DNA of 64,000 nt from a virus. A program made the translations under genes and the position numbers. This document shows positions 1 through 64,000 of the stretch, piece by piece (positions within the stretch are counted from its first letter, which is position 1; every line of letters starts with the position of its first letter). The notes under the pieces are model-generated. The model saw nothing but the letters and a program-made list of their open reading frames with translations, was not told the origin of the DNA and did not search any database. Location of the stretch: positions 1 to 64,000 of IMG/VR virus record IMGVR_UViG_3300010151_000008. One strand, 5' to 3'.

Positions 1-129
1 ATAGGATATCGGACCGTAGGGACCAAAACGGGCGCGGGGTCACGGGCCTGGAATATTAAATGGTCCGGTGAATCAGTTGAAAAAGATGTTCCCCGAAATA
101 CATTTACGATCGAAAAAGATAAAGAATAA
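1..129 (+). CDS. C-terminal fragment of an unidentified protein (cut by window edge)
   Basis: The frame beginning at base 1 is open for 42 codons and ends with TAA at 127-129. It encodes a hydrophilic tail ending TFTIEKDKE. The stop shares its last base with the ATG of the next gene (TAATG), a junction used throughout this window, which supports it as a real gene end. Nothing in the visible part identifies a family. The real start lies upstream of the window. Confidence 0.5.
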   Translation: MGYRTVGTKTGAGSRAWNIKWSGESVEKDVPRNTFTIEKDKE

Positions 130-383
130 TGAAACTCACTAGGTCTCTGCTCAAACAATTGATCTATGAGGAAATTGCCCAAGCCGAGCCCTCTCGCTTT
201 GATCCTACCGATGTTGCCGAGGAAAAGAAATGTGACGCCGGTGAACATCGATGTACTTCGGGAGGGAAATGTACTAAAAAATCATGTAACCATCCAGTGG
301 GAATGATTGCGTCGGTAGATCTTAAAGAAAAAATTGAACAACTAGTTAGAGAGGAATTTGAATCTGTGAGGGGTACAAAATAA
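129..383 (+). CDS. Small hypothetical protein with cysteine cluster and amphipathic N-terminus
   Basis: The product has 84 residues and I do not recognise it. It opens with a basic/amphipathic helix-like stretch (MKLTRSLLKQLIYEEI). Near residues 35-53 is a Cys-rich centre (CDAGEHRC...GGKC...SC) that could bind a metal, with four cysteines and nearby histidines. It closes with a second acidic amphipathic stretch (EKIEQLVREEFE). Similar LxxLIxEE-type stretches occur at the ends of other proteins in the first 6 kb. The start is coupled to the previous stop by TAATG, and the stop overlaps the next start in the same way. Confidence 0.6.
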   Translation: MKLTRSLLKQLIYEEIAQAEPSRFDPTDVAEEKKCDAGEHRCTSGGKCTKKSCNHPVGMIASVDLKEKIEQLVREEFESVRGTK

Positions 384-526
384 TGAAAAAACTATTAACT
401 GATAGCTTAGTATTAGCAAAGCAAATAGCGCTACTTCAAGCTTCTAGAGAAGTATATGTAGTTCTTGCGGCAGCAAAGCTCGGAGCCTTTGCAGCCGGAG
501 TAGTTGCAGCCAGTATTTTACTTTAA
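383..526 (+). CDS. 47-residue hypothetical peptide with C-terminal hydrophobic segment
   Basis: The ATG at 383 overlaps the preceding TAA, and the frame runs 47 codons to TAA at 524-526. The first half is polar and leucine-rich. The second half (about residues 25-47: VVLAAAKLGAFAAGVVAASILL) is hydrophobic and could be one membrane segment. The function is unknown. Support comes from the TAATG coupling and from the hairpin that follows about 25 bases after its stop, which would close this transcript. Confidence 0.5.
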   Translation: MKKLLTDSLVLAKQIALLQASREVYVVLAAAKLGAFAAGVVAASILL

Positions 527-551
527 ATAAACAAAAAAATAGCATGTTTTG

Positions 552-584
552 ATTACCTCCTAGTTACTATAGGGGGTAATTTTT
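552..584 (+). terminator. Hairpin plus T-run: probable terminator that also contains the next gene's Shine-Dalgarno
   Basis: ATTACCTCC at 552-560 pairs with GGGGGTAAT at 572-580 (nine pairs including one T-G), with an 11-base loop and a run of T at 580-584. This is the form of a rho-independent terminator. The ATG of the lipoprotein gene follows at 585, and its only purine-rich ribosome site (AGGGGGT) is in the 3' arm of the stem. The hairpin could therefore also hide that site. Confidence 0.55.
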
Positions 585-1190
585 ATGTTACGACTATTAT
601 TTGTTGGTTTATCTCTTATATCTTTAATCGCCTGTTCGCCGGCTTTGCCGTCTCCTGTAGATGACGATGACGCCACTCCTCAGAGCGAAGATGTGGAGGT
701 TCCTTTATACGATCCCGGCGTTGACTGGGAAATATGTGCGTCGTCGGAAGGCGATCACCCATGCAATATTATTGCTGTTGATCACAATGGCGACGAATTT
801 GATTTATATGCTAACTACGGATCTTTGATTGTAGTTGATCTTTCTGCTATGTGGTGCGGACCATGTAACAGCGCGGGCGCTCATGCCCAAGAGGTGCAAG
901 ACATGTACGCCTCAGATGATCTTATATATGTTACTGTTTTAATTGAAAATCGTCACGGTGTTCCACCATCAGAGGCTGACATTCAGCAGTGGGCTTCTGA
1001 CTATAACAATACCACATCTCCAGTAATAGCCGGCGATCGGGGTATGCTTACGAGCAGTGGAGGTTCCTGGGATCTTACGAGTTGGCCAACTTTCTTTTAT
1101 ATTGATCGAGAGATGGTTATTCGAGATGTAGACAAGGGATACAGCGCAACAGAAGTTGTTTATTCGATTGAATGGTTGCTGACGTTGTGA
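585..1190 (+). CDS. Thioredoxin-fold lipoprotein
   Basis: The product has 201 residues. The N-terminus is a lipoprotein signal peptide with a lipobox ending at Cys17 (SLIALIAC-like; read as LISLIACS), so the protein is expected to be anchored in the host envelope. An acidic linker follows. A thioredoxin-like domain then carries a WCGPC redox motif near residues 89-93 within a typical VDLSAMWCGPC strand-helix context. The cis-Pro region is probably SWPTFFYIDR near residue 166. This points to a periplasmic thiol-disulfide reductase of the TlpA/ResA type. Its role for a phage is unknown; disulfide folding of secreted phage proteins is one possibility. Fold and active site are seen; substrate is not inferable. 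Confidence 0.85.
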   Translation: MLRLLFVGLSLISLIACSPALPSPVDDDDATPQSEDVEVPLYDPGVDWEICASSEGDHPCNIIAVDHNGDEFDLYANYGSLIVVDLSAMWCGPCNSAGAHAQEVQDMYASDDLIYVTVLIENRHGVPPSEADIQQWASDYNNTTSPVIAGDRGMLTSSGGSWDLTSWPTFFYIDREMVIRDVDKGYSATEVVYSIEWLLTL

Positions 1191-1209
1191 TAAACTGAAG
1201 TTATATAAG

Positions 1210-1542
1210 GTGAAACGTCACAGTTCCAGAATTGCTAAAATTACTGACTGGGCTCTTTTTATTCTTACGCTACTCACTTTTTTCGACTTGGTCATGACAA
1301 TATTGTGGGTGGCTTCTGGCGAGGCCACGGAGGCAAATCCAGTAATGGACTTTTTCCTTCAAAGGTCATTTTGCTTATTTGTCATAGCAAAGCTCTTTTT
1401 GACTTTTGGCGGAATATTGATTTTAGATCGATACAAAATTGTTGCGGATAAGTTTATTTTCAAGGCTTCTTTATTTCTTGTATTAATTTATGCGCTCTTA
1501 ACAGGGTGGCATATTATTGGCGCCTTCGCGACTCTTACATAG
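1210..1542 (+). CDS. DUF5658-like small integral membrane protein
   Basis: The product has 110 residues and starts at GTG, about 20 bases after the previous stop. Three hydrophobic segments (about residues 13-35, 53-73, 84-105) suggest three membrane helices. The motif FFDLVMTILWVASGEATEANPVM, with the Asp in the first helix and the EANP loop, matches what I know of the DUF5658 family, whose function is not established. It lies among other envelope genes (a lipoprotein before it, another membrane protein after it). Confidence 0.7.
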   Translation: MKRHSSRIAKITDWALFILTLLTFFDLVMTILWVASGEATEANPVMDFFLQRSFCLFVIAKLFLTFGGILILDRYKIVADKFIFKASLFLVLIYALLTGWHIIGAFATLT

Positions 1543-1576
1543 TCTGATTCTGTTGTCGATTACTACTTAGTATACG

Positions 1577-1825
1577 ATGATAAATATCAAACACCTAGAA
1601 GAGGCCGGCCAGAATTATTTTCAACACATGTGGTTTGCCGGATGGGTAGCAGTTCGGCTATTGGTAACAGCGATTGTGTTGTTGCTTCATGCTATTCTAC
1701 CAATTCTTCAAATGCCTAGGTCTCTTGATATTGCGCGCACATCTGATTTTTTGTTTGATAAAGATTATGATTTAAGGGTGCGCAAGATGAAGGTGATGGA
1801 CAGAGATGCATCAAATACAAAATAA
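1577..1825 (+). CDS. DUF6356-like membrane protein
   Basis: The product has 82 residues. The pattern HLEEAGQNYFQHMWFAG, followed by a single hydrophobic helix (about residues 24-46) containing HAILPIL, resembles the DUF6356 family ('...GqtYfxHm...HallPf'), which has no assigned function. The C-terminal 35 residues are charged and likely cytoplasmic. The last 20 bases overlap the start of the next gene, so the two are probably translated together. Confidence 0.65.
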   Translation: MINIKHLEEAGQNYFQHMWFAGWVAVRLLVTAIVLLLHAILPILQMPRSLDIARTSDFLFDKDYDLRVRKMKVMDRDASNTK

Positions 1826-2723
1826 TACAACTGAAGATATCACCCATCTAGTTGATATTATCGAAAAATTCTTGCCGTATAGTCGGGAAAAGCTTGGATT
1901 TCACAAGCCTGTTATGCTTTCTTTTCAATCCGATGAGGAAAACGCTAATCGCATCCTAGGCAAGACAGCCTTCTATAATCCGGCAGATTTTAGCGTGACG
2001 GTGTTCATTACTGGGCGCCATCCAAAAGATGTTTTGCGCTCTTTGTCTCATGAATTGGTTCACCACGCACAGAATTGCCGTGGAGACTTCTCAGAAAATG
2101 ATAATGTGGGCCAAGGATATGCTCAAAAAGATCCCCATATGAGAAACATGGAACTCGAAGCTTATGAAAAAGGAAATATTATCTTTAGAGACTTCGAAGA
2201 TCTAATTAAAGCGGGGAAGATTAACATCAAACTAACTGGAGAACCCAAAATGACAATTCAAGAGTGGAAAAATAACGAGCTTAATAAGCTGTTACTAGAA
2301 AAATGGGGATATCGCAAAGAAGACGATAAGGCCGAAGAAGACGAATCCGCCAACCAACGAGGAAATCAAAAGGTTTCTATGGAAGACGAGATGGATCTAG
2401 AGGAAGGCGCCGCAGATTGGAAGGCTATAGCTGATGCTCCAGAAGATCCCACCGATGTCCCTACGGCGACCGCATTACAACAAAAGCGCACCAAAGAGCG
2501 CGGCGAATGGGGAAAGAAAGTTCGTGGAAAGAGCGGTGTTACCGGTAAGCGCGACAGACCCTTTCCAGCTGGATCGAAGAACGTGATGACCATGGGCGAA
2601 GGTTGTCCCCATGACGAAGACCAAGAAGATGAAGATACTGAAGTTGATGAGCGAATGCTTACCCTAAAAGAGGCTCGCGACGTTGCCCGTAGAATTTTTG
2701 AGCGTATTCAAAAGGAACTGTAA
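1806..2723 (+). CDS. HExxH protein, putative zinc metallopeptidase
   Basis: The product has 305 residues. The motif LSHELVHHAQ near residues 81-90 contains HExxH, the zinc-binding and catalytic signature of zincin peptidases. An expected third ligand may be the Glu in MELEAYEKG near residue 120 (inference). From about residue 170 the chain becomes highly charged and low in complexity, then basic and Gly-rich, and ends in an amphipathic helix (ARDVARRIFERIQKEL). This tail may target the protein to another structure. The gene starts within the previous gene and ends with a TAATG overlap with the next. A peptidase that processes virion parts is possible but not shown. Confidence 0.6.
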   Translation: MHQIQNNTTEDITHLVDIIEKFLPYSREKLGFHKPVMLSFQSDEENANRILGKTAFYNPADFSVTVFITGRHPKDVLRSLSHELVHHAQNCRGDFSENDNVGQGYAQKDPHMRNMELEAYEKGNIIFRDFEDLIKAGKINIKLTGEPKMTIQEWKNNELNKLLLEKWGYRKEDDKAEEDESANQRGNQKVSMEDEMDLEEGAADWKAIADAPEDPTDVPTATALQQKRTKERGEWGKKVRGKSGVTGKRDRPFPAGSKNVMTMGEGCPHDEDQEDEDTEVDERMLTLKEARDVARRIFERIQKEL

Positions 2724-2971
2724 TGGACTTAAATCGTATGACAAGAAACTTCTTGCTTGGCGAATCAAAAAGGCCCGCAGTGGAGAGTTATATTCAATCC
2801 ATTCTTGAAACTCTTAATGCGGTGATGCCCAGGTCTCAGCGAGATACGCGACGGATCGAGATGGCAAAAACTAATTTACGAGAAGTTCGCAAATATTGTA
2901 GAACTATGCAAGAACAAATTCAAGTACTTGAAGAGCAAGTTAACTTACTAGAAGAAAGTAAAGGAGACTAA
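2723..2971 (+). CDS. Small coiled-coil protein
   Basis: The product has 82 residues. The N-terminal part is basic (MTRNFLLGESKRP), and residues 40-80 form a heptad-like helix rich in Glu, Gln and Leu (EQIQVLEEQVNLLEES), consistent with a coiled coil. Family not recognised. It is translationally coupled to the HExxH gene by a TAATG junction and lies three bases before the large ligase-like gene, so it may be a partner or assembly protein for one of them. Confidence 0.55.
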   Translation: MDLNRMTRNFLLGESKRPAVESYIQSILETLNAVMPRSQRDTRRIEMAKTNLREVRKYCRTMQEQIQVLEEQVNLLEESKGD

Positions 2972-2974
2972 AAT

Positions 2975-5092
2975 ATGGGTGCTGTTCAAGGCCATATGTC
3001 TCACCTTTATGACAACCCGAACTTAAAGTTTGGTCAAATAAAGGATGTATTTCAAAAAGCCGCCAACGGAGAATTGGAAGGTACCGAAAAAACCGATGGC
3101 CAGAACATCATGCTGTCGTTTGACGTCCGCGATAACACAGCTAGAGCTTCGAGAAATAAAGGACACTTCAAGGCCGGCGGATTAACTCCGGACGAACTTC
3201 AGACATTTTTTGGGGGCCGAGGAGATTTAGAACATTCCTTCTCCGACTCTTTTCGGGCATTTGAACAAATGGCGCGTAGCCTCCCTGAGGATGCTCAAAT
3301 TAAACTTTTTGGCCCAGAAGCTAACATCTATTATAATGCAGAGGTTCAAGATCCTCGCACATCTAACGTTATCAATTATGATGTGTCCACCCTGACTATT
3401 CACAGAAAAGGCCATGGAGAATATAACAGAGAGAACGGCGATCTAGTTCGTCCGGTTCCGGAAGAGTATGCAGCTTACTTAGAAGATCTTCTGGGGCGCG
3501 TCGAGGATAGAATCGAAGCAACAGATTACAGAGTGCAAGTTAATGCGATAAGACAATTAGAAAAATTAGCAAATGACAGCATTCTTAACCTTGCTACTGC
3601 GCGCCTAGATAGCTTTATGTCCGCAGCGGGCCTCTCTGACAATAATACAGTTGGGGAATACTTAGTACAGTCGTTAGAGCGCAAGATCGATGCTACGATC
3701 CCGGAAATAAATTTAGACGCCAAAAAGCTTTTAATGAAACGCATGTTCGAAGAAGTATACGGTACCGAGGACAAAAAGAGAAAAGTTACACAACGAGCCA
3801 TCAAAGACAGTCTAGAAAACCCCGATCAAGCGCCGGAAATAAAACCCCTTATTGGCAATTCTAAACTAATTGTTGGAGACTTTATTCTGCCGCTAGAAGA
3901 CATCGTTCATGATTTCTCAGTCGAGGTGCTTCGAAGCCTAGAGAGTGCATTCATTGCTGACAACACTGCTGAGCTAGAACGTCAAAAGGGAGAGGTGCGT
4001 AAAGCGATTGAAGCAATCGAAGCATCTGGTAATGAAGAGGCGATGAAGATTTTACAGCAGCAGATGAGAAAGCTAAAAAATGCAGAAAATATATCTACGG
4101 CCGCCGAAGGGTTTGTTTTTGATTATGACGGCCATACCTACAAGTTCACCGGAAACTTTGCTCCCGCTAACCAGATTTTAGGACTCTTCAAGTATGGTCG
4201 AAAAGGCATTCCGCCTCTTCAGCCGATCGACGCATCAGAAGTTTTATACGAAAAGCTCGATTACGTTATAACCTCTGAAAAACCATTTATTGCCCTTTAT
4301 CCCGGCAAATTTAAGCCACCTCACGCGGGACACCTTGGGGTGGTAAAAGAATTGGCCAACAACCATGGGGTTTCAAAAGTAAAAGTAATGATTTCACCCC
4401 GCCCCCACAAAGGAATAACTGCCGAGCAATCTAAGAAAATTTGGGAACTCTTTCTTAAGGGTCTTGTGTGGGCAGATAAAGTAGAGGTTGAAATTGCTAA
4501 GAATCCGTCTCCAGTTGGAGCTGTTTATGATTATATTGATAGTGCCTCTTCGTCAAAGCCAGTTTTGCTGGCTGTAGGAGAAAAAGATGAAAAGGACGGC
4601 CGATACGCTGCAGCCATAGAAAGAGGACAATCAAGACCACAGCGCCTCAATCAAGCTCCGCTGGATGTGGTGATTGATGCTATCCCATCCCAGGCCGGCG
4701 GATTATGTGCTACCGATATAAGAAGGGCCATGACAGAAAAAACACCCAGAAGTATAGCGAAAGTGAGAGAGTGTTTACCTCCCCATATCTCCCTAGAAGA
4801 TAAAGAAGAAATTATGAAGCTTATGACGCCGGCGGTCCAGGAGGTGCCGCTTGCGGAATCTTTTCGCACCGATGATCTTTATGGGCTAATAGACGAAATT
4901 CTCGATGAAATGTCAAGCATGGGAGGAGGTAACGTTCAAGGAGCCGCAACCTCTAGTACTGGAAAGGGCCCATGGGTCGATGCAGATATAGAAGAGGAAA
5001 ACGAAGAGCAAGCAAAAGACTCGGAACTAAAAGGTGATGTAAATGCATTAATTCATGAAGTGGCTAACTATTTACTGCAGCCGGGGATTTAA
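2975..5092 (+). CDS. Fusion of ligase-type nucleotidyltransferase and NMNAT/cytidylyltransferase-like domain
   Basis: The product has 705 residues. The N-terminal part has hallmarks of the covalent nucleotidyltransferase (RNA/DNA ligase) superfamily: EKTDGQN with candidate nucleotidyl-lysine Lys39 (KxDG, motif I), SRNKG (motif Ia), EGFVFDYDG near residue 382 (motif IV) and TYKFTGNF (motif V). A second domain begins near residue 435 with ALYPGKFKPPHAGHLG, the HxGH motif of NMNAT and cytidylyltransferases, and a later CATDIRRAM resembles the family's ISSTxIR. The C-terminus is acidic with an amphipathic end. Related phage proteins are known to me only as an uncharacterised family (DUF6267-like). 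It could seal or modify RNA while making or using a dinucleotide cofactor; that is inference. Confidence 0.75.
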   Translation: MGAVQGHMSHLYDNPNLKFGQIKDVFQKAANGELEGTEKTDGQNIMLSFDVRDNTARASRNKGHFKAGGLTPDELQTFFGGRGDLEHSFSDSFRAFEQMARSLPEDAQIKLFGPEANIYYNAEVQDPRTSNVINYDVSTLTIHRKGHGEYNRENGDLVRPVPEEYAAYLEDLLGRVEDRIEATDYRVQVNAIRQLEKLANDSILNLATARLDSFMSAAGLSDNNTVGEYLVQSLERKIDATIPEINLDAKKLLMKRMFEEVYGTEDKKRKVTQRAIKDSLENPDQAPEIKPLIGNSKLIVGDFILPLEDIVHDFSVEVLRSLESAFIADNTAELERQKGEVRKAIEAIEASGNEEAMKILQQQMRKLKNAENISTAAEGFVFDYDGHTYKFTGNFAPANQILGLFKYGRKGIPPLQPIDASEVLYEKLDYVITSEKPFIALYPGKFKPPHAGHLGVVKELANNHGVSKVKVMISPRPHKGITAEQSKKIWELFLKGLVWADKVEVEIAKNPSPVGAVYDYIDSASSSKPVLLAVGEKDEKDGRYAAAIERGQSRPQRLNQAPLDVVIDAIPSQAGGLCATDIRRAMTEKTPRSIAKVRECLPPHISLEDKEEIMKLMTPAVQEVPLAESFRTDDLYGLIDEILDEMSSMGGGNVQGAATSSTGKGPWVDADIEEENEEQAKDSELKGDVNALIHEVANYLLQPGI

Positions 5093-5095
5093 CTT

Positions 5096-5881
5096 ATGAT
5101 TGATAGAAAAGAATTTATGGAAGAGATAGCACTTAGAGAGCACATTCGTGCAGCCATCAAAGTAGTTAAAGCACGCCGCTCAGCGGCGGTGCCACCTATG
5201 CTAGCCGAAGAAAAGGAGCTGAGGTCTTTTATCAGACAATTGATTAAAGAGGGCTCCCCCGCTGTGGCGGCCGAACCTGTGCACGCCAATACGGGCATTA
5301 ATGCTCTAGAGGATTTGTTTAAAAATAGCAATCTGTTAACAGTTCTAAGACAGGGATATAAGTCTCTTACGAGCCGAAAGGAACAGAGAGAGTCGTATAA
5401 AAACCACATCTTGAACGCTGTAGATTCGGCACTCGAAACCCAGGATTCCATCTATAATGCAGATCATCCCGCACTTCAGGAGGATGTCAATATTTCTATA
5501 GAAGAAGACGAAGTTGACCCAGCCTTTATTGACGTCGAAAAAAAAGAGCCCACTGAAGAAGAAGAAGTTGATGCTTTTGCAATAACCGGACAAGATAAAA
5601 CGGGGCGTAATCGCGCTTACACCGACTTCAAGAACATTGATAAGAATTTAATTACCGCCTTTGACAATTTAGATGATCCAAATGATCGTGCTATGTTTAA
5701 GGATTATCTCATGACAAACTTAAATTTATATTTTGAAAGGTTTGAGGAAGAACTCCCTGCAGACCTTCCTGCGCCGGAGATTGAAACACCCGAAGGTGCC
5801 GACATAGCCACCGGAGAAGAAGTGGCTCTTGATACTGAAGAGATTGTAGAATGGCTAGCCTCCCACGACACGAAAAACTAG
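5096..5881 (+). CDS. Acidic hypothetical protein
   Basis: The product has 261 residues and no family is recognised. It begins with two basic amphipathic stretches (LREHIRAAIKVVKARR and LRSFIRQLIKEG). A strongly acidic linker rich in Glu follows (about residues 135-165), then a compact region with FDNLDDPNDRAMFKDYL. The end is again acidic. The start lies three bases after the previous stop, and the last 31 bases overlap the next gene. The repeated amphipathic ends resemble those of neighbouring proteins and might act as assembly or packaging signals; this is inference. Confidence 0.6.
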   Translation: MIDRKEFMEEIALREHIRAAIKVVKARRSAAVPPMLAEEKELRSFIRQLIKEGSPAVAAEPVHANTGINALEDLFKNSNLLTVLRQGYKSLTSRKEQRESYKNHILNAVDSALETQDSIYNADHPALQEDVNISIEEDEVDPAFIDVEKKEPTEEEEVDAFAITGQDKTGRNRAYTDFKNIDKNLITAFDNLDDPNDRAMFKDYLMTNLNLYFERFEEELPADLPAPEIETPEGADIATGEEVALDTEEIVEWLASHDTKN

Positions 5882-6216
5882 GTCGTAATCGATATTTCAG
5901 CGTTTCTCATAAATTAAGAAATGAGGGAAAATCGTCTGAAGAATTTGAAGCGATTCTATCTACCTTAACTTTGGAAGATTTGATAGCTTTACGATTAGAA
6001 CTAGCTGGACGTTTAACAAGGGGAAAAATTCATGGTCTGCTTCAGTGGAAATCTCTTCCAGATGTCATCAAGGATGCTGCCATCAAGGCGGCCCTAAGTA
6101 TTAGTAGCACTAGAAAGGATGCTACCAGGATTCTGGGAATATCTGAGAGAAACTTCAAGAAAGCAGTAAAAAAGTACGATTCTATAGATTTTTTTGTTGA
6201 TGAAACCGATCACTAG
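5851..6216 (+). CDS. Small protein with Fis-type helix-turn-helix
   Basis: The product has 121 residues. The C-terminal third (AIKAALSISSTRKDATRILGISERNFKKAVKKY, about residues 77-110) follows the Fis/NtrC-type HTH pattern, with an ALxxx..xxA..LGIsxxxxxxxxKKY spacing. The N-terminal 70 residues are basic and helical. It probably binds DNA or acts as a regulator. The gene starts inside the preceding gene and is the last protein gene before the tmRNA. It could regulate its own operon or the tmRNA, but no operator is visible. Confidence 0.6.
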   Translation: MASLPRHEKLGRNRYFSVSHKLRNEGKSSEEFEAILSTLTLEDLIALRLELAGRLTRGKIHGLLQWKSLPDVIKDAAIKAALSISSTRKDATRILGISERNFKKAVKKYDSIDFFVDETDH

Positions 6217-6300
6217 CATAATTATTTTGTATAGTCAAGTCTTAAAGCCTAGAAATTAGTATGATAAGCTCTAGGTTGGACGGACGGGTTTCGAACCAAA

Positions 6301-6614
6301 GGGGGTGACAAGGTTTCGACAGGGTAGAGAAACTGAATGGTGCAGGTTGTGCAATCTGAGATGATCACATTAAACTTAACTCAGAATTAACTTAACTGCC
6401 AACAACGCAGATTACGATTTAGCCTTAGCTGCTTAGTCCTTGGTTGCTCTTCACCAAGTGTTCAAGAAGAGCATTGATAAGAGAAACGCTTTTGTTAATG
6501 ATTGCGGATTAAAAAATTAACTATTTTGCTGCTTTAGAAAAAACAGCTAAACCTGTGAATGACCTGAAAGGGAAAATGCTTTGGACGTGGGTTCGATTCC
6601 CACCACCTCCACCA
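6301..6614 (+). ncRNA. ssrA: Transfer-messenger RNA (tmRNA)
   Basis: The 5' end GGGGGTG pairs with CACCTCC near the 3' end to make a seven-pair acceptor stem with a G3-U70 pair and discriminator A73, the alanine identity set, followed by an encoded CCA. The T-arm GTGGG-TTCGATT-CCCAC is perfect. Inside is a tag reading frame, then an H-type pseudoknot: CTTGG/CCAAG (6439-6443 with 6454-6458) interlocked with TGCTCTTC/GAAGAGCA (6445-6452 with 6466-6473). A second small pseudoknot is possible around 6530-6553. tmRNA rescues stalled ribosomes with SmpB and tags the nascent chain for proteolysis. It is the one-piece type. No clear sigma70 promoter is visible in the 85 bases before it. Confidence 0.95.
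6398..6436 (+). other. tmRNA-encoded proteolysis tag ANNADYDLALAA
   Basis: From the probable resume codon GCC at 6398 the frame reads A-N-N-A-D-Y-D-L-A-L-A-A and stops at TAG 6434-6436. The Ala first residue, the Asn/Asp-rich front and the ALAA end are the usual form of bacterial tags. The LAA end is known to be recognised by ClpXP. The tag is intact, so the RNA should be functional. The resume codon is inferred from the tag pattern, not from a measured site. Confidence 0.88.
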
Positions 6615-6622
6615 AATATATT

Positions 6623-7234
6623 ATGTATTTATCATATGGACTCTCAGACACTATTAAAGCTCTTAAAAAAATGGCAGTCGGCTTTTTCCTAGCGGGAGCT
6701 ATTCTTCTTTCTGTACTATATCTATTAATTTCCCCAGCTATAGCGTCTGACTATACCTCTAACTATGAAAAAATTCATGCTATCGATCGATCCCCACCAA
6801 GGGTTGCAAAATGGAAGTACACTCCCACCGTATTGGTGTGTGAGCACGCTCCAATAGACCAGATACGTGTTAGCAGTACAGTAGCATTTTGGGAGCATCT
6901 TGGGTACAAGTTTTACAGAACCATATATAAAGAAAATCACCTAAACAAATGTACGTCGCCGGCACCAAAGGGCTTTATAGTTGTTAAACTAGTTTCTCAA
7001 GAGGAGCTAGCCGGAATGAAGCCAACTACTCTAGCTCAGACCCATTTCTATGTCGACAATCAAACGTCCGAAATAGAGTGGGCTATCATATACTTGCGGA
7101 CTGAACCTATAGCCCGTGTTTTTGAACACGAAATTGGACACGCATTGGGTTTTTTACATTACAACAAGATTGGTCATCTAATGCACGAATATGTTGCGCC
7201 CGGCGGCTGGAGCACTGAAGGCCTAGACGACTAA
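6623..7234 (+). CDS. Metzincin-type zinc metalloprotease with signal/anchor segment
   Basis: The start at ATG 6623 gives 203 residues; the same frame runs back into the tmRNA 3' end, which is not coding. Residues 20-42 are a hydrophobic signal or anchor segment ending SPAIAS. Near the C-terminus is HEIGHALGFLH, the full HExxHxxGxxH zinc motif of metzincins. A Met about eight residues on (GHLMHEY) fits the Met-turn. The protein is therefore expected to be an exported matrixin-like peptidase acting in the periplasm or outside the cell. The gene starts nine bases after the tmRNA CCA, so it may be made from a read-through transcript. The substrate is unknown; lysis, entry or superinfection control are possible. 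Confidence 0.82.
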   Translation: MYLSYGLSDTIKALKKMAVGFFLAGAILLSVLYLLISPAIASDYTSNYEKIHAIDRSPPRVAKWKYTPTVLVCEHAPIDQIRVSSTVAFWEHLGYKFYRTIYKENHLNKCTSPAPKGFIVVKLVSQEELAGMKPTTLAQTHFYVDNQTSEIEWAIIYLRTEPIARVFEHEIGHALGFLHYNKIGHLMHEYVAPGGWSTEGLDD

Positions 7235-7251
7235 TTTTATGTTTTATTAGA

Positions 7252-7347
7252 ATGCTTCAAAATATTTTCTTAACAATATCGACTTTAATGGTTATAATAG
7301 TAGCTGTCGGTATGTTCACCGACAAAGGATTAGGAAGAAAACGTTGA
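7252..7347 (+). CDS. 31-residue membrane peptide
   Basis: ATG 7252 to TGA 7345-7347 encodes 31 residues with one hydrophobic segment (about residues 4-21, NIFLTISTLMVIIVAVGMF) and a basic end (GLGRKR). The stop overlaps the TTG start of the next gene (TTGA). Family unknown. It is one of several single-helix peptides in this stretch. Confidence 0.45.
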   Translation: MLQNIFLTISTLMVIIVAVGMFTDKGLGRKR

Positions 7348-7577
7348 AAAAAGAAAAAAACAAAGATCACAGAGATGGGCCTTCATGGAATAAGGTAGCA
7401 CGATTTGAACAATATTATGCGGCCGATGCTCGCCGCCAACAGCTCCTAGCAGCAGACCCCGAACTGCAAGTCAAAGTTCATCGAACAGGGCCAGACGGGT
7501 GTTATTTTAGTGTCAAGACGCGTGTAGATCCGGTGATAGACAAACTAAGATCTAAAATGCGTAGAGGAAAGAAATAA
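7344..7577 (+). CDS. Small basic hypothetical protein
   Basis: The product has 77 residues, starts at TTG 7344 coupled to the previous stop, and is rich in Lys and Arg at both ends (KKEKNKDHRDGP... and LRSKMRRGKK). No known domain is recognised. Its charge suggests binding to RNA or DNA, but no motif proves this. Confidence 0.5.
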   Translation: MKKEKNKDHRDGPSWNKVARFEQYYAADARRQQLLAADPELQVKVHRTGPDGCYFSVKTRVDPVIDKLRSKMRRGKK

Positions 7578-7582
7578 GTGGA

Positions 7583-7699
7583 ATGGAAGTACTAGCATTC
7601 CAACACAGGGGAAACGGCCACGGCAAAGGGCGCCGCAAGCACGGCAAAAAGAAGAGAAAAAGTCGCGCTAAAGGAAGCCGATCGAGCAAAAAGAAGTGA
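7583..7699 (+). CDS. 38-residue very basic peptide
   Basis: ATG 7583 to TGA 7697-7699 gives 38 residues, most of them Lys, Arg, Gly, Ser or His (HGKGRRKHGKKKRKSRAKG). The stop overlaps the GTG start of the next lipoprotein gene, which supports translation. It resembles a nucleic-acid-binding tail rather than a folded protein. Function unknown. Confidence 0.45.
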   Translation: MEVLAFQHRGNGHGKGRRKHGKKKRKSRAKGSRSSKKK

Positions 7700-8061
7700 G
7701 AGCAATAAAATTAATAATAGTTCTTCTATTATTAACTTTTTCCTCCTGTAACGCTTACAGCGAAGGCCCCGATTTAGACCTAGATATGGATCAAACAGGT
7801 TGGGCGTGTGAGCATAATCTGTGGAATATCTGGCTATATAGAGAAACGTTCAATGTGCAACTGGTCCAAGCTTACTTTTACTCAGAACCAAATCAGCTGG
7901 GATGGTATCAGGCACTTCCAGAATCAGAAGAAAACTATTATCAGAAAAAATTTATAGATATAGGTAGACAATGCGCGCCATATGATGTAAAATACATTAT
8001 GTACTTCACAGATAAAGAGCCTGAAGTGGTTTGGATGCACTGGAATGAATCATCGGAGTAA
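7696..8061 (+). CDS. Small lipoprotein, paralog of the one at 9.7-10.1 kb
   Basis: The product has 121 residues and starts at GTG, coupled to the preceding peptide. A signal peptide with lipobox LTFSSC places the lipidated Cys near residue 18. The mature part is rich in Asp, Trp and Tyr and has two further cysteines (GWACEH and GRQCAPYD) in positions that match the second lipoprotein (GWDCYD and IQCGDPVD), suggesting one disulfide and a shared fold. Function unknown. Phage lipoproteins of this size sometimes block superinfection (for example T5 Llp), which is only an analogy. The last 17 bases overlap the methyltransferase gene. Confidence 0.7.
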   Translation: MRAIKLIIVLLLLTFSSCNAYSEGPDLDLDMDQTGWACEHNLWNIWLYRETFNVQLVQAYFYSEPNQLGWYQALPESEENYYQKKFIDIGRQCAPYDVKYIMYFTDKEPEVVWMHWNESSE

Positions 8062-8569
8062 TACTCGAAAACAACGTTATGACAAAAAACTTAAAAATGC
8101 CACGAAGTATCCGATTAGCCTCTGCGCTATTAACTTTCGTGTCGACGACAATTTTGGCTATCTTGTTAGGGCTGCCGCTTGCTTTGGCGCTGAAAGGATT
8201 TATGTTATTGGACACCTTCCTGACCGTCGTGCAGTAAAGGCATCATCTGGGAGCCTTATAGATTATGTGGAACTTATCCAGTTTTCTTCGCCGTATGAGT
8301 TTCTCACTTCCATGGAAGTCGGAAAAACTCAGATCGTATCTGCAGAACTGGCGGAAGGAGCTAAATCCCTTTCTTCTTATAATTTCAATTTTGATCGCCC
8401 TGTTTGTTTGGTTGTTGGCAACGAAGAGACTGGAGTCCCTGTTGATATTCTTCAGCGGTCCGAAGTAGTGCAGATAGATATGCCCGGCGTAGGATTCTGT
8501 CTTAATACAGCTCAGGCCGCCAATATATTACTTTATGAAGCCGTTAAACAATACAATGAAAAGAGATAA
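8045..8569 (+). CDS. SpoU/TrmH-family RNA 2'-O-methyltransferase
   Basis: The product has 174 residues, about the usual size of a single SPOUT domain. It has the three family motifs: NFGYLVRAAACFGA (motif 1, with the conserved Asn and Arg), VVGNEETGVP (motif 2) and IDMPGVGFCLNTAQAANILLYE (motif 3, forming the trefoil knot and SAM site). It should methylate a ribose 2'-OH in tRNA or rRNA using SAM. The substrate cannot be told from sequence. The nearby phage tRNA-Asn, tmRNA and host tRNAs are candidates. The start lies inside the preceding lipoprotein gene. Confidence 0.88.
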   Translation: MNHRSNTRKQRYDKKLKNATKYPISLCAINFRVDDNFGYLVRAAACFGAERIYVIGHLPDRRAVKASSGSLIDYVELIQFSSPYEFLTSMEVGKTQIVSAELAEGAKSLSSYNFNFDRPVCLVVGNEETGVPVDILQRSEVVQIDMPGVGFCLNTAQAANILLYEAVKQYNEKR

Positions 8570-8572
8570 ACA

Positions 8573-8653
8573 ATGGGTATCCTAGCTTTTTTGTTGTTTG
8601 TGGGGGTTGGGATTCTTATAATAGTACATCTACACCTGGAAAAAAATGACTGA
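8573..8653 (+). CDS. 26-residue single-helix membrane peptide
   Basis: ATG 8573 to TGA 8651-8653 encodes GILAFLLFVGVGILIIVHLHLEKND, almost entirely one membrane helix with a polar end. Its stop overlaps the next start (ATGACTGA). It is too short for family assignment. The position three bases after the methyltransferase gene and the overlap with the next gene support it as a real gene. Confidence 0.4.
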   Translation: MGILAFLLFVGVGILIIVHLHLEKND

Positions 8654-8855
8654 AATAGGTAAAGACGATATAATCTTACAGGCAGCTATAGAATTTGGTC
8701 CTGATTACTTGTATAGTATAAAAGACAGTAACATGGGACCAACACTGTATGTGGAAGTTAACAACAAGGACGAATCGAACCGAATGAGAAAAGAAATTCC
8801 TCATTCATACGAAGGGCTAAGAACTATTGTGATTTGCAGCGAAAGGATAAATTAA
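8646..8855 (+). CDS. Small hypothetical protein
   Basis: The product has 69 residues with mixed charge, no membrane segment and no recognised motif. It begins inside the previous peptide gene and ends six bases before the QueF-like gene, so it is probably co-translated with both. Function unknown. Confidence 0.5.
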   Translation: MTEIGKDDIILQAAIEFGPDYLYSIKDSNMGPTLYVEVNNKDESNRMRKEIPHSYEGLRTIVICSERIN

Positions 8856-8861
8856 CAAGAC

Positions 8862-9269
8862 ATGACAAAGTGGAGCGACAAGACATTATTAAAATCAATA
8901 GCCAACCCATCGGGGGACGGGTACGAGATCAATATTAAGAATCCAGAGATTACCTTTATAGGAGTAAAAGACCAGCCGGATTTTGCTACTGTATACCTTA
9001 TTTTTTATCCTAAAAATTCTGTTATTGAATTAAAATCATTAAAGAGGTATTTTCAAAATTTTAGAAACACACTAGTATCTTATGAGCGGTTAATAAATGT
9101 AGTTTATGATGACCTGATAGAGGTCTATGATCCAAATCGCCTAAGAATCGAAATGGAATTTAGGCCCCGAGGTGGTATTTCTTCTCGGCTTGTGATAGAT
9201 TCTGATTGGTCTATTAGAGGGGGAGCCGAGAAGTTTAAAGATTGGGTTGGGAGAGAAAATCAATGGTAG
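8862..9269 (+). CDS. QueF-like (T-fold) protein lacking the catalytic Cys and His
   Basis: The product has 135 residues. Residues 38-105 align by eye with bacterial QueF, the NADPH-dependent preQ0 reductase of queuosine synthesis: QPDFATVYLIF, ELKSLKRYF, FRN, DDLIEV and FRPRGGIS are all in order. The reactive Cys normally found about seven residues before the conserved Asp is absent (TFIGVKDQPD; Asp40 kept). The His of the His-Glu pair is Tyr74 (SYER; Glu75 kept). Nitrile reduction is therefore unlikely. It probably still binds a 7-deazaguanine or related base. A different reaction on that base, perhaps for DNA modification, is inference. The length is close to short QueF proteins, so it is not a truncation. 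Confidence 0.82.
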   Translation: MTKWSDKTLLKSIANPSGDGYEINIKNPEITFIGVKDQPDFATVYLIFYPKNSVIELKSLKRYFQNFRNTLVSYERLINVVYDDLIEVYDPNRLRIEMEFRPRGGISSRLVIDSDWSIRGGAEKFKDWVGRENQW

Positions 9270-9297
9270 CCGGCCTGCAACAAAATAAAGATTAGTG

Positions 9298-9326
9298 TTG
9301 ACTTTGTTGAGCTAATAGGATAAAAT
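9298..9326 (+). promoter_or_regulatory. Sigma70-type promoter
   Basis: TTGACT (9298-9303) and TAAAAT (9321-9326) are separated by exactly 17 bases, close to the bacterial consensus. The expected start site is near 9333, at or next to the ATG of the following gene. The promoter may therefore give a leaderless message for that gene and may mainly serve the tRNA at 9609. It lies in one of the few intergenic gaps. Confidence 0.55.
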
Positions 9327-9332
9327 AACAAT

Positions 9333-9608
9333 ATGACAGGTGATCTTGGATTTATCATAGCTAGCGCCGCCGTCGTTATGAGCACAGCAGTGCTGTTAAC
9401 GGGAAAAAGCATTTTTGAAGAACAAAGGCTAGCTATGCAAAAAATATGGTCTCGCCTCCGCTATTTGGAGGTCGCCATGTCCTATCACGATATGGTGCCC
9501 CTTCCGTGGGAAAATGAAGAATTTAACGAGAAATTTGAAGACATGGAAAAGACTCGTAAATTTAAGCGCGCCGGAAACGTCGTTTATATGGAACAGGAGG
9601 GCGACTAA
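9333..9608 (+). CDS. Small single-pass membrane protein
   Basis: The product has 91 residues: one N-terminal membrane helix (about residues 5-24, GFIIASAAVVMSTAVLLTG) and a charged cytoplasmic tail with several Glu and Trp residues. Family unknown. There is no clear ribosome site before the ATG, which sits where the upstream promoter should start transcription. Its stop ends one base before the tRNA. Confidence 0.55.
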   Translation: MTGDLGFIIASAAVVMSTAVLLTGKSIFEEQRLAMQKIWSRLRYLEVAMSYHDMVPLPWENEEFNEKFEDMEKTRKFKRAGNVVYMEQEGD

Positions 9609-9683
9609 TGCGGTGTAGCTCAATGGTAGAGCATTCGGCTGTTAACCGAAGGGTTGCAGGTTCGAGCCCCGCCGCCGCAGCCA
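9609..9683 (+). tRNA. tRNA-Asn (anticodon GTT)
   Basis: The acceptor stem TGCGGTG pairs with CGCCGCA (one T-G), then discriminator G and encoded CCA. The D-arm is GCTC-AATGGTA-GAGC, the anticodon arm TTCGG-CTGTTAA-CCGAA with GTT at 9641-9643, and the T-arm GCAGG-TTCGAGC-CCCGC has one A-C mismatch. The first base pair is T-A. Likely functional, supplying Asn-tRNA during infection. It follows the small membrane protein gene without a gap, so it is probably cut from a longer transcript or made from the promoter at 9298. Confidence 0.92.
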
Positions 9684-9688
9684 TTCTC

Positions 9689-10072
9689 ATGCTTTTTGTT
9701 CTTGGGGGGTGTTTTTTCACCTATGATGATGGACGCCGCGACGGTACCATCTCTTCTCACGAATATTATGATTATTATCCTTACATTATAGATGTAGGGT
9801 GGGACTGTTACGACGGGGGCCCCTTTGACGACTGGTATTTTTTGGCCCGAACTGATCATACATATGATTGGTATCAAATATACTACTTGAGGATTACGAT
9901 GTATTCCCTGTATGAAACAGAAGTTTTTGAATTTAAGGAGTACGACCACACGCGCGGCTACTTTGAGACTGACACTAATTTGTATAGAATTCAGTGCGGA
10001 GATCCTGTCGACATAGAATACACAGTTGTTGACAGAGACGGAAATTGGGAAAGTTTTACGCTTTACTGGTAA
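9689..10072 (+). CDS. Small lipoprotein with very short signal, next to the tRNA
   Basis: The ATG at 9689 gives 127 residues beginning MLFVLGGC, a lipobox after only seven residues and with no basic n-region. The frame continues upstream through the tRNA, where it is not expected to be coding. No ribosome site is visible, since the tRNA 3' end lies directly before it. The mature part is rich in Asp, Tyr and Trp, and its two later cysteines (GWDCYD, IQCGDP) match those of the lipoprotein at 7696-8061, so the two are probable paralogs. The signal may have been shortened when the tRNA became placed here, or an unusual ATT/CTC start may be used. Function unknown. Confidence 0.55.
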   Translation: MLFVLGGCFFTYDDGRRDGTISSHEYYDYYPYIIDVGWDCYDGGPFDDWYFLARTDHTYDWYQIYYLRITMYSLYETEVFEFKEYDHTRGYFETDTNLYRIQCGDPVDIEYTVVDRDGNWESFTLYW

Positions 10073-10092
10073 ATAAGAACTAAGGAGAAGAA

Positions 10093-10590
10093 ATGGCTAA
10101 TAGAACCCCCTATACTACAATTATGCTTTCTGGAGGATTTGATCCTCTACACATCGGTCATGTGCGTATGATATTGGCCGCGGCTGATTTGGGAAACGTT
10201 ATCATAGCGACCAACAGCGATCGATGGCTTATGAAAAAAAAGGGATATATTTTTATGCCCTGGGAAGAGAGAGCAGAGGTTATCAGAGCTGTTAGAGGCG
10301 TGGAAGATGTTATACGAGTTGATGATACGGACGGCACTGTATGTGCAGCCCTCCGCCGCGTCAAACCAGACATATTCGGTAACGGCGGAGACCGTACTAA
10401 AGACAACACTCCAGAAATGGAAGTGTGCAAAGAATTAGGTATTGAAATGGTTTGGGGTCTGGGAGGCACTAAGATACAAAGTAGTTCCGATCTAGTACAA
10501 TCATCTAACTTGTCTCCCCCCTCTTATGACGAAGACAGCGAATTTTTGCAGCCCTCGTTAATATACGTTGCAGCAAAACCAAAAGAATAA
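10093..10590 (+). CDS. Cytidylyltransferase-like nucleotidyltransferase (HldE/TagD type)
   Basis: The product has 165 residues. It has SGGFDPLHIGHVRM with the HxGH nucleotide-binding motif, ATNSDRWLMKKKG, the MPWEERAEVIRAV helix and a late GGTKIQSSSDLV, all in the order of the HldE C-terminal and glycerol-3-phosphate cytidylyltransferase family. It should join a nucleotide to a phosphorylated sugar or polyol. The length and the FGNGGDR motif favour an ADP-heptose or sugar-1-phosphate type. A good AAGGAGAAG ribosome site precedes the ATG. It may supply an activated precursor to the glycan genes beginning 4 kb downstream; the true substrate is not visible. Confidence 0.82.
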   Translation: MANRTPYTTIMLSGGFDPLHIGHVRMILAAADLGNVIIATNSDRWLMKKKGYIFMPWEERAEVIRAVRGVEDVIRVDDTDGTVCAALRRVKPDIFGNGGDRTKDNTPEMEVCKELGIEMVWGLGGTKIQSSSDLVQSSNLSPPSYDEDSEFLQPSLIYVAAKPKE

Positions 10591-10611
10591 ATTTTTGAAA
10601 AGGATTAAATT

Positions 10612-10932
10612 ATGAAGATAAATGTAGATTCGTCCCAAGATGGTGGCGCCTATTTTGTAAATTTTACACATGTCCGTGATGGAGATAATTATCATGCTTA
10701 CATCAAATTAGAAGATATAAAAGCATGGGAATCGGTCGCGGCCTCACGACGACACGACCGATCCACACGCTGGAAACTAACAACAACACAAGGAGATGTA
10801 TATTATACATTAAACAATTTTGATCATATAATGTCTACATCTAGATGGTTCCCTCGTCCTAAAGATGGATCTGGCTCTGGCCGCATTTCAGACTCTTATC
10901 TCTATACAGATGGAGAAGGGGAGATGAGCTAA
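10612..10932 (+). CDS. Hypothetical protein
   Basis: The product has 106 residues, mostly polar and probably beta-rich in its first half, with a Gly/Ser-rich C-terminus (PKDGSGSGRISDSY). No known motif is recognised. Its stop overlaps the start of the following membrane protein by a TAATG junction. Confidence 0.5.
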   Translation: MKINVDSSQDGGAYFVNFTHVRDGDNYHAYIKLEDIKAWESVAASRRHDRSTRWKLTTTQGDVYYTLNNFDHIMSTSRWFPRPKDGSGSGRISDSYLYTDGEGEMS

Positions 10933-11183
10933 TGCGCGAAAACCTTAAAGAAAACCTTAAACACCTTTTATCTGGTCTTTGGAATTTAACCCTAAGCTTA
11001 ATTGTATTGGGGTGCTTGGGCACAGTGGTGCTGATAGCATCTATTTTGGTTACCAATATAGCCAATGTGTGGCGTCTGACAGGATATTTAGATGTCACGT
11101 TTGGACTCAGCTGTATGATGCTGTATCTTATAGCGATTTGGGCACCCATTTGGGTGACAATTTACTTGAAGAATTCTAAATGA
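10932..11183 (+). CDS. Small membrane protein with two helices
   Basis: The product has 83 residues. Two hydrophobic segments (about residues 17-42 and 54-77) are separated by a short loop, with a Lys/Glu-rich N-terminus that should stay in the cytoplasm. It is coupled at both ends (TAATG before, ATGA after). It has the size of a holin or of an antiholin-type protein, but nothing in the sequence or context proves that. Confidence 0.5.
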   Translation: MRENLKENLKHLLSGLWNLTLSLIVLGCLGTVVLIASILVTNIANVWRLTGYLDVTFGLSCMMLYLIAIWAPIWVTIYLKNSK

Positions 11184-11302
11184 TAGCTATAGAATTATGG
11201 TTTAACTGGAGGTCTTGGTATTGGGGCCGAGAACACAATGTTTTAGAAGTAAGAAGGAATATTTTTTCTTTCGGACCTATTAAAGTAGTATGGAATATCT
11301 AA
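11180..11302 (+). CDS. 40-residue Trp-rich peptide
   Basis: ATG 11180 overlaps the preceding TGA (ATGA), and the frame ends at TAA 11300-11302. It encodes MIAIELWFNWRSWYWGREHN and so on, with five Trp residues. Family unknown. Support is the coupling and the position directly before the PIN-PhoH gene. Confidence 0.4.
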   Translation: MIAIELWFNWRSWYWGREHNVLEVRRNIFSFGPIKVVWNI

Positions 11303-11311
11303 TTATATAAA

Positions 11312-12661
11312 ATGAGCAGAAAAAAAATCTATGTTATAGACACCAGTGTCCTGTTGACAAATGCCGACAGCATCTATAGTTATGGAAATAACGACTTGGT
11401 TATTCCTTTTAAAGTATTAGAAGAAATCGATAAGCACAAAAAGAGACAAGATGGTGTAGGGGCTCAGTCCCGGAAGATAATTCGCATCCTAGACGAACTA
11501 AGATCAAAGGGATCTTTGTTTAAAGGGGTGAGGATTAGAAAAGGAAAGGGATTAATTTATGCTTGGGCCGCGACCGGCCCGGGCCCGCACGGCGACACCG
11601 TCCTCCCGGACGACCTAGACAAAGCTATAGCCGATCATATTATTATAGCCACCGCCCTAACAGTTAAAAAGACACATCCAGATCGGAGAGTTATCATGGT
11701 GTCACGCGATATTAATATGCGCGTAATCTGTGACTCTTTGGGTCTTCCTACTGAGGATTTTATTAATCATCAGGTGGTTAAAGACAGCGACAGTATATAC
11801 ACAGGATTTATATCTCGTTTGGTGGATGATGAATTGATTGATAGATTTTATAACAGAGAAGAAATATATCTAGATCAGGAAGATATCAATTATCATCCCA
11901 ATCAATTTTTGATGTTGGTTTCAAGCGCAAATGAAAAGAAGACTGCGTTGGCAAAATTTATTTCCCACTCAATGCCGTTGCAACCACTTCGAAATTTCAA
12001 TAAAGGCGTGTGGGGCATTAAATCTAGGAATAAAGAGCAGTCTTTTGCCTTGGAATTGCTCATGGACCCGGGCGTTGAAATAGTAACACTAGTGGGGAAG
12101 GCCGGCTCGGGCAAAACCTTATGTGCAATCGCTGCTGGTCTTCAGCAAACTGTTGACGATCTTACGTTGAAGGGGGAACCCAGATACTCTAGATTGATAG
12201 TGTCGCGACCCGTACAACCCCTCGGAAAGGACTTGGGCTTTTTGCCCGGGACCATGGAAGAAAAAATGAAGCCATGGTTAGCCCCTATCCAGGATAATCT
12301 TCAATTTTTAATGGGAAACGACAAAACCACTTTGGAAATGTATTTAGATAGAGGGGTAATAGAGATCGAGGCCCTCACATATATTCGCGGCCGTTCTATT
12401 GCTAAAGCTTTAATTATAATTGACGAAGCGCAAAACTTGACAATCCACGAATTAAAGACTATAATAACTAGAGTAGGAGAAGGATCTAAAATTATCCTTA
12501 CAGGAGATGTAGAGCAAATAGATAATGCCTATGTGGACGAAACCACAAATGGGCTGACGCATGCTGTAGAAAAATTTAAGAAATTTGAATTAGCTGGCCA
12601 TGTTACTCTCACCAAGGGTGAAAGATCTAAGGTGGCCACCTATGCTGCTAAATATTTATAG
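11312..12661 (+). CDS. phoH: PIN-PhoH protein (RNase plus PhoH ATPase)
   Basis: The product has 449 residues. The N-terminal PIN-like nuclease domain starts KIYVIDTSVLLTNADS (acidic residue at the strand end) with further acids near residues 38 and 104. The C-terminal PhoH ATPase domain has Walker A GKAGSGKT near residue 267 and Walker B LIIIDEAQN near residue 370, followed by KIILTGDVEQID. This is the PhoH2 layout, which in bacteria has been reported to cut and unwind RNA. Many marine phages carry PhoH, usually without PIN. It probably acts in RNA turnover during infection. The PhoH name does not require phosphate control here; no Pho box was seen. Confidence 0.9.
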   Translation: MSRKKIYVIDTSVLLTNADSIYSYGNNDLVIPFKVLEEIDKHKKRQDGVGAQSRKIIRILDELRSKGSLFKGVRIRKGKGLIYAWAATGPGPHGDTVLPDDLDKAIADHIIIATALTVKKTHPDRRVIMVSRDINMRVICDSLGLPTEDFINHQVVKDSDSIYTGFISRLVDDELIDRFYNREEIYLDQEDINYHPNQFLMLVSSANEKKTALAKFISHSMPLQPLRNFNKGVWGIKSRNKEQSFALELLMDPGVEIVTLVGKAGSGKTLCAIAAGLQQTVDDLTLKGEPRYSRLIVSRPVQPLGKDLGFLPGTMEEKMKPWLAPIQDNLQFLMGNDKTTLEMYLDRGVIEIEALTYIRGRSIAKALIIIDEAQNLTIHELKTIITRVGEGSKIILTGDVEQIDNAYVDETTNGLTHAVEKFKKFELAGHVTLTKGERSKVATYAAKYL

Positions 12662-12675
12662 AACAGGAGAAAAAA

Positions 12676-12954
12676 ATGAATATAGGAGACAACCCCGAAC
12701 TTGAGAAAGTCGTAGAAGGAATAAACGATCTGAAAGCGTTCGTCATCAATTATGTGGGGAACAAACTAAAACCCGAAAATGAAGAAGTTACGGTTGAAAT
12801 GATCGTCCAAGTAATGGCCGAGGATTTTCCAGAGTTTCTGTTGGCCGTGGCTGAAGAAAATTGGATTCGCGGATACCAACAGGCCTTTGTCGATATGGAG
12901 GCTCACGACAAAGAACCCAAAGAGACCGAATCGCAAGAAGATGAAGACGAATGA
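12676..12954 (+). CDS. Small acidic hypothetical protein
   Basis: The product has 92 residues, strongly acidic at its C-terminus (EPKETESQEDEDE), with a helical middle. A GGAGA ribosome site precedes the ATG. Its last 14 bases overlap the next gene. No family recognised; the acidic end might mimic DNA, which is only a thought. Confidence 0.5.
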   Translation: MNIGDNPELEKVVEGINDLKAFVINYVGNKLKPENEEVTVEMIVQVMAEDFPEFLLAVAEENWIRGYQQAFVDMEAHDKEPKETESQEDEDE

Positions 12955-13621
12955 TCCCGCGGCTCTTTTAAGAGAGAGTGTCGAGAGAAACAAACAATAC
13001 CATATCAATACTAATATTCCGGTGGTGATCAAAGATGGGTTCATCTCTGACGAAGTGGATTTAGATGAATTTGTACATTCGATTAATGCTCGAATCCCCG
13101 GGCACTTACTTCAAGACGTTGAAATGGTATATATAGGAGAATTCCCTGAGTTGGCCGGCCGGAATGCGGCCTTTCTTGACGGGGCGATTTATATATCTAA
13201 TGAGGAGCCTACAACTTATGATATGTTAGAAGATGCCATTCATGAAATAGCGCATTCCATAGAGATATCAGCATCTTCAGTCGTATACGAAGACGGGCTT
13301 CTTGAGAAGGAATTTCTCAGCAAAAGAGAAAAACTGAAAAGCATATTAGATGCTCATGGTTACGAATTTCCCGAAAGATTATATTACGACACCGAATATC
13401 GCTCAACATTTGATGAGTTCTTATACAGTGTAGTGGGATACCCGACGTTGTTAACATTAACAATAGGACTTTTTGCTTCTCCATATGGGGCCACTTCGTT
13501 ACGCGAATATTTTGCCAACGGATTCGAAAAATATTACCTGGGAAACACAAAATTGGTTAAAGATGTGAGCCCAGTATTGTATAATAAATTAAATACCTTG
13601 CACACAGAAAGCGAACGCTAA
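12941..13621 (+). CDS. HExxH protein, putative zinc peptidase
   Basis: The start at ATG 12941 gives 226 residues; the open frame extends 18 codons further upstream, but that region is already coding in another frame. The motif EDAIHEIAHSIE near residue 99 contains HExxH. A possible third ligand lies in REYFANGFEKYY near residue 190, where the Glu of a conserved ExxAxxFE-type helix is often the zinc ligand. The chain has no signal peptide, so it would act in the cytoplasm or the virion. The substrate is unknown. It is followed without a gap by the Cas4-like nuclease gene. Confidence 0.65.
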   Translation: MKTNDPAALLRESVERNKQYHINTNIPVVIKDGFISDEVDLDEFVHSINARIPGHLLQDVEMVYIGEFPELAGRNAAFLDGAIYISNEEPTTYDMLEDAIHEIAHSIEISASSVVYEDGLLEKEFLSKREKLKSILDAHGYEFPERLYYDTEYRSTFDEFLYSVVGYPTLLTLTIGLFASPYGATSLREYFANGFEKYYLGNTKLVKDVSPVLYNKLNTLHTESER

Positions 13622-14386
13622 TTGCCCCACATATCATACTCAGAACTTAAGAATTGGGAATTTTGCCCCCTTTACCACAAGCTGGTACACATAGATGGGA
13701 TTAAAGCATTCAAGGGCAATGAATATACAGCCTTTGGAACAGCCATACATGATGTTTGCGAGAAACAGCTTCTTAAAGAAGAATTTAATCCGTCACAAGT
13801 TTTTGTAGAAAAATTTAAAGGCGCCCTTAATACCCTGGAAGATGGAAACGTTAAATTTAATCTTAGCCGAGCCATGGAAATGGTACCGCAGGGAATTGCG
13901 ATATTGCCAGAGATAGAGCCGGCCCTGGTCGACTACTTTGGAGAAAGCTTTGAGGTGTTTTCTAGCGAAGAAAAGCTGATGGTTCCGATCGATGACGATT
14001 TAGATTTTAAGGGATATATTGATGCGGTTATAAAAACTCCGGATGATAAATATCATGTTGTTGATTGGAAAACGACGTCGTGGGGATGGGACCAGCGTAG
14101 ACGTTCAGATCCAATAGTAAATTATCAGCTGACTTTGTACAAGCACTTTTTTTGCAAGAAGCATAACATTGACCCAAAAAATGTTGAAACTCACTTTGCT
14201 CTTCTTAAGAGAACGGCCAAAAAAGATAGAGTAGAATTCTTCCGCGTAACAAGTGGAGAGAAAAAAACTAAAAATGCACTTAAGTTATTGGACATAGCGA
14301 TTTATAATATCAACAAGAAACGATATTTGAAGAAGCGCACTTCATGCAATAACTGTGCTTTCAATATGACAAAAGAATGCCCTTAG
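13622..14386 (+). CDS. Cas4-like RecB-family nuclease with four-cysteine iron-sulfur site
   Basis: The product has 254 residues and starts at TTG directly after the previous stop. PD-(D/E)xK motifs are complete: GTAIH (residues 38-42), the Asp of YIDAVI near 137, VDWKTT near 148 and NYQLTLY (QxxxY) near 168. Cys15 (WEFCPLYHK) and the C-terminal CNNCAFNMTKEC form the four-Cys arrangement that holds a [4Fe-4S] cluster in Cas4 and AddB. It is probably a single-strand DNA exonuclease used in phage recombination, repair or host DNA degradation. There is no CRISPR array or Cas1/2 nearby, so a CRISPR role is not supported. Confidence 0.85.
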   Translation: MPHISYSELKNWEFCPLYHKLVHIDGIKAFKGNEYTAFGTAIHDVCEKQLLKEEFNPSQVFVEKFKGALNTLEDGNVKFNLSRAMEMVPQGIAILPEIEPALVDYFGESFEVFSSEEKLMVPIDDDLDFKGYIDAVIKTPDDKYHVVDWKTTSWGWDQRRRSDPIVNYQLTLYKHFFCKKHNIDPKNVETHFALLKRTAKKDRVEFFRVTSGEKKTKNALKLLDIAIYNINKKRYLKKRTSCNNCAFNMTKECP

Positions 14387-14396
14387 GAATATAACT

Positions 14397-15656
14397 ATGA
14401 CAGAAAAAAAGATAAAGATTCTCACTCTTGGAGATCACCCGTTGTCTCCATCTGGAGTGGGGACACAAACAAAATATATTATCGAAGGAATGCTCAAAAC
14501 TGGAAAATACCAATTTGTCTCCTTCGGTGGCGCTATGAAACATCACAATTATCAGGCTCAAAAGACTGAGGAATGGGGCGACGATTGGCTCATCTTTCCC
14601 GTTGATGGATATGGTTCGCATGAACAAATCCGCGGCGTTTTATTTCAACAGCGCCCTGATATATTGTGGTTTATGACCGACCCTCGCTTTTACGGATGGC
14701 TTTGGCAAATAGAAAATGAGATAAGAACCCACATTCCTATGATTTATTATCATGTGTGGGATAACTATCCTTATCCAAAGTTTAATCATGCCGCCTATTC
14801 GTCGAATGATTATATCGCGTGCATCTCCAAAGTCACTCACGATATAGTAACGACGGTTGCGCCCGATGTGGCGTCTAGTTATGTTCCTCACGCGGTTGAT
14901 GAGAAAGTATTTAAGAAATTGCCAACCGATGAAGTATTAAGGTTCCGTCTAGCTAATATAAAAAAACCCGAGAGAATGATCTTTTTTTGGAACAATCGAA
15001 ACGCAAGACGCAAGCAGTCGGGCACCCTTATTTGGTGGTTTAAAGAATTTTTAGATAAAATAGGTCATGACAAAGCTACGCTATTGATGCACACAGACCC
15101 AAAAGATGTGAATGGTCAAGACTTAGAACATATCATAGGAGAGCTGGGTCTAACAAGCGGCCAGGTGATGTTTTCCAAAGAAAAACTACCTCCCCAGAAT
15201 TTAGCTATGATGTATAACATGGCCGATTGTACGCTTAATATTGCTGACGCTGAAGGATTTGGGTTAGCCACCCTAGAGTCTCTCGCATGTGAAACACCAG
15301 TTATAGTAAATATGACGGGCGGCTTGCAGGAGCAAGTAACAGATGGAGAAAATTGGTTTGGTATCGGATTAGAACCAGCATCTAGAGCCATTATAGGCTC
15401 ACAAGAGGTGCCTTATATCTACGAAGATCGTCTCAACAAAGATGATTTTATCAACGCTCTAACTGAATTTTATAATCTCTCGCCGGCCAACCGCGCCGAG
15501 ATGGGACGAAAAGGGGCCCACCACGTAAAAACCCATTATAATTTTGATAAGTTTATAACGCAGTGGGAAAATGTTTTTACAGAAGTGCACAATTCTTGCG
15601 GTTCGTGGGACACACGTAAAAATTACCAATCATATGAGTTGAGGGAAATCAAGTGA
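14397..15656 (+). CDS. GT4-family glycosyltransferase (GT-B fold)
   Basis: The product has 419 residues. The N-terminal Rossmann half starts KIKILTLGDHPLSPSGVGTQ. The C-terminal half has DAEGFGLATLESLACETPVI, the E-x7-E nucleotide-sugar motif of GT4 enzymes, and the length fits. It transfers a sugar from an NDP-sugar to a growing glycan in the cytoplasm. It opens the glycan locus, and its stop overlaps the next GT gene by four bases. Confidence 0.88.
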   Translation: MTEKKIKILTLGDHPLSPSGVGTQTKYIIEGMLKTGKYQFVSFGGAMKHHNYQAQKTEEWGDDWLIFPVDGYGSHEQIRGVLFQQRPDILWFMTDPRFYGWLWQIENEIRTHIPMIYYHVWDNYPYPKFNHAAYSSNDYIACISKVTHDIVTTVAPDVASSYVPHAVDEKVFKKLPTDEVLRFRLANIKKPERMIFFWNNRNARRKQSGTLIWWFKEFLDKIGHDKATLLMHTDPKDVNGQDLEHIIGELGLTSGQVMFSKEKLPPQNLAMMYNMADCTLNIADAEGFGLATLESLACETPVIVNMTGGLQEQVTDGENWFGIGLEPASRAIIGSQEVPYIYEDRLNKDDFINALTEFYNLSPANRAEMGRKGAHHVKTHYNFDKFITQWENVFTEVHNSCGSWDTRKNYQSYELREIK

Positions 15657-16927
15657 GAAAAAATCTTTTAATAAGAGGCCCGGCCCTTTCAAGATCCGGC
15701 TACGGCGAACAGACACGATTTGCATTGAATGCGCTAAGAGCATACTCAGATATCTATGAAATATATTTGCAGAATATTGCATGGGGACAAACGGGCCACA
15801 TTAATGAAGATACTGAAGAAAAACAGTGGATAGAGGGTTTGTTACTAAAAACGGCCATGTATAAACAACAAGGAGGAACATATGATGTTTCTTTACAGGT
15901 AACCATACCCAATGAGTGGAAACACTTGGCTCCAATAAATATTGGTTATACGGCTGGTATAGAAACTACAAAGGTAGCTCCCGACTGGCTAGAAAAAGGC
16001 AACATGATGGACAAGGTAATCGTGGTGTCTAATCACTCGAAAGAGGTTTTTGAAGAAACTGTTTATAGTGCTGTACACCCAGATAAATCTGAGAAAATGG
16101 TAATTTTAAAATTAGAAACTCCTGTTGATGTTATAAACTATGCAGTCCGGAAAAATGAGCCCGCAGATCTAAATTTGGAACTAGATTATGATTTTAATTT
16201 CCTTTGTATGGCACAGTGGGGCCCCCGCAAAAACCTTAAAAATACAATAAAATGGTTTATGGAAGAAAATTTTGATCAAGAAGTCGGCCTCGTTGTAAAA
16301 ACCTTTCTAAGAAATAATTCTTTTATTGATCGCGAGCACGTCAATAATGCGCTAAGGCAAATTCTTAATGAGTTCGAAGATTCTAAATGCAAAATATATT
16401 TGCTTCATGGTGATATGAGCCAAGAGGAGCTGGCGGGCTTGTATACTCACCCGAAAATTAAAGCGATGGTGACAGCCACACACGGAGAGGGCTTTGGCTT
16501 GCCATTATTTGAAGCCGCGTGTCACGGATTGCCAGTTATAGCTCCCGGCTGGTCTGGCCAGCGAGACTTTTTGTATATGCCTGACCCGAAACGCAAAAAA
16601 GCAGGGAAAAAACGGGCCATGTTTGCAGAAGTAAAATACGACCTAAAGCCGGTACAGAAAGCGGCGCACTGGGAGGGAGTTATTCAGGAAGACTCTGATT
16701 GGTGTTATCCTCAAGAAAGTTCATTTAAGCGCCGGCTGAGGGAAGTAATCACCCGCTACCCCCAATTTAAAGGAAATGCCACTAAACTACAAAAGTGGAT
16801 TTTAGAAGAATTTTCTGAAGGTAAACAATATGATGCTTTTTACGAATCTATTGCCAAGGAAACCATATCGGCCACATTTTATGAAGATGCTCTCAAAGAT
16901 GTAGTCATTCAAACTTTAAAATTGTAG
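15653..16927 (+). CDS. GT4-family glycosyltransferase
   Basis: The product has 424 residues, starts at GTG and overlaps the previous gene. The N-terminus NLLIRGPALSRSGYGEQTR is typical of the glycine loop of GT-B enzymes, and HGEGFGLPLFEAACHGLPVI supplies the E-x7-E motif. It resembles its neighbour in layout but not closely in sequence, so it is a second glycosyltransferase rather than a recent copy. Donor and acceptor are unknown. Confidence 0.88.
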   Translation: MRKNLLIRGPALSRSGYGEQTRFALNALRAYSDIYEIYLQNIAWGQTGHINEDTEEKQWIEGLLLKTAMYKQQGGTYDVSLQVTIPNEWKHLAPINIGYTAGIETTKVAPDWLEKGNMMDKVIVVSNHSKEVFEETVYSAVHPDKSEKMVILKLETPVDVINYAVRKNEPADLNLELDYDFNFLCMAQWGPRKNLKNTIKWFMEENFDQEVGLVVKTFLRNNSFIDREHVNNALRQILNEFEDSKCKIYLLHGDMSQEELAGLYTHPKIKAMVTATHGEGFGLPLFEAACHGLPVIAPGWSGQRDFLYMPDPKRKKAGKKRAMFAEVKYDLKPVQKAAHWEGVIQEDSDWCYPQESSFKRRLREVITRYPQFKGNATKLQKWILEEFSEGKQYDAFYESIAKETISATFYEDALKDVVIQTLKL

Positions 16928-16936
16928 GGCACAAAG

Positions 16937-17593
16937 ATGGACTTAGGCATTATTCAAATAACTAATCATAATACCAAACGATTATCTCTTTTAATAGAAG
17001 AGATAATTCCCGAATGTATTAAAATTTCTAAGGGTAAATACACACTAGTCTCTCCCCCCAACGAGAAGTTGAAAAAATCAGTTGTAAACCAGGGTGGTAC
17101 TTTCTCACCCTATAATGCGTGGGATAAGGATATGTCTCACAAATGGAGACAAGGAATGGGCACTAGAAAAGAAGCATGGATAGGATTTTTTGCGGACGAT
17201 ATTTTGCCAGATGAGGAGTGGCTCACCGAGATGGAAAGTTTTTTGAAGAACAAACCACCGGGCCAATATGGTTTTCGTTTAACTGATGAGAATGACAAGC
17301 GCCATGAATTTGGAGAGGATTGGATGCAGTGTCCTCACCCACGTTTGGGGCTCCCCCATAGACCTTTAGCCTATAATATACAGACGGGAGAAGTAGAAAA
17401 TTCTCCAACTGCCTATGTGGCCAACTGTATAGTTCATCGCGATGTATTGTCTCAGGTTGAACCGTTTGGAATATACGGGAGCGCCCCAGATGTAGCGTGG
17501 AGCTTGGCGATTCGATCTTATGGGTACCCCGTCGGATTTAATCCAAAGGCTAGAGCATATCACTTAGGGAGTAGAGAGGACAACAGAAAATGA
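16937..17593 (+). CDS. Probable GT-A-type glycosyltransferase
   Basis: The product has 218 residues. It contains WIGFFADDILPDEEW near residue 77, resembling the DxD-type metal site of GT-A enzymes, and a later GIYGSAPDVAWSLAIRSYG that is like the acceptor-side helix. The classic start of the GT2 fold is weak. The identification rests mainly on the ADDI motif and on being between glycosyltransferase and acetyltransferase genes. Confidence 0.6.
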   Translation: MDLGIIQITNHNTKRLSLLIEEIIPECIKISKGKYTLVSPPNEKLKKSVVNQGGTFSPYNAWDKDMSHKWRQGMGTRKEAWIGFFADDILPDEEWLTEMESFLKNKPPGQYGFRLTDENDKRHEFGEDWMQCPHPRLGLPHRPLAYNIQTGEVENSPTAYVANCIVHRDVLSQVEPFGIYGSAPDVAWSLAIRSYGYPVGFNPKARAYHLGSREDNRK

Positions 17594-17988
17594 TTCACCC
17601 AACAGCAAACATATATGATACTGCACAAATTGGAGAAGGCACAAAAATTGGAGCTTTTGCCGAAATAGGACATCATGTTATTATTGGGAAAAACTGTTCT
17701 ATTGGCTGTGGGGTCTTCATCCCAGAAAATGTTATTATTGAAGATAATGTTTTTGTTGGCCCCCATGCGGTTTTTACAAATGACAAATATGCTCCCTCAA
17801 AAGGAAAGTGGCGAGAGAATCCTCCCACTCATATCTTTGAGGGCGCTTCGATAGGGGCAAACTCTACTATTCTGCCCAACTTAACTATCGGACCCGGGTC
17901 TATAATTGGCGCCGGCAGCGTCGTTACTAAAAATGTAGAAGACGGCACCATTGTGGTCGGAAACCCGGCAGCGAGACTTTCGAAATGA
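17590..17988 (+). CDS. Left-handed beta-helix acyltransferase (WbpD/hexapeptide family)
   Basis: The product has 132 residues made of hexapeptide repeats ([IV]-G-x4), for example IGEGTKIGAFAEIG and IGANSTILPNLTIGPGSIIG. The loop VGPHAVFTNDKY carries the Asn-Asp region found in sugar N-acetyltransferases, and the end GNPAARLSK is family-like. It should transfer an acetyl (acyl) group from acyl-CoA to an amino sugar. It is a candidate WbpD/WlbB-type partner of the WlbA-like dehydrogenase and DegT aminotransferase in this locus. It overlaps both neighbours by four bases. Confidence 0.85.
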   Translation: MIHPTANIYDTAQIGEGTKIGAFAEIGHHVIIGKNCSIGCGVFIPENVIIEDNVFVGPHAVFTNDKYAPSKGKWRENPPTHIFEGASIGANSTILPNLTIGPGSIIGAGSVVTKNVEDGTIVVGNPAARLSK

Positions 17989-18836
17989 CTAAAACAAGTA
18001 CACCTGAGCCTCGATCAGCTATCTTTAGAGGAAACGGCAGGGCTTTAGTAGAATTCCGAGAATATACTACTTTTATAAAAGATGTGATGGGAGATGGTGT
18101 TCAAAATATTACATTTGGAGAGTTGGCACAGAAGAAGAATATTAAAAAGAAATCTGTTATCTTGCGTCATGACGTTGATCATGATTTAGATATGGCAGTT
18201 GCTATGGCCAAAATAGAGCAAGAGGCCGGCCTAAAATCTACATATTTTTTATTACCCGATCATATTTCTAATCGAACTGGAAAAATATATTTTGATTATA
18301 CCGATAAATTTTTAGCTAAATGTAGGGAGATTCAAAATGCGGGGCAAGATATTGGACTTCATAACAACTTTTTGACTACCCACATTAAAACCGGCAAAAA
18401 GGTACACGACATTATTAGTAAGCCTTTAAGTTATTTACGAGACAATGATATAGAAGTGCTGGGAACAGCTTGTCACGGTGACCCCCTTTGTTATACTAAA
18501 AATTATTATAATTACGAAGTGTGGAAGGAATTTGATCCCAAACTAACAGAGCAGCGATCAAGGGGGGAATATCCCACGGTTTCGTTTGCTGATTATGGTT
18601 TTATTTATGAATCATATTTTATAGACTATGACTATTATGTTTCTGATTCGGGGGGATCTTTTCGAGGAGCTGATTTTACTACATCAAAAAAGAAATTGTT
18701 TGAAAGGGCTGTAAAACATCCAAACGTGAATATAGGTTTGCAGGCCATTAATCGCTTCAAATTGTCGACCAACAAAGTCGACACTATACAAATATTGACT
18801 CATCCGTGTTGGTGGGGCCTGTATAAGGTACCCTAA
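17985..18836 (+). CDS. Polysaccharide-deacetylase-like protein (NodB fold)
   Basis: The product has 283 residues. The pattern SVILRHDVDHDLD holds the metal-binding Asp pair, DIGLHNN resembles the His ligands' strand, and LGTACHGDPL resembles motif 3 of the carbohydrate esterase 4 / NodB superfamily. It may remove acetyl groups from glycan or peptidoglycan sugars. The second and third motifs differ from the standard HxxxH, so it may belong to a divergent subgroup. Its position after an N-acetyltransferase gene suggests editing of the same amino sugar. Confidence 0.7.
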   Translation: MTKTSTPEPRSAIFRGNGRALVEFREYTTFIKDVMGDGVQNITFGELAQKKNIKKKSVILRHDVDHDLDMAVAMAKIEQEAGLKSTYFLLPDHISNRTGKIYFDYTDKFLAKCREIQNAGQDIGLHNNFLTTHIKTGKKVHDIISKPLSYLRDNDIEVLGTACHGDPLCYTKNYYNYEVWKEFDPKLTEQRSRGEYPTVSFADYGFIYESYFIDYDYYVSDSGGSFRGADFTTSKKKLFERAVKHPNVNIGLQAINRFKLSTNKVDTIQILTHPCWWGLYKVP

Positions 18837-18848
18837 GAAGAGAAAAAA

Positions 18849-19703
18849 ATGTCAGAAATAATATTAACTGTGGCTCTCCCAATCTGGCAAATGGCAGATA
18901 TTGCTTGGTTGCCTCTTGAGGGGCTGATTCGTCAAGAAGCTGTGGATTTCAAATGGGAGCTAATTATAGCGGAAGAAAGGGAGGGAGCCTTCGGCCTAGA
19001 AGAAATATCTAAATATAAAGATGGCCTTCGGGAAAAAGGGTGCGCACAAATAAAATATATAGGATTAGAGCAGTGGACGCCGTTATCTAAAAAGTGGTTC
19101 TCAATGGGCCTCGGCGCCGCGCCGACTTCAAAGTATTTCTTATTGCACGGCGCCGATAGTTATTCTCCCTCTCGCCGTCTCCGAGAAACAAAAGATATAT
19201 TTGAAGAAACTGATTGTGATTGGGTAGATACGGATCATAGCTATTGGTACGAGATCAATATGGGAAAATATTTTTATTGGCATAGCCCTTCGGATCATTA
19301 CATCCAACAACCACTACCACGCTGCATGTACATGGCGCTACGCACAGACCAACTTCGGGAGGTTGCAACGACCTACAAAGGAGACGCCTATATTCAACCC
19401 GCACACCGCTCATCTATCCGCGGTTTCCCCCGCAAGAGTGTAGACGGTTGGTTGGGGAAGCTTTTACGAAATAACAAGCCCTCGATAACTGCAGCAAAAA
19501 ATGAATCAGATAATTGGAAGACGGGGCTTGAAACGAATGGCCAGAACAAAATTTCTACAGATCGTCACCTTTATATGAAAGCACAAATGTGGCCCTTCAA
19601 TCAACCAATAAAAGAATCAACAGAAGTCCTAGAGTCTCGTTACGATAAAAAAATTCTACAAAGACTCAGAGATATTAAGACTGTGGGAGCTTGGTTAGTT
19701 TAA
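18849..19703 (+). CDS. Putative GT-A-type glycosyltransferase
   Basis: The product has 284 residues. It begins MSEIILTVALPIWQMADIAWL, like the first strand of GT-A enzymes, and has YFLLHGADSYSPSRR near residue 100, in the place of the DxD site. A Trp/Tyr/His-rich middle follows (WVDTDHSYWYEI). I cannot assign a family. It is placed as a glycosyltransferase from these hints and from the locus. Confidence 0.5.
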   Translation: MSEIILTVALPIWQMADIAWLPLEGLIRQEAVDFKWELIIAEEREGAFGLEEISKYKDGLREKGCAQIKYIGLEQWTPLSKKWFSMGLGAAPTSKYFLLHGADSYSPSRRLRETKDIFEETDCDWVDTDHSYWYEINMGKYFYWHSPSDHYIQQPLPRCMYMALRTDQLREVATTYKGDAYIQPAHRSSIRGFPRKSVDGWLGKLLRNNKPSITAAKNESDNWKTGLETNGQNKISTDRHLYMKAQMWPFNQPIKESTEVLESRYDKKILQRLRDIKTVGAWLV

Positions 19704-20440
19704 TGACATTTAAAAAAATATTTATAAGTTCCTCGGGTCGATCTGGATCTAATGCTTTGGCATTGGCGTTTAAAAAGCTAGACGGTGTGGATTCTTATCA
19801 CGGACCTAATGTTTTTGAAAGAGAAAATTGTTTAAAATATCATGGAAAACTGTCTGAAAGGGATATTAGCACCATGCTGTCTCAAAAAAGAGATGGCTTA
19901 TTATTAGAGTCTCGCAATAACAACCACCATTATATAGAAAGTTCATGGTTTTTGTCGGCCATGCTGGAAGATATTGTAAAAAAATATCCCGATGCTCTAA
20001 TCGTTCATTTGGTGCGCGACGGCCGAGATTTTGTTCGATCGGGTATGAATCGGTTTTGGTTTAAGCCGGGAGCCCTATCACGATATAACTCGTGGACCCG
20101 CGATCGCTGGAATCCTCCGGGAGACTGTATTACACGTTTTGAAAAAATTAGTTGGCTATGGGCTGAGCAACAACGAACTCAACGGCTTTCTATGGAAAAA
20201 ATACCTAAGAAAAACAACGGGGGAACAATTCGACTTGAAGATCTGATAGCCCAAAAAAATATTAATTGGTTTGCAGATAGAATAGGATTACCACATAGTG
20301 GCGACATTATTCTTGAAAAGACTAACAAATCTAAAAATGCTCATGTTATATCTCCATGGCAAGAATGGGATACAGAGCATATTAGCCAAGCTCGTCGGTG
20401 GATGGACGCCGAACTAAGGGAGTATAATTATGAGTGGTAA
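19703..20440 (+). CDS. Sulfotransferase (PAPS-dependent)
   Basis: ATG 19703 is chosen because it overlaps the previous stop (TAATG); a TTG 12 bases upstream is possible but weaker. The product has 245 residues. The 5'-phosphosulfate loop is KKIFISSSGRSGSNALALAF, and the 3'-phosphate binding segment is IVHLVRDGRDFVRSGM, both in the standard place and form. It should transfer sulfate from PAPS to a sugar hydroxyl or amine. Together with a second sulfotransferase further on, it indicates a sulfated glycan. Confidence 0.85.
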   Translation: MTFKKIFISSSGRSGSNALALAFKKLDGVDSYHGPNVFERENCLKYHGKLSERDISTMLSQKRDGLLLESRNNNHHYIESSWFLSAMLEDIVKKYPDALIVHLVRDGRDFVRSGMNRFWFKPGALSRYNSWTRDRWNPPGDCITRFEKISWLWAEQQRTQRLSMEKIPKKNNGGTIRLEDLIAQKNINWFADRIGLPHSGDIILEKTNKSKNAHVISPWQEWDTEHISQARRWMDAELREYNYEW

Positions 20441-20463
20441 AATTATTTATTGGGAGTGGAAAA

Positions 20464-21237
20464 GTGCAAATATATGAAATTACACTAGCTAGCGGGATAA
20501 AGTTGACGACTAGAAATCGTGCGTCCCTGGAGGCAGATCTTCAAAGTAGGTATTTATGTTGTCACTATGAATTGACTCGATTTCCTATTAAAAAATATTC
20601 TACCTGCAATCAGCATAAAGACAATTTGACAAATCTTGAAGTTTCTGAAGATGCACGCAAGAGCTTACTCGAAACATTTCCCGTTCAAAAAAATGATACC
20701 GTAGTAGAGTTGGGAGCCTACCAAGGATTCGGGACCCTGCGCTTATCAGAGATGGTAGGGGACAACGGCTTAGTATTAGCCGTTGAGGCGGATGAAGCCA
20801 ATTACAAAGTGCTTAAAAGGAACATGGAGAACAATAATATTAAAAACGTTATTCCTGTTAACGCTTCTATTTGGGGAGCCGAAGAAGAGAAAACCATGTA
20901 TATAGCCGGCGGAGCTGGTTCACAACGACGAAGTCTAACTCAAGGGTTAGTCCCGGCTCATCAAACACAAAGAGTTCAAACAAGAACTGTAGATAGTTTG
21001 CTTGAAGAATATGATATTAAAAATGTAGATTTTGTAACAATGGAAATCAATCTAGCAGAATATCCTGCATTGTCGGGGATGCAACGAATTTTAGAACAAG
21101 AAACATTTCGGATTGTCTCTGCCGGCTGGTATTCGCTAGAAGGACAACCGGCTGGTTATTTGATGAAAGAAAAACTTGAAAGCTGCGGAGCCACAGTGTT
21201 TCTTGGAGTAAAAAATCGTGTTTATGCTATTAAGTAG
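20464..21237 (+). CDS. FkbM-family SAM methyltransferase
   Basis: The start chosen is GTG 20464, which has GGGAG eight bases before it; the same frame opens at GTG 20434, overlapping the previous gene, and that start is also possible. The product has 257 residues. VVELGAYQGFGTLRLSEMVG is the SAM motif I, VLAVEADEANYKVLKRNM motif II, and VDFVTMEINLAEYPALSGM resembles the FkbM motif (normally IDvEGaE), but here with NLAEYPAL. It probably methylates a sugar hydroxyl or similar group in the glycan. Confidence 0.8.
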   Translation: MQIYEITLASGIKLTTRNRASLEADLQSRYLCCHYELTRFPIKKYSTCNQHKDNLTNLEVSEDARKSLLETFPVQKNDTVVELGAYQGFGTLRLSEMVGDNGLVLAVEADEANYKVLKRNMENNNIKNVIPVNASIWGAEEEKTMYIAGGAGSQRRSLTQGLVPAHQTQRVQTRTVDSLLEEYDIKNVDFVTMEINLAEYPALSGMQRILEQETFRIVSAGWYSLEGQPAGYLMKEKLESCGATVFLGVKNRVYAIK

Positions 21238-21260
21238 ACATTAAGCGGGGGGTAATAAAG

Positions 21261-22115
21261 ATGAAAAATAGAATGACAGTGATTACATGGGACGCCGGAT
21301 ATAGAGAAAATATGAGAGATGGATTAGAATGTTTGAAAAAACAGACAGTTTTAGATCAGTTTGAATGTATTCATGTTGAATGGGGTTCTGCTCCAAATCC
21401 TATATTGTTAGAATATGATTTTATTAAGGTATGTTGTCTGAATCTACCATTAGTAAAACGGAAGAGTTATCCCTCCTTTGACACTGGCATTCAATGGAAT
21501 TTCGGACTCCATATTGCTAAAACCCCATGGGTTAGTTATAACCATTTGGATATATTCGCTAGAGATTTTTATGAAAAATTATTAAATAAAATCAATCTTT
21601 TAGAGTCACAGAATTCCAAGATTATCTATCTTGAAGGATGGCAGGTGAACCATAAGAGGTCGCATTCTTTAGACTGGAGGATGAAAGAATATAGTAACCT
21701 AAAAAAAGAACTTGGCAACGATTTAGATTTGTTGCCTTATAAATATGAGGGCCGAGCAAAAAAAAACCCATCTCCAAACGGGGTTGGAATTACGGTGAAA
21801 AAGCAAAATTTTATAAATGAATATGATGGCTGGATGTGGAATGTGGCTAATAGATCTGAATGGTGGTCGGGCCCGAGCCATCCACAAAAACAATATCTCC
21901 ATAAAGGAGTCCGAGATTTTTTGAAATCTAACAACCGCGCCCTATTGGCACAAAAAAATATGGTTCAGTTTGCGATACCTCACCCCACTCCTCCAAACCG
22001 CAATAATCTAAAAAAATCTCTTTATGGGAAAGGGATGAAACATTATAGTGACTTTATAAAAGAATGGATTCCTACCCACCGCGATCAATTAAACAACGGA
22101 GAAGAAAATGGATAA
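21261..22115 (+). CDS. Putative GT-A-type glycosyltransferase
   Basis: The product has 284 residues. The start MTVITWDAGYRENMRDGLECLKKQT resembles the donor-binding start of GT2 enzymes, and TPWVSYNHLDIFARDF near residue 93 occupies the DxD position, though as HLD. The C-terminal third is rich in Trp and Lys. Its last eight bases overlap the next gene. Family membership is tentative. Confidence 0.55.
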   Translation: MKNRMTVITWDAGYRENMRDGLECLKKQTVLDQFECIHVEWGSAPNPILLEYDFIKVCCLNLPLVKRKSYPSFDTGIQWNFGLHIAKTPWVSYNHLDIFARDFYEKLLNKINLLESQNSKIIYLEGWQVNHKRSHSLDWRMKEYSNLKKELGNDLDLLPYKYEGRAKKNPSPNGVGITVKKQNFINEYDGWMWNVANRSEWWSGPSHPQKQYLHKGVRDFLKSNNRALLAQKNMVQFAIPHPTPPNRNNLKKSLYGKGMKHYSDFIKEWIPTHRDQLNNGEENG

Positions 22116-22635
22116 AATACGAAATGCCCCTTGGTTCGTGGATGAAGCCGTAGACTTTTTAGCCGAACAAATTCAGAAGGGAACTATTAAAAAAATTTTA
22201 GAATTCGGATCTGGAGCAAGCACTGTGTGGTTTTCTAGTCGAGTTGATGTTCTGATATCTGTGGAACACAGCAAAGAGTGGCATACAAAAATTTCAAATC
22301 TCATCACGCCCCGAAGTGGCATCGATCTTCGTCTACGGCCCCAACCCTATAATACTGTCTGTGAAGAGACTCTTCCAGAGAAGGAGTTTGATTTGGTAGT
22401 TATCGATGGCCGCGATCGTGTGGCTTGTACTCAATCAGCTTATCAAATGATCCGCCCCGGCGGATTTTTACTGTTGGACAATTCGGATTTATTCACAACG
22501 TGGGCGCCCCCGATCTTTGATTTATTAAAATCTTGGGATAAAATTACCTGGGTTCAGAAAGGCCCCGATCAAGAAGGATATAGCGCCCCCGAAGGAATTG
22601 AATGGGAGACTACTGTTTTCTTTAAGGGGATATAA
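22108..22635 (+). CDS. Class I SAM-dependent methyltransferase
   Basis: The product has 175 residues. KKILEFGSGASTVWFSSRVD is SAM motif I, ISVEHSKEWHTKI the acidic motif II, and FDLVVIDGRDRVACTQSAY with MIRPGGFLLLDN are motifs IV to V. The acceptor is unknown, probably a sugar of this locus. It overlaps the preceding gene and ends two bases before the aminotransferase gene. Confidence 0.82.
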   Translation: MDKIRNAPWFVDEAVDFLAEQIQKGTIKKILEFGSGASTVWFSSRVDVLISVEHSKEWHTKISNLITPRSGIDLRLRPQPYNTVCEETLPEKEFDLVVIDGRDRVACTQSAYQMIRPGGFLLLDNSDLFTTWAPPIFDLLKSWDKITWVQKGPDQEGYSAPEGIEWETTVFFKGI

Positions 22636-22637
22636 AA

Positions 22638-23744
22638 ATGAAAGTGTCACAGTTCGAACCCTTTATAGGAATGGAAGAATATGAAGCAATTAAGGATTGC
22701 TTTGACAAAAAATGGATAACAGAAGGCCCAAAGGCAGCAGAATTTTCACAGTCGCTGTGCGGTTTAATTGGGGCTAAGTACGGAGTTTTTGCACCAAATG
22801 GAACATTGGCCTTATATCTTGCCCTTAAATCTTTAGGAATAGGCCCCGGAGATGAAGTAATAGTTCCCAATTTCACCTTTATCGCTTCGGCTAATTCTGT
22901 TGAGATGATTGGCGCAACCCCCGTTTTTGTTGATATAAATTTGCAAACTTTACAAATTGATGTTCAGGACTGCTATCGTGCTCTCACAAAAAGTACGAAA
23001 GCCATAATGCCAGTACATATTTATGGCGCCTCCGCAGACATGTCAAGAGTGATGGCTTTCGCAAAAGAAAATAATCTCTTAGTTATTGAAGATGCTGCCC
23101 AAGCGCTGGGTGTCAAGTGGGCTGGGAAAGGGTGTGGGAGTTTTGGAGATGCGGCCACTTTTTCTTTCTTTGCTGATAAAACACTAACGACTGGAGAAGG
23201 CGGATTTGTTACCACGAATAACAAGGAAATTTATGATCGCCTGAGACTTTTCAGAAATCAGGGCCGCTTTCACCGAGGCACCTTCCAACATCCAGCAATT
23301 GGTTATAATTTTAGAATGACAGACATTCAGATGGCAATTGGCCTGGCACAGCTTAAAAAATTTGATATTATTGTTGAAAAGAAAAATAAGATCCTTAATT
23401 TATATAGGAACTTATTGTCGGATGTAGAAGACTTAAAAATAATGACTCCATCGGAAGAAGTATCTCCCTTTATTCCCTTTCGAGTAATATTGATGGGGCG
23501 ACAACTTTCTGGAAATTTAATGGAGTTTATGAAAAGAAATGATATAGAAACTAGAACTCTTTTTTACCCGCTCCACCGCCAACCTTGTTTTAAAGGAAGA
23601 TGGTCGACCCCCGGTGATGAGTGTTTTAAAAATTCGATTCACGCTTATGAACATGGAATTTGTTTGCCTTCTTATCCATCCCTTGAAGAAGAAAAGATTG
23701 AATATGTTTGTCATAAAATAAGGAATTTTTATAGTGCAATATAG
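22638..23744 (+). CDS. DegT/DnrJ/EryC1 sugar aminotransferase (perosamine-synthase-like)
   Basis: The product has 368 residues, the usual size. It has SLGIGPGDEVIVPNFTFIASANS, IEDAAQALG and TFSFFADKTLTTGEGGFVTT, with the PLP-binding Lys near residue 181, then GYNFRMTDIQMAIGLAQL. These last features are typical of GDP-perosamine synthase (Per/RfbE), which aminates the 4-keto-6-deoxymannose made by Gmd; a gmd gene is present 2.4 kb downstream. A WbpE role (3-amino sugar, with the WlbA-like gene at 27.2 kb) is the alternative. The exact substrate is inference. Confidence 0.88.
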   Translation: MKVSQFEPFIGMEEYEAIKDCFDKKWITEGPKAAEFSQSLCGLIGAKYGVFAPNGTLALYLALKSLGIGPGDEVIVPNFTFIASANSVEMIGATPVFVDINLQTLQIDVQDCYRALTKSTKAIMPVHIYGASADMSRVMAFAKENNLLVIEDAAQALGVKWAGKGCGSFGDAATFSFFADKTLTTGEGGFVTTNNKEIYDRLRLFRNQGRFHRGTFQHPAIGYNFRMTDIQMAIGLAQLKKFDIIVEKKNKILNLYRNLLSDVEDLKIMTPSEEVSPFIPFRVILMGRQLSGNLMEFMKRNDIETRTLFYPLHRQPCFKGRWSTPGDECFKNSIHAYEHGICLPSYPSLEEEKIEYVCHKIRNFYSAI

Positions 23745-24498
23745 TGTAAAATTAGCCACATATTATGATTTAATTTTCACACACAAAAACTATAAAAAAG
23801 AGGTTGATTTTATTAAGAAAATGTGTTATTGTAAAGATACAAACTTGGTATTGGATGTCGGTTGTGGAACGGGTACTCATTCTATTCTACTAGCTGAAGA
23901 GGAAGAAACAAATTTTGTTTTAGGTATTGACGAATCAAAAAATATGATAAAAGTGGCCAGCGAAAAGTGTCCAACCTCGACAAAAATAAAATTTGTTTCA
24001 CAGCCCTTGGGTGATGTTCCTGAAACAAATTTTGATGTGATAATAAGTATGTTTAATGTCATAAATCATATTTCTAGTTTGGAGGATATCCGCGAGTTTT
24101 TTAGAGAAGTTTCTAAAAGGCTAGATAGGAAAGGTTCTTTTATTTTTGATTGCTGGAATGGAGCAGCCACGCTTCGGGATCCCCCGTCTAGAGAAAGGCG
24201 CAGCAGACTCAGTACTGATAAGATGTCTATTATCACTACTTGTACACCAGAAATAAATTTCATGGAATCTCAGATTACTATGAATAATGAGATAGAGATT
24301 TTCAAGTCGGGTGTAGTTGTTGATTCATTCGATTATAGTTTGAAACACACCATCTGGACACCAAAGACAATAGAAGATTTATTGAGATCGGCCGGCTTTA
24401 AACACATAAGAATCAATAAACATTTTATTGATGAACCGGCAAGTAGTGATGATTATAAGCTCGTTTATATATGTAAACTTGAAGAAGGGAGCGATTGA
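23734..24498 (+). CDS. Class I SAM-dependent methyltransferase
   Basis: The product has 254 residues and starts at GTG 23734 within the previous gene. NLVLDVGCGTGTHSILLAEE is motif I, VLGIDESKNMIKVASEK motif II, and FDVIISMFNVINHISS motif IV. It resembles small-molecule and sugar N- or O-methyltransferases. N-methylation or dimethylation of an amino sugar would fit the locus. The DNA here is more AT-rich than the surrounding structural genes. Confidence 0.85.
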   Translation: MQYSVKLATYYDLIFTHKNYKKEVDFIKKMCYCKDTNLVLDVGCGTGTHSILLAEEEETNFVLGIDESKNMIKVASEKCPTSTKIKFVSQPLGDVPETNFDVIISMFNVINHISSLEDIREFFREVSKRLDRKGSFIFDCWNGAATLRDPPSRERRSRLSTDKMSIITTCTPEINFMESQITMNNEIEIFKSGVVVDSFDYSLKHTIWTPKTIEDLLRSAGFKHIRINKHFIDEPASSDDYKLVYICKLEEGSD

Positions 24499-24499
24499 G

Positions 24500-24925
24500 A
24501 TGGAAAGAATTTATTCAAAAGTAGAACCAGATTTATTATTACTAGTAATAGGACGCCACGCCGACATAGATAAAAGTAGAACAGATTTCAGCCCAGCCCA
24601 TGAGTATATGCAGGTATCCGCTAAAAAATTATCCACGGGGACCTCCTTTTTACCTCACAAACACAACAAAATTTTAAGGACTTCGGACATAACTCAGGAA
24701 GCTTGGGTCTTCTTGAGTGGCAAAGTCACAGCCAGGTTTTGGGATATTGATGATTCTATTATATTTGAAACAGACTTAGGCGCCGGCGACTCAGCAGTTG
24801 TCTTTCGAGCGGGCCACAGTTTTGAAGTTTTAGAAGATAATACTATTTTGTATGAATTTAAAACTGGGCCCTATTATGGCCAAGAGAAGGACAAGACTTA
24901 TATACTAGAAGGAGAATCAGAATGA
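24500..24925 (+). CDS. Cupin-domain protein
   Basis: The start chosen is ATG 24500, one base after the previous stop; the open frame extends upstream but overlaps the methyltransferase. The product has 141 residues. LPHKHNKI and AGHSFEVLEDNTILYEFKTG form the two cupin motifs, with the His and Glu that bind metal or sugar. It may be a WxcM- or WbuC-like sugar isomerase or binding protein. The next gene overlaps by four bases. Confidence 0.7.
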   Translation: MERIYSKVEPDLLLLVIGRHADIDKSRTDFSPAHEYMQVSAKKLSTGTSFLPHKHNKILRTSDITQEAWVFLSGKVTARFWDIDDSIIFETDLGAGDSAVVFRAGHSFEVLEDNTILYEFKTGPYYGQEKDKTYILEGESE

Positions 24926-25473
24926 AAATAAAACTACATTTAGGCTGTGGCGATAGACACATACCAGGCTTTATCAATATAGATATACGAAAAAGCGCCG
25001 CTGTCGACTTAATCTCTGATATATCCAAAGATTTGCCGTACAAAGACGCTAGTGTAGATTTGATATATTCTTGTGCCAATATCGAACATTTTGGCCGAAA
25101 GGAATGGAAAGAAGTTATACAATACTGGTTTAAGTTATTAAAGCCAAATGGCGTCTTAAGATTGTCGACAGCTGATTTTAAATCAGTATGTGATGAATAC
25201 CTGAAAAATGGGGAAGTTGAAAAATTATTTGGCTTTATCGTCGGTGGACAAAAAAATGATTATGATTGGCACGGCATGGTTTTTGATTTTAGGTTTTTAG
25301 AGAGAGAGTTAAAAAAAATAGGTTTTAAAGATGTTGTTAAATATAGTTGGGATGAAACTGAACATTCTCACATCGATGATTATAGTTCTGCATATTTGCC
25401 GCACATGGACAAAGAAAAAGGAAGATTAATGATGTTAAATATTGAAGCCACGAAGAGCGGTGAAGATGAATAA
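24922..25473 (+). CDS. SAM-dependent methyltransferase (class I, type 11-like)
   Basis: The product has 183 residues. It begins KIKLHLGCGDRHIPGFINIDI (motif I) and has VDLIYSCANIEHFGRKEW (motif IV), then LLKPNGVLRLSTAD (motif V), as in the methyltransferases common in O-antigen and capsule loci. It overlaps the genes on both sides. The acceptor is unknown. Confidence 0.82.
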   Translation: MKIKLHLGCGDRHIPGFINIDIRKSAAVDLISDISKDLPYKDASVDLIYSCANIEHFGRKEWKEVIQYWFKLLKPNGVLRLSTADFKSVCDEYLKNGEVEKLFGFIVGGQKNDYDWHGMVFDFRFLERELKKIGFKDVVKYSWDETEHSHIDDYSSAYLPHMDKEKGRLMMLNIEATKSGEDE

Positions 25474-26170
25474 ATCAAATATACTACTTTGCTCATACCC
25501 TCGGTCTGGTTCTTCGTATTTGAGGTTTTTGATAGATAATAATACTGATTACTGTATTGGGACATTATATTCTCATAATGATTTTGATATTAGGCAAACA
25601 TCGGAAGTGTTAGGTAAGCCATTGATTGCTTCTAAGACTCATTTCCCGACTAATGGAAAATGCCTGCCTTCAAACAAATTTACTTCTGTTGGAAAGAATC
25701 ATGGAAATAATTTTGCAAACTCTAAATTGGCTGTTTTAATTAGAAATCCTCACGATACTCTTAAGAGTCAATTGCTTCTCCATAGTAAAGTGCCCCATTC
25801 TTTGATTGATGATTACATTGATATTTTTTGCGAGGATTGGAATAAGTGGATTTCATATTATGAAAAAGTCGAGTGTGTCGATAAAAGATTTTATACTTAC
25901 GAACAATTAAGTATACATTGTTATGATACCGTATGTGATATATGCGAATATCTTAATATCGAAGTGAAGGATAATTTTAAAAATGTTGACAGAAAAGAGA
26001 GTGTGCGTCGTGTGTTATCGGCCCGCTGTCGCAATCCTAAATTTATAGGGGAATGTAAAATTTTGAATTATAAGAGTTTTTTTTCCCCTGATCAATGTAA
26101 GCGCATATATCAATTATGTAAGCGCAATATAACTAATTATTTTTCTTTTTTAGAAGAATATGATAACTAA
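25466..26170 (+). CDS. Sulfotransferase
   Basis: The start chosen is ATG 25466, overlapping the previous stop; a longer frame runs upstream into that gene. The product has 234 residues. ILLCSYPRSGSSYLRFLID is the 5'-phosphosulfate-binding loop, and KLAVLIRNPHDTLKSQLL the 3'-phosphate motif. It is distant from the sulfotransferase at 19.7 kb. Cys-rich patches (DICEYL, ECKIL, QLCKRN) may not be functional. The gene is among the most AT-rich in the window, a sign of separate acquisition. Confidence 0.82.
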   Translation: MNKSNILLCSYPRSGSSYLRFLIDNNTDYCIGTLYSHNDFDIRQTSEVLGKPLIASKTHFPTNGKCLPSNKFTSVGKNHGNNFANSKLAVLIRNPHDTLKSQLLLHSKVPHSLIDDYIDIFCEDWNKWISYYEKVECVDKRFYTYEQLSIHCYDTVCDICEYLNIEVKDNFKNVDRKESVRRVLSARCRNPKFIGECKILNYKSFFSPDQCKRIYQLCKRNITNYFSFLEEYDN

Positions 26171-26179
26171 GAAGGTAAA

Positions 26180-27148
26180 ATGAAAAAAAAAGCTTTAATA
26201 ACAGGTATTGCTGGACAAGACGGAAGTTATTTAACGGAATATCTAATAGGGAAGGGGTATGAAGTCAGTGGTATTATTCGAAGACATTCGGTGGCGGAAA
26301 ATCAAGATTCTAGATTAGATTCCACTTTAAAAAATATAAAAACATATTATGGAGATTTGTTAGATTATCCATCTCTTTATCGGATTGTATCCGAAGTGAT
26401 GCCTGATGAAATTTATAATCTTGGAGCGATGAGTCATGTTCGTATTAGTTTCGACATCCCCTCCTTCACTATTCAGACAAATGCTTTAGGCGTTCTTAAT
26501 ATGTTAGAAGTTTATCGTACTATAGCACCAAAAGCTAGTTTTTATCAAGCCAGCTCTTCTGAAATGTTTGGAAACTCGGTGGATCATGATGGAATTCAGC
26601 GGCTAACCACCCCTATGAATCCGGTTAGTCCCTATGGCTGTGCCAAAGTATTAGGATATAACTTAGTTAGACATTATCGTCATGCCTATGGTTTACATGC
26701 ATGTAATGGAATTTTGTTTAATCACGAATCCCCACGACGCGGAACTAATTTTGTCACGAATAAAGTCGTTAAGGGAGCTGTTGAAATTAAAAAAGGATAT
26801 CGACAACAATTAGAATTAGGAAATCTAGATTCTGAGAGAGATTGGGGTCACGCCAAAGATTACGTACGCGCCATGAATATGATACTAACTCATAATACGC
26901 CTGACGATTTTATTGTCGCCACGGGGAAGACCCGATCAATTCGACAGTTATGCGAACATGTGTTTAGCCAGCTGGGATTAAACTATAAAGACCATGTTGT
27001 ACAAAACCCTATATATATGAGACCTGAAGAATTAAAGTATCTCAAGGGCGATCCCTCGAAGGTTAAAGAGGTGTTGGGGTGGACCCCCGATTACACATTT
27101 GAATCGATGATTGATGAAATGATTGATCGTTGGATGCGCGAAGTATAA
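26180..27148 (+). CDS. gmd: GDP-mannose 4,6-dehydratase
   Basis: The product has 322 residues, the normal size. ALITGIAGQDGSYLTEYL is the NAD(P)-binding glycine motif. RHSVAENQDSR follows. The active site is ASSSEMFGN (Ser/Thr and Glu), with the catalytic Tyr and Lys in SPYGCAKVLGYN. FNHESPRRGTNFVTNKV is the Gmd signature. It makes GDP-4-keto-6-deoxymannose, the precursor of fucose, rhamnose-D and perosamine. No fucose synthase is seen, while a perosamine-synthase-like aminotransferase is, so GDP-perosamine is the likely product. Confidence 0.92.
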   Translation: MKKKALITGIAGQDGSYLTEYLIGKGYEVSGIIRRHSVAENQDSRLDSTLKNIKTYYGDLLDYPSLYRIVSEVMPDEIYNLGAMSHVRISFDIPSFTIQTNALGVLNMLEVYRTIAPKASFYQASSSEMFGNSVDHDGIQRLTTPMNPVSPYGCAKVLGYNLVRHYRHAYGLHACNGILFNHESPRRGTNFVTNKVVKGAVEIKKGYRQQLELGNLDSERDWGHAKDYVRAMNMILTHNTPDDFIVATGKTRSIRQLCEHVFSQLGLNYKDHVVQNPIYMRPEELKYLKGDPSKVKEVLGWTPDYTFESMIDEMIDRWMREV

Positions 27149-27163
27149 ATTAACGAGAAGAAA

Positions 27164-28093
27164 ATGAAAAAGTTCGGACTAATCGGTGCCTCAGGATATA
27201 TAGCGCCCCGGCATATGAAAGCAATTAAAGACACGGGGAATAAGCTCCAGGTGGCCTTGGACCCAAGTGATTCGGTGGGAATAATGGATTCTTATTTCCC
27301 GGAGGCCTCATTCTTTACCGAGGTGGAAAGATTCGATAGACACATTGATAAACTGCGCCGGAGAAACGAGGGCTTGGATTATATTAGTATATGCTCTCCA
27401 AACTATTTGCACGAGTCTCATGTAAGGCTTGCTCTAAGAAACGGTTGCGATGTTATTTGTGAAAAGCCTCTTGTGGTAAACCCGCACAACTTAGAATACC
27501 TAGATCTTCTAGAGCAAGAAACAGGAAAGAAAATTAATAATATTGTACAGCTCAGACATCATGAGGCGGTAGTCGACTTAAAGAAAAGCGTTAATAAGAC
27601 TGAGATATATGAGATAGATTTATCTTACATAACTTCTCGCGGCCTGTGGTATCAATATTCTTGGAAGGGCGCCGAATCCAAATCTGGTGGTCTAACCACA
27701 AACATTGGTATACATTTTTTTGATATGTTGATTTGGATTTTTGGCAATGTTATTAGAAACGAGGTTCATGTCCTGGAGAAAGATGTGGCCTCCGGATATT
27801 TATGCCTGGAGAACGCACGCATAAAATGGTTTCTAAGTAGTAATTATAAATTTTTACCCGATGCAGTGAAAAAAGCTGGACGACGCACATACCGATCTAT
27901 TAGAATAGATGATAAAGAATTTGAATTTAGCGGCGGCTTCACGGAGCTTCATACTGCGAGCTACCAACACATATTAAATGGAGACGGCTTCGCTGTTTCA
28001 GATGTTCGGCCGGCTATTAATTTAGTACACAGTATCAGGTATAGTAAGCCTATCGGCTGCAATAGGAATAGTCATTCCCTTCTGGGAGGATAA
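27164..28093 (+). CDS. wlbA: UDP-GlcNAc-uronate dehydrogenase, WlbA/WbpB type (Gfo/Idh/MocA family)
   Basis: The product has 309 residues. The Rossmann start is KKFGLIGASGYIAPRHMKAIKDTG, then SICSPNYLHESHVRLALRNG and DVICEKPLVVN (EKP motif), RHHEAV, YITSRGLWYQYSWKG and TNIGIHFFDML. These match by eye the WlbA/WbpB proteins, which oxidise C3 of UDP-GlcNAcA in the route to UDP-2,3-diacetamido sugars. The partners WbpE (aminotransferase) and WbpD (acetyltransferase) may be the genes at 22.6 and 17.6 kb. No WbpA dehydrogenase is in view; the host could supply it. Confidence 0.88.
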   Translation: MKKFGLIGASGYIAPRHMKAIKDTGNKLQVALDPSDSVGIMDSYFPEASFFTEVERFDRHIDKLRRRNEGLDYISICSPNYLHESHVRLALRNGCDVICEKPLVVNPHNLEYLDLLEQETGKKINNIVQLRHHEAVVDLKKSVNKTEIYEIDLSYITSRGLWYQYSWKGAESKSGGLTTNIGIHFFDMLIWIFGNVIRNEVHVLEKDVASGYLCLENARIKWFLSSNYKFLPDAVKKAGRRTYRSIRIDDKEFEFSGGFTELHTASYQHILNGDGFAVSDVRPAINLVHSIRYSKPIGCNRNSHSLLGG

Positions 28094-28097
28094 AACG

Positions 28098-28316
28098 ATG
28101 GCGACAGTTTTAAGGCGTAGACACATAGCAAAAACCATTACATGGAGAGTGGTGGCATCTTTAAGTACCTTCTTAATAAGTTGGATGATAACTGGTAAAA
28201 TAGAGTATGGCTTAGCCATTGGGGTGACCGAAGCGCTCATAAAATTAGTTTTATATTATTTACATGAAAGAATGTGGTATAAATCTAACTTTGGAATATC
28301 GAAAAGGAGAAAATAA
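28098..28316 (+). CDS. DUF2061-family membrane protein
   Basis: The product has 72 residues. KTITWRVVASLSTFLISWMITGKIEYGLAIGVTEALIKLVLYYLHERMW contains the two membrane helices and the HERxW end characteristic of DUF2061. The function is not established. It lies five bases after the last sugar gene and may still belong to the glycan operon. The stop overlaps the next ATG. Confidence 0.85.
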   Translation: MATVLRRRHIAKTITWRVVASLSTFLISWMITGKIEYGLAIGVTEALIKLVLYYLHERMWYKSNFGISKRRK

Positions 28317-28552
28317 TGAAACTATCTAATCAAGCAATGGGGGCCCTAATGATGGTTCTTCAAAAATGCTTAATGGAGGAAACCGATATTATAGAACTAT
28401 TGAGAGATATGGATTTTGTAGTAGCGAACGATGAGTTAACCATACTCAATCCTCCCGTCGTCAGCATGGAGGGGGTAACGTTCGATAACGTTTCCGACTT
28501 TGCAGAGCACGCGATGAACGATGAAGAAGCTTCTGATGAAGAAGTTCACTAG
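28316..28552 (+). CDS. Small acidic hypothetical protein
   Basis: The product has 78 residues, helical at first (NQAMGALMMVLQKCLMEE) and acidic at the end (NDEEASDEEVH). No known family. It is coupled to the DUF2061 gene by an overlapping start. Confidence 0.5.
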   Translation: MKLSNQAMGALMMVLQKCLMEETDIIELLRDMDFVVANDELTILNPPVVSMEGVTFDNVSDFAEHAMNDEEASDEEVH

Positions 28553-28558
28553 AACATA

Positions 28559-28810
28559 GTGCCGCGATATGCATACATATGTGATGCCTGCGAAGAACAC
28601 TTCTTGACGATGCACTCGTCTGATGAATTATTAGACGAGTGTGAGAAGTGTGGTAAAGGGGGACAATTGCGTAAGACGTTGACCACCCCTTTGTATTCTT
28701 CTGCGAAGCCTACCAAATCTCAAAAGGTTGGCCAAGTAACGGAAGAATTTATTGAAGAATCTCGTAAAGAACTTAAGCAGCAAAAGGAAAGTATGAGCAA
28801 AGAACGATGA
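28559..28810 (+). CDS. FmdB-type zinc-ribbon protein
   Basis: The product has 83 residues and starts at GTG. PRYAYICDACEEHF and ECEKCGKGGQLRK form two CxxC knuckles, as in FmdB family regulators and phage zinc-ribbon proteins. The remainder is a charged helix. It may be a small nucleic-acid-binding or transcription cofactor, and it lies close to the late sigma factor gene. The role is inference. Confidence 0.75.
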   Translation: MPRYAYICDACEEHFLTMHSSDELLDECEKCGKGGQLRKTLTTPLYSSAKPTKSQKVGQVTEEFIEESRKELKQQKESMSKER

Positions 28811-29136
28811 CAATTTGGATAATAATATTTGTTTTATCGGTTTTGTTAAATATCACCTTGGCGTGGTACGTCTATAAGGTGTTAGCAAAGCTGCTTTACA
28901 CAGCCGATAATCTTGGCGACCTGTATGTTGCATTTCGTATGTATGAAAGATTTTGTGATTCTCTATATGAAATGGATATGTTCTATGGAGAACCGGTCAT
29001 TAAAGAGTTAATTGACAAAACAAAGCTTGTGCGCGAGGAGTTGCAAAGGTTTGAGGATATATACGGCTTGACCACCGATGCGGAATTACTTGAGGAGGAA
29101 ATGGCCGATGACGAAGCCCAAGAAGAAGCGCGCTAA
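28807..29136 (+). CDS. Membrane-anchored hypothetical protein
   Basis: The product has 109 residues: one N-terminal helix (residues 3-24, IWIIIFVLSVLLNITLAWYVY) and a charged cytoplasmic domain with a long acidic tail (LLEEEMADDEAQEEAR). It overlaps the gene before and, by 29 bases, the sigma factor gene. No family recognised. Confidence 0.55.
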   Translation: MTIWIIIFVLSVLLNITLAWYVYKVLAKLLYTADNLGDLYVAFRMYERFCDSLYEMDMFYGEPVIKELIDKTKLVREELQRFEDIYGLTTDAELLEEEMADDEAQEEAR

Positions 29137-29809
29137 GAGGCGTAAGAATTATTATTTTACACAAGTGCACGAAGATGCCATTGTTGAATATGCCAATACC
29201 ACAGACCGCGATCGGAGAACTGAGCTATATATTGAATTAATCCAGCCGGCCCTCGATGAAATGGTTAATAAAATCATTTTTACTTATCGATTTACGTCGC
29301 TTCCTAATATTGATTATTTACGTCAAGACTGTAAAATATGGTTGACCACGATTCTTGATAAATTCGACCCTTCCAAAGGGTCAAAAGCCTTTTCTTATTT
29401 TAGTGTTGTAACTAAAAATTGGTTTATTCATAAAGTTAAACAAAACGCTCGCCGCGCGCGCAAAGAAGTTTTCCTAGAGGACATGATAAACGAGCTTGAG
29501 GAAGAAGTTGTATCCCAGGAAAAACAATATGATCAGCTGAGAATAGAACGAGAATTTTGGAACAACTTTTACGAAGAACTTTCGAAGTGGGATGCCGACA
29601 TGCTGAAAGAAAATGAAAAAAAGGTTCTGCAGGCAGTTAAAATCCTTTTTGAATCCTCTGGGGATATTGAAATTTTCAACAAAAAGGCTATTTATTTATA
29701 CTTGAGAGAGATTACGGGGCTTAATACCAAACAGGTCGTCAATAACCTAAATAAACTTCGTAAAAAATATAGGACTTTTAGAGGCAAATGGGAAAGCGGC
29801 GAAATTTAG
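29108..29809 (+). CDS. T4 gp55-like late sigma factor
   Basis: The start chosen is ATG 29108 (MTKPKKKRAKRRKNYYFT), giving 233 residues; an ATG ten codons upstream is within the previous gene. The central region has ALDEMVNKIIFTYRF, YLRQDCKIWLTTILDKFDPSKGSKAFSYFSVVTKNWFIHKVKQ, the sigma region 2-like pattern of phage late sigma factors (FDPxKG..AFSYF). The protein is longer than T4 gp55 because of basic and helical extensions. It should direct host RNA polymerase to late promoters, probably including those of the tail genes that follow. Confidence 0.88.
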   Translation: MTKPKKKRAKRRKNYYFTQVHEDAIVEYANTTDRDRRTELYIELIQPALDEMVNKIIFTYRFTSLPNIDYLRQDCKIWLTTILDKFDPSKGSKAFSYFSVVTKNWFIHKVKQNARRARKEVFLEDMINELEEEVVSQEKQYDQLRIEREFWNNFYEELSKWDADMLKENEKKVLQAVKILFESSGDIEIFNKKAIYLYLREITGLNTKQVVNNLNKLRKKYRTFRGKWESGEI

Positions 29810-30084
29810 AAGATTACATCAACGAAGCCACGCGCAACATTAGAGAAGATCGCGCGCTGGCTAAAACGCTTCTTATGGACGCCATGTCTGACATGAAAAG
29901 CGGCGACGCTGCACGTCGAGAACTTGGCTCCATTGCCGCTAAATATGTCGAAAATCTTCAGCGTTCTAACGAACAAATGGTTAAACTCTCTGCACTCCTT
30001 CAGAAGCAGCAATCTGGCGCTGTCGGTCTATCGGAAGAAGACAAAGAGGACCTATATGATATGCTCAACGAGAACGAGGAATAG
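29788..30084 (+). CDS. Small helical hypothetical protein
   Basis: The product has 98 residues, helical and charged (EDYINEATRNIREDRALAKTLL ... EEDKEDLYDMLNENEE). It overlaps the sigma factor by 22 bases and ends three bases before the first hub gene. It may be a phage assembly or packaging protein, but the family is not recognised. Confidence 0.55.
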   Translation: MGKRRNLEDYINEATRNIREDRALAKTLLMDAMSDMKSGDAARRELGSIAAKYVENLQRSNEQMVKLSALLQKQQSGAVGLSEEDKEDLYDMLNENEE

Positions 30085-30087
30085 CGT

Positions 30088-31302
30088 GTGGCCAAGAAGA
30101 AAAAAAGTCGTATCAATCAGATGCGTTATGGGGAGATGAATTTTTTAGGGTCTGCCTATGGTAAATCAACTTTTGACCCAAGCCGCGTAGATATTATAAG
30201 TGTTTTACAGGGAAGCAACACCGATTATTATACTGCCAATGTAATCGCCGGGAAGCGACGTTGGAATGCTATCGTACTGAGATCCACTCAACAAACGCAT
30301 GCTACAGTTTCTTCAGAATTCCAGAGATCCTATACCGTTTTTGAGCGGGGAAATGAAGATGGCGAATTTGTACATTTTACATATAAGATTTATATAGCTG
30401 AGCTAGACGGTTTTAAGAAAATCCCTGAAAAGTTCTCGTCTAATTCAGAGGACGCCGGCCTGGTAAACTTATGCCGAGACGCGCTAGCGCCCCTAGGTCA
30501 ATCATATGGCAAGATAGATTATGGTACGCCCGTCGAGGTGGTCTTTGCCGACCAAGAAAAGTTAAGACACCCAACAATTGTAGATGTCCACTGGAATCGA
30601 AGGATTTCATTGCAGAGCGGAGTGCAGCCCCTGTGGACCACGTCAGGCCCCCGAGTGACGGTAGCATCCCCCCACGAGGGCGCCCTACCAGAGGATACCG
30701 GACCCCCCATTCCCGGTCGCGCAGGTCAGGTTCGGAACGGAAAGGCCTTCTACGACGACCTCGGCCGTGCTGGAATAGAGTGTGAGGCGTTGCGCCATGG
30801 AATTTTGGTTAACGTTAAAAATGAGTCAAGATTTGATCCTAGCGTCCCGGGTGACTCCATTCAGCGCTTGGGCGCCCCAGGAAAGCCGGGAGGTATAAAA
30901 ACAGATTACCCGGGCAACCCCGACGCACCATGGCCAAAACTACCCACAAAACTTTATGCTTCCTACGGCCTGTTTCAAATGAACATCGGCCGATCCGACG
31001 CCCTGGGCTGGCAGATGTTAGAATATTACAATTTGACCGATGCTGACAACGACGCCAAATTGGATATTTTGACCGGCGAAAAGGGATATGATAAGCAAAT
31101 AGAATTTATGGTTCATAAGCTAGAGACAAATTATCCTTCGGTCCTCGATTGTTCTAGGTATAAAACTTCACAGCAATATCACGATTTCTGGCTTGAGCAG
31201 ATCGAAAATCCCTCTAAGACTGAGGCCATCGGTCACCGCAACAGACGTAAAGGACTCTTTAAAAGAACCCTTAGAGGACTCGGTTTTGAACCGATCGAAT
31301 AA
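30088..31302 (+). CDS. Baseplate hub paralog 1, C-terminal lytic transglycosylase domain
   Basis: The product has 404 residues and starts at GTG. Residues 1-175 (INQMRYGEMN, FDPSRVDIISVL, KRRWNAIVLRSTQQ, FQRSYTVFERG, YGTPVEVVFADQEKLRHPTI) are shared with the next two genes. After a Gly/Pro linker, NVKNESRFDP near residue 250 and YASYGLFQMNIG are the ESxFxP and GLFQ motifs of SLT-type lytic transglycosylases, with the catalytic Glu near residue 249. The protein probably sits at the tail tip and cuts peptidoglycan at entry. It plays a role similar to T4 gp5, but with a transglycosylase. Confidence 0.85.
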   Translation: MAKKKKSRINQMRYGEMNFLGSAYGKSTFDPSRVDIISVLQGSNTDYYTANVIAGKRRWNAIVLRSTQQTHATVSSEFQRSYTVFERGNEDGEFVHFTYKIYIAELDGFKKIPEKFSSNSEDAGLVNLCRDALAPLGQSYGKIDYGTPVEVVFADQEKLRHPTIVDVHWNRRISLQSGVQPLWTTSGPRVTVASPHEGALPEDTGPPIPGRAGQVRNGKAFYDDLGRAGIECEALRHGILVNVKNESRFDPSVPGDSIQRLGAPGKPGGIKTDYPGNPDAPWPKLPTKLYASYGLFQMNIGRSDALGWQMLEYYNLTDADNDAKLDILTGEKGYDKQIEFMVHKLETNYPSVLDCSRYKTSQQYHDFWLEQIENPSKTEAIGHRNRRKGLFKRTLRGLGFEPIE

Positions 31303-31304
31303 CA

Positions 31305-32501
31305 ATGTCTACTAAAAAAACAGCTCTGAAAGATATCCGCCATGGCGAAATGAATGCTTTAGAAGCACCTTCAACGCAGCCTAGATTTGATCCCTCCCGT
31401 GCGCAGGTTGTTGACGTAATGAGAAACAACATATCAAACCATTATACGGCCAACACCATCAAGGGCAAAAGACGATGGAACGCGATTGTTCTTAAGAGCA
31501 CACAGCAAAAGTATGCGCACGTTGCGTCTGAATTTCAAAGAACCTATACGTCCTACGAGAGGGGCAATAGTGATGGTGAATTTACACACTTTACATATAA
31601 AATATTTATAGCAGAGCTTGATAGCTTTAAGAAGCTCCCTGAAGACTTTAGGAATAGCGGGCCCAGCGCTGGCTTACTTAATTTATGCCGAGATGCCATA
31701 TCTCCTTTGGGGAAGAGTTGGGGCAAGATAGATTATGGTACCCCGGTCGAAGTTGTATTTGAAGACCAGGAGAGACTCCGTACTCCAATTATTACAGACG
31801 TACATTCTAATCGACGCATTGCTCTTAAGGGTGAAAAAAGCGCACAAGGACTTTTCCTTACGTCTCCGCGGATCGCGCGCGAATCAGCCGGAGGATCTGC
31901 AACTGTTGGTAGCCGTACGGTAACAGACTGCAACGAAACTGATTTTGGAGCTTTAAAGAATGTTGATACGTGGCCAAAAAGATGGCGCTCAAAGTGGCGT
32001 GCAATGGAAAAGGCTTCCCGAGCCACCCGAATGGATACGGCCTATAATTATTTTATAAACAAGGATTATAGTGCCGCGGCTAGCGCAGGTATAGTGGGTG
32101 GTTTGATACAAGAGTCATCAGTTAGCCCGGACGCTTGCAATAAGACCGATAAAGATTATTGCGTGGCATACGGTATTGCGCAGTGGACCTCTGAGCGCCA
32201 AAAGAGATTGAAAGAAAAATATCCTAATACCTACAATACACTAAATTCTCAACTAGACTGGTTATACTACGAGCTATCCCAAGGGAGGGAACAAAAAGCC
32301 GGCAGGCTGTTGTCTGCTGCCACCACGTTAGGAGAGGCTGTATATGGGGCTGCCAATTTTGAGAGATTTAGTGGCTATAAGAGCGGTCAACAAGGAATTT
32401 ATACGAACTGTCCTGATTTTGGAAGAGGGCACGAATGGGGCGGCCGCGCCTATTATTCGGTTGGGGTTTACGAACGACACAATAGTTCCGCGGGAGTTTA
32501 A
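31305..32501 (+). CDS. Baseplate hub paralog 2, C-terminal tail-lysozyme domain
   Basis: The product has 398 residues. The first 170 match paralog 1 (DIRHGEMNALE, FDPSRAQVVDVM, KRRWNAIVLKSTQQ, YGTPVEVVFEDQERLRTP). After a linker, AASAGIVGGLIQESSVSPDA near residue 265, VAYGIAQWTSERQKRL and SQLDWLYYEL follow the tail lysozyme (Phage_lysozyme2) pattern, where the Glu in QES is catalytic. It probably cuts glycan chains by a hydrolytic route different from its neighbour. It starts three bases after the preceding stop. Confidence 0.85.
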   Translation: MSTKKTALKDIRHGEMNALEAPSTQPRFDPSRAQVVDVMRNNISNHYTANTIKGKRRWNAIVLKSTQQKYAHVASEFQRTYTSYERGNSDGEFTHFTYKIFIAELDSFKKLPEDFRNSGPSAGLLNLCRDAISPLGKSWGKIDYGTPVEVVFEDQERLRTPIITDVHSNRRIALKGEKSAQGLFLTSPRIARESAGGSATVGSRTVTDCNETDFGALKNVDTWPKRWRSKWRAMEKASRATRMDTAYNYFINKDYSAAASAGIVGGLIQESSVSPDACNKTDKDYCVAYGIAQWTSERQKRLKEKYPNTYNTLNSQLDWLYYELSQGREQKAGRLLSAATTLGEAVYGAANFERFSGYKSGQQGIYTNCPDFGRGHEWGGRAYYSVGVYERHNSSAGV

Positions 32502-32508
32502 ATAGGTA

Positions 32509-32562
32509 ATGTCCATCAAAAAGACAGTGGCCACGATGGTGTGGCGGAGGTACACAAGCTAA
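32509..32562 (+). CDS. 17-residue leader-like peptide coupled to hub paralog 3
   Basis: ATG 32509 to TAA 32560-32562 encodes MSIKKTVATMVWRRYTS, and the stop overlaps the next ATG (TAATG). Its start is like the N-terminus of paralog 2 (MSTKKTALKD), so it may be a remnant or may serve only to bring ribosomes to the next start. No conservation evidence is available. Confidence 0.25.
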   Translation: MSIKKTVATMVWRRYTS

Positions 32563-33977
32563 TGGTTATCAAGCTAGATAAGATTACTCAGATGCGTTAT
32601 GGCCAGATGAATGAGCTGGTTGACCCCATCGCTCAACGACGATTTGATCCGAGCCGAGTGGAGATGGTTAGTGCACTCCGCTCTAACAATATTGATCGCT
32701 ACGTGGCAGATGTTATAGAGGGAAAGGAACGCTGGAACGCGATTGTTTTGTCGAGCACGCCACAGAATTATGCACACGTGGCGTCTGAGTTTCAACGAAC
32801 ATATTCTGCTTTTGAAAGACAAGACGGGGAATTTACACACCACACTTATAAAATTTTTATAGCTGAGCTAGATTCCTTTAAAAAGTTGCCCGACAAGTTT
32901 TCTCGTAGCGACAATCCGGATGCAGGACTGCTTAACTTATGTCGGACTGCTATCGCGCCTCTTGGCCAAGGGTGGGGCAAGATAGACCACGGAACCCCGG
33001 TGGAGGTGGTTTTTGAAGATCAGGAAAGACTAAGAAGTCCAATAATTGTAGACGTACACTGGAACAGGAGAATGCCTTTAGAGGCGGGTAAGACGGCGAC
33101 GTGGTCTGCAGCCGCCCCCCGTGTAACGGTGCCCACTAACGATAATTTAAAACAAGCGCCCCCACCGGTGATCGAAGGCTGCGACAACTATTTTATACCA
33201 TCAAGAGCTGGAGCGAACAAGTCGAGGGTCTTGGCCCTCGGGGCCTCTTTTGCGTCGGGCAAGCAAACTTGGGCTGGCCATGAGAGATTAAATCGCAAAC
33301 CTAGTGGAAATTTAGATCTGGACAGGGTGGCAAAGGGGAGTATGCTATTGGCCGGAGGGAAGAAATCAATACTTGCTCATCTGCAGGCAAACGTCAATTC
33401 GGGATGTATAAAGGCAGAAGACTATGACTCAGTAATAATATTTGGTGGCGCTAACGGAATGACGGACAGAAAAGAAAATCAATGGGAGATGGGTCTTAAA
33501 AAACTTTTAACATACGTACGAGATGAGATGGGGATTCAATACAGATATGTTGTAACCCTCCATGGCTGGTATGGCTGGAGAGACACGAGGAGAAAACTGG
33601 CCGATAAGGACAGCGGACTCCCTGATGACCCGAGCACACCAGATGTTGATGAATCAAAGGAGGAAGTTTGGGCGAGCGGCTGGAAAGAACCTAAAAGAAA
33701 AAAAGTAGCGGAGTGGACACTGAAGTATAACAACGACATCATCGCAGCCGAGGGTGACCTCATTACTGGCGTCTTAAGGTGGAGCAAGGACGCGACCGCC
33801 ACTAACGAGACTGGAAGCGAAGACATAGGCGAGATTATTCCAATAGGAGAACCAGGAGGACCTCGCGACTGGTTCCGAAAACCATGGGCCAGCAGCGATG
33901 GCTTACATCCCAGTGAGGCAGGCCACAAGGAAATTGCGCGCCGTCTTCGCGCGATGGGGATCCCAGGTCTAAAGTGA
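32562..33977 (+). CDS. Baseplate hub paralog 3, C-terminal SGNH-hydrolase domain
   Basis: The start chosen is ATG 32562 (MVIKLDKITQMRYGQMNEL), which matches the paralog N-termini; GTG 32541 upstream is less likely. The product has 471 residues. Residues 1-190 match the other two paralogs. The C-terminal part has VLALGASFASG (GDS-like nucleophile loop with Ser), VIIFGGANG (block with Asn) and DGLHPSEAGHKEIA (DxxH dyad), the SGNH/GDSL pattern. It should remove ester-linked groups from cell-surface glycans or peptidoglycan. The catalytic Ser position in GASF rather than GDS is unusual. Confidence 0.82.
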   Translation: MVIKLDKITQMRYGQMNELVDPIAQRRFDPSRVEMVSALRSNNIDRYVADVIEGKERWNAIVLSSTPQNYAHVASEFQRTYSAFERQDGEFTHHTYKIFIAELDSFKKLPDKFSRSDNPDAGLLNLCRTAIAPLGQGWGKIDHGTPVEVVFEDQERLRSPIIVDVHWNRRMPLEAGKTATWSAAAPRVTVPTNDNLKQAPPPVIEGCDNYFIPSRAGANKSRVLALGASFASGKQTWAGHERLNRKPSGNLDLDRVAKGSMLLAGGKKSILAHLQANVNSGCIKAEDYDSVIIFGGANGMTDRKENQWEMGLKKLLTYVRDEMGIQYRYVVTLHGWYGWRDTRRKLADKDSGLPDDPSTPDVDESKEEVWASGWKEPKRKKVAEWTLKYNNDIIAAEGDLITGVLRWSKDATATNETGSEDIGEIIPIGEPGGPRDWFRKPWASSDGLHPSEAGHKEIARRLRAMGIPGLK

Positions 33978-34034
33978 TAGAAGAAGAGCAGATGATGACC
34001 TCGCGTTAAAAGTTCAACAAGAAGATAATTATAT

Positions 34035-34100
34035 ATGATGCCAACGTTAAAAGAATATTATAGACAGAAAGAGGATAGAAATGGCCGACGACCCCACTAG
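34035..34100 (+). CDS. Very short possible peptide in the gap after the hub genes
   Basis: The 103 bases between paralog 3 and the spike-like gene contain one 21-residue frame, MMPTLKEYYRQKEDRNGRRPH, that overlaps the next gene's start. There is no clear ribosome site. It is listed because nothing else is seen in the gap. Confidence 0.15.
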   Translation: MMPTLKEYYRQKEDRNGRRPH

Positions 34101-35397
34101 AACATCAGCCGAGATAGCACAATCTCTAGCTTATTATGACCCTACTTCGGGCCCCCCGATTATTCCCCCCGATCCATCTTCTCCCGATGGTGAGATTCTT
34201 TATGGCGAACTGGGAGATGAGCGTAGAGAAAGTTATAATAACTACGCCATGGATCTCGATCAATATGATCGGCAGCTGGAACAGTACGAGGAATATTTAA
34301 CCTCTCAGCAAGATCCTGGTTCTGCTAATCCTGCGATGTCACCCGGGGCGATTACCGCCGCAGCCGGTGCGCTTGGTCTGCCCGACCCTCCAGGCCTCCC
34401 CAGTTCGGGCCCCCCCGCCCCCGGCGCGTCGTCCTTGGGGCCCGTGCAACAAAAACCAGCTGTAGATTTGGGAGACCCCCTTGAGGCCGAGTCATTTGAG
34501 AAGATGTCTTTGCCGGATCAGATTGCTTTTTCGGGTATTGGAGGTTCCAAGCGCCGCGGCGTAGACGTCCCCAAATTTATTAAGACGCCTGCAGAAAAAG
34601 TTTTAGACAATGGAAATGCTTTTATTGTTTTGGGGGTCGACCGAAGTGGTAATCCGTTTGAGGGCTATGGTGGACTGGGAAACACTCATTGTGCGGCGAT
34701 TGATATTGTTGCCGGCCGCATGGGCGCCCGCGCTAGAAGCAGAGATGATAGCAAACCTTTTCCGAAGCCGGTGTGGACCAACGTTGGTTTTATTGCCGAC
34801 GCTGCGCGCGTATATATTTCTCAAAAGTCAAATGTGGATGCATATTTTGGCCTGGCAGCCGGCACAGTAGGGAATACATCATATGAATCGCCTCGGTCCA
34901 CTGTCGCTCTCAAAGCCGACACTATTCGAATCATTGGCCGAGAAGGGATCAAGCTGGTGACCAATACGGATACTCAAAATTCTCAAGGCGGTGTTGTACA
35001 TGGCTCTCCCGGTATTGACTTGATAGCAAATAACAATGATGAGGACATGCAGCCGCTTGTGAAGGGTAACAATTTGATAGAGGCACTTAAAGAAATATTA
35101 AAACTAATTGACGATCTTCGCGACCTATTTAATAACTTTGTTAGCTATCAAAAAGATCTGAATCGAACGTTAATGACGCATAGCCACTATTCTCCATTTT
35201 ACGGAGCGGCTACGAGCCCGGATCCACAAGTGATTCGACAGGCTACCCAATTTTTGATCGATACTGTTAGAAACGTAGAACTGGGCGCCCAGAACCACAT
35301 GATGAATTCAGTTGGAATTTCAATGAATTATTTAGAACTTCCTCTGCCAGGAAAAGACAGCACTTACATAAATAGTACCAACAACCACACGAATTAA
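34081..35397 (+). CDS. Putative tail-spike / baseplate central protein
   Basis: The product has 438 residues. The first 130 are Pro/Gly-rich and disordered-looking. Residues 140-320 form a compact region, and the segment VALKADTIRIIGREGIKLVTNT with VHGSPGIDLIANN has the short repeated strands seen in beta-helical needle proteins and gp5-type C-termini. The end has a helical stretch (LIEALKEILKLIDDLRDLF) and a HSHYSP motif that may bind metal. It follows the hub genes, so a puncturing spike or hub cap is likely. Confidence 0.65.
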   Translation: MADDPTRTSAEIAQSLAYYDPTSGPPIIPPDPSSPDGEILYGELGDERRESYNNYAMDLDQYDRQLEQYEEYLTSQQDPGSANPAMSPGAITAAAGALGLPDPPGLPSSGPPAPGASSLGPVQQKPAVDLGDPLEAESFEKMSLPDQIAFSGIGGSKRRGVDVPKFIKTPAEKVLDNGNAFIVLGVDRSGNPFEGYGGLGNTHCAAIDIVAGRMGARARSRDDSKPFPKPVWTNVGFIADAARVYISQKSNVDAYFGLAAGTVGNTSYESPRSTVALKADTIRIIGREGIKLVTNTDTQNSQGGVVHGSPGIDLIANNNDEDMQPLVKGNNLIEALKEILKLIDDLRDLFNNFVSYQKDLNRTLMTHSHYSPFYGAATSPDPQVIRQATQFLIDTVRNVELGAQNHMMNSVGISMNYLELPLPGKDSTYINSTNNHTN

Positions 35398-35401
35398 TAT
35401 T

Positions 35402-38400
35402 ATGGCACGCACACCCAAGATAATAAGCAAATGGACGAGCAAAGAAACTGGTGTTGCTTATACGCAGTTTAATAAATCAAAAGTAGCAGTACAGACACAG
35501 TATACCACAGCAGATGAAATTGAACAAAACACTGAGGCGATTCTTGAACTGGGCGCCCTTGCTCTTATGCGCTATTATTTCCCCGGCTCTTGGTATCAGG
35601 TAGCTGCAGGGGTCCAGGGTGACACATATGGAAGTCTACTTTTTAGTAATTTATTAGACAAGCTTACGGTCTCGGCTACCGATTTTAATAGCCGGCCTAA
35701 GATGGGGCTTCGTGTTTTGGTGGCGTGCTCTATTGATTTGACAGATGAGGAAGAGACTGCCGAGATAATTCCTCCCGAGAGTGGCCCGCCAGCTGATTTA
35801 GAGTTAGCATTGGATTATTATCTTTCTACTGGGTCGACTGATATCAAAAAAGTTTCGAGTACCGGCCGATCTATGACATTTTCAGCGGACACCCTCAACG
35901 AAAACCTGAAATTGATTGGCGCCGCTTTTACTAAATATCATAAACAACATCGTTTTTTTAATGGGCAGATTAAGCCTTCAATAAATTTTTTAAAGGAATT
36001 TGATCTTATATCAAGTTCAATTCATGCCATTCTGCGTCTGGCTGCCCAGAACTATATTGACACAGGTATTCACTCAGGTACAACATTTAAAGTTGATTTT
36101 AATGGTGATTATTCTATTGTAAATATAAAAGCCATAACTCCTGAAGGGCGCTACCTATCTCTTCCTGTGGGGTTGCTGCCGTCTTTGGGCGCCGCAGCGT
36201 TGTCTTCAAGACAAACTAATGTTTATCTGGCGTCTTTTAAAGATATATTAATCAAGTTAAGAACTCGGGGCCCGACTCAAGATTCTTATGCCAACTTTAT
36301 TAATTTTATAAAACAAGTATCCTCCCTCGGCCCGACTAAATACAAAATTAATTATTCGGGGCCGTCCCGAACCGCCGATGCCGGCGCTACCGCGGCTGCT
36401 ACCGCCACCCAAGGAACGGCAGCCGCAACCGGCACTGCTACTGGGGTGGATCCAGATGGCCCCCCAAACGCAGAACTTGGTCTGACTCCGGAGGAGAAAG
36501 AGAAACAAGAAAAGGTTATAACTCCCAAAGAGGCGGCAGAAATTCTCGAACAACAGATGAAAAAGGTCGACAAGGCCGCCCAAGAGGTCTCTAAAGAAGT
36601 TGGCAAGAAGTTGCGCGAGTTACAGGGTACCGAAGGTTTTCAAATATTCACGATGATCATCAATCGGATAGGGATTGATTCTCTTGTAAAGGAGGGGCTC
36701 CTTTGTATGCTCTTCGGAGTTGATTTTAGTATACCCGATCTTTATTCTGACATAAGAGATATGCTTTCCGCTGGCGATGGACTTTTTAGTAAGCCAAAGA
36801 CAGGCGCCCTTGTGGGCTTTGATATTCCTAAAGTGGACATGAAGTGGGAAATTTTTAAGATTACGGGAAACATTCAGCCGATGATCAAGAAGGCTCTTTT
36901 GGATGCCGTCTTCGGCGCAGTACGAGGGATCCTTGAAGCCGTTACAGAATTAATTCGCGAACAATGTGAAGCTCGCGATACCGGCAATTTTGGCGACATA
37001 GACCTTGCTAGCCTATTACAAGATAAGCCGGCCGGCGGTACTGGACTACTTGGTGATGGTTCTGGGCCTAATGGTTGTTTTTCTGAATTCGGCTTACCTC
37101 CAACGTCAGGGAACAATTTTCTTTCCCAGGTATCTCAAATCTTGACCCCGATCGAGGCATGCCAGCTTTTGACGGGGTCAGCCTCGGCCGCTGTTATGTC
37201 CGCGGTCCAAAATTTCATTCAAAATTATTCTAGCGCTACAATACAAAACGCTCTTGGGTCGCCCTCTGAAATAGCCGCCTTCTTTTTATGTATAGGGGAC
37301 CAACTCGATGTAAACGATCTTTGTCGGGAAGCTGCCGAGCGCGATATAATCCCCAACGCAGAGGAAATTTGTATTACAGGTGGGGACATTTTAGATGCTG
37401 TGGGTCAACATAATGTTAACACTCTTCTCGATATGCTTAAGGATGGCATCGCGGTGGAAATGCCAGAGATCAACTTACAGTGCCCCGACTCCGAGAACTA
37501 TATTCCCAACCCCTTTGTTGATCGATCGATCCCACAGTTAATGAGCGCTCTAATAGAGTCAATAGCCGCCAGCTTTTATTTCGCGGCCGACGGCACGAAG
37601 GCGGTTCTTTTGAGATCGCAGTTGGGACAGAATGCTACAGCAAATGCTTTGTTAGAGGCTTGCTTAAGCGAGTCAGGTTCAATGCCGGCCTCCGAGGCTC
37701 GCGGCGGAGCTGGCGCCACTCCCGGTGATATTATTGCTATGATCAGTGAGGGCATCCAGGAAGTAGTGTCAACAGACCTTAACGCTGCGTCCGATGCATG
37801 CGGTATCACCTTGGGAGAAATATTCCGAGGAACAGACGATCTAGCCGAGGTATTGGCAACATTTCAAGATGTCATAGAAAACTTTGATTTCTCGGCTTTG
37901 GGAGACATGTCCGCACAGTTGGGCTCGAACGCAAGCGATTTGGCCGCGGCGCAGTTGAGACTCGACTTTCCAGAGGGTTATAAAGAGGATTTCTTAGAAT
38001 TTATTCCTACGGCTATCAAGACTGAACTCTATAATGGCAACTATTTGTACAATTTCAACACAGCCTATCAATCTCCAGCTTTTCATGTAGAAGCGGAGGG
38101 ACCGCCATTCACGTATACGCTCGACGATGGAGACGACGACGGCGACGGCACCCCTAACTACGACGACCGCGACGAAGGCGGCACCGGCGAACCGCACGAG
38201 AACTACGATATGCACGCTCTGCAGAATGCTGCCGACGCCGCGCAGCACGCCGCCATGGCCCGGACTCGATACACGACCACCTTCGCACTCCCAGCTGAGG
38301 GATATCAGGCCAATGCAAATGCAGCTCAGATGCAAGAAGAGTTAGAAGCCATAGAGGAATGGGAATTCAATCATGGTAACTCTAATATGATAGGACAATC

Positions 38401-41400
38401 GAGGCACTTTGAAGAGTGGCTGAAGGGAAACCGGCAAGGTGACCTTTGGTGGGAGGAAGGCCAGCAGGACTGGTGGTCTCCCGAGGGCTATTCGTGGTAT
38501 CAGTGGTTTAAGCTTTGGGCCGAGCAAAGAATTGAGCGCGATGAGGAACAAGGGCCTGATTGGTGGATGCGGTCGACCTTAGCCCTCCCGGCTGATACGC
38601 GTGGCGCGCTCCCCGGGTTTGGCAATAAACAGCTATTAGGTCCGGGGTATGGGCCCGAAGATCCGCAGCCGGAGGTGGATGGCTACCAGCAAGGCTGGTG
38701 GGATATGTACCGTGCCCCAGAGCGCTGGGCCACAGCGACGCAAGCAGAAATACGCGCAGACGAGAGAGTGTGGAAAATATATCAAACGCTGTTCTCGCCA
38801 TGGCTCCGTGCCAATCCAGACGACTCCATTTTGGCCGGCGAATGGGACTACGGCGAGGTCTGGTGGATCGCAAATATTCCATTTGAGTATGTCCCCCGAC
38901 CTCCCGGCCCGGGTGGCGGTGGCCCTCAGCCAATTGCTCACATCGGGCGGTCTACGATGTTCGGTGCACCCGAAGGGATAGGTGGCCGCTCTGCCGGCTT
39001 CTCTGCTGGAACTGGAATAAAATTCCTGTTCCGGAAAGAATATGCGATTCAAAAGTATGAGAGCATTCATTTCCCGAGTTTTCAAGAAGTAACAGAAGAT
39101 AACCAGAATATATTTGTTGCCAGCGCCCCTGTGGCCTTTCGTGGAGAGATTCCTTTTATAGAGGGGCGTCAGGGACTGCAGACGACTACTGCAACAGAAT
39201 TGTATGCCGTGAACCAATCCGCGCACGGATCGGTAATTTCTCCAGATAGAATCGCAGAACGCGACGCCAATCCAGCGCGCGGCCTTTTTGCTGACATAAT
39301 CCACTCAGCATTCGCGAAAAATCTGCTAGAACACGGGAATAGTGACCTAGCCGCGGCCGCGAGGGTCACAGCCGCCGGCGGCGAATACACCTCCGGCATC
39401 TTGGCCGAATTCTATAACAACCTAGAACACCAATATTATTATGCAGCCATGGCCGGAACTATGAAGCAAATGAGTGCTTACATAGTGAAAAATGGTGCAT
39501 TTACACTTGATAGAGTACTTAAGATCCTGGTGGTTCCGGAGAGTGCTAACGATGCTACAGAACAGTTGGGAGATCTACTAGATTTCAAAAAGCTTGTTCG
39601 TGAAGTGCAGGATGAATATGTAGATGCTATTTGCTACGACGGTCTTAGTCAAGACGAGGTTTTGATTAATTCGCTTGTGTACGGAGCTATAGAACTATTT
39701 TTACAAGTGCATCTGGTTGAGTTTTATTTACAAAATGTGTTTGTTTTGTCGGCATTTGATTTAGACGGGCTGTACGAACTAGAATTGGTGATGGCATATA
39801 TTTCTTCCTCCATACAAAATACGATTGCTACTTTTTTGCAGGGGATAAGTGCCTCAGGGGCCCAGTATAATTTGTTTGAAACGAATTTTCAAGATGCGGT
39901 AGTGGAGCATGTTAGCAGAAAAATTATACGCGACGGCGGCGCTCCTATCGATGGTGAGATTCTGTCATCTTTGGGAATGTCAGAAGGCGATTTGGGAACC
40001 TACGAAGCTAGCATTAGATATCTTCTGGCTAAAAGGATGAAGGAATCCGCCCCAGCTGTATCTAAAATTATCTCCCAATGTTCACTTGGGTCTGTCGACG
40101 AAGTCTTCTTGAAGGCGGGAATTGGCATTTCTAAACCATTTTTGAAAGGCCTAGGAGCCGATTGGGGACTTAGTTCTACTAGTCGATATCTAGTAGCATC
40201 GCCAGGTGATCGGGATCTTGGGTTTACCGAGGAAGATGCTCAAATTATTGCCTATGGTGGATTTAGATTTGAGAAAATAATTAGATTCACACCGCATACA
40301 TCCGGATATTACGGAGGCTCTGAGGAAAATCCAGATGTACACCTAAGGGTGGACAAGGAGCTGGGAACCATTGCAGGGGGCAATTGGGTAGCTAACGACA
40401 CCTTTAAGATCGGCTCGGCCTATCACACCGATTCACCAATAACACAAAACTTTGTTTCATTGGACAAGCTAATTAGAGTTTTAGACGACCCCGCGGTTAC
40501 GGATAACATGACCATTCTGGGTAATCCAACGTTATATTATCGATTGGTATATTATGTTCCGATGCAAACTCGATCCGAGTATTCCGCCAACTCCTCCGGC
40601 GAAATAATTTTCGCGGACTCGGCAACTAAAAACCAAGAAATAATGGACACGATCGAGGCGTACTTCCTCGATGCTCGTGACGGAGATGACGCCATAGTGA
40701 GAGACACGCTCGATACCCTTATCAACGACCAAGCTTCATTTGTTCCGTTCTTGGTGGGCCCCGGCGGAGGGGACGCATCGATGTCGCACGCCGTCGCCGC
40801 GCCCGCATCGAGACAGAACATGACGATAGGAATTCCCATTTTAGAAGTTGAGTCGGGGGTAAATCTACCCAACAGTATGCGTCTTGATACTGATTCGAGC
40901 GCTCCCAAGCGGTACTGGGGCGCCCCCACAACGGGTGGATTATCGTTGATAAGGTCTTTGGCAGAAAAGGATTTCTTAGATGGAGATGTCGAGATCATCA
41001 TGAATGACGAGGTTGTGAAAGCACTGTTTAATAAGAGTCTGAGCAAAGATGTTATTCTGTCTACCCTCTTGTTTAATAATTTTTATCTAACAAAATCACA
41101 CTTTAGGGGAATCGATACGATCTTTAAGTCCTGCAAGGAATCGGTGGCCGCACTAATGATGCAAATACAGCAAGGCCGCGGCCTCCAGCCAGACGCTGGT
41201 GCAGCCGGCATCGCTCAAATACAGAATGCTTTAGCTAATCAAGGTCAGGGGGGAGGTAGTGACGATCCCAACGTGGCGGCCTATATCATAAAAGCTATAA
41301 TCCAAACTCCTTTTGATATCCTTAAGGGCTTAGCCGAGATAATGGATCCACATGTTGTTATAACCAAAATGATAAAAGATATAAGTGGTATGGTGATAAC

Positions 41401-41836
41401 ACAGTTTATTGAGGTTTTAGAGTCAGCATTTGGCGCCGTCCCGGGCCTAGCACAGCTTGACATTGATGTGGAGAAACTAGTAGAAGTTCTTTTCTGTACC
41501 ATGAATGAAGAAATAAAGAAGAACGGGCCCATGTCAAACGCCGCGGCAGAAATATCAGAGATGTTGTGTCAAGACATCAATCCGTGGCCCACCTTTACGA
41601 CAAAAGGAATCCAGTTTACTGGGACCATTCCCGGCATGTTTATGGCCCCTCCGGGCCCTCTGGGAATTTTCTATCTTATATATGGATTACTTAAAAACGA
41701 GATTGACAGAGGTATTGACGATGCCTTCGCCGCCCCAGCCGGCGAAACAGACGAATTCTGTATTGATGTAGAAGCTGTTGTCGAAGGCGAAGAAGATACT
41801 GGCTGCGTACCGTTCACTGCGCAGCGCGACGACTAA
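35402..41836 (+). CDS. 2144-residue baseplate protein with a Trp-rich insertion
   Basis: No known family is recognised. The first 320 residues look globular, then an Ala/Thr low-complexity linker near 320-350 precedes a helical region (EQQMKKVDKAAQEVSKEVGKKL). Near residue 910 is DDGDDDGDGTPNYDDRD, like a calcium-binding thrombospondin type-3 repeat. Residues about 980-1170 are unusually rich in Trp (WWEEGQQDWW, WYQWFKLW, GWWDMY), as if an extra domain had been inserted. Later parts are helical and hydrophobic (VITQFIEVLESAFGAVPGL). The position between spike and gp25 genes suggests a baseplate or tail-tube-linked scaffold. Start ATG is five bases after the previous stop. Confidence 0.7.
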   Translation: MARTPKIISKWTSKETGVAYTQFNKSKVAVQTQYTTADEIEQNTEAILELGALALMRYYFPGSWYQVAAGVQGDTYGSLLFSNLLDKLTVSATDFNSRPKMGLRVLVACSIDLTDEEETAEIIPPESGPPADLELALDYYLSTGSTDIKKVSSTGRSMTFSADTLNENLKLIGAAFTKYHKQHRFFNGQIKPSINFLKEFDLISSSIHAILRLAAQNYIDTGIHSGTTFKVDFNGDYSIVNIKAITPEGRYLSLPVGLLPSLGAAALSSRQTNVYLASFKDILIKLRTRGPTQDSYANFINFIKQVSSLGPTKYKINYSGPSRTADAGATAAATATQGTAAATGTATGVDPDGPPNAELGLTPEEKEKQEKVITPKEAAEILEQQMKKVDKAAQEVSKEVGKKLRELQGTEGFQIFTMIINRIGIDSLVKEGLLCMLFGVDFSIPDLYSDIRDMLSAGDGLFSKPKTGALVGFDIPKVDMKWEIFKITGNIQPMIKKALLDAVFGAVRGILEAVTELIREQCEARDTGNFGDIDLASLLQDKPAGGTGLLGDGSGPNGCFSEFGLPPTSGNNFLSQVSQILTPIEACQLLTGSASAAVMSAVQNFIQNYSSATIQNALGSPSEIAAFFLCIGDQLDVNDLCREAAERDIIPNAEEICITGGDILDAVGQHNVNTLLDMLKDGIAVEMPEINLQCPDSENYIPNPFVDRSIPQLMSALIESIAASFYFAADGTKAVLLRSQLGQNATANALLEACLSESGSMPASEARGGAGATPGDIIAMISEGIQEVVSTDLNAASDACGITLGEIFRGTDDLAEVLATFQDVIENFDFSALGDMSAQLGSNASDLAAAQLRLDFPEGYKEDFLEFIPTAIKTELYNGNYLYNFNTAYQSPAFHVEAEGPPFTYTLDDGDDDGDGTPNYDDRDEGGTGEPHENYDMHALQNAADAAQHAAMARTRYTTTFALPAEGYQANANAAQMQEELEAIEEWEFNHGNSNMIGQSRHFEEWLKGNRQGDLWWEEGQQDWWSPEGYSWYQWFKLWAEQRIERDEEQGPDWWMRSTLALPADTRGALPGFGNKQLLGPGYGPEDPQPEVDGYQQGWWDMYRAPERWATATQAEIRADERVWKIYQTLFSPWLRANPDDSILAGEWDYGEVWWIANIPFEYVPRPPGPGGGGPQPIAHIGRSTMFGAPEGIGGRSAGFSAGTGIKFLFRKEYAIQKYESIHFPSFQEVTEDNQNIFVASAPVAFRGEIPFIEGRQGLQTTTATELYAVNQSAHGSVISPDRIAERDANPARGLFADIIHSAFAKNLLEHGNSDLAAAARVTAAGGEYTSGILAEFYNNLEHQYYYAAMAGTMKQMSAYIVKNGAFTLDRVLKILVVPESANDATEQLGDLLDFKKLVREVQDEYVDAICYDGLSQDEVLINSLVYGAIELFLQVHLVEFYLQNVFVLSAFDLDGLYELELVMAYISSSIQNTIATFLQGISASGAQYNLFETNFQDAVVEHVSRKIIRDGGAPIDGEILSSLGMSEGDLGTYEASIRYLLAKRMKESAPAVSKIISQCSLGSVDEVFLKAGIGISKPFLKGLGADWGLSSTSRYLVASPGDRDLGFTEEDAQIIAYGGFRFEKIIRFTPHTSGYYGGSEENPDVHLRVDKELGTIAGGNWVANDTFKIGSAYHTDSPITQNFVSLDKLIRVLDDPAVTDNMTILGNPTLYYRLVYYVPMQTRSEYSANSSGEIIFADSATKNQEIMDTIEAYFLDARDGDDAIVRDTLDTLINDQASFVPFLVGPGGGDASMSHAVAAPASRQNMTIGIPILEVESGVNLPNSMRLDTDSSAPKRYWGAPTTGGLSLIRSLAEKDFLDGDVEIIMNDEVVKALFNKSLSKDVILSTLLFNNFYLTKSHFRGIDTIFKSCKESVAALMMQIQQGRGLQPDAGAAGIAQIQNALANQGQGGGSDDPNVAAYIIKAIIQTPFDILKGLAEIMDPHVVITKMIKDISGMVITQFIEVLESAFGAVPGLAQLDIDVEKLVEVLFCTMNEEIKKNGPMSNAAAEISEMLCQDINPWPTFTTKGIQFTGTIPGMFMAPPGPLGIFYLIYGLLKNEIDRGIDDAFAAPAGETDEFCIDVEAVVEGEEDTGCVPFTAQRDD

Positions 41837-41887
41837 GATTCTGATGCCTAATGTTGTTTAAGTCTCTAATTATTAAGAGGGTATATA

Positions 41888-42283
41888 ATGGCTAATGGTT
41901 TATCGGTGGCTCTTCCGCTTCAACAGAGTCCTATTTTTGGTACGTACAGACTAAACACCACGTTTGCAGAGATCGCGCGACAAAACCTGAAGATGCTTTT
42001 GTTAACCAATCCGGGCGAGAGAATGATGGATCCGGAGTTTGGTGTTGGAATGCAGAGATACTTATTTGAAGCGAATACGAAGTTTGTATACTCAGAGATA
42101 CAAAGTAGAATTGAGCAGCAAGTTAAAAAGTATCTTCCATACATAGGAATAGATAAAATTGAGTTTTTAACATCCGCTTTGGAGTCAGCCGTTGATCCTC
42201 ACTATTTGGGAGTCAATGTTTCTTTTATAATACTGCCACTTAACATGAGTTCTCTGTTGCAGATTAATGCAAACGGAAACTAA
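41888..42283 (+). CDS. gp25/W-like baseplate wedge protein
   Basis: The product has 131 residues, the usual size. The pattern IARQNLKMLLLTNPGERMMDPEFGVGMQRYLFE contains the GERxMxPxFGxGxxxxLFE signature of the gp25 family. A conserved sheath-initiating role in the baseplate is known for T4 gp25 and P2 W. It precedes the gp6-like gene, as in many contractile-tail phages. Confidence 0.93.
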   Translation: MANGLSVALPLQQSPIFGTYRLNTTFAEIARQNLKMLLLTNPGERMMDPEFGVGMQRYLFEANTKFVYSEIQSRIEQQVKKYLPYIGIDKIEFLTSALESAVDPHYLGVNVSFIILPLNMSSLLQINANGN

Positions 42284-42312
42284 TTATTGAAATTAATTAG
42301 GAATTTTAATAG

Positions 42313-44103
42313 ATGCCAAAAAAACTGCAACCGATTAACTACACAAGTAGAGACTTTGATAGTATCAGGCGTGACTTAGAAAATTACGCTAAGCGCTATT
42401 ATCCCGATTCGTATCGAGACTTTAATGAAGCCAGTTTTGGCTCTTTGATGTTGGACACCGTTTCCTATATAGGGGATATTCTTTCCTTTTATATAGATTA
42501 TCAGACCAATGAAAGCTTTTTAGACAGCGCTATAGAATATAGTAACATAGTACGTCTTGCGAGGCAACTCGGGTTTAAGTTAAACTCCAGCCCCTCGTCT
42601 TATGGGGTTCTGACTTTTTATATCAGCGTTCCGGCTTCCACCTCGGAAGACGGACCAGATTTGGCGTACGCACCCACTCTACAAGCCGGCTCTCAGTTTG
42701 GTTCGAGCGGCGGTGGCCTTTTCACCCTTCTTGAAGATATTACTTTTTCCAACCCCGCTAATCAGATGGTGGCCGGCGTGATAGTTAATGAAGCGCCCGC
42801 ATCTTATGTTATACGTGCCCAGGGGCGCGCGGTTTCTGGACGGCTAGCACGAGAAACCAAAATTGTTGGAACCTATGAGCGTTTTAGAAAAGTATTTCTT
42901 TCATCTGACCAGGTCGCAGAGATTATATCAGTAACTGATTCCGAGGGTCATGAGTACGTAGAGGTTAATAATCTCTCTCAGAACGTAGTTTATAAGGCAA
43001 TTCGGAATACTCAAGCGTTTAGTGATACGGTACCCTCCATACTGAAAGCGGTGCCGGTCGCCCGCCGATTTACAGTTGAGAGGAGCAAGCGCGCCACTTA
43101 CTTGCAGTTTGGGTACGGATCTGACTCAGAGCTGCTTGCGGAATCGATAGCTGATCCATCTAATGTGGTTTTAAAGCTTCATGGAAAAGATTATATTACT
43201 GAAGATGATTTTGATCCAACGAGATTAATAGAAAGTGATAAATTTGGAATTGCTCCGGCTGATACCACATTAACGATCTCCTACAGAGTTAATACAACTC
43301 GCGATGTTAATGCGGCGGTGGACACTGTTGTACAGGTCTTATCCCCGCAGATAAAATTTTCAAACCAGGGCGCCTTGAATTCCACTACCAGACGAGAGGT
43401 GGCTGCGAGCCTTGAGGTAACCAACGAAAACCTAATTACAGGGGATATATCTTTGCCATCCTCTGATGAAATCCGCCAACGGGTAATTTCTCATTATTCG
43501 GCACAAAACCGCGCGGTAACAGCACAGGATTATCAGGCTGTCATTTATGGCATGCCCGTCTATTTCGGATCTGTAAAACGGTGTTCTGTGGCGAGGGACT
43601 TTACGGAGTTTAAAAGAAACGTCAACATGTATGTTATTTCTGAAGATACAACGACCGGTCGACTTACCACTACCAACTCCATTATCAAAACCAACCTTAG
43701 TACGTGGTTGGCCCAATACAAAATGATAAATGATACACTTGATATATTAGATGCCATCATAGTCAACTTTGGCGTGGAGTATCGGCTAATATCAGACTAT
43801 GACTCAAATAAATATACAGTGCTAAAAAATGCCAATTCTGCCCTAACTGCACACTTTTCCAGAACTCGTGATATCGGTGAGCCGGTATATATTACAGATA
43901 TTTATAAGGTATTGAATGGCGTTAAAGGAGTAGTAGACGTGTTGGATGTTCAGATAGTTAGCAAAACGGGCGGCATTTATTCATCGACTGGATACGATTT
44001 CGAAGCAAAACTATCTAACGACGGTCGTTATATAGTTGGAGATCCGTCGGTTATATTTGAGTTGAAATACCCCAATGTAGATATTCAGGGATCAATCACA
44101 TAA
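42313..44103 (+). CDS. gp6/J-like baseplate wedge protein
   Basis: The product has 596 residues. It begins INYTSRDFDSIRRDLENYAKRYYPD and continues with FGSLMLDTVSYIGDILSFYIDYQTNESFL, typical of T4 gp6 and J-type wedge proteins; RAVTAQDYQAVIYGMP near residue 395 is the second conserved block. It dimerises in the inner baseplate ring. Its stop overlaps the next start. Confidence 0.92.
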   Translation: MPKKLQPINYTSRDFDSIRRDLENYAKRYYPDSYRDFNEASFGSLMLDTVSYIGDILSFYIDYQTNESFLDSAIEYSNIVRLARQLGFKLNSSPSSYGVLTFYISVPASTSEDGPDLAYAPTLQAGSQFGSSGGGLFTLLEDITFSNPANQMVAGVIVNEAPASYVIRAQGRAVSGRLARETKIVGTYERFRKVFLSSDQVAEIISVTDSEGHEYVEVNNLSQNVVYKAIRNTQAFSDTVPSILKAVPVARRFTVERSKRATYLQFGYGSDSELLAESIADPSNVVLKLHGKDYITEDDFDPTRLIESDKFGIAPADTTLTISYRVNTTRDVNAAVDTVVQVLSPQIKFSNQGALNSTTRREVAASLEVTNENLITGDISLPSSDEIRQRVISHYSAQNRAVTAQDYQAVIYGMPVYFGSVKRCSVARDFTEFKRNVNMYVISEDTTTGRLTTTNSIIKTNLSTWLAQYKMINDTLDILDAIIVNFGVEYRLISDYDSNKYTVLKNANSALTAHFSRTRDIGEPVYITDIYKVLNGVKGVVDVLDVQIVSKTGGIYSSTGYDFEAKLSNDGRYIVGDPSVIFELKYPNVDIQGSIT

Positions 44104-45557
44104 TGGCCATTAAAAGATATACAGCGGATGCCGACACCACCATAACAAATGCCTTTGAGGCCAATTTGGTTTTAAGGGGGACCGGATCTAATATGGGAGC
44201 GGCCGATAGTTTGGCGGTGTTTTCTATTTATGGCCAGACGTCCTCAAGCGCCGGACAAAGTTCCGAAGAATCAAGAATTTTAATACAATTTCCTGTACAA
44301 GATATTATAGCCGATAGGGCTGCTAATATTCTCCCGGATCCCGGCTCTGTTAGCTTCTATCTTAAAATGTTTAATGCGAAACACCCATTCACTTTGGCAA
44401 GAGACTTCACACTTACGGTATCACCCATTTCTCAATCTTGGCAAGAGGGCAGCGGTCTAGACATGGATGAATATAAAGACCTTACATACAATGGTATTGG
44501 CTCTAATTGGATTCGTCATGGTTCTACAGGCCCATGGACTGCTGCCGGCGGTGATTATTTGTCTACCCCTTCATATGATGTGGATTTCCCCAACGGCTGG
44601 GAAGATTTAACACTTGATATCTCGACTGTTGTAGAAGACTGGATAGCTGGGACCTATACTAGCGGAAATTGTGGTGTAGGGGTGCAGCTGTCGTCTTCGC
44701 TTGCGGGAGCTTCTCAGTCTTATTATCTCAAGAAGTTCTTCGCCAGGTCTTCGGAATTTTTTTATAAGCGTCCAGTAATAGAGGCTCGATGGGACTCGCG
44801 AGTACAGGATGATCGATGCGCCTTTTACTATAGTAGTTCTCTGGCGCCAGCTGCGGATAACTTAAACACTTTGTATTTTTACAATTATATTCGCGGCCGC
44901 CTTGTGGACTACGGCGGGAACCTGGGAGTTAGCTTTTATTCTAGCTCGGCTGGTGCCCCCGCGGGTTCTGCTCTCCTTACTGCGTTTCCTGGCGCCACAA
45001 CGGTTAATGCGGCGCATATTTCTACCGGCATATACGGAGTTACGATGGCCCTAACAGCGGCCGCCACACCCCTTGCTGCCATTAATGACGTTTGGAGAGA
45101 CGTTGATAGCGGCGAGGAGTTGATTACAGGATCCTTTTCTCCAGAAATATTTCCCGTATATCAGAGTGCGCCAACCTTTAATTATGTAACAGCGCTAACC
45201 AATCTAAAGGCGAACTACTCCAGAGAAGAGACTGCCCGCTTCAGATTCTTCATACGACAGAGGAATTGGGATCCCAACATGTATGTTGTTGCGACGAACA
45301 CAATTCCAAATGAATGTATAGCTAGCGCATCTTATAAAATAATGAGATTAACAGACGAGCTGGATGTGGTATCATATGGAACAGGAAGTGACTTGAGCAC
45401 TTATATGTCTTATGATGTAGACGGAAATTATTTTGATTTAGACATGTCGCTGCTAGAAGCGGATTATATGTATGGGATTAAACTTGCTTACTATAATGAT
45501 AGCATTGGCTCGTGGGTCGAGCAACCGGAAATATTTAAATTCAGAATAGAAGAGTAA
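44103..45557 (+). CDS. Baseplate/fibre protein with a DNRLRE-like beta domain
   Basis: The product has 484 residues. The first 220 (ADADTTITNAFEANLVLRGTG ... LTLDISTVVEDWIAG ... GVGVQLSS ... KKFFARSSEF) have the repeated strand pattern of DNRLRE or carbohydrate-binding-type beta sandwiches. The second half is also beta-rich. It lies between the J-like and the giant LamG proteins, so it probably links wedge and fibre. No enzyme motif seen. Confidence 0.65.
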   Translation: MAIKRYTADADTTITNAFEANLVLRGTGSNMGAADSLAVFSIYGQTSSSAGQSSEESRILIQFPVQDIIADRAANILPDPGSVSFYLKMFNAKHPFTLARDFTLTVSPISQSWQEGSGLDMDEYKDLTYNGIGSNWIRHGSTGPWTAAGGDYLSTPSYDVDFPNGWEDLTLDISTVVEDWIAGTYTSGNCGVGVQLSSSLAGASQSYYLKKFFARSSEFFYKRPVIEARWDSRVQDDRCAFYYSSSLAPAADNLNTLYFYNYIRGRLVDYGGNLGVSFYSSSAGAPAGSALLTAFPGATTVNAAHISTGIYGVTMALTAAATPLAAINDVWRDVDSGEELITGSFSPEIFPVYQSAPTFNYVTALTNLKANYSREETARFRFFIRQRNWDPNMYVVATNTIPNECIASASYKIMRLTDELDVVSYGTGSDLSTYMSYDVDGNYFDLDMSLLEADYMYGIKLAYYNDSIGSWVEQPEIFKFRIEE

Positions 45558-45564
45558 AACAACT

Positions 45565-48500
45565 ATGAGCTTAAAGGATACATACAGACGCCAGTTAGAA
45601 AATCTTCAAAATATTTCTAACAAGAGCGAAGAGCAAATAGCTGCGGAAGTAGAGTCTGTAGGGTATCACGAACAGGACATAATCAAAGAAGAGAGGTTTA
45701 TTCCTCGCACCGATTATTCGAGACCAAGCGCGTTTGCTCGCTACGGATCAGCTACCGAGTATTATCAACAGTCTATAAAAAGAGTTTACAGTACATACCC
45801 CTACGACGGCTCACTCAAAGAGAGGTTAGAGTGGGAAAATGATTCCAATTACTTAGATCTATATCTTTTTGAGCAGCGCTATCCTCGCACGAACGGGTAC
45901 GTAATTTTATCAGCCGACGGTTGGGGCACCCAGACTGCCACGACAGGCGGCTACGGGATGCCCTCCTCTCAAGAGTACATATCATTTATTGGCGGGCCCA
46001 ATGTAAATCCGGGAGGAATGAGCCCCATAGCGCTTCAGTTTACTGGATCAAACTATTGGGACCCAGATAAAAATAGAGTTTCGAACCTGCAGTTCGATCT
46101 GGAAAACAATGGAGCTACGGTTGAGTTTTGGCTCAAAAAAGACAGCTTTGACGCAAGCTTAACAGAGAAGGAGGTTGTTTTTGACCTCTGGAATAATGAG
46201 CTATCTTCTAGCGATTCATACGGCCGTTTTAGATTAGAGTTGTCCTCTTCCACAACACCTGGAGGCGAGGGGCCGCTCTTACTCACAGTGATGTCTGGTG
46301 CAACCGGGTTCCAGTGGGAACCTGTTGTCGTTGGCTCCGCTTTCACGACTGCCTCTATAGCAGATGGCAATTGGCACCACTATGCGGTAACTGTAAAATC
46401 TGCTAGCGCAGGGGTGCTAACAAAATTCTATGTCGACGGCGCCCTACACGCGGAAAATACGCTTGGTGTCGCCGGTATAAATAATATTGGGGGTGCCCTC
46501 AAGGGACATATCGGTGCACTAATTATTGGCCCCTCGGGGACCGTGGGCCCCGGTACGCCCGAAGAATCGGCCTTCGCTTGGACCGGCGCCGGGAAACTCT
46601 CCGCATCCATGGATGAGTTCAGGTACTGGAAAACTCAGAGAAGTTCTAAGGACATAGGAAGATATTGGATATCGCAGGTTGGGGGTGGTACCAACACAGA
46701 TCCAGCCCCCGATTCGCACGAAACTAACCTAGTGAACACAGATCTTGGAGTTTACTTTAAGTTCAATGAAGGAATCACCGGGGTCGAATCCGCGGATAGT
46801 ACCGTCTTGGACTACGCAGGCCGAGTTTCCAATGGCGCTTGGACGGGCTACGGTGAAAATTCCAGGAATACGGATTCTGCTATAGTAATTTCTAAAGCGG
46901 CTGTAAAAGAATTTAAAGATCCTATTATATACTCCTTCCATCCTGAAGTTGTATCGCTGAAGACACAGCTAGAAGCTACTGGATCCTATCATGATGTTCG
47001 CAACAATACGTCCATCTACAATTCTATTCCCGGATGGGTTCAAGAGGAAGATGACGAGAGTGCTGGAGAACTTAGGAAGTTAACTCAAATATTGGCTAGC
47101 TACTTTGATACGTTACAACTTCAGATTGATTCTGTCAATTCACTCAAAGATGTGGTTTATTACGGAGATAGTCAGAAACCTCTTCCGTTCGCCAACAAAT
47201 TATTAGAATCTATGGGTCTTATGACTCCTGAAATGTTCCTAGATGCAGATGTGCTAGAGAAGCTGGCAGATCGCAGCGAGAAGCATCTGTATGAAAAGTC
47301 ACTTAATGATATTAAGAATACAATCTATCAGAACATTTATAATAATCTAACTTATATTTATAAATCCAAAGGAACTGAAAAAGCTTTTCGTAATTTAATT
47401 CGCTGCTACGGAATTGACGACGAGCTAATCAAATTAAGCCTATATGCTAACAACATAGAGTATGAACTTCTAGATAACTCACGAAATGTTGTTACTTCGA
47501 AGAGATTCGTCAACTTTAATACAAAAGATAATCTAGGCGCCACCATCTACCAGAGTTCGGCTTCTAGTGATGCCAATTCCGTAGCGTTTATAGCCGGTTC
47601 TACTAATCTGACTGGTGGTTTTGCTTTTACCACGGAAGTTGATGTGTTGTTCCCCCGAAAAGCGCCCCCAGGTCAAGAAAACTACATCGATACCAATTTC
47701 ATAACAGCCTCTGTCTTCGGAATTCACGGTGACGCTTCCGGCAGTGAAGACACCACATGGGCAACTCCAGATGCGGTAAATTTCCAGGTTTTTGCAGTCC
47801 GAGATGAATTAAGATCTCCAAATGTTCGATTTGTGCTGACGGGAACAGCCGGGGGCTTCATGCCGCCCACCCTGGTTAGTGATTTATACGAGGATACCTA
47901 CAACAATACTAAGTGGAACTTGGCTGTACGTATTAAGCCTGAAAAATATCCTTACGAAAACTGGATTACTAGTTCGGTGAACGGCGATTATATCGTCGAA
48001 TTACGAGGTACCAACACTCAAGATGGGGTTGTACTCAATACGTTTACGCTCAGCTCTTCGATTTCATCGCCACCGCCGGCGTTCGTTAGCGGCTCCCGGC
48101 GCCTCTTCGTCGGCGCCCATCGACAAGACTTTACCGGCTCACTCCTACAGCGTTCTGATGTTAAGGTGGGCACCGCGCGCAGCTGGTTAACATATCTAGA
48201 TAATAAAACTCTTCTAGAACACGCCCAAGACATTCACAACTACGGAACACCGAATCCGCAGTGGTACGCGTTTCCATTTCACCCCAGCGCCTCATTCGGA
48301 GAAATCCCACAACTTGATACGTTAGTATTAAATTGGAACTTTAATCAGAATACGGGCTCGAACGCATCTGGCCAGTTCGGGGTAGCCGACTTCTCGTCCG
48401 GCTCTACTCAGTTAGCCACATCCCAGTACGATTGGCTCGGCCCTATTCTTCTTAATCAACACCCAGGTCGAGGAGACTTCTTTCCGGCGAACTCTATCAA

Positions 48501-51500
48501 GGCAATAGATAAAGATTATATTACCAACACGAAGCAAAACTTACCCGAGAACTTACAGTCCAAGGACATGATTTCGGTTCTTTCACAAGAGGAACAAGAG
48601 GCTTTTGGGCGTACAACTAGACCTGTTACATTCTATTTTGCATTTGAGAAGAGCCCCTATCAGGTTATTTCTGAAGAGATGATAAATTATTTTGCGTCTA
48701 TGCGGGACATGCACACCCTAATAGGTGAACCAGTTAATCGATATAGAATAGAATATAAGGCTCTCGGCAAGATGCGTCACGCCTTCTTCTTGAATGTAGA
48801 GAACGATAGAATTGATTTTGATAAATTTTATGAGTTTTATAAGTGGTTCGACAGTTCTCTTTCTTTAATGTTACAACAGCTTGTTCCGATTTCAGCCGAC
48901 GTGGCCGGAAACATCCGAACCATTATTGAAAGCCATATCTTTGAAAGAAACAAATATCAATCCAAGTTCCCGACCATAGACACTATGGACGCAGATATAG
49001 AGGGATCTTTTAATACGATTTTGAATGCTTCTCCCGGCTGGCGCTATAATCACCACCCTATTGATGGAGCGGAGAATAAAAACGCCCACTGGTGGAAGAC
49101 GAGAGCTAGCCGAGAAAAAACCAAGCTTCGCACTGGAAATTACGAACTAGACTGGAGAAGGCAGAGAATCTTTGAGGATAGTGATTATGAATATGAACGA
49201 GAAATAAAGGTTCCTTATAGATTTGAAGCACGTGCTGGAATACAACAGCTATCTCCGCCTCATATTATACATAGCGGCCCTAATTATCACCCCAACAAGA
49301 AGTACAATTACGTATTTACAGCCACACGGCCTGCAGGCCCTCTCGTAGAGGGAACAAATCTGCCGGCCAACATTATGCTCGCATTCGATGAGGATGTAGA
49401 ACGGTTTGTGGATGTGGTGGATGATTTAGAGTTAACCCCTAAGCGCCGCATCGGGTGGGGGATCAACGCTAGAATCAACAAGGACTTGTCTGGCAGCGCT
49501 ACTTACGAATTTGCGAAGGGAAGCCTGCTGGCGCCGTTTAGTTTGTACAGTAGCTCCGTTACGACGGGTTATAACAAGCAGGTTGTGGAGAAGTTCACAC
49601 CCGGCGTAATGATTACCAATTTACATCATGATGTATATGGTGTGACTCACGAAGTCCCGCTCCAGGGCCCCTTCCCCGAAACGTATGTTGGCGGCCGAGA
49701 ACATCGCCATGTTCCTATTAACAAATTCGATTCCTCCAAAACGGGACCAAACAATCTAGATTCTCCTGCCGACCGGCCCGAAGGGTTTAAGATCTTGTTA
49801 GGCAGCTGCGACGGAATCACTACCACCTCCGGCGCCTTAGGTATCGTAGATCCTCAGTATCCAGATCCAGATTCGCCAGCAGTTTCTCCGCCTTATCTCT
49901 TCGACCGACCTAAGGGCAATATGTCACGTAATGTGGGTACCAAGCGTCCAGTTAATATACGCAACATTCGGAAGAACTCCCCGGGGAACTATAGCCAGAA
50001 CTACGATGTTGTGTCGACCAATGCACGATCATCAAATGATCTCTTCTTTAGAAAGCAGACATTCGATTTCTCTCTTTATCCTCAAAGCCCATACCCTCGG
50101 CTGCCGATTGTAGATCGTCACGCAGTACAAAACATCAGAGTTAGAAACACAAAAGCCATCTCGATTGACGATAGTCTTAATTATTATGTTTTTACTGCTC
50201 CGGCGGCAATGAACACAAATAAGAAAGAAACGTGGTCTTGTTGGCTGAATTGTACCAATCCCGGTGAGCTTAATTACTTTATATTGGATGTATCTGATCG
50301 TTACTTTGTGATCAATGCCGATAACACCTTCACTTTTGCCGCTTATTGGACGGGGCCTGTTGATGGGATTTGGCAGACTGATGCGGCGATTACAACCGGC
50401 AACGAGTGGGTGCATGTGGCTATAACCTACGATGGTAATTCCAGTACAAACCATCCTGTCGTCTATATTAATGGCGAAGCGGTAGCAATAACCCGAACAT
50501 CCGCGGAGCCAACTGGCGATTTAGAACCCTACTTCGGCGGTATCGGCATCGGCTATGCCGGCGCCCATGCTTTTGAGGGCTATATATCTGATCTGGCATT
50601 TTATAATACTAACTTGCTTGCCGATGAAATTAAGGCGATTTATGGCAATTCAACGTTAGACCTGATTAATTATGGTCCACCCCGCGTTGCATCCAACCTT
50701 ATAATGTGGTGGAGAATGGGCGACGGCCCGGGCGATACGGTTGGCACCATCATCGACCAGATGGGCACTGTAAATTTGGCTGCCGGAGGTTCTCCTTCTA
50801 TCGTTAATATAAGCGCTGGCGATTGTTTGGTTACCGCCAACGAAAACAACTTCGCTCTGCCTGACAGATCTGGCAAGAACTCTAACCAAACCGTTTTTGT
50901 AAATCGTTTTGCCGGCTCGGGCTATGAGGTGATGTCGAGAGGCTATATGGATCCAGCTCATGAAGAGAAGTCTGTATATAACGTTTTGCCGTATCACAAC
51001 TTATCGATTCTAAACTATGGTTTTCCTGAATCAGCATCAGCAGACCCCTCCATCGCCACCGCAATAGTGGTTGTAGATCAGATAGGCAAGAACAGAGGAA
51101 GAAACCAACGGCTTACTTTACACTGTGGCCAGTTTGGTCACGATGCGGCATATGGAACAATTCCCGCGGACACCTATGTTACTGTTCCTTCATACCAGAA
51201 AACAAACCGAAACCCCCGGTCTCGGATAAAGCAGCTAGCCGACGGCTCTTATGTGACAGGGGTGGTGTACGATAACGGATGGGTAACCCACCCAATTCCG
51301 CGTTCGGCGCGGCAGTATTCTTGGATTACGGCTAGCCTTTCTCCGGATGTTGGCACCGAGCTGTTTGGCTATTCGGCCCTAAGCGGCGGATTTGCTCAGA
51401 GTTTGCCTTTAATTAGCGCAAGCCAGTTTGGATCTGTCCATTGGGCCTCGGGGTCGACAGTCCTCCCTAGAACCTTGGGGTATGATCAAAACATCGTGGG

Positions 51501-54500
51501 CCAAGGCGCCGTACTCTTCGGCGCCCCAGTCACCGCATCTGACTTTTATCCCACCACATTTGCCGGCATTAACGGGAATATTTCCGAACCGGTGGACATT
51601 TCCTCTCACAATCTGGGGTATCCTCTCGGCACCCCTCTCGTCCCGACGGACTTCTCCTCGAAGGAACCCCAATATCGGAATCGTTCTTTTTGTTCGGTCA
51701 CCAACCTCGCTAGTCTCGCCGGCGCCCCGGTCTTTAACTCCCTCATGCTTCACCGCAACGGGCCCTATGGTTGGCCCACGTGGAAACAAATTCGAGCCGG
51801 CCAGACTCCGGTTGCAAGACGTCTGAGAAAAAAGAATTTAGTCGTCGTTAGAAATGAGCCAGAACCATTTACCTACGTATATCCTCAATATTCCTCGGGC
51901 GGCGTAACGCTGCCCCGCAACCAAGTTCGAGTGTATCCACTCAAAGGCAATACCTTCACTTCATACATCGAACAGCCAATAAGCAGTCGACACAAAGCAC
52001 TAGAGTTTGTATACAATAATCACTCTCGTAGTGCTCCGGGGGTGGATAATAATGTTATTGCTAGGGTGTCATGGGCAAACAATTTAGACTATTTCTCCAA
52101 CGAGGGGCTTAATAATCGACTTAACAAGATCCCAAATGTTACGCTCAACCAGCCTTATAAGACTCTCGTTAACTTTACTCTAGACGCAGACAAAAACAAT
52201 TCTGATACATTAGTTCAATATACAGAAAGAATTTATCCTCGCGAGGTTAACGCCTATCAGAATAGGGTTCGAACCCGAACAGACTATAGCATCTCGGATA
52301 TATGGGATGATTCCCGGCCCCTTCGCTCGAAAGACGCGGGGGTAGTAAACTCTCTGGGGTACCCAATCTATTCGGCCAGTGTATGGCATCTAGATGCTCA
52401 CAATAATTTTACCACTCGTCCAGCATATCCAGAGTACATAAATTCGGTCTTCGTTGATTCTGCGGGAGAGCTGCAAAATGATTATTGTCGATTTATCAAA
52501 CATACTCTTCAAGGCTCGGACCAGAGCCAGTGGGCGCGCACATCTCCAGCGCCGGCTGCCCTATATGCCATGCGTATCCCTATGGGCTCGTCTTCCGGCG
52601 GGGAACTGCCGGTCGGTGTTGTCATGCCGGTGTGGGGAGGAGATACGTATTGGGATGCTCCCGAGCAAGCTGGGAAGAAACCATATCAAGTATATGAAGA
52701 ATATGCAGAGTTTATACGCCTAAAGGGCAAAGACCACTCACTGGTGCCGGAATTTAGAATAAGCGAGCATATTGAAAAATATATTGAAGACGGATCTGAC
52801 TGGCTTAAAGATATTGATGACTCCTCTCCGGGAATGTTTGAAATAACGGGCGCTGCCATCTCTGATAGCGCTCAAACCAATTTCTATAAAGTATATGGCC
52901 ACACTGACTTCTTAAAATATTTTAAAGTAATAGATGATGATCTCGACAATAAAAATATTGGCCAAGGCCTCTCACTTAATCGTCGAGCAATAGAGATAGA
53001 GTGCTCAGCTTATCTTAAGTTCCTCCCCTATAAGGGATTTTACCCCGCAGAGCGGACTAGAGAGTTGGCAAAAATCTTTAACGATTCTTGTGATGATTTT
53101 GTTAACAAAGCCGGCTATCCGTCTCCGACCTATGCAGCAGCCGTCGGCAGCTCCTGCTCCCTCACCCCCCTCACCGAGACTCAAAAAATACTTAAGCGCG
53201 CCATTATAGAGCCCCTCTTTGCTCCGGGAATTGTGCATAACACGGTAAAGTCGGGAATTGCCGTGAGTAGCTTTGTTATAACCAACAGTGCTTCGTGTCC
53301 AACCATTGATCTTACTGCTTCATGGCTAGCTAAGCCATTTTCAATCCTTACCGAATTACCTGAGGGAAATGTTGATTTTGGCGCAGGAGCGAATGGGTGT
53401 CTAAACCCTGTTGAAATTCAGACCGGCGGCGGATACGAAGACCAGAGAGGGTATAAATTTAGACGAATTCCTTTTGAGGCCGCTCTTCGGCCGGGAGAAT
53501 ATCTGAGCAAGTACAATATTTATGATAATGGGCTTCCTCCCTCCGCGAGTCTTTTAGATCCAGCTGTCATCGGCGCCGCTCTCACCTACAATCGCCTTCA
53601 TGTTAACTGGAGCGGCGGTGGCTCGGATCTCTATAGATTGGCCTCGGACAATTATCACTGCGAGGTGGTTAACTTCTTTTCTCCAGGGCTTACAAGTTTT
53701 GTTTCAGCTCGCGAAGATGAGTTTTCTGCTATGCAGTCGGGGTCGCTCTATGCCATGACGCTAAGACTGGGGCGCCCACTCAATGCTGACTTGGTTCCCA
53801 ATAGATCTTTGTTCGAAATGTACGAGAGGGCTTCCGCTTTTGGCCCCCCGTTTGCAGGAACTGCTGATACCATTTTATCCTGGGCCGTGTATTCAGCTAG
53901 TTTTGATCCGCTAACTCCTCCATACTTTAATGGAGTCGGGGAAGTAACAATTTTATATCAAGCAAAATACGATGGAAAACCGGAGCTTGATGATATCTTA
54001 TCAACTTCGGAATTTATCTATGACCGGTCCCGGGACAATGTGCCTATCGTCCCCCCCGGCTTCGAGCCCATCCTCACTGCCGGCTATATATACGGAATGC
54101 AGATGGATCAAAGTTATAATTTGGTTGATAAGATAATAGAGGTGCCGCCCGGAACAGACAGTAATAGGGAGCGTTGGCTTATTCAGAGTAAATTTGAGAC
54201 TCCGGTGTTAAATTTTGCTGGCGTAAGCCCTCTTACCATCACACAGCCTGCCACGGGATCTGTTAACCCCGGCGTCACACCTGATGTTATATCCAAGGGT
54301 ATGTGGCACCAGTATGGCTCAATTCCATCTGGGCGAGAGGCTGTTGTATCTTCTATCAAGGTTCCCAATTCGCTAGTATCTCCTACTTTCGGCGCGCTCT
54401 CTGCTAGCACCCCGGCGGGGCCCGAGTATCATTCGTTGGCCAGCGTGGTCGGCTTCGACACGACAAATTCTAAGCAATTGGGCCCCCTGCGTACCATGCA

Positions 54501-55110
54501 GAGAATGGAAGAAGCAATAATAGCTGTACCGTTCACCGTTAAAAGAAATCGGCGGAAGTTCTTCCACCCCCGAAAGAGATCGAGCGATTACAAAGAGATT
54601 TTAAAAATTCTTGACAAGTATCTGTTACCACCCAAGTTAGACTTTGTGACCAACGAGGGACTAAAGCCGATACTGTTTTATGCCTTTGAATTCGGGGCGG
54701 ATCTGTCTCAACAGGACCTAGCGGATATTTGGCAGAATTTGCCTCCCGATATTGGTCTAAATTTTGAAAGTTCTAAGGCAATTATTCGCGAAGAGAAGAT
54801 AATTAAAGAGATGTATAATTCTATCGATACACTGCAATGGCTTGTTTTTAAGGTTAAGAAAAAGGCCGCAAAGGATTATAATAGGTTTGTTAAACAGAAC
54901 CTGACTGACGATTTAGATTCTGTTACGCCAAATATTGTTTCCAAGTACTCCTATAACTGGCCCTACGATTACTGCTCTTTGGTGGAATTAATTAAACTAG
55001 ATGCCACGGCACAGTATGAAACAGAAACAGAGGGAACATCAGAAGTGGATCTTTTGATTAGAGCCCACAATCCGGTGATTCCTCCCATAGAACCTCCGGA
55101 GATGGGATAA
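45565..55110 (+). CDS. 3181-residue tail protein with three LamG-like domains
   Basis: The N-terminal part, with KGTEKAFRNLIRCYGIDD near residue 602, resembles the conserved helix of gpI-type tail proteins (KGT..xxr.Li.xyG). LamG/concanavalin-like sandwiches lie at about residues 155-370 (NWHHYAVTV), 685-885 (KWNLAVRI) and 1537-1690 (NEWVHVAITYDG). The rest is Pro/Tyr-rich and probably beta-structured, with a charged helical C-terminus (IIREEKIIKEMYNSIDTLQW). Following gp25 and J homologs, it fits a P2-like W-J-I order enlarged with glycan-binding domains. It may be wedge and receptor-binding protein in one. No internal stop or frameshift was seen. Confidence 0.75.
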   Translation: MSLKDTYRRQLENLQNISNKSEEQIAAEVESVGYHEQDIIKEERFIPRTDYSRPSAFARYGSATEYYQQSIKRVYSTYPYDGSLKERLEWENDSNYLDLYLFEQRYPRTNGYVILSADGWGTQTATTGGYGMPSSQEYISFIGGPNVNPGGMSPIALQFTGSNYWDPDKNRVSNLQFDLENNGATVEFWLKKDSFDASLTEKEVVFDLWNNELSSSDSYGRFRLELSSSTTPGGEGPLLLTVMSGATGFQWEPVVVGSAFTTASIADGNWHHYAVTVKSASAGVLTKFYVDGALHAENTLGVAGINNIGGALKGHIGALIIGPSGTVGPGTPEESAFAWTGAGKLSASMDEFRYWKTQRSSKDIGRYWISQVGGGTNTDPAPDSHETNLVNTDLGVYFKFNEGITGVESADSTVLDYAGRVSNGAWTGYGENSRNTDSAIVISKAAVKEFKDPIIYSFHPEVVSLKTQLEATGSYHDVRNNTSIYNSIPGWVQEEDDESAGELRKLTQILASYFDTLQLQIDSVNSLKDVVYYGDSQKPLPFANKLLESMGLMTPEMFLDADVLEKLADRSEKHLYEKSLNDIKNTIYQNIYNNLTYIYKSKGTEKAFRNLIRCYGIDDELIKLSLYANNIEYELLDNSRNVVTSKRFVNFNTKDNLGATIYQSSASSDANSVAFIAGSTNLTGGFAFTTEVDVLFPRKAPPGQENYIDTNFITASVFGIHGDASGSEDTTWATPDAVNFQVFAVRDELRSPNVRFVLTGTAGGFMPPTLVSDLYEDTYNNTKWNLAVRIKPEKYPYENWITSSVNGDYIVELRGTNTQDGVVLNTFTLSSSISSPPPAFVSGSRRLFVGAHRQDFTGSLLQRSDVKVGTARSWLTYLDNKTLLEHAQDIHNYGTPNPQWYAFPFHPSASFGEIPQLDTLVLNWNFNQNTGSNASGQFGVADFSSGSTQLATSQYDWLGPILLNQHPGRGDFFPANSIKAIDKDYITNTKQNLPENLQSKDMISVLSQEEQEAFGRTTRPVTFYFAFEKSPYQVISEEMINYFASMRDMHTLIGEPVNRYRIEYKALGKMRHAFFLNVENDRIDFDKFYEFYKWFDSSLSLMLQQLVPISADVAGNIRTIIESHIFERNKYQSKFPTIDTMDADIEGSFNTILNASPGWRYNHHPIDGAENKNAHWWKTRASREKTKLRTGNYELDWRRQRIFEDSDYEYEREIKVPYRFEARAGIQQLSPPHIIHSGPNYHPNKKYNYVFTATRPAGPLVEGTNLPANIMLAFDEDVERFVDVVDDLELTPKRRIGWGINARINKDLSGSATYEFAKGSLLAPFSLYSSSVTTGYNKQVVEKFTPGVMITNLHHDVYGVTHEVPLQGPFPETYVGGREHRHVPINKFDSSKTGPNNLDSPADRPEGFKILLGSCDGITTTSGALGIVDPQYPDPDSPAVSPPYLFDRPKGNMSRNVGTKRPVNIRNIRKNSPGNYSQNYDVVSTNARSSNDLFFRKQTFDFSLYPQSPYPRLPIVDRHAVQNIRVRNTKAISIDDSLNYYVFTAPAAMNTNKKETWSCWLNCTNPGELNYFILDVSDRYFVINADNTFTFAAYWTGPVDGIWQTDAAITTGNEWVHVAITYDGNSSTNHPVVYINGEAVAITRTSAEPTGDLEPYFGGIGIGYAGAHAFEGYISDLAFYNTNLLADEIKAIYGNSTLDLINYGPPRVASNLIMWWRMGDGPGDTVGTIIDQMGTVNLAAGGSPSIVNISAGDCLVTANENNFALPDRSGKNSNQTVFVNRFAGSGYEVMSRGYMDPAHEEKSVYNVLPYHNLSILNYGFPESASADPSIATAIVVVDQIGKNRGRNQRLTLHCGQFGHDAAYGTIPADTYVTVPSYQKTNRNPRSRIKQLADGSYVTGVVYDNGWVTHPIPRSARQYSWITASLSPDVGTELFGYSALSGGFAQSLPLISASQFGSVHWASGSTVLPRTLGYDQNIVGQGAVLFGAPVTASDFYPTTFAGINGNISEPVDISSHNLGYPLGTPLVPTDFSSKEPQYRNRSFCSVTNLASLAGAPVFNSLMLHRNGPYGWPTWKQIRAGQTPVARRLRKKNLVVVRNEPEPFTYVYPQYSSGGVTLPRNQVRVYPLKGNTFTSYIEQPISSRHKALEFVYNNHSRSAPGVDNNVIARVSWANNLDYFSNEGLNNRLNKIPNVTLNQPYKTLVNFTLDADKNNSDTLVQYTERIYPREVNAYQNRVRTRTDYSISDIWDDSRPLRSKDAGVVNSLGYPIYSASVWHLDAHNNFTTRPAYPEYINSVFVDSAGELQNDYCRFIKHTLQGSDQSQWARTSPAPAALYAMRIPMGSSSGGELPVGVVMPVWGGDTYWDAPEQAGKKPYQVYEEYAEFIRLKGKDHSLVPEFRISEHIEKYIEDGSDWLKDIDDSSPGMFEITGAAISDSAQTNFYKVYGHTDFLKYFKVIDDDLDNKNIGQGLSLNRRAIEIECSAYLKFLPYKGFYPAERTRELAKIFNDSCDDFVNKAGYPSPTYAAAVGSSCSLTPLTETQKILKRAIIEPLFAPGIVHNTVKSGIAVSSFVITNSASCPTIDLTASWLAKPFSILTELPEGNVDFGAGANGCLNPVEIQTGGGYEDQRGYKFRRIPFEAALRPGEYLSKYNIYDNGLPPSASLLDPAVIGAALTYNRLHVNWSGGGSDLYRLASDNYHCEVVNFFSPGLTSFVSAREDEFSAMQSGSLYAMTLRLGRPLNADLVPNRSLFEMYERASAFGPPFAGTADTILSWAVYSASFDPLTPPYFNGVGEVTILYQAKYDGKPELDDILSTSEFIYDRSRDNVPIVPPGFEPILTAGYIYGMQMDQSYNLVDKIIEVPPGTDSNRERWLIQSKFETPVLNFAGVSPLTITQPATGSVNPGVTPDVISKGMWHQYGSIPSGREAVVSSIKVPNSLVSPTFGALSASTPAGPEYHSLASVVGFDTTNSKQLGPLRTMQRMEEAIIAVPFTVKRNRRKFFHPRKRSSDYKEILKILDKYLLPPKLDFVTNEGLKPILFYAFEFGADLSQQDLADIWQNLPPDIGLNFESSKAIIREEKIIKEMYNSIDTLQWLVFKVKKKAAKDYNRFVKQNLTDDLDSVTPNIVSKYSYNWPYDYCSLVELIKLDATAQYETETEGTSEVDLLIRAHNPVIPPIEPPEMG

Positions 55111-55112
55111 AG

Positions 55113-56087
55113 ATGGTAGCTTTTTTTAACAAGAAAGAGGATGTAATTGATCTCCAACTCACCGGGTACGGGAAGCTTCTTTTGGCTCAGGGTACATTTA
55201 AACCTTCGTATTATGCTTTCTTTGACGATGATATATTGTATGATTCAGAGTGCGGAGGGTTTGCGGAGATTCAAAATAATGCAGAAGTGAGAATCCAAGA
55301 AGAGACTCCATCCTGCAAGGTGGTGGCCAACATCGTAGGCGCCGAAACTCGTGTGAATGCTTTCGTTGAGGGGGTTGCTTCGAATTTAAACATTATTAAC
55401 ACTGTGCCATCCGATGACCCCAATATAGCCTTTGCTTTTAATCAGCAGCAGCTGTTCGAAGAAAAAGTAGATCTTTTATACGATCCTCTCGGGAATAGCG
55501 CGCTATCGTCCGATAAAGCCCCCGCCTGGAAAGTGACGGCGCTCCATAACGAGATCGACAGTACTACGGTTACAACGCTAAGCACTGCCGGCCGTCTCCC
55601 GGACCATTCTGGGCGTGGCATAGTACAAAATATACCTCAAATTAATATAGAAATAGATTATGAAACTTTTTTCAGTGAGGGTCCCCCGACTGTCGCCACA
55701 GTTAGCCCTCTTCTTAACGATACTTTATATCTGTCGGTCAATAGAGACTATTTAGTAATAGAGGTGTTGGAAGAAAATACTGATTTCCTTAAAGAGAACT
55801 TCGATATAGAGGTGTTTTATTCTGGAACCTTGGCCACGACCCTAACACCACCAACGTCAGAGAATATTCAAATGTCATTTATGGAAGCATACAGCGAGGC
55901 CTTCCCGCAGCCGGTGACCGCCGAAGTTCAAACTCCGAATGTGGAATATTATATGGATGTCCTTTTAGATGATGAATTGCCTTCGGGGGTGGTAAACGAG
56001 CTGAATCTGCCAAACACTCGTACTTCGTCCGGACGCCTCCGGCTCAATATGAATCTTTACAAGACTCCCGATGAGGGGTGCTGTTAA
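55113..56087 (+). CDS. Tail structural protein, N-terminus related to the gene at 63.0 kb
   Basis: The product has 324 residues. It begins VAFFNKKEDVIDLQLTGYGK, then LLAQGTFKPSYYAFFDDDILYD, matching in order the start of the protein at 62991 (FLDNSGDIILDAVLTDTGR ... ARGDGSFRIAKFALGDDEIDYG). Both probably use the same domain to join the baseplate or fibre. The rest is beta-rich and acidic. It overlaps the next gene by TAATG. Confidence 0.7.
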   Translation: MVAFFNKKEDVIDLQLTGYGKLLLAQGTFKPSYYAFFDDDILYDSECGGFAEIQNNAEVRIQEETPSCKVVANIVGAETRVNAFVEGVASNLNIINTVPSDDPNIAFAFNQQQLFEEKVDLLYDPLGNSALSSDKAPAWKVTALHNEIDSTTVTTLSTAGRLPDHSGRGIVQNIPQINIEIDYETFFSEGPPTVATVSPLLNDTLYLSVNRDYLVIEVLEENTDFLKENFDIEVFYSGTLATTLTPPTSENIQMSFMEAYSEAFPQPVTAEVQTPNVEYYMDVLLDDELPSGVVNELNLPNTRTSSGRLRLNMNLYKTPDEGCC

Positions 56088-59002
56088 TGGTGGCCATAAG
56101 CCCATATTCCCTAAACGGTATCTTTCCTGAAATTTTCGTAGAGAAAATATTTTTAGAGCCTCCCTCCGACAATCTGGAGAGCGCTAAATTAGATATTCGA
56201 ATTAATTTTTCTTTACAAAGAGCGAAACAGAAGACCCCATGGTATTTGGATGATGGATTAAAGGGTCGCCTTAAAATATTTGTATGCTTCGTAGCGGATG
56301 AAAAGCTGGCGAGGAAGCTGACTGTTCCGAGAAGGCTCCGTCGCGAAATGCTAAGTACAAAATTTAATCCGGCCTTAATCAAAACTCATATTGGCATGGA
56401 AAAAGCTATCGTACCCCCCTATGCGGAAGTTTCGAGCGACTCCACTCAGATTTTAGATTCGAAGAATGCCTATGCGGTTGAAAGTTTACGCTATAGTATT
56501 AAAACATCTATAAAGAAGAACGCCAACTATCTCTCTTGCATACTAATACCTTATCTGACATCGCCGCAGTCTTCGGTCCCCTCGGGTGTGTCCCCCGATG
56601 CTCCAATCCAAATGGGCAATATGTGTATCGAGGGAATTTTTAATCAGAAAGAGGTTCTATCGAATAGTTTTATTTTTACACTTACTGAGGGGATGGATAA
56701 CTTTGGCAAAGCGGGCGAAGTATGGATCGGCCCCGTGCATTATAATCACACCATGGGTTTTATGGCCGGCCCATCTCATACCGAGACGAGCCACCCTTCT
56801 TTAAAAGCACAGCTGGTAGCCAATAAAAAAATTCTAGACTTAAGATTCCAAAAACACTTTAGAGGATCTCTGATCAATGCTCAAAACAATGAGATAGCAG
56901 GCGCCATCAACGAGGCGATTTCATCGAAGCTGCTTAAGCGAGAAAAAGACAGCAACATAAACTATTTTTCACCACTGTGTATGTCCCGCAATAAAAACAA
57001 TACCACAGATTTAATACTGGGGTTTAATATAGTCCAGGCAGTTGAAAACTTAACTAGATATCCGTATCTGTATCATACAGCCGCAGAACTTAGATCTGCC
57101 ATCATTTTAAATGACGTCGAAGTTTATCGCAAGAGGGTTACAAACCCATCTGTGGGGAATCGCCTGACACCTTCTCCAATTTTTAATCGGCCTATAGAAA
57201 CAGATCAGCCCGACGAACTGGTTGGCAGTATATCGAACGGCAAATTAAAAGTTTTGAATTATTCAGTAGACGAAAAAATAATGCATTTTGTAGTACGTGA
57301 TGAAGGGATGCAAGCTATAGCTGAGGGTGAATATCAATATGGTATCAGTATTAAGTTTACCGACAATACGACTGTCAAGTTAAGGTCCGCACTGAAGGCT
57401 ATGAGAAGGAGCCTACAAGGATATAAAAAATATGTACAGTTGGCCCAAGACCCCAACGTTTATGATTTTCCTACCAATCAGTTTAAGCAAAGGTATATAA
57501 CAAAGTTATACAGTGACTCTAAAGCGTGGTCGGATTTAGTAAATAAATACATTGCCATAGTTTTGTTGGTCTTCGGTAGATCGGCTTTTGTTCAGTATAG
57601 TATTCCGAGATGGCAAAGAAATCTACTCAACATGACTGATCCTCGATCAGCTAGTATCGAATCTATTCTAGAGTTTGAGGGGTTTGCTATAAGCTTGGTA
57701 GAGAAGCTGTCATCCATCACGGGGAAAGCGGCCATAAGTAATGCGGACGAACAGCCAGACGTTGGTTCCAGGGTGAGGTCTAGTGGACCTTCTGGAGCGC
57801 TATTGGAAATTAAGCACGATTTTATGACCCCGTATGAAGCAAAAGATAAAAACGATCGCGGCGTGAGATACTTCAACTCCAGAGAGAACTCATCCGAACT
57901 TCTAAATATCAGTTATTCAGACTGGGCCCGAAGAGTACAGCGTGAGTCGACAATGTTTTCTTCTACTTCCCCCCAGGCTAGGTCAATACAGAGGAACGGC
58001 TTTTTAACCCCCTATGCACTAGAAACACCAAATCAGAGTATCGGCGTACGTCAAAACATGAATTCTGAAGATTCGTTGGCGATCCTGAATGCTAAATTAA
58101 ACCCATACAGAGAAGATTTCGGGCCTAGAAATTTAGGACCCAGCGTAATCATGGCTCTGAAACAACAGCTGATGGGGTATAGAGGAGTAAGTATTGAGGG
58201 TCTTAAACAAAATATAGCAGAATATAAGGATCGATCTAGCAAAAAAATTGATTTATATGATAGTGCAAATGTGGTGGGAGAAAGATCTCATTTTGTTCCA
58301 GACGAAGACCACATGGACAGTGTTAGCGGAAGTCATATAGCAGTGTGGACGGGTACGAATAGTATAGAAGAATCTGTTCTTAATTCAGATTTAGCTACTG
58401 ATATATTAAATGAAATTAGTTTAAATTTTATGCCTCTAGAAGCTACGTCATTAGACCAGATAGCGGGTTCGTATGCGGCACAAAAACTAAGACAGGCGCC
58501 TGAAATTGTACAAGAGTCTAACGCATTCGAATTCAATGTAAATTATAACACAGAAGCGGTAGTTCAAGTTTTGAGTGGTTACCGGGAGATTGACGGCGAA
58601 TCATATGTAATAGCTCCACAGTGGACATCTTTGGGGACCACCTCTTTGGAATCGTTAGCGAAGGGCGGTTTTTTGGTGTGCCGGCTGCGCCGCGTGAACA
58701 CTATCACCGGTCAACAAAATGCTTATGAGTTGCCGGTGTATAATGAATATTTTATTTTAGGAGAGCCGCCGTCTCTTTCATCTAATTTGCCATCACCAGG
58801 ATTTTCTACCAATATCCATTCTTACGCGACCGTTCTGCAAGACGAGATGAGCCGAGCAACTATTAATCGAGGTAATCAAGAATTACCAATTGCATACTTA
58901 AAATCGACCGCAATGATTAGTTTGAACGCTCCGGCAATAAAGCGCCGAGCTAAAGCCAGATCTCTTCAAAAAACATCTCGGGGAGTAGTTACTAGAAAAT
59001 GA
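56087..59002 (+). CDS. Large hypothetical tail protein
   Basis: The ATG 56087 overlaps the previous stop; a GTG nine bases earlier is possible. The product has 971 residues and no family is recognised. It begins with a compact region (SLNGIFPEIFVEKIFLEPPS), and its long middle has mixed strands and helices. The C-terminus is very basic (KRRAKARSLQKTSRGVVTRK). Position and size suggest a baseplate wedge or fibre-attachment protein. Confidence 0.65.
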   Translation: MVAISPYSLNGIFPEIFVEKIFLEPPSDNLESAKLDIRINFSLQRAKQKTPWYLDDGLKGRLKIFVCFVADEKLARKLTVPRRLRREMLSTKFNPALIKTHIGMEKAIVPPYAEVSSDSTQILDSKNAYAVESLRYSIKTSIKKNANYLSCILIPYLTSPQSSVPSGVSPDAPIQMGNMCIEGIFNQKEVLSNSFIFTLTEGMDNFGKAGEVWIGPVHYNHTMGFMAGPSHTETSHPSLKAQLVANKKILDLRFQKHFRGSLINAQNNEIAGAINEAISSKLLKREKDSNINYFSPLCMSRNKNNTTDLILGFNIVQAVENLTRYPYLYHTAAELRSAIILNDVEVYRKRVTNPSVGNRLTPSPIFNRPIETDQPDELVGSISNGKLKVLNYSVDEKIMHFVVRDEGMQAIAEGEYQYGISIKFTDNTTVKLRSALKAMRRSLQGYKKYVQLAQDPNVYDFPTNQFKQRYITKLYSDSKAWSDLVNKYIAIVLLVFGRSAFVQYSIPRWQRNLLNMTDPRSASIESILEFEGFAISLVEKLSSITGKAAISNADEQPDVGSRVRSSGPSGALLEIKHDFMTPYEAKDKNDRGVRYFNSRENSSELLNISYSDWARRVQRESTMFSSTSPQARSIQRNGFLTPYALETPNQSIGVRQNMNSEDSLAILNAKLNPYREDFGPRNLGPSVIMALKQQLMGYRGVSIEGLKQNIAEYKDRSSKKIDLYDSANVVGERSHFVPDEDHMDSVSGSHIAVWTGTNSIEESVLNSDLATDILNEISLNFMPLEATSLDQIAGSYAAQKLRQAPEIVQESNAFEFNVNYNTEAVVQVLSGYREIDGESYVIAPQWTSLGTTSLESLAKGGFLVCRLRRVNTITGQQNAYELPVYNEYFILGEPPSLSSNLPSPGFSTNIHSYATVLQDEMSRATINRGNQELPIAYLKSTAMISLNAPAIKRRAKARSLQKTSRGVVTRK

Positions 59003-61635
59003 CTGGTTTACTTGATAAGTTAATTATAGTTCAGCCGTCCTCGGTTGGAAGAAATTGGAAATATGTGGTCACCACTGGCCTTCGCCACCCATTCATTAAG
59101 ACTGCCGCGCAGTGGCAGCTGCCCGATAAATTCTTGGCCTCTCTCGGAAAGTACTGGACCACAACCCTTACTGGAAAATTCGAAAGGATGGCTGCGCCAG
59201 GGCTCCGTTCTATGCAGTATTTTGATCCGGGCGCTACACTCGATATCGAGGAAAATCCTGATTATGGAAATGTCCTTGATGTGGAGCGCATTGGTGACGG
59301 CTCCCCCAGCGCCTCGGGGCCCCCCTCTGGCCTCGCAGATTTTTTTGAGTGGGCTCGATACGAAATTACATATAATAACCAAATCTGGAATTTATATAAT
59401 AGCTACTATGAAGCCGATCCCGACATGGTTGATCTACTCGACAAAATTTTAGCCGGGGATCCGTTTTATATAGACTATCTCCAGAATGGGATCGTGTCCT
59501 CGCAGTTGCCGGGCGCTCCATCGTTGCTGCTTTGGAAAGGAGCCTCCGCTAGTCCCAACATTCCTGCGCTGGTGGACACCCAACCACAATATTCTCAAAG
59601 AATGTTTGAACTTAACCTTCCGGCCCAAAACGACATGAACGCTAGCGCGCTGAATGTTCAGGCAATTCCAATGTATAATTATTATGTAGGCGCAGATCGG
59701 GTGAATTCATATGAGTCAGCGGTTGCAGATCTTCCCGAATCCGTTATTCCAAATTTCTATATGCTTCACTATAGTGTGGCGCCCTCCGGAGATATAATTC
59801 CTAGGTATCAAAATCAAATTACTTTTAATAGTAATGTGGGGTCTTTCGATGATCCGATAGAGGATAGGGGACAGTTTTTTTCTTCGTACGCTACGACCTT
59901 AAAAGCTCTTAAAACTGCGCGCGATGAAAACATAGTGCCGAAAGATCACCCCGACTATGCACCAAGCGACTGGTCCGTCGCCGTCGACACCCTTCGAACG
60001 CTGGGATTCAATATTGGAATATATTCTGAAAATTTATCTATTTTGGAAGGTCTTTCAACAATACCTGCAGAAGAGCGCGTCGAGTCCTCTATTACTGATA
60101 TGCCCATGTATGTAGACTTAAAGATCGATCACAACCAAAGTCTTGATATAGTATACCCCGCCTCGGTCACGCCCCAGGCAACGGATCCGACTGTGGCCCA
60201 GCTTTTAACTGAGCAAGGTCTTTATGATATGGTACTGAGTATGATAGTACAGCAAGACGTAGCACGGACCGATTATCTAGAGTGCACCATGGCGATTGAA
60301 AGATCCACGAGGACCACAACTACCGAGGGGGAAATAATTACCGATCTTCCTACTCAAATAATAAATCAGTCCCTGCACCACAATATCTTCCCCTCCTGGC
60401 AAGGCGCCCTCATGGGCGGCGATTATTGGCTCTACAGCGGACTGGACTTGGACAGCATGCTTGCCAATCCGTGGACCCTCGGGCCTTCGATCGGCAAAGG
60501 CACAAACCTAATTGATCCAGTTAATTTGGAAGCCCCGGGCATGTCTGTACCATCCGGTACCGGATCGATCACACAAGCCACCGTGAATGGTTCCTTTAAC
60601 GATTTCTATTTTTCTTCCGCCAGCCCCCTGACGGCCGGCCAACTCTTTAATAGCCTTCGCAAAAGCGACATAGGAATTATGAATCTAGACTCCGGGTACT
60701 CAGAAACATTTATGTATAAAGTTGAAAAAAGAGTTGTTGAGTCGGGTGCTTTTATCCCGCTTGATCAATTAAATGATGCCGATGGCCCGAACGGCGCGCC
60801 CTTATACCCCGTGGTACAAACCTTTTATATAGCAGTAGATCCCGATCAGGTAGAAAAGACTATAAGATATATTGACACTCAAGTTAAGTACGGGGTAGTA
60901 TATCAATATAATTTTACACAAATTCGTTTTATTCTCTCGACCCTGTACGACTACGACGATTTACAAGTTCAGACAGATTACGACGGCATGGGTCGCGCCC
61001 TCGGAAATGCCCTCGGATTTTATGTCGACGAGCAAATCGACAACCCCCCGGAAATAGATCAGTGGGACTATGTGCCGTGGGGCCAGGATACCCCGGTGGC
61101 CCTTGAGCAAGTGGGGCATCTTGTTTTGCCTTACTCGGATAATCAAGGCCCGGGCCCGAACGATCCAGATTTAAGCAATCACATGATACAACTTAAGCCT
61201 GGTTATGGTTTTAATAGTAATAACCTAGGCGGAGCCGTCACAACGGGGCCAGGTCTTAACCTCGCAGGCGCCAACGCGTCGGCCGCGGCAGACCTCTTCA
61301 AAGCCCGCGGCAATGAAGGTGTCGACCAGTTCGGGCCCGATCACTGGAAGACTGTCGAGCCCACGGAAAAACAAGAAGAAATGCTCAACCTCCTAGATAG
61401 GCTAGCCCCTGTCGGTGAGATGCATGGAGAAAAGTTACTGGAAGAAATGTTGGCCGGCCCTCTTCGTGGCCCCGGCGGAGGATTCAATTTTGGAGACCTA
61501 AACCCTAGTGTCCACCTTAGCGAGACCGACGAGATGTATGGAGAAGCGATGTCGCCAGGAGAGGTTGCCGAGGGCGGCCCCTACGAAGAAAAGGACTGGG
61601 GTCGAAGCCCGCTGTTTGACGAGGGGATTATATAA
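58999..61635 (+). CDS. Large hypothetical tail protein
   Basis: The product has 878 residues, overlapping the gene before by four bases and the next by one base. It is rich in Tyr, Pro and Asp. An N-terminal region with WKYVVTTGLRHPFIK and a C-terminal Gly/Pro-rich acidic part (about residues 720-878) stand out. No enzyme or binding motif is visible. Structural by context. Confidence 0.65.
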   Translation: MTGLLDKLIIVQPSSVGRNWKYVVTTGLRHPFIKTAAQWQLPDKFLASLGKYWTTTLTGKFERMAAPGLRSMQYFDPGATLDIEENPDYGNVLDVERIGDGSPSASGPPSGLADFFEWARYEITYNNQIWNLYNSYYEADPDMVDLLDKILAGDPFYIDYLQNGIVSSQLPGAPSLLLWKGASASPNIPALVDTQPQYSQRMFELNLPAQNDMNASALNVQAIPMYNYYVGADRVNSYESAVADLPESVIPNFYMLHYSVAPSGDIIPRYQNQITFNSNVGSFDDPIEDRGQFFSSYATTLKALKTARDENIVPKDHPDYAPSDWSVAVDTLRTLGFNIGIYSENLSILEGLSTIPAEERVESSITDMPMYVDLKIDHNQSLDIVYPASVTPQATDPTVAQLLTEQGLYDMVLSMIVQQDVARTDYLECTMAIERSTRTTTTEGEIITDLPTQIINQSLHHNIFPSWQGALMGGDYWLYSGLDLDSMLANPWTLGPSIGKGTNLIDPVNLEAPGMSVPSGTGSITQATVNGSFNDFYFSSASPLTAGQLFNSLRKSDIGIMNLDSGYSETFMYKVEKRVVESGAFIPLDQLNDADGPNGAPLYPVVQTFYIAVDPDQVEKTIRYIDTQVKYGVVYQYNFTQIRFILSTLYDYDDLQVQTDYDGMGRALGNALGFYVDEQIDNPPEIDQWDYVPWGQDTPVALEQVGHLVLPYSDNQGPGPNDPDLSNHMIQLKPGYGFNSNNLGGAVTTGPGLNLAGANASAAADLFKARGNEGVDQFGPDHWKTVEPTEKQEEMLNLLDRLAPVGEMHGEKLLEEMLAGPLRGPGGGFNFGDLNPSVHLSETDEMYGEAMSPGEVAEGGPYEEKDWGRSPLFDEGII

Positions 61636-62942
61636 TGTCCGGCTTTTCAAACGGCTTCTACGGCTCCTCGCCTCAACCCGGCCTCGACGGCCTCGACCGC
61701 CCCACGGGACCTTCTTTAAATTGGTGGTTTGATATCGATGAGTATGACGAGGATATGAACTTTTTGCGCACTGTGTCTATCCCCCTCAACTTCGTTGTAA
61801 ACGAAACCCTCAGCGTTCAAGAATTTCTAAGTATAGTCCAGAACACTTTTGATGCCCATGCACTCCCCATTATCTCGGGCCGTCGCCAATATATGATTAC
61901 TGCTATAGCGGGACAACCGGCCAGCACCAACGCGGCGGTCCGCTTCAAAAACCGCGACACCACCATTCAATATAGAATCTGGAACGAGGATGAATTACCT
62001 TTTCAACTAAGATTTATGACAGGCCCTCATGGCTCCGTACCCGGGGGCGCCCCGGATAATGCTCGTGTTGATATGCAATCAGGTTATTGGCCTGAAATAA
62101 TGCAGACTCCCTATTATGCCACCCAGGCGGTAGTAATGGACCGCCCTCCTGTATCACCTCAGGTGAATATAGTTCCCTTTAAAAATATTAATAATCGGGT
62201 ATTGATTATGTTGAATAGTTCTACTGGCGAGGTTGCAGAAAAGCCATTCCCCATAGAAGACAGCGACCTGGAAGATATTAGGTTACAGTTTTTGGCCCAA
62301 GGATTGTTACCCAACAACACTGTGGCCACCAACGAACAAATAATTCAAATGGCACTTGATTCCGATTTAACATTTCGTAGTGATGACCCTTCTTACCGAT
62401 ATGAAATATACCGGACTAGGGAAGCTCCCATGAGTTATCAAGATTTCAAAGGAAAAAGAAGGGCCGATATTATAGAACATCTCGGAACTGTCGGCGGCAA
62501 TCGATATGCTACCTACGCCACCTATCTAGAGGACCTCGTGCCCAATACCAAATATTATTATTGTTTTAGGGTTATAGACGTTCACGGGCACGTTTCCAAT
62601 CCCACTGTCCCCTATGAGGTGGAAATGGTCGATAATTCGGGTCAAGTATATTTACTGTATAAAGAATACTATTTTCCAGCAGAGCAAAATCAAAACTTTA
62701 GTAAAAATGGTAGACAATATCTTTATATTGCTCCCACGTGGACGCAATCACGTTTTGATGATGCCAACACATCGATAGAGACGGTGGGTATCGATGAGGT
62801 CCCTCCTCCAAATGTGCTGGGTACTTCCGAAACTGATTCAGTTTGGAACAAAGTATTTAAGGTTCGCCTTACCAGTAAGAAGACGGGGAAGAAGATAGAT
62901 CTTAATTTAACATTTAAAAACACAGGAGTAGTTAATCCTTAG
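61635..62942 (+). CDS. Tail protein with a fibronectin type III-like segment
   Basis: The product has 435 residues. LVPNTKYYYCFRVIDVHGHVSNPT near residues 302-325 follows the FN3 strand pattern (Lxp.t.Y.yrv.a.d..G..S). The N-terminus is Pro/Gly-rich, and the remainder is probably beta-sheet. FN3-like domains are common in phage tail proteins and often help adhesion. It is coupled to the previous gene. Confidence 0.65.
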   Translation: MSGFSNGFYGSSPQPGLDGLDRPTGPSLNWWFDIDEYDEDMNFLRTVSIPLNFVVNETLSVQEFLSIVQNTFDAHALPIISGRRQYMITAIAGQPASTNAAVRFKNRDTTIQYRIWNEDELPFQLRFMTGPHGSVPGGAPDNARVDMQSGYWPEIMQTPYYATQAVVMDRPPVSPQVNIVPFKNINNRVLIMLNSSTGEVAEKPFPIEDSDLEDIRLQFLAQGLLPNNTVATNEQIIQMALDSDLTFRSDDPSYRYEIYRTREAPMSYQDFKGKRRADIIEHLGTVGGNRYATYATYLEDLVPNTKYYYCFRVIDVHGHVSNPTVPYEVEMVDNSGQVYLLYKEYYFPAEQNQNFSKNGRQYLYIAPTWTQSRFDDANTSIETVGIDEVPPPNVLGTSETDSVWNKVFKVRLTSKKTGKKIDLNLTFKNTGVVNP

Positions 62943-62990
62943 GGCATGATATTGATTTAATTACTATTTATAGAGAGAGAGGTTGATTTT

Positions 62991-63953
62991 ATGGCATTTT
63001 TAGACAATTCAGGAGATATTATATTGGACGCGGTTTTAACAGACACGGGTCGAATGCGTCTTGCTCGCGGCGATGGAAGTTTCCGAATCGCAAAATTTGC
63101 ATTAGGAGATGACGAAATAGATTATGGTTTATTTGATAAACTTAACGTCAACGGGTCAGAATACTATGACCTTCAGTGCTTACAAACTCCAGTTCTAGAA
63201 GCGTTTACAAACAACACTTCTCTCCTCAATTCTAAATTAATTACAATTAGCAACAACATGACATGGTATTTACCAATCATTAAGTTGTTTAATCAGGGTT
63301 CCTCAACGCTTTATAATGGCACACATTTTATTGTATTGGCTGATCAAACGACGGTAGATCAGATCACCCTTGCGGGGACAGTTCAGCTGGTGGCCGATGG
63401 AATACTCAATGGCGCCACCGTCGGCGGTTCTCAAATGCAAATCACAACAGATCAAGGATTGGATACTGCCAATATTACACCAGATACTCCGCTGAATCCG
63501 GAGTTGGTGGAAACTGCCTATATTGTTGAAATGGATAATCGTCTAGGAAAACTATTTCCGGGCATCACTGGCCAGGGCACCAATCCGGCTGCAGCCTCGC
63601 TGAGTCCTCTTTCTTATTCTTTCATAGATGATGATTCTGTGGCTAGCTATTATATCTCAATGCGACGAGCTGGCCTTATAAGTACGATTGCGACCGGTCT
63701 CGGAATTAATTCATCGATTCTCGGGCCCCGCGGAACTAGGCTTTCGTTCAGAATAGGGTCTTCTTTAGAAAATAGATCGGGGTACTACTTGTTTGACACC
63801 TTTGGTAACGTGGGAACAACCACCATTACCAATGACACCGTCAACCTCGTCGCCGGGACATATAAATACATTGACTCAACCATACGTGTTTCGGGAGTAT
63901 CTACTGGATATAGAATAGATATACCTGTAAGATACGTGAAATATATATTATAA
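62991..63953 (+). CDS. Tail structural protein, paralogous N-terminus with the gene at 55.1 kb
   Basis: The product has 320 residues. The start MAFLDNSGDIILDAVLTDTG, with DGSFRIAKFALGDDEIDYG, matches the N-terminus of the protein at 55113. The rest is beta-rich with Gly/Ala/Thr loops. A GAGAGGTTGATTTT ribosome site precedes the ATG. It is a probable baseplate or tail-fibre connector. Confidence 0.7.
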   Translation: MAFLDNSGDIILDAVLTDTGRMRLARGDGSFRIAKFALGDDEIDYGLFDKLNVNGSEYYDLQCLQTPVLEAFTNNTSLLNSKLITISNNMTWYLPIIKLFNQGSSTLYNGTHFIVLADQTTVDQITLAGTVQLVADGILNGATVGGSQMQITTDQGLDTANITPDTPLNPELVETAYIVEMDNRLGKLFPGITGQGTNPAAASLSPLSYSFIDDDSVASYYISMRRAGLISTIATGLGINSSILGPRGTRLSFRIGSSLENRSGYYLFDTFGNVGTTTITNDTVNLVAGTYKYIDSTIRVSGVSTGYRIDIPVRYVKYIL

Positions 63954-63966
63954 TAGGGTATAAAAG

Positions 63967-64000
63967 ATGGCAACGACATTTAAAACACTAACCAACAAAG
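63967..64000 (+). CDS. Start of a further gene, cut by the window end
   Basis: ATG 63967 opens MATTFKTLTNK and continues past the last base. The short spacing (14 bases) from the preceding stop suggests the same operon. Too little is visible to identify it. Confidence 0.45.
   Translation, partial: MATTFKTLTNK

Follow-up and report, generated by a model that had tools for sequence, protein, structure and literature searches.

Three tandem open reading frames on one strand, P1, P2 and P3 (positions 30088-33977 of the window), carry the same N-terminal domain in front of different C-terminal domains, and the question they raise is why a phage should keep three such copies side by side, and whether their products meet on a single tail tip. 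The window, i.e. the whole stretch of DNA analysed, represents 64 kb of the 92,746-base IMG/VR virus record IMGVR_UViG_3300010151_000008 (an uncultured virus of bacteria). Its relevant features are as follows.

29788..30084, + strand: 98-aa conserved protein, used as a positional marker; in 42 distinct loci a homolog immediately precedes the first hub copy
30088..31302, + strand: P1, predicted N-terminal OB-type hub domain and divergent lysozyme-like C-terminal domain (AF2 model, pLDDT 77)
30091..30645, + strand: OB-type hub domain of P1 (family profile E = 6.6e-78; five strands in the model)
31305..32501, + strand: P2, predicted N-terminal OB-type hub domain and PF18013 phage tail lysozyme
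31305..31859, + strand: OB-type hub domain of P2 (family profile E = 4.3e-78)
32562..33977, + strand: P3, predicted N-terminal OB-type hub domain and SGNH/GDSL esterase (listed ORF from GTG 32541)
32562..33116, + strand: OB-type hub domain of P3 (family profile E = 8.8e-79)
34081..35397, + strand: P4, candidate spike (gp5C-like beta-helix), which immediately follows the hub genes in relatives
35402..41836, + strand: 2144-aa protein without family match, between P4 and the gp25-like gene; order kept in L003, L008, L009, L012 and L013
41888..42283, + strand: gp25-like baseplate wedge protein (sequence-based assignment); relatives show the same order
42313..44103, + strand: gp6-like baseplate wedge protein (tblastn matches in Flavobacterium phage immuto and cyanophages are annotated as baseplate wedge proteins)

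For P3, the start is likely ATG 32562 rather than GTG 32541, since GGAGG lies upstream of the former and the resulting N-terminus is in register with those of P1 and P2. The first-pass annotation had stated that the first 170 or so residues of the three tandem proteins match, and BLASTP bears this out, with about 175 residues being 62-65% identical (E ~1e-85; 59-62% when all of these residues are aligned). Judged from the sequences, this likeness is far beyond chance, and a profile search of the whole record returned exactly three copies of the domain.

The shared domain matched no Pfam, PHROG or NCBIfam family. For P1-P3 and 57 family members, no gp5 family was matched in Pfam, and the search of the gp5 families in PHROG yielded a single family member matching PHROG 430 at E = 0.15 only. 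The OB-family profile gave no meaningful match among PDB sequences, PF04717 was not found in the whole record, and tblastn of phage records with the P3 N-terminus returned no significant relatives. An AF2 model was built from the 57 sequences (mean pLDDT 77), with five strands in the N-terminal domain. Its top Foldseek matches in the PDB were nearly all to ribosomal protein uS12 (probability mostly 0.9-0.99, E of at least 0.02), a protein with a classical OB fold. Against viral models, Foldseek returned tail-lysozyme proteins and gp5 OB/hub entries; the matches at E <= 1e-3 include 'Protein Gp5, N-terminal OB-fold', and cyanophage 'baseplate hub + tail lysozyme' entries rank below these. Given the model and the modest Foldseek E-values, we assign the shared domain to the OB class by its fold only, and not to a gp5 sequence family.

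As to the C-termini, the tail lysozyme, the SGNH hydrolase and the SLT transglycosylase read in the first-pass annotation fared differently, all enzyme assignments being made by sequence. The C-terminus of P2 matched PF18013 (Phage_lysozyme2) with 70.5 bits against a cut-off of 28.2 (E = 2.1e-19), alongside a weak SLT match and a weak PDB match to phi29 gp13 (3csr, E = 0.037), so that the tail lysozyme stands. For P1, Pfam gave no SLT match and a PF18013 match that is sub-threshold (22.4 bits; curated cut-off, 28.2), and the SLT transglycosylase label was dropped. P1 and P2 are both lysozyme-like by sequence, with an ES pair at the position of the catalytic helix: the candidate catalytic Glu of P1 lies within VKNES (30814-30828), and its counterpart motif in P2 is LIQES (32103-32117). 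The SGNH reading of P3 falls just below the curated cut-off (PF00657 GDSL/SGNH, 21.3 versus 23.6 bits; E = 3.4e-4), with the expected blocks present, namely GASF (33237-33251), GGAN (33441-33455) and DGLH (within 33894-33908), block I being GAS and not GDS. The SGNH profile of P3 is common to L003 and L008. PDB sequence searches with the C-termini of P1 and P3 gave nothing meaningful.

The gene order P1-P2-P3, P4, 2144-aa protein, gp25-like, gp6-like places the three genes among baseplate genes. P4, of which 427 relatives were recovered in one IMG/VR scan, is a candidate spike on account of its position, a sequence rich in strands, an invariant HxH and a single weak profile alignment (hhalign, 206 columns, P = 0.002, against 0.45 for the reversed control) to the C-terminal portion of hub-spike candidates from Flavobacterium and Microcystis phages, which occupy the same genomic place. 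Neither P4 nor the spike profile matched Pfam, PHROG or the PDB, tblastn of phage records with P4 and the relatives' spikes gave no significant relatives, the hub-domain profile showed no similarity to the Flavobacterium and Microcystis candidates, and no gp27-like protein was identified. The AF2 model of the P4 monomer (six sequences, pLDDT 38) was unusable and was kept out of the fold search. The earlier placement of the shared domain in the tail hub is supported by position and fold, because the predicted OB fold is followed at once by a spike-like gene and, further downstream, by gp25 and gp6, and the domain is best read as a hub adapter of the gp5* kind whose spike is encoded by a different gene.

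In T4, gp5* consists of an OB domain and a lysozyme, the OB domain being the adapter between gp27 and the beta-helix, and a protease cuts this OB-lysozyme part from the beta-helix gp5C (PMC3004832). P1-P3 resemble T4 gp5 in their OB-fold N-terminus (at the fold level), in the lysozyme-type domain that follows it (in P2, and below threshold in P1), in the proposed location at the hub-spike junction, where the cleaved T4 OB-lysozyme part is likewise separate from the beta-helix, and in adjoining baseplate genes (gp25-like and gp6-like downstream, in an order kept in relatives). Unlike T4 gp5, they end after the enzyme with no beta-helix on the same chain, the candidate being the separate gene P4; P3 carries a predicted SGNH domain in place of the lysozyme; the paralogs, up to three in number, differ in their enzymes; and sequence-family matches are absent. 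This suggests that the adapter and the spike of a T4-like gp5 can be encoded by two separate genes.

We therefore propose a model, to which as a whole we give slightly better than an even chance, in which P1, P2 and P3 would be gp5*-type hub subunits, each made of an OB adapter, a flexible linker and an enzyme. The adapter would dock at the junction of the tail-tube hub and the central spike, and the beta-helix of the spike would come from the next gene, P4, adapter and spike being apart from the start. As such an adapter would not be threaded into an intertwined spike, its gene would be free to duplicate and its enzyme free to change, and from three copies with the same docking site we infer a mixed enzyme set on one tip. 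The SGNH esterase of P3 would take off ester groups, and P1 and P2, two different lysozyme-like enzymes, would then cut the glycan. A passage of PMC6174289 describes O-acetylation at C6 of MurNAc as blocking lysozyme, hence the esterase-then-muramidase logic; our guess for the substrate of P3 is ester groups such as O-acetyl on MurNAc or, alternatively, surface polysaccharide. P3 would in this respect resemble the SGNH peptidoglycan O-acetylesterases, which unblock a lysozyme-resistant wall, although these are cellular enzymes. Several wall-cutting activities per tail tip are also a property of multi-domain virion-associated peptidoglycan hydrolases (e.g. HydH5), in which, unlike here, they lie on one chain and not on parallel paralogs; two relatives, L015 and L113, nevertheless have them on a single chain.

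The number of copies varies among IMG/VR relatives, and this variation suggests that one tail tip may be fitted with its own tailored choice of enzymes. When we considered distinct loci with the small conserved upstream gene directly before the first hub copy, the slot preceding the P4 homolog held one hub copy in 32 loci, two in 7 (of which L088 and L089 are near-identical) and three in 3; a wider count gave 58, 7 and 3 loci, respectively, and one locus without a detected copy. No counted IMG/VR locus held more than three. The slot contains OB or OB-enzyme genes, in almost every locus the P4 homolog follows the hub genes immediately, and the tree requires at least seven changes between the single and the multiple copy state. 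Three copies are thus not a rule across relatives, and the idea that there are three because the hub is a trimer is weakened by the one or two copies of most of them. In L082, L142 and L086 the single copy is an OB domain without enzyme, and the triple of L013 consists of an SGNH, a bare OB and a lysozyme-like copy, the bare middle one ending cleanly before the next gene; the OB part therefore has a role without an enzyme. Two doubles hold other enzymes, M23 being paired with amidase_2 in L097 and, in L041, with a domain whose motifs read as M15-like.

Copy numbers of one to three across relatives are what would be expected if the tandem duplicates had no special architecture and merely reflected a transient or decaying expansion. 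Several observations make this very improbable: P1, P2 and P3 are all open, with intact catalytic blocks; their dN is about 0.3 while synonymous and third positions are near saturation, which makes the copies old and conserved; and in the relative 3300009605_000020 the same place is likewise occupied by three copies. Nor did we see recent duplication or gene-conversion tracts, paralog nucleotide identity being <=0.8 in all 60-nt windows.

When the window was compared with its closest triple-copy relative (L003/L011), the OB domains grouped by genome, and pairing them position by position was rejected (p-AU 0.0014, 7e-5 and 1e-4). The enzymes in the first (P1-Q1) and third (P3-Q3) positions are 51% and 46% identical, respectively, and the middle one is PF18013 in the window and another lysozyme-like type in L003/L011. 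Homogenisation of the OB domains inside each phage would account for this, as would the joining of new OB copies to old enzymes, and each of the two is in keeping with adapters that have to suit a single partner. The SGNH domain of L008 is as close to P3 (50%) as that of L003/L011, while the OB domains of L008 and P1 share only 22% identity, which indicates that enzymes travel between phages as modules. These data also bear on the view that one paralog only sits in the hub-spike ring, the OB domains of the others docking elsewhere on the baseplate or tail. Folds of the OB type serve generically for docking, and the data do not fix the binding partner; the joint divergence of the OB domains by genome is, however, as expected for one common partner, and single-copy relatives hold the gene in the same slot, so that we consider this arrangement unlikely.

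The model of a mixed set on one tip draws further on the company that the SGNH domain keeps. SGNH profiles matched ten loci, every one of which also encodes a muramidase-like module, and with these profiles, which may miss other SGNH types, SGNH was never found as the sole enzyme of a locus. The module lies on a neighbouring paralog in seven loci; in the remaining ones (L015 and the L025/L026/L027/L113 group) SGNH and muramidase share one chain, the muramidase of L015 and L113 being PF11860 and the chain of L113 carrying an M15 domain too. Fused partners usually act together, and the fusion accordingly favours co-residence on one tip. From the sequences, this pairing suggests that the enzymes of the relatives work at one tip, and we regard co-residence of the enzymes as likely. 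Each tip might instead be a homotrimer of one paralog, a burst then releasing three kinds of virions (bet-hedging). T4 gp5 is indeed a homotrimer (PMC3004832), heterotrimers of Serratia VgrG1 and VgrG2 were not seen under native conditions (PMC4924876), and the single copy of most relatives implies homotrimers or a single species there. Against this, the SGNH-muramidase pair seems needed together, as SGNH is never alone and is fused to muramidase in L015 and L113, and the bare middle copy of L013 would give tips without enzyme; we regard such homotrimers as improbable.

The first-pass annotation called three enzymes on one tip a new design, an idea that is not wholly new, since VgrG1/2/3 of V. 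cholerae were earlier proposed to form heterotrimeric spikes whose C-terminal enzymes differ (PMC3166118, PMC8668125); in Aeromonas dhakensis, effector loading is given as the explanation for the VgrG heterotrimer requirement. VgrG1/2/3 likewise form a set of three paralogs, of which some are extended by a C-terminal enzyme and one is not, but unlike P1-P3 they bear their own beta-helix and belong to a type VI secretion system, not a phage. What is new is the encoded-apart, multi-copy adapter design, together with an enzyme logic across a phage group to which the phage records searched showed no relative. If co-residence is true, a widespread group of uncultured phages would assemble its tip enzyme sets by adapter duplication and enzyme swapping, with a consistent enzyme logic (esterase with muramidase, endopeptidase with amidase); the question of heterotrimeric spikes, debated for type VI secretion, would extend to phages; and these loci would be a natural source of wall-cutting enzyme sets, each matched to a host still unknown.

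Within the mixed-set model, a heterotrimer of P1, P2 and P3 is plausible. Its strictest form, an obligate ordered heterotrimer on a homotrimeric spike with one esterase and two muramidases in three symmetry-related positions, could exist because adapter and spike are separate genes, and we hold it to be rather doubtful. If the three paralogs mixed at random and in equal amounts, some 22% of tips (6/27) would carry all of them. The Shine-Dalgarno sequence ahead of P2 is weak, so the yields of P1, P2 and P3 may be unequal.

The hub protein is present in single copy, with a length of 1200-1430 aa, in four of the related IMG/VR loci (L055, L124, L127 and L135), and in these proteins an amidase_2 domain and an M15 or M23 domain lie on the same chain. 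A further related locus, L129 (8668-9971), has two separate genes ahead of the spike gene, one for the OB protein and one for an M15-like peptidase.

Between P2 and P3, the second and third of the tandem hub paralogs, lies a mini-ORF of 17 codons (MSIKKTVATMVWRRYTS; window 32509-32562), whose N-terminus resembles the P2 start (MSTKKTA) and whose TAA stop overlaps the likely ATG of P3 (TAATG). This mini-ORF, of which no counterpart was seen in L003, the closest triple-copy relative, may serve translational coupling or may be a remnant of the duplication junction.

A 2144-aa protein (window 35402-41836), which yielded no Pfam or PHROG match, adjoins the candidate spike gene, as it does in relatives, and is possibly a component of the hub or tube machinery. 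The baseplate block also contains a 3181-aa ORF (window 45565-55110), at the position that a giant gp7 occupies in cyanophages.

A gene cluster that lies upstream of the baseplate block (window 14397-28093) encodes glycosyltransferase, methyltransferase, aminotransferase and epimerase-like products, a predicted set typical of surface-sugar metabolism. Just upstream of the hub genes, the region at window positions 29078-29809 weakly matched PHROG 234 (late sigma factor family; E=4e-4).
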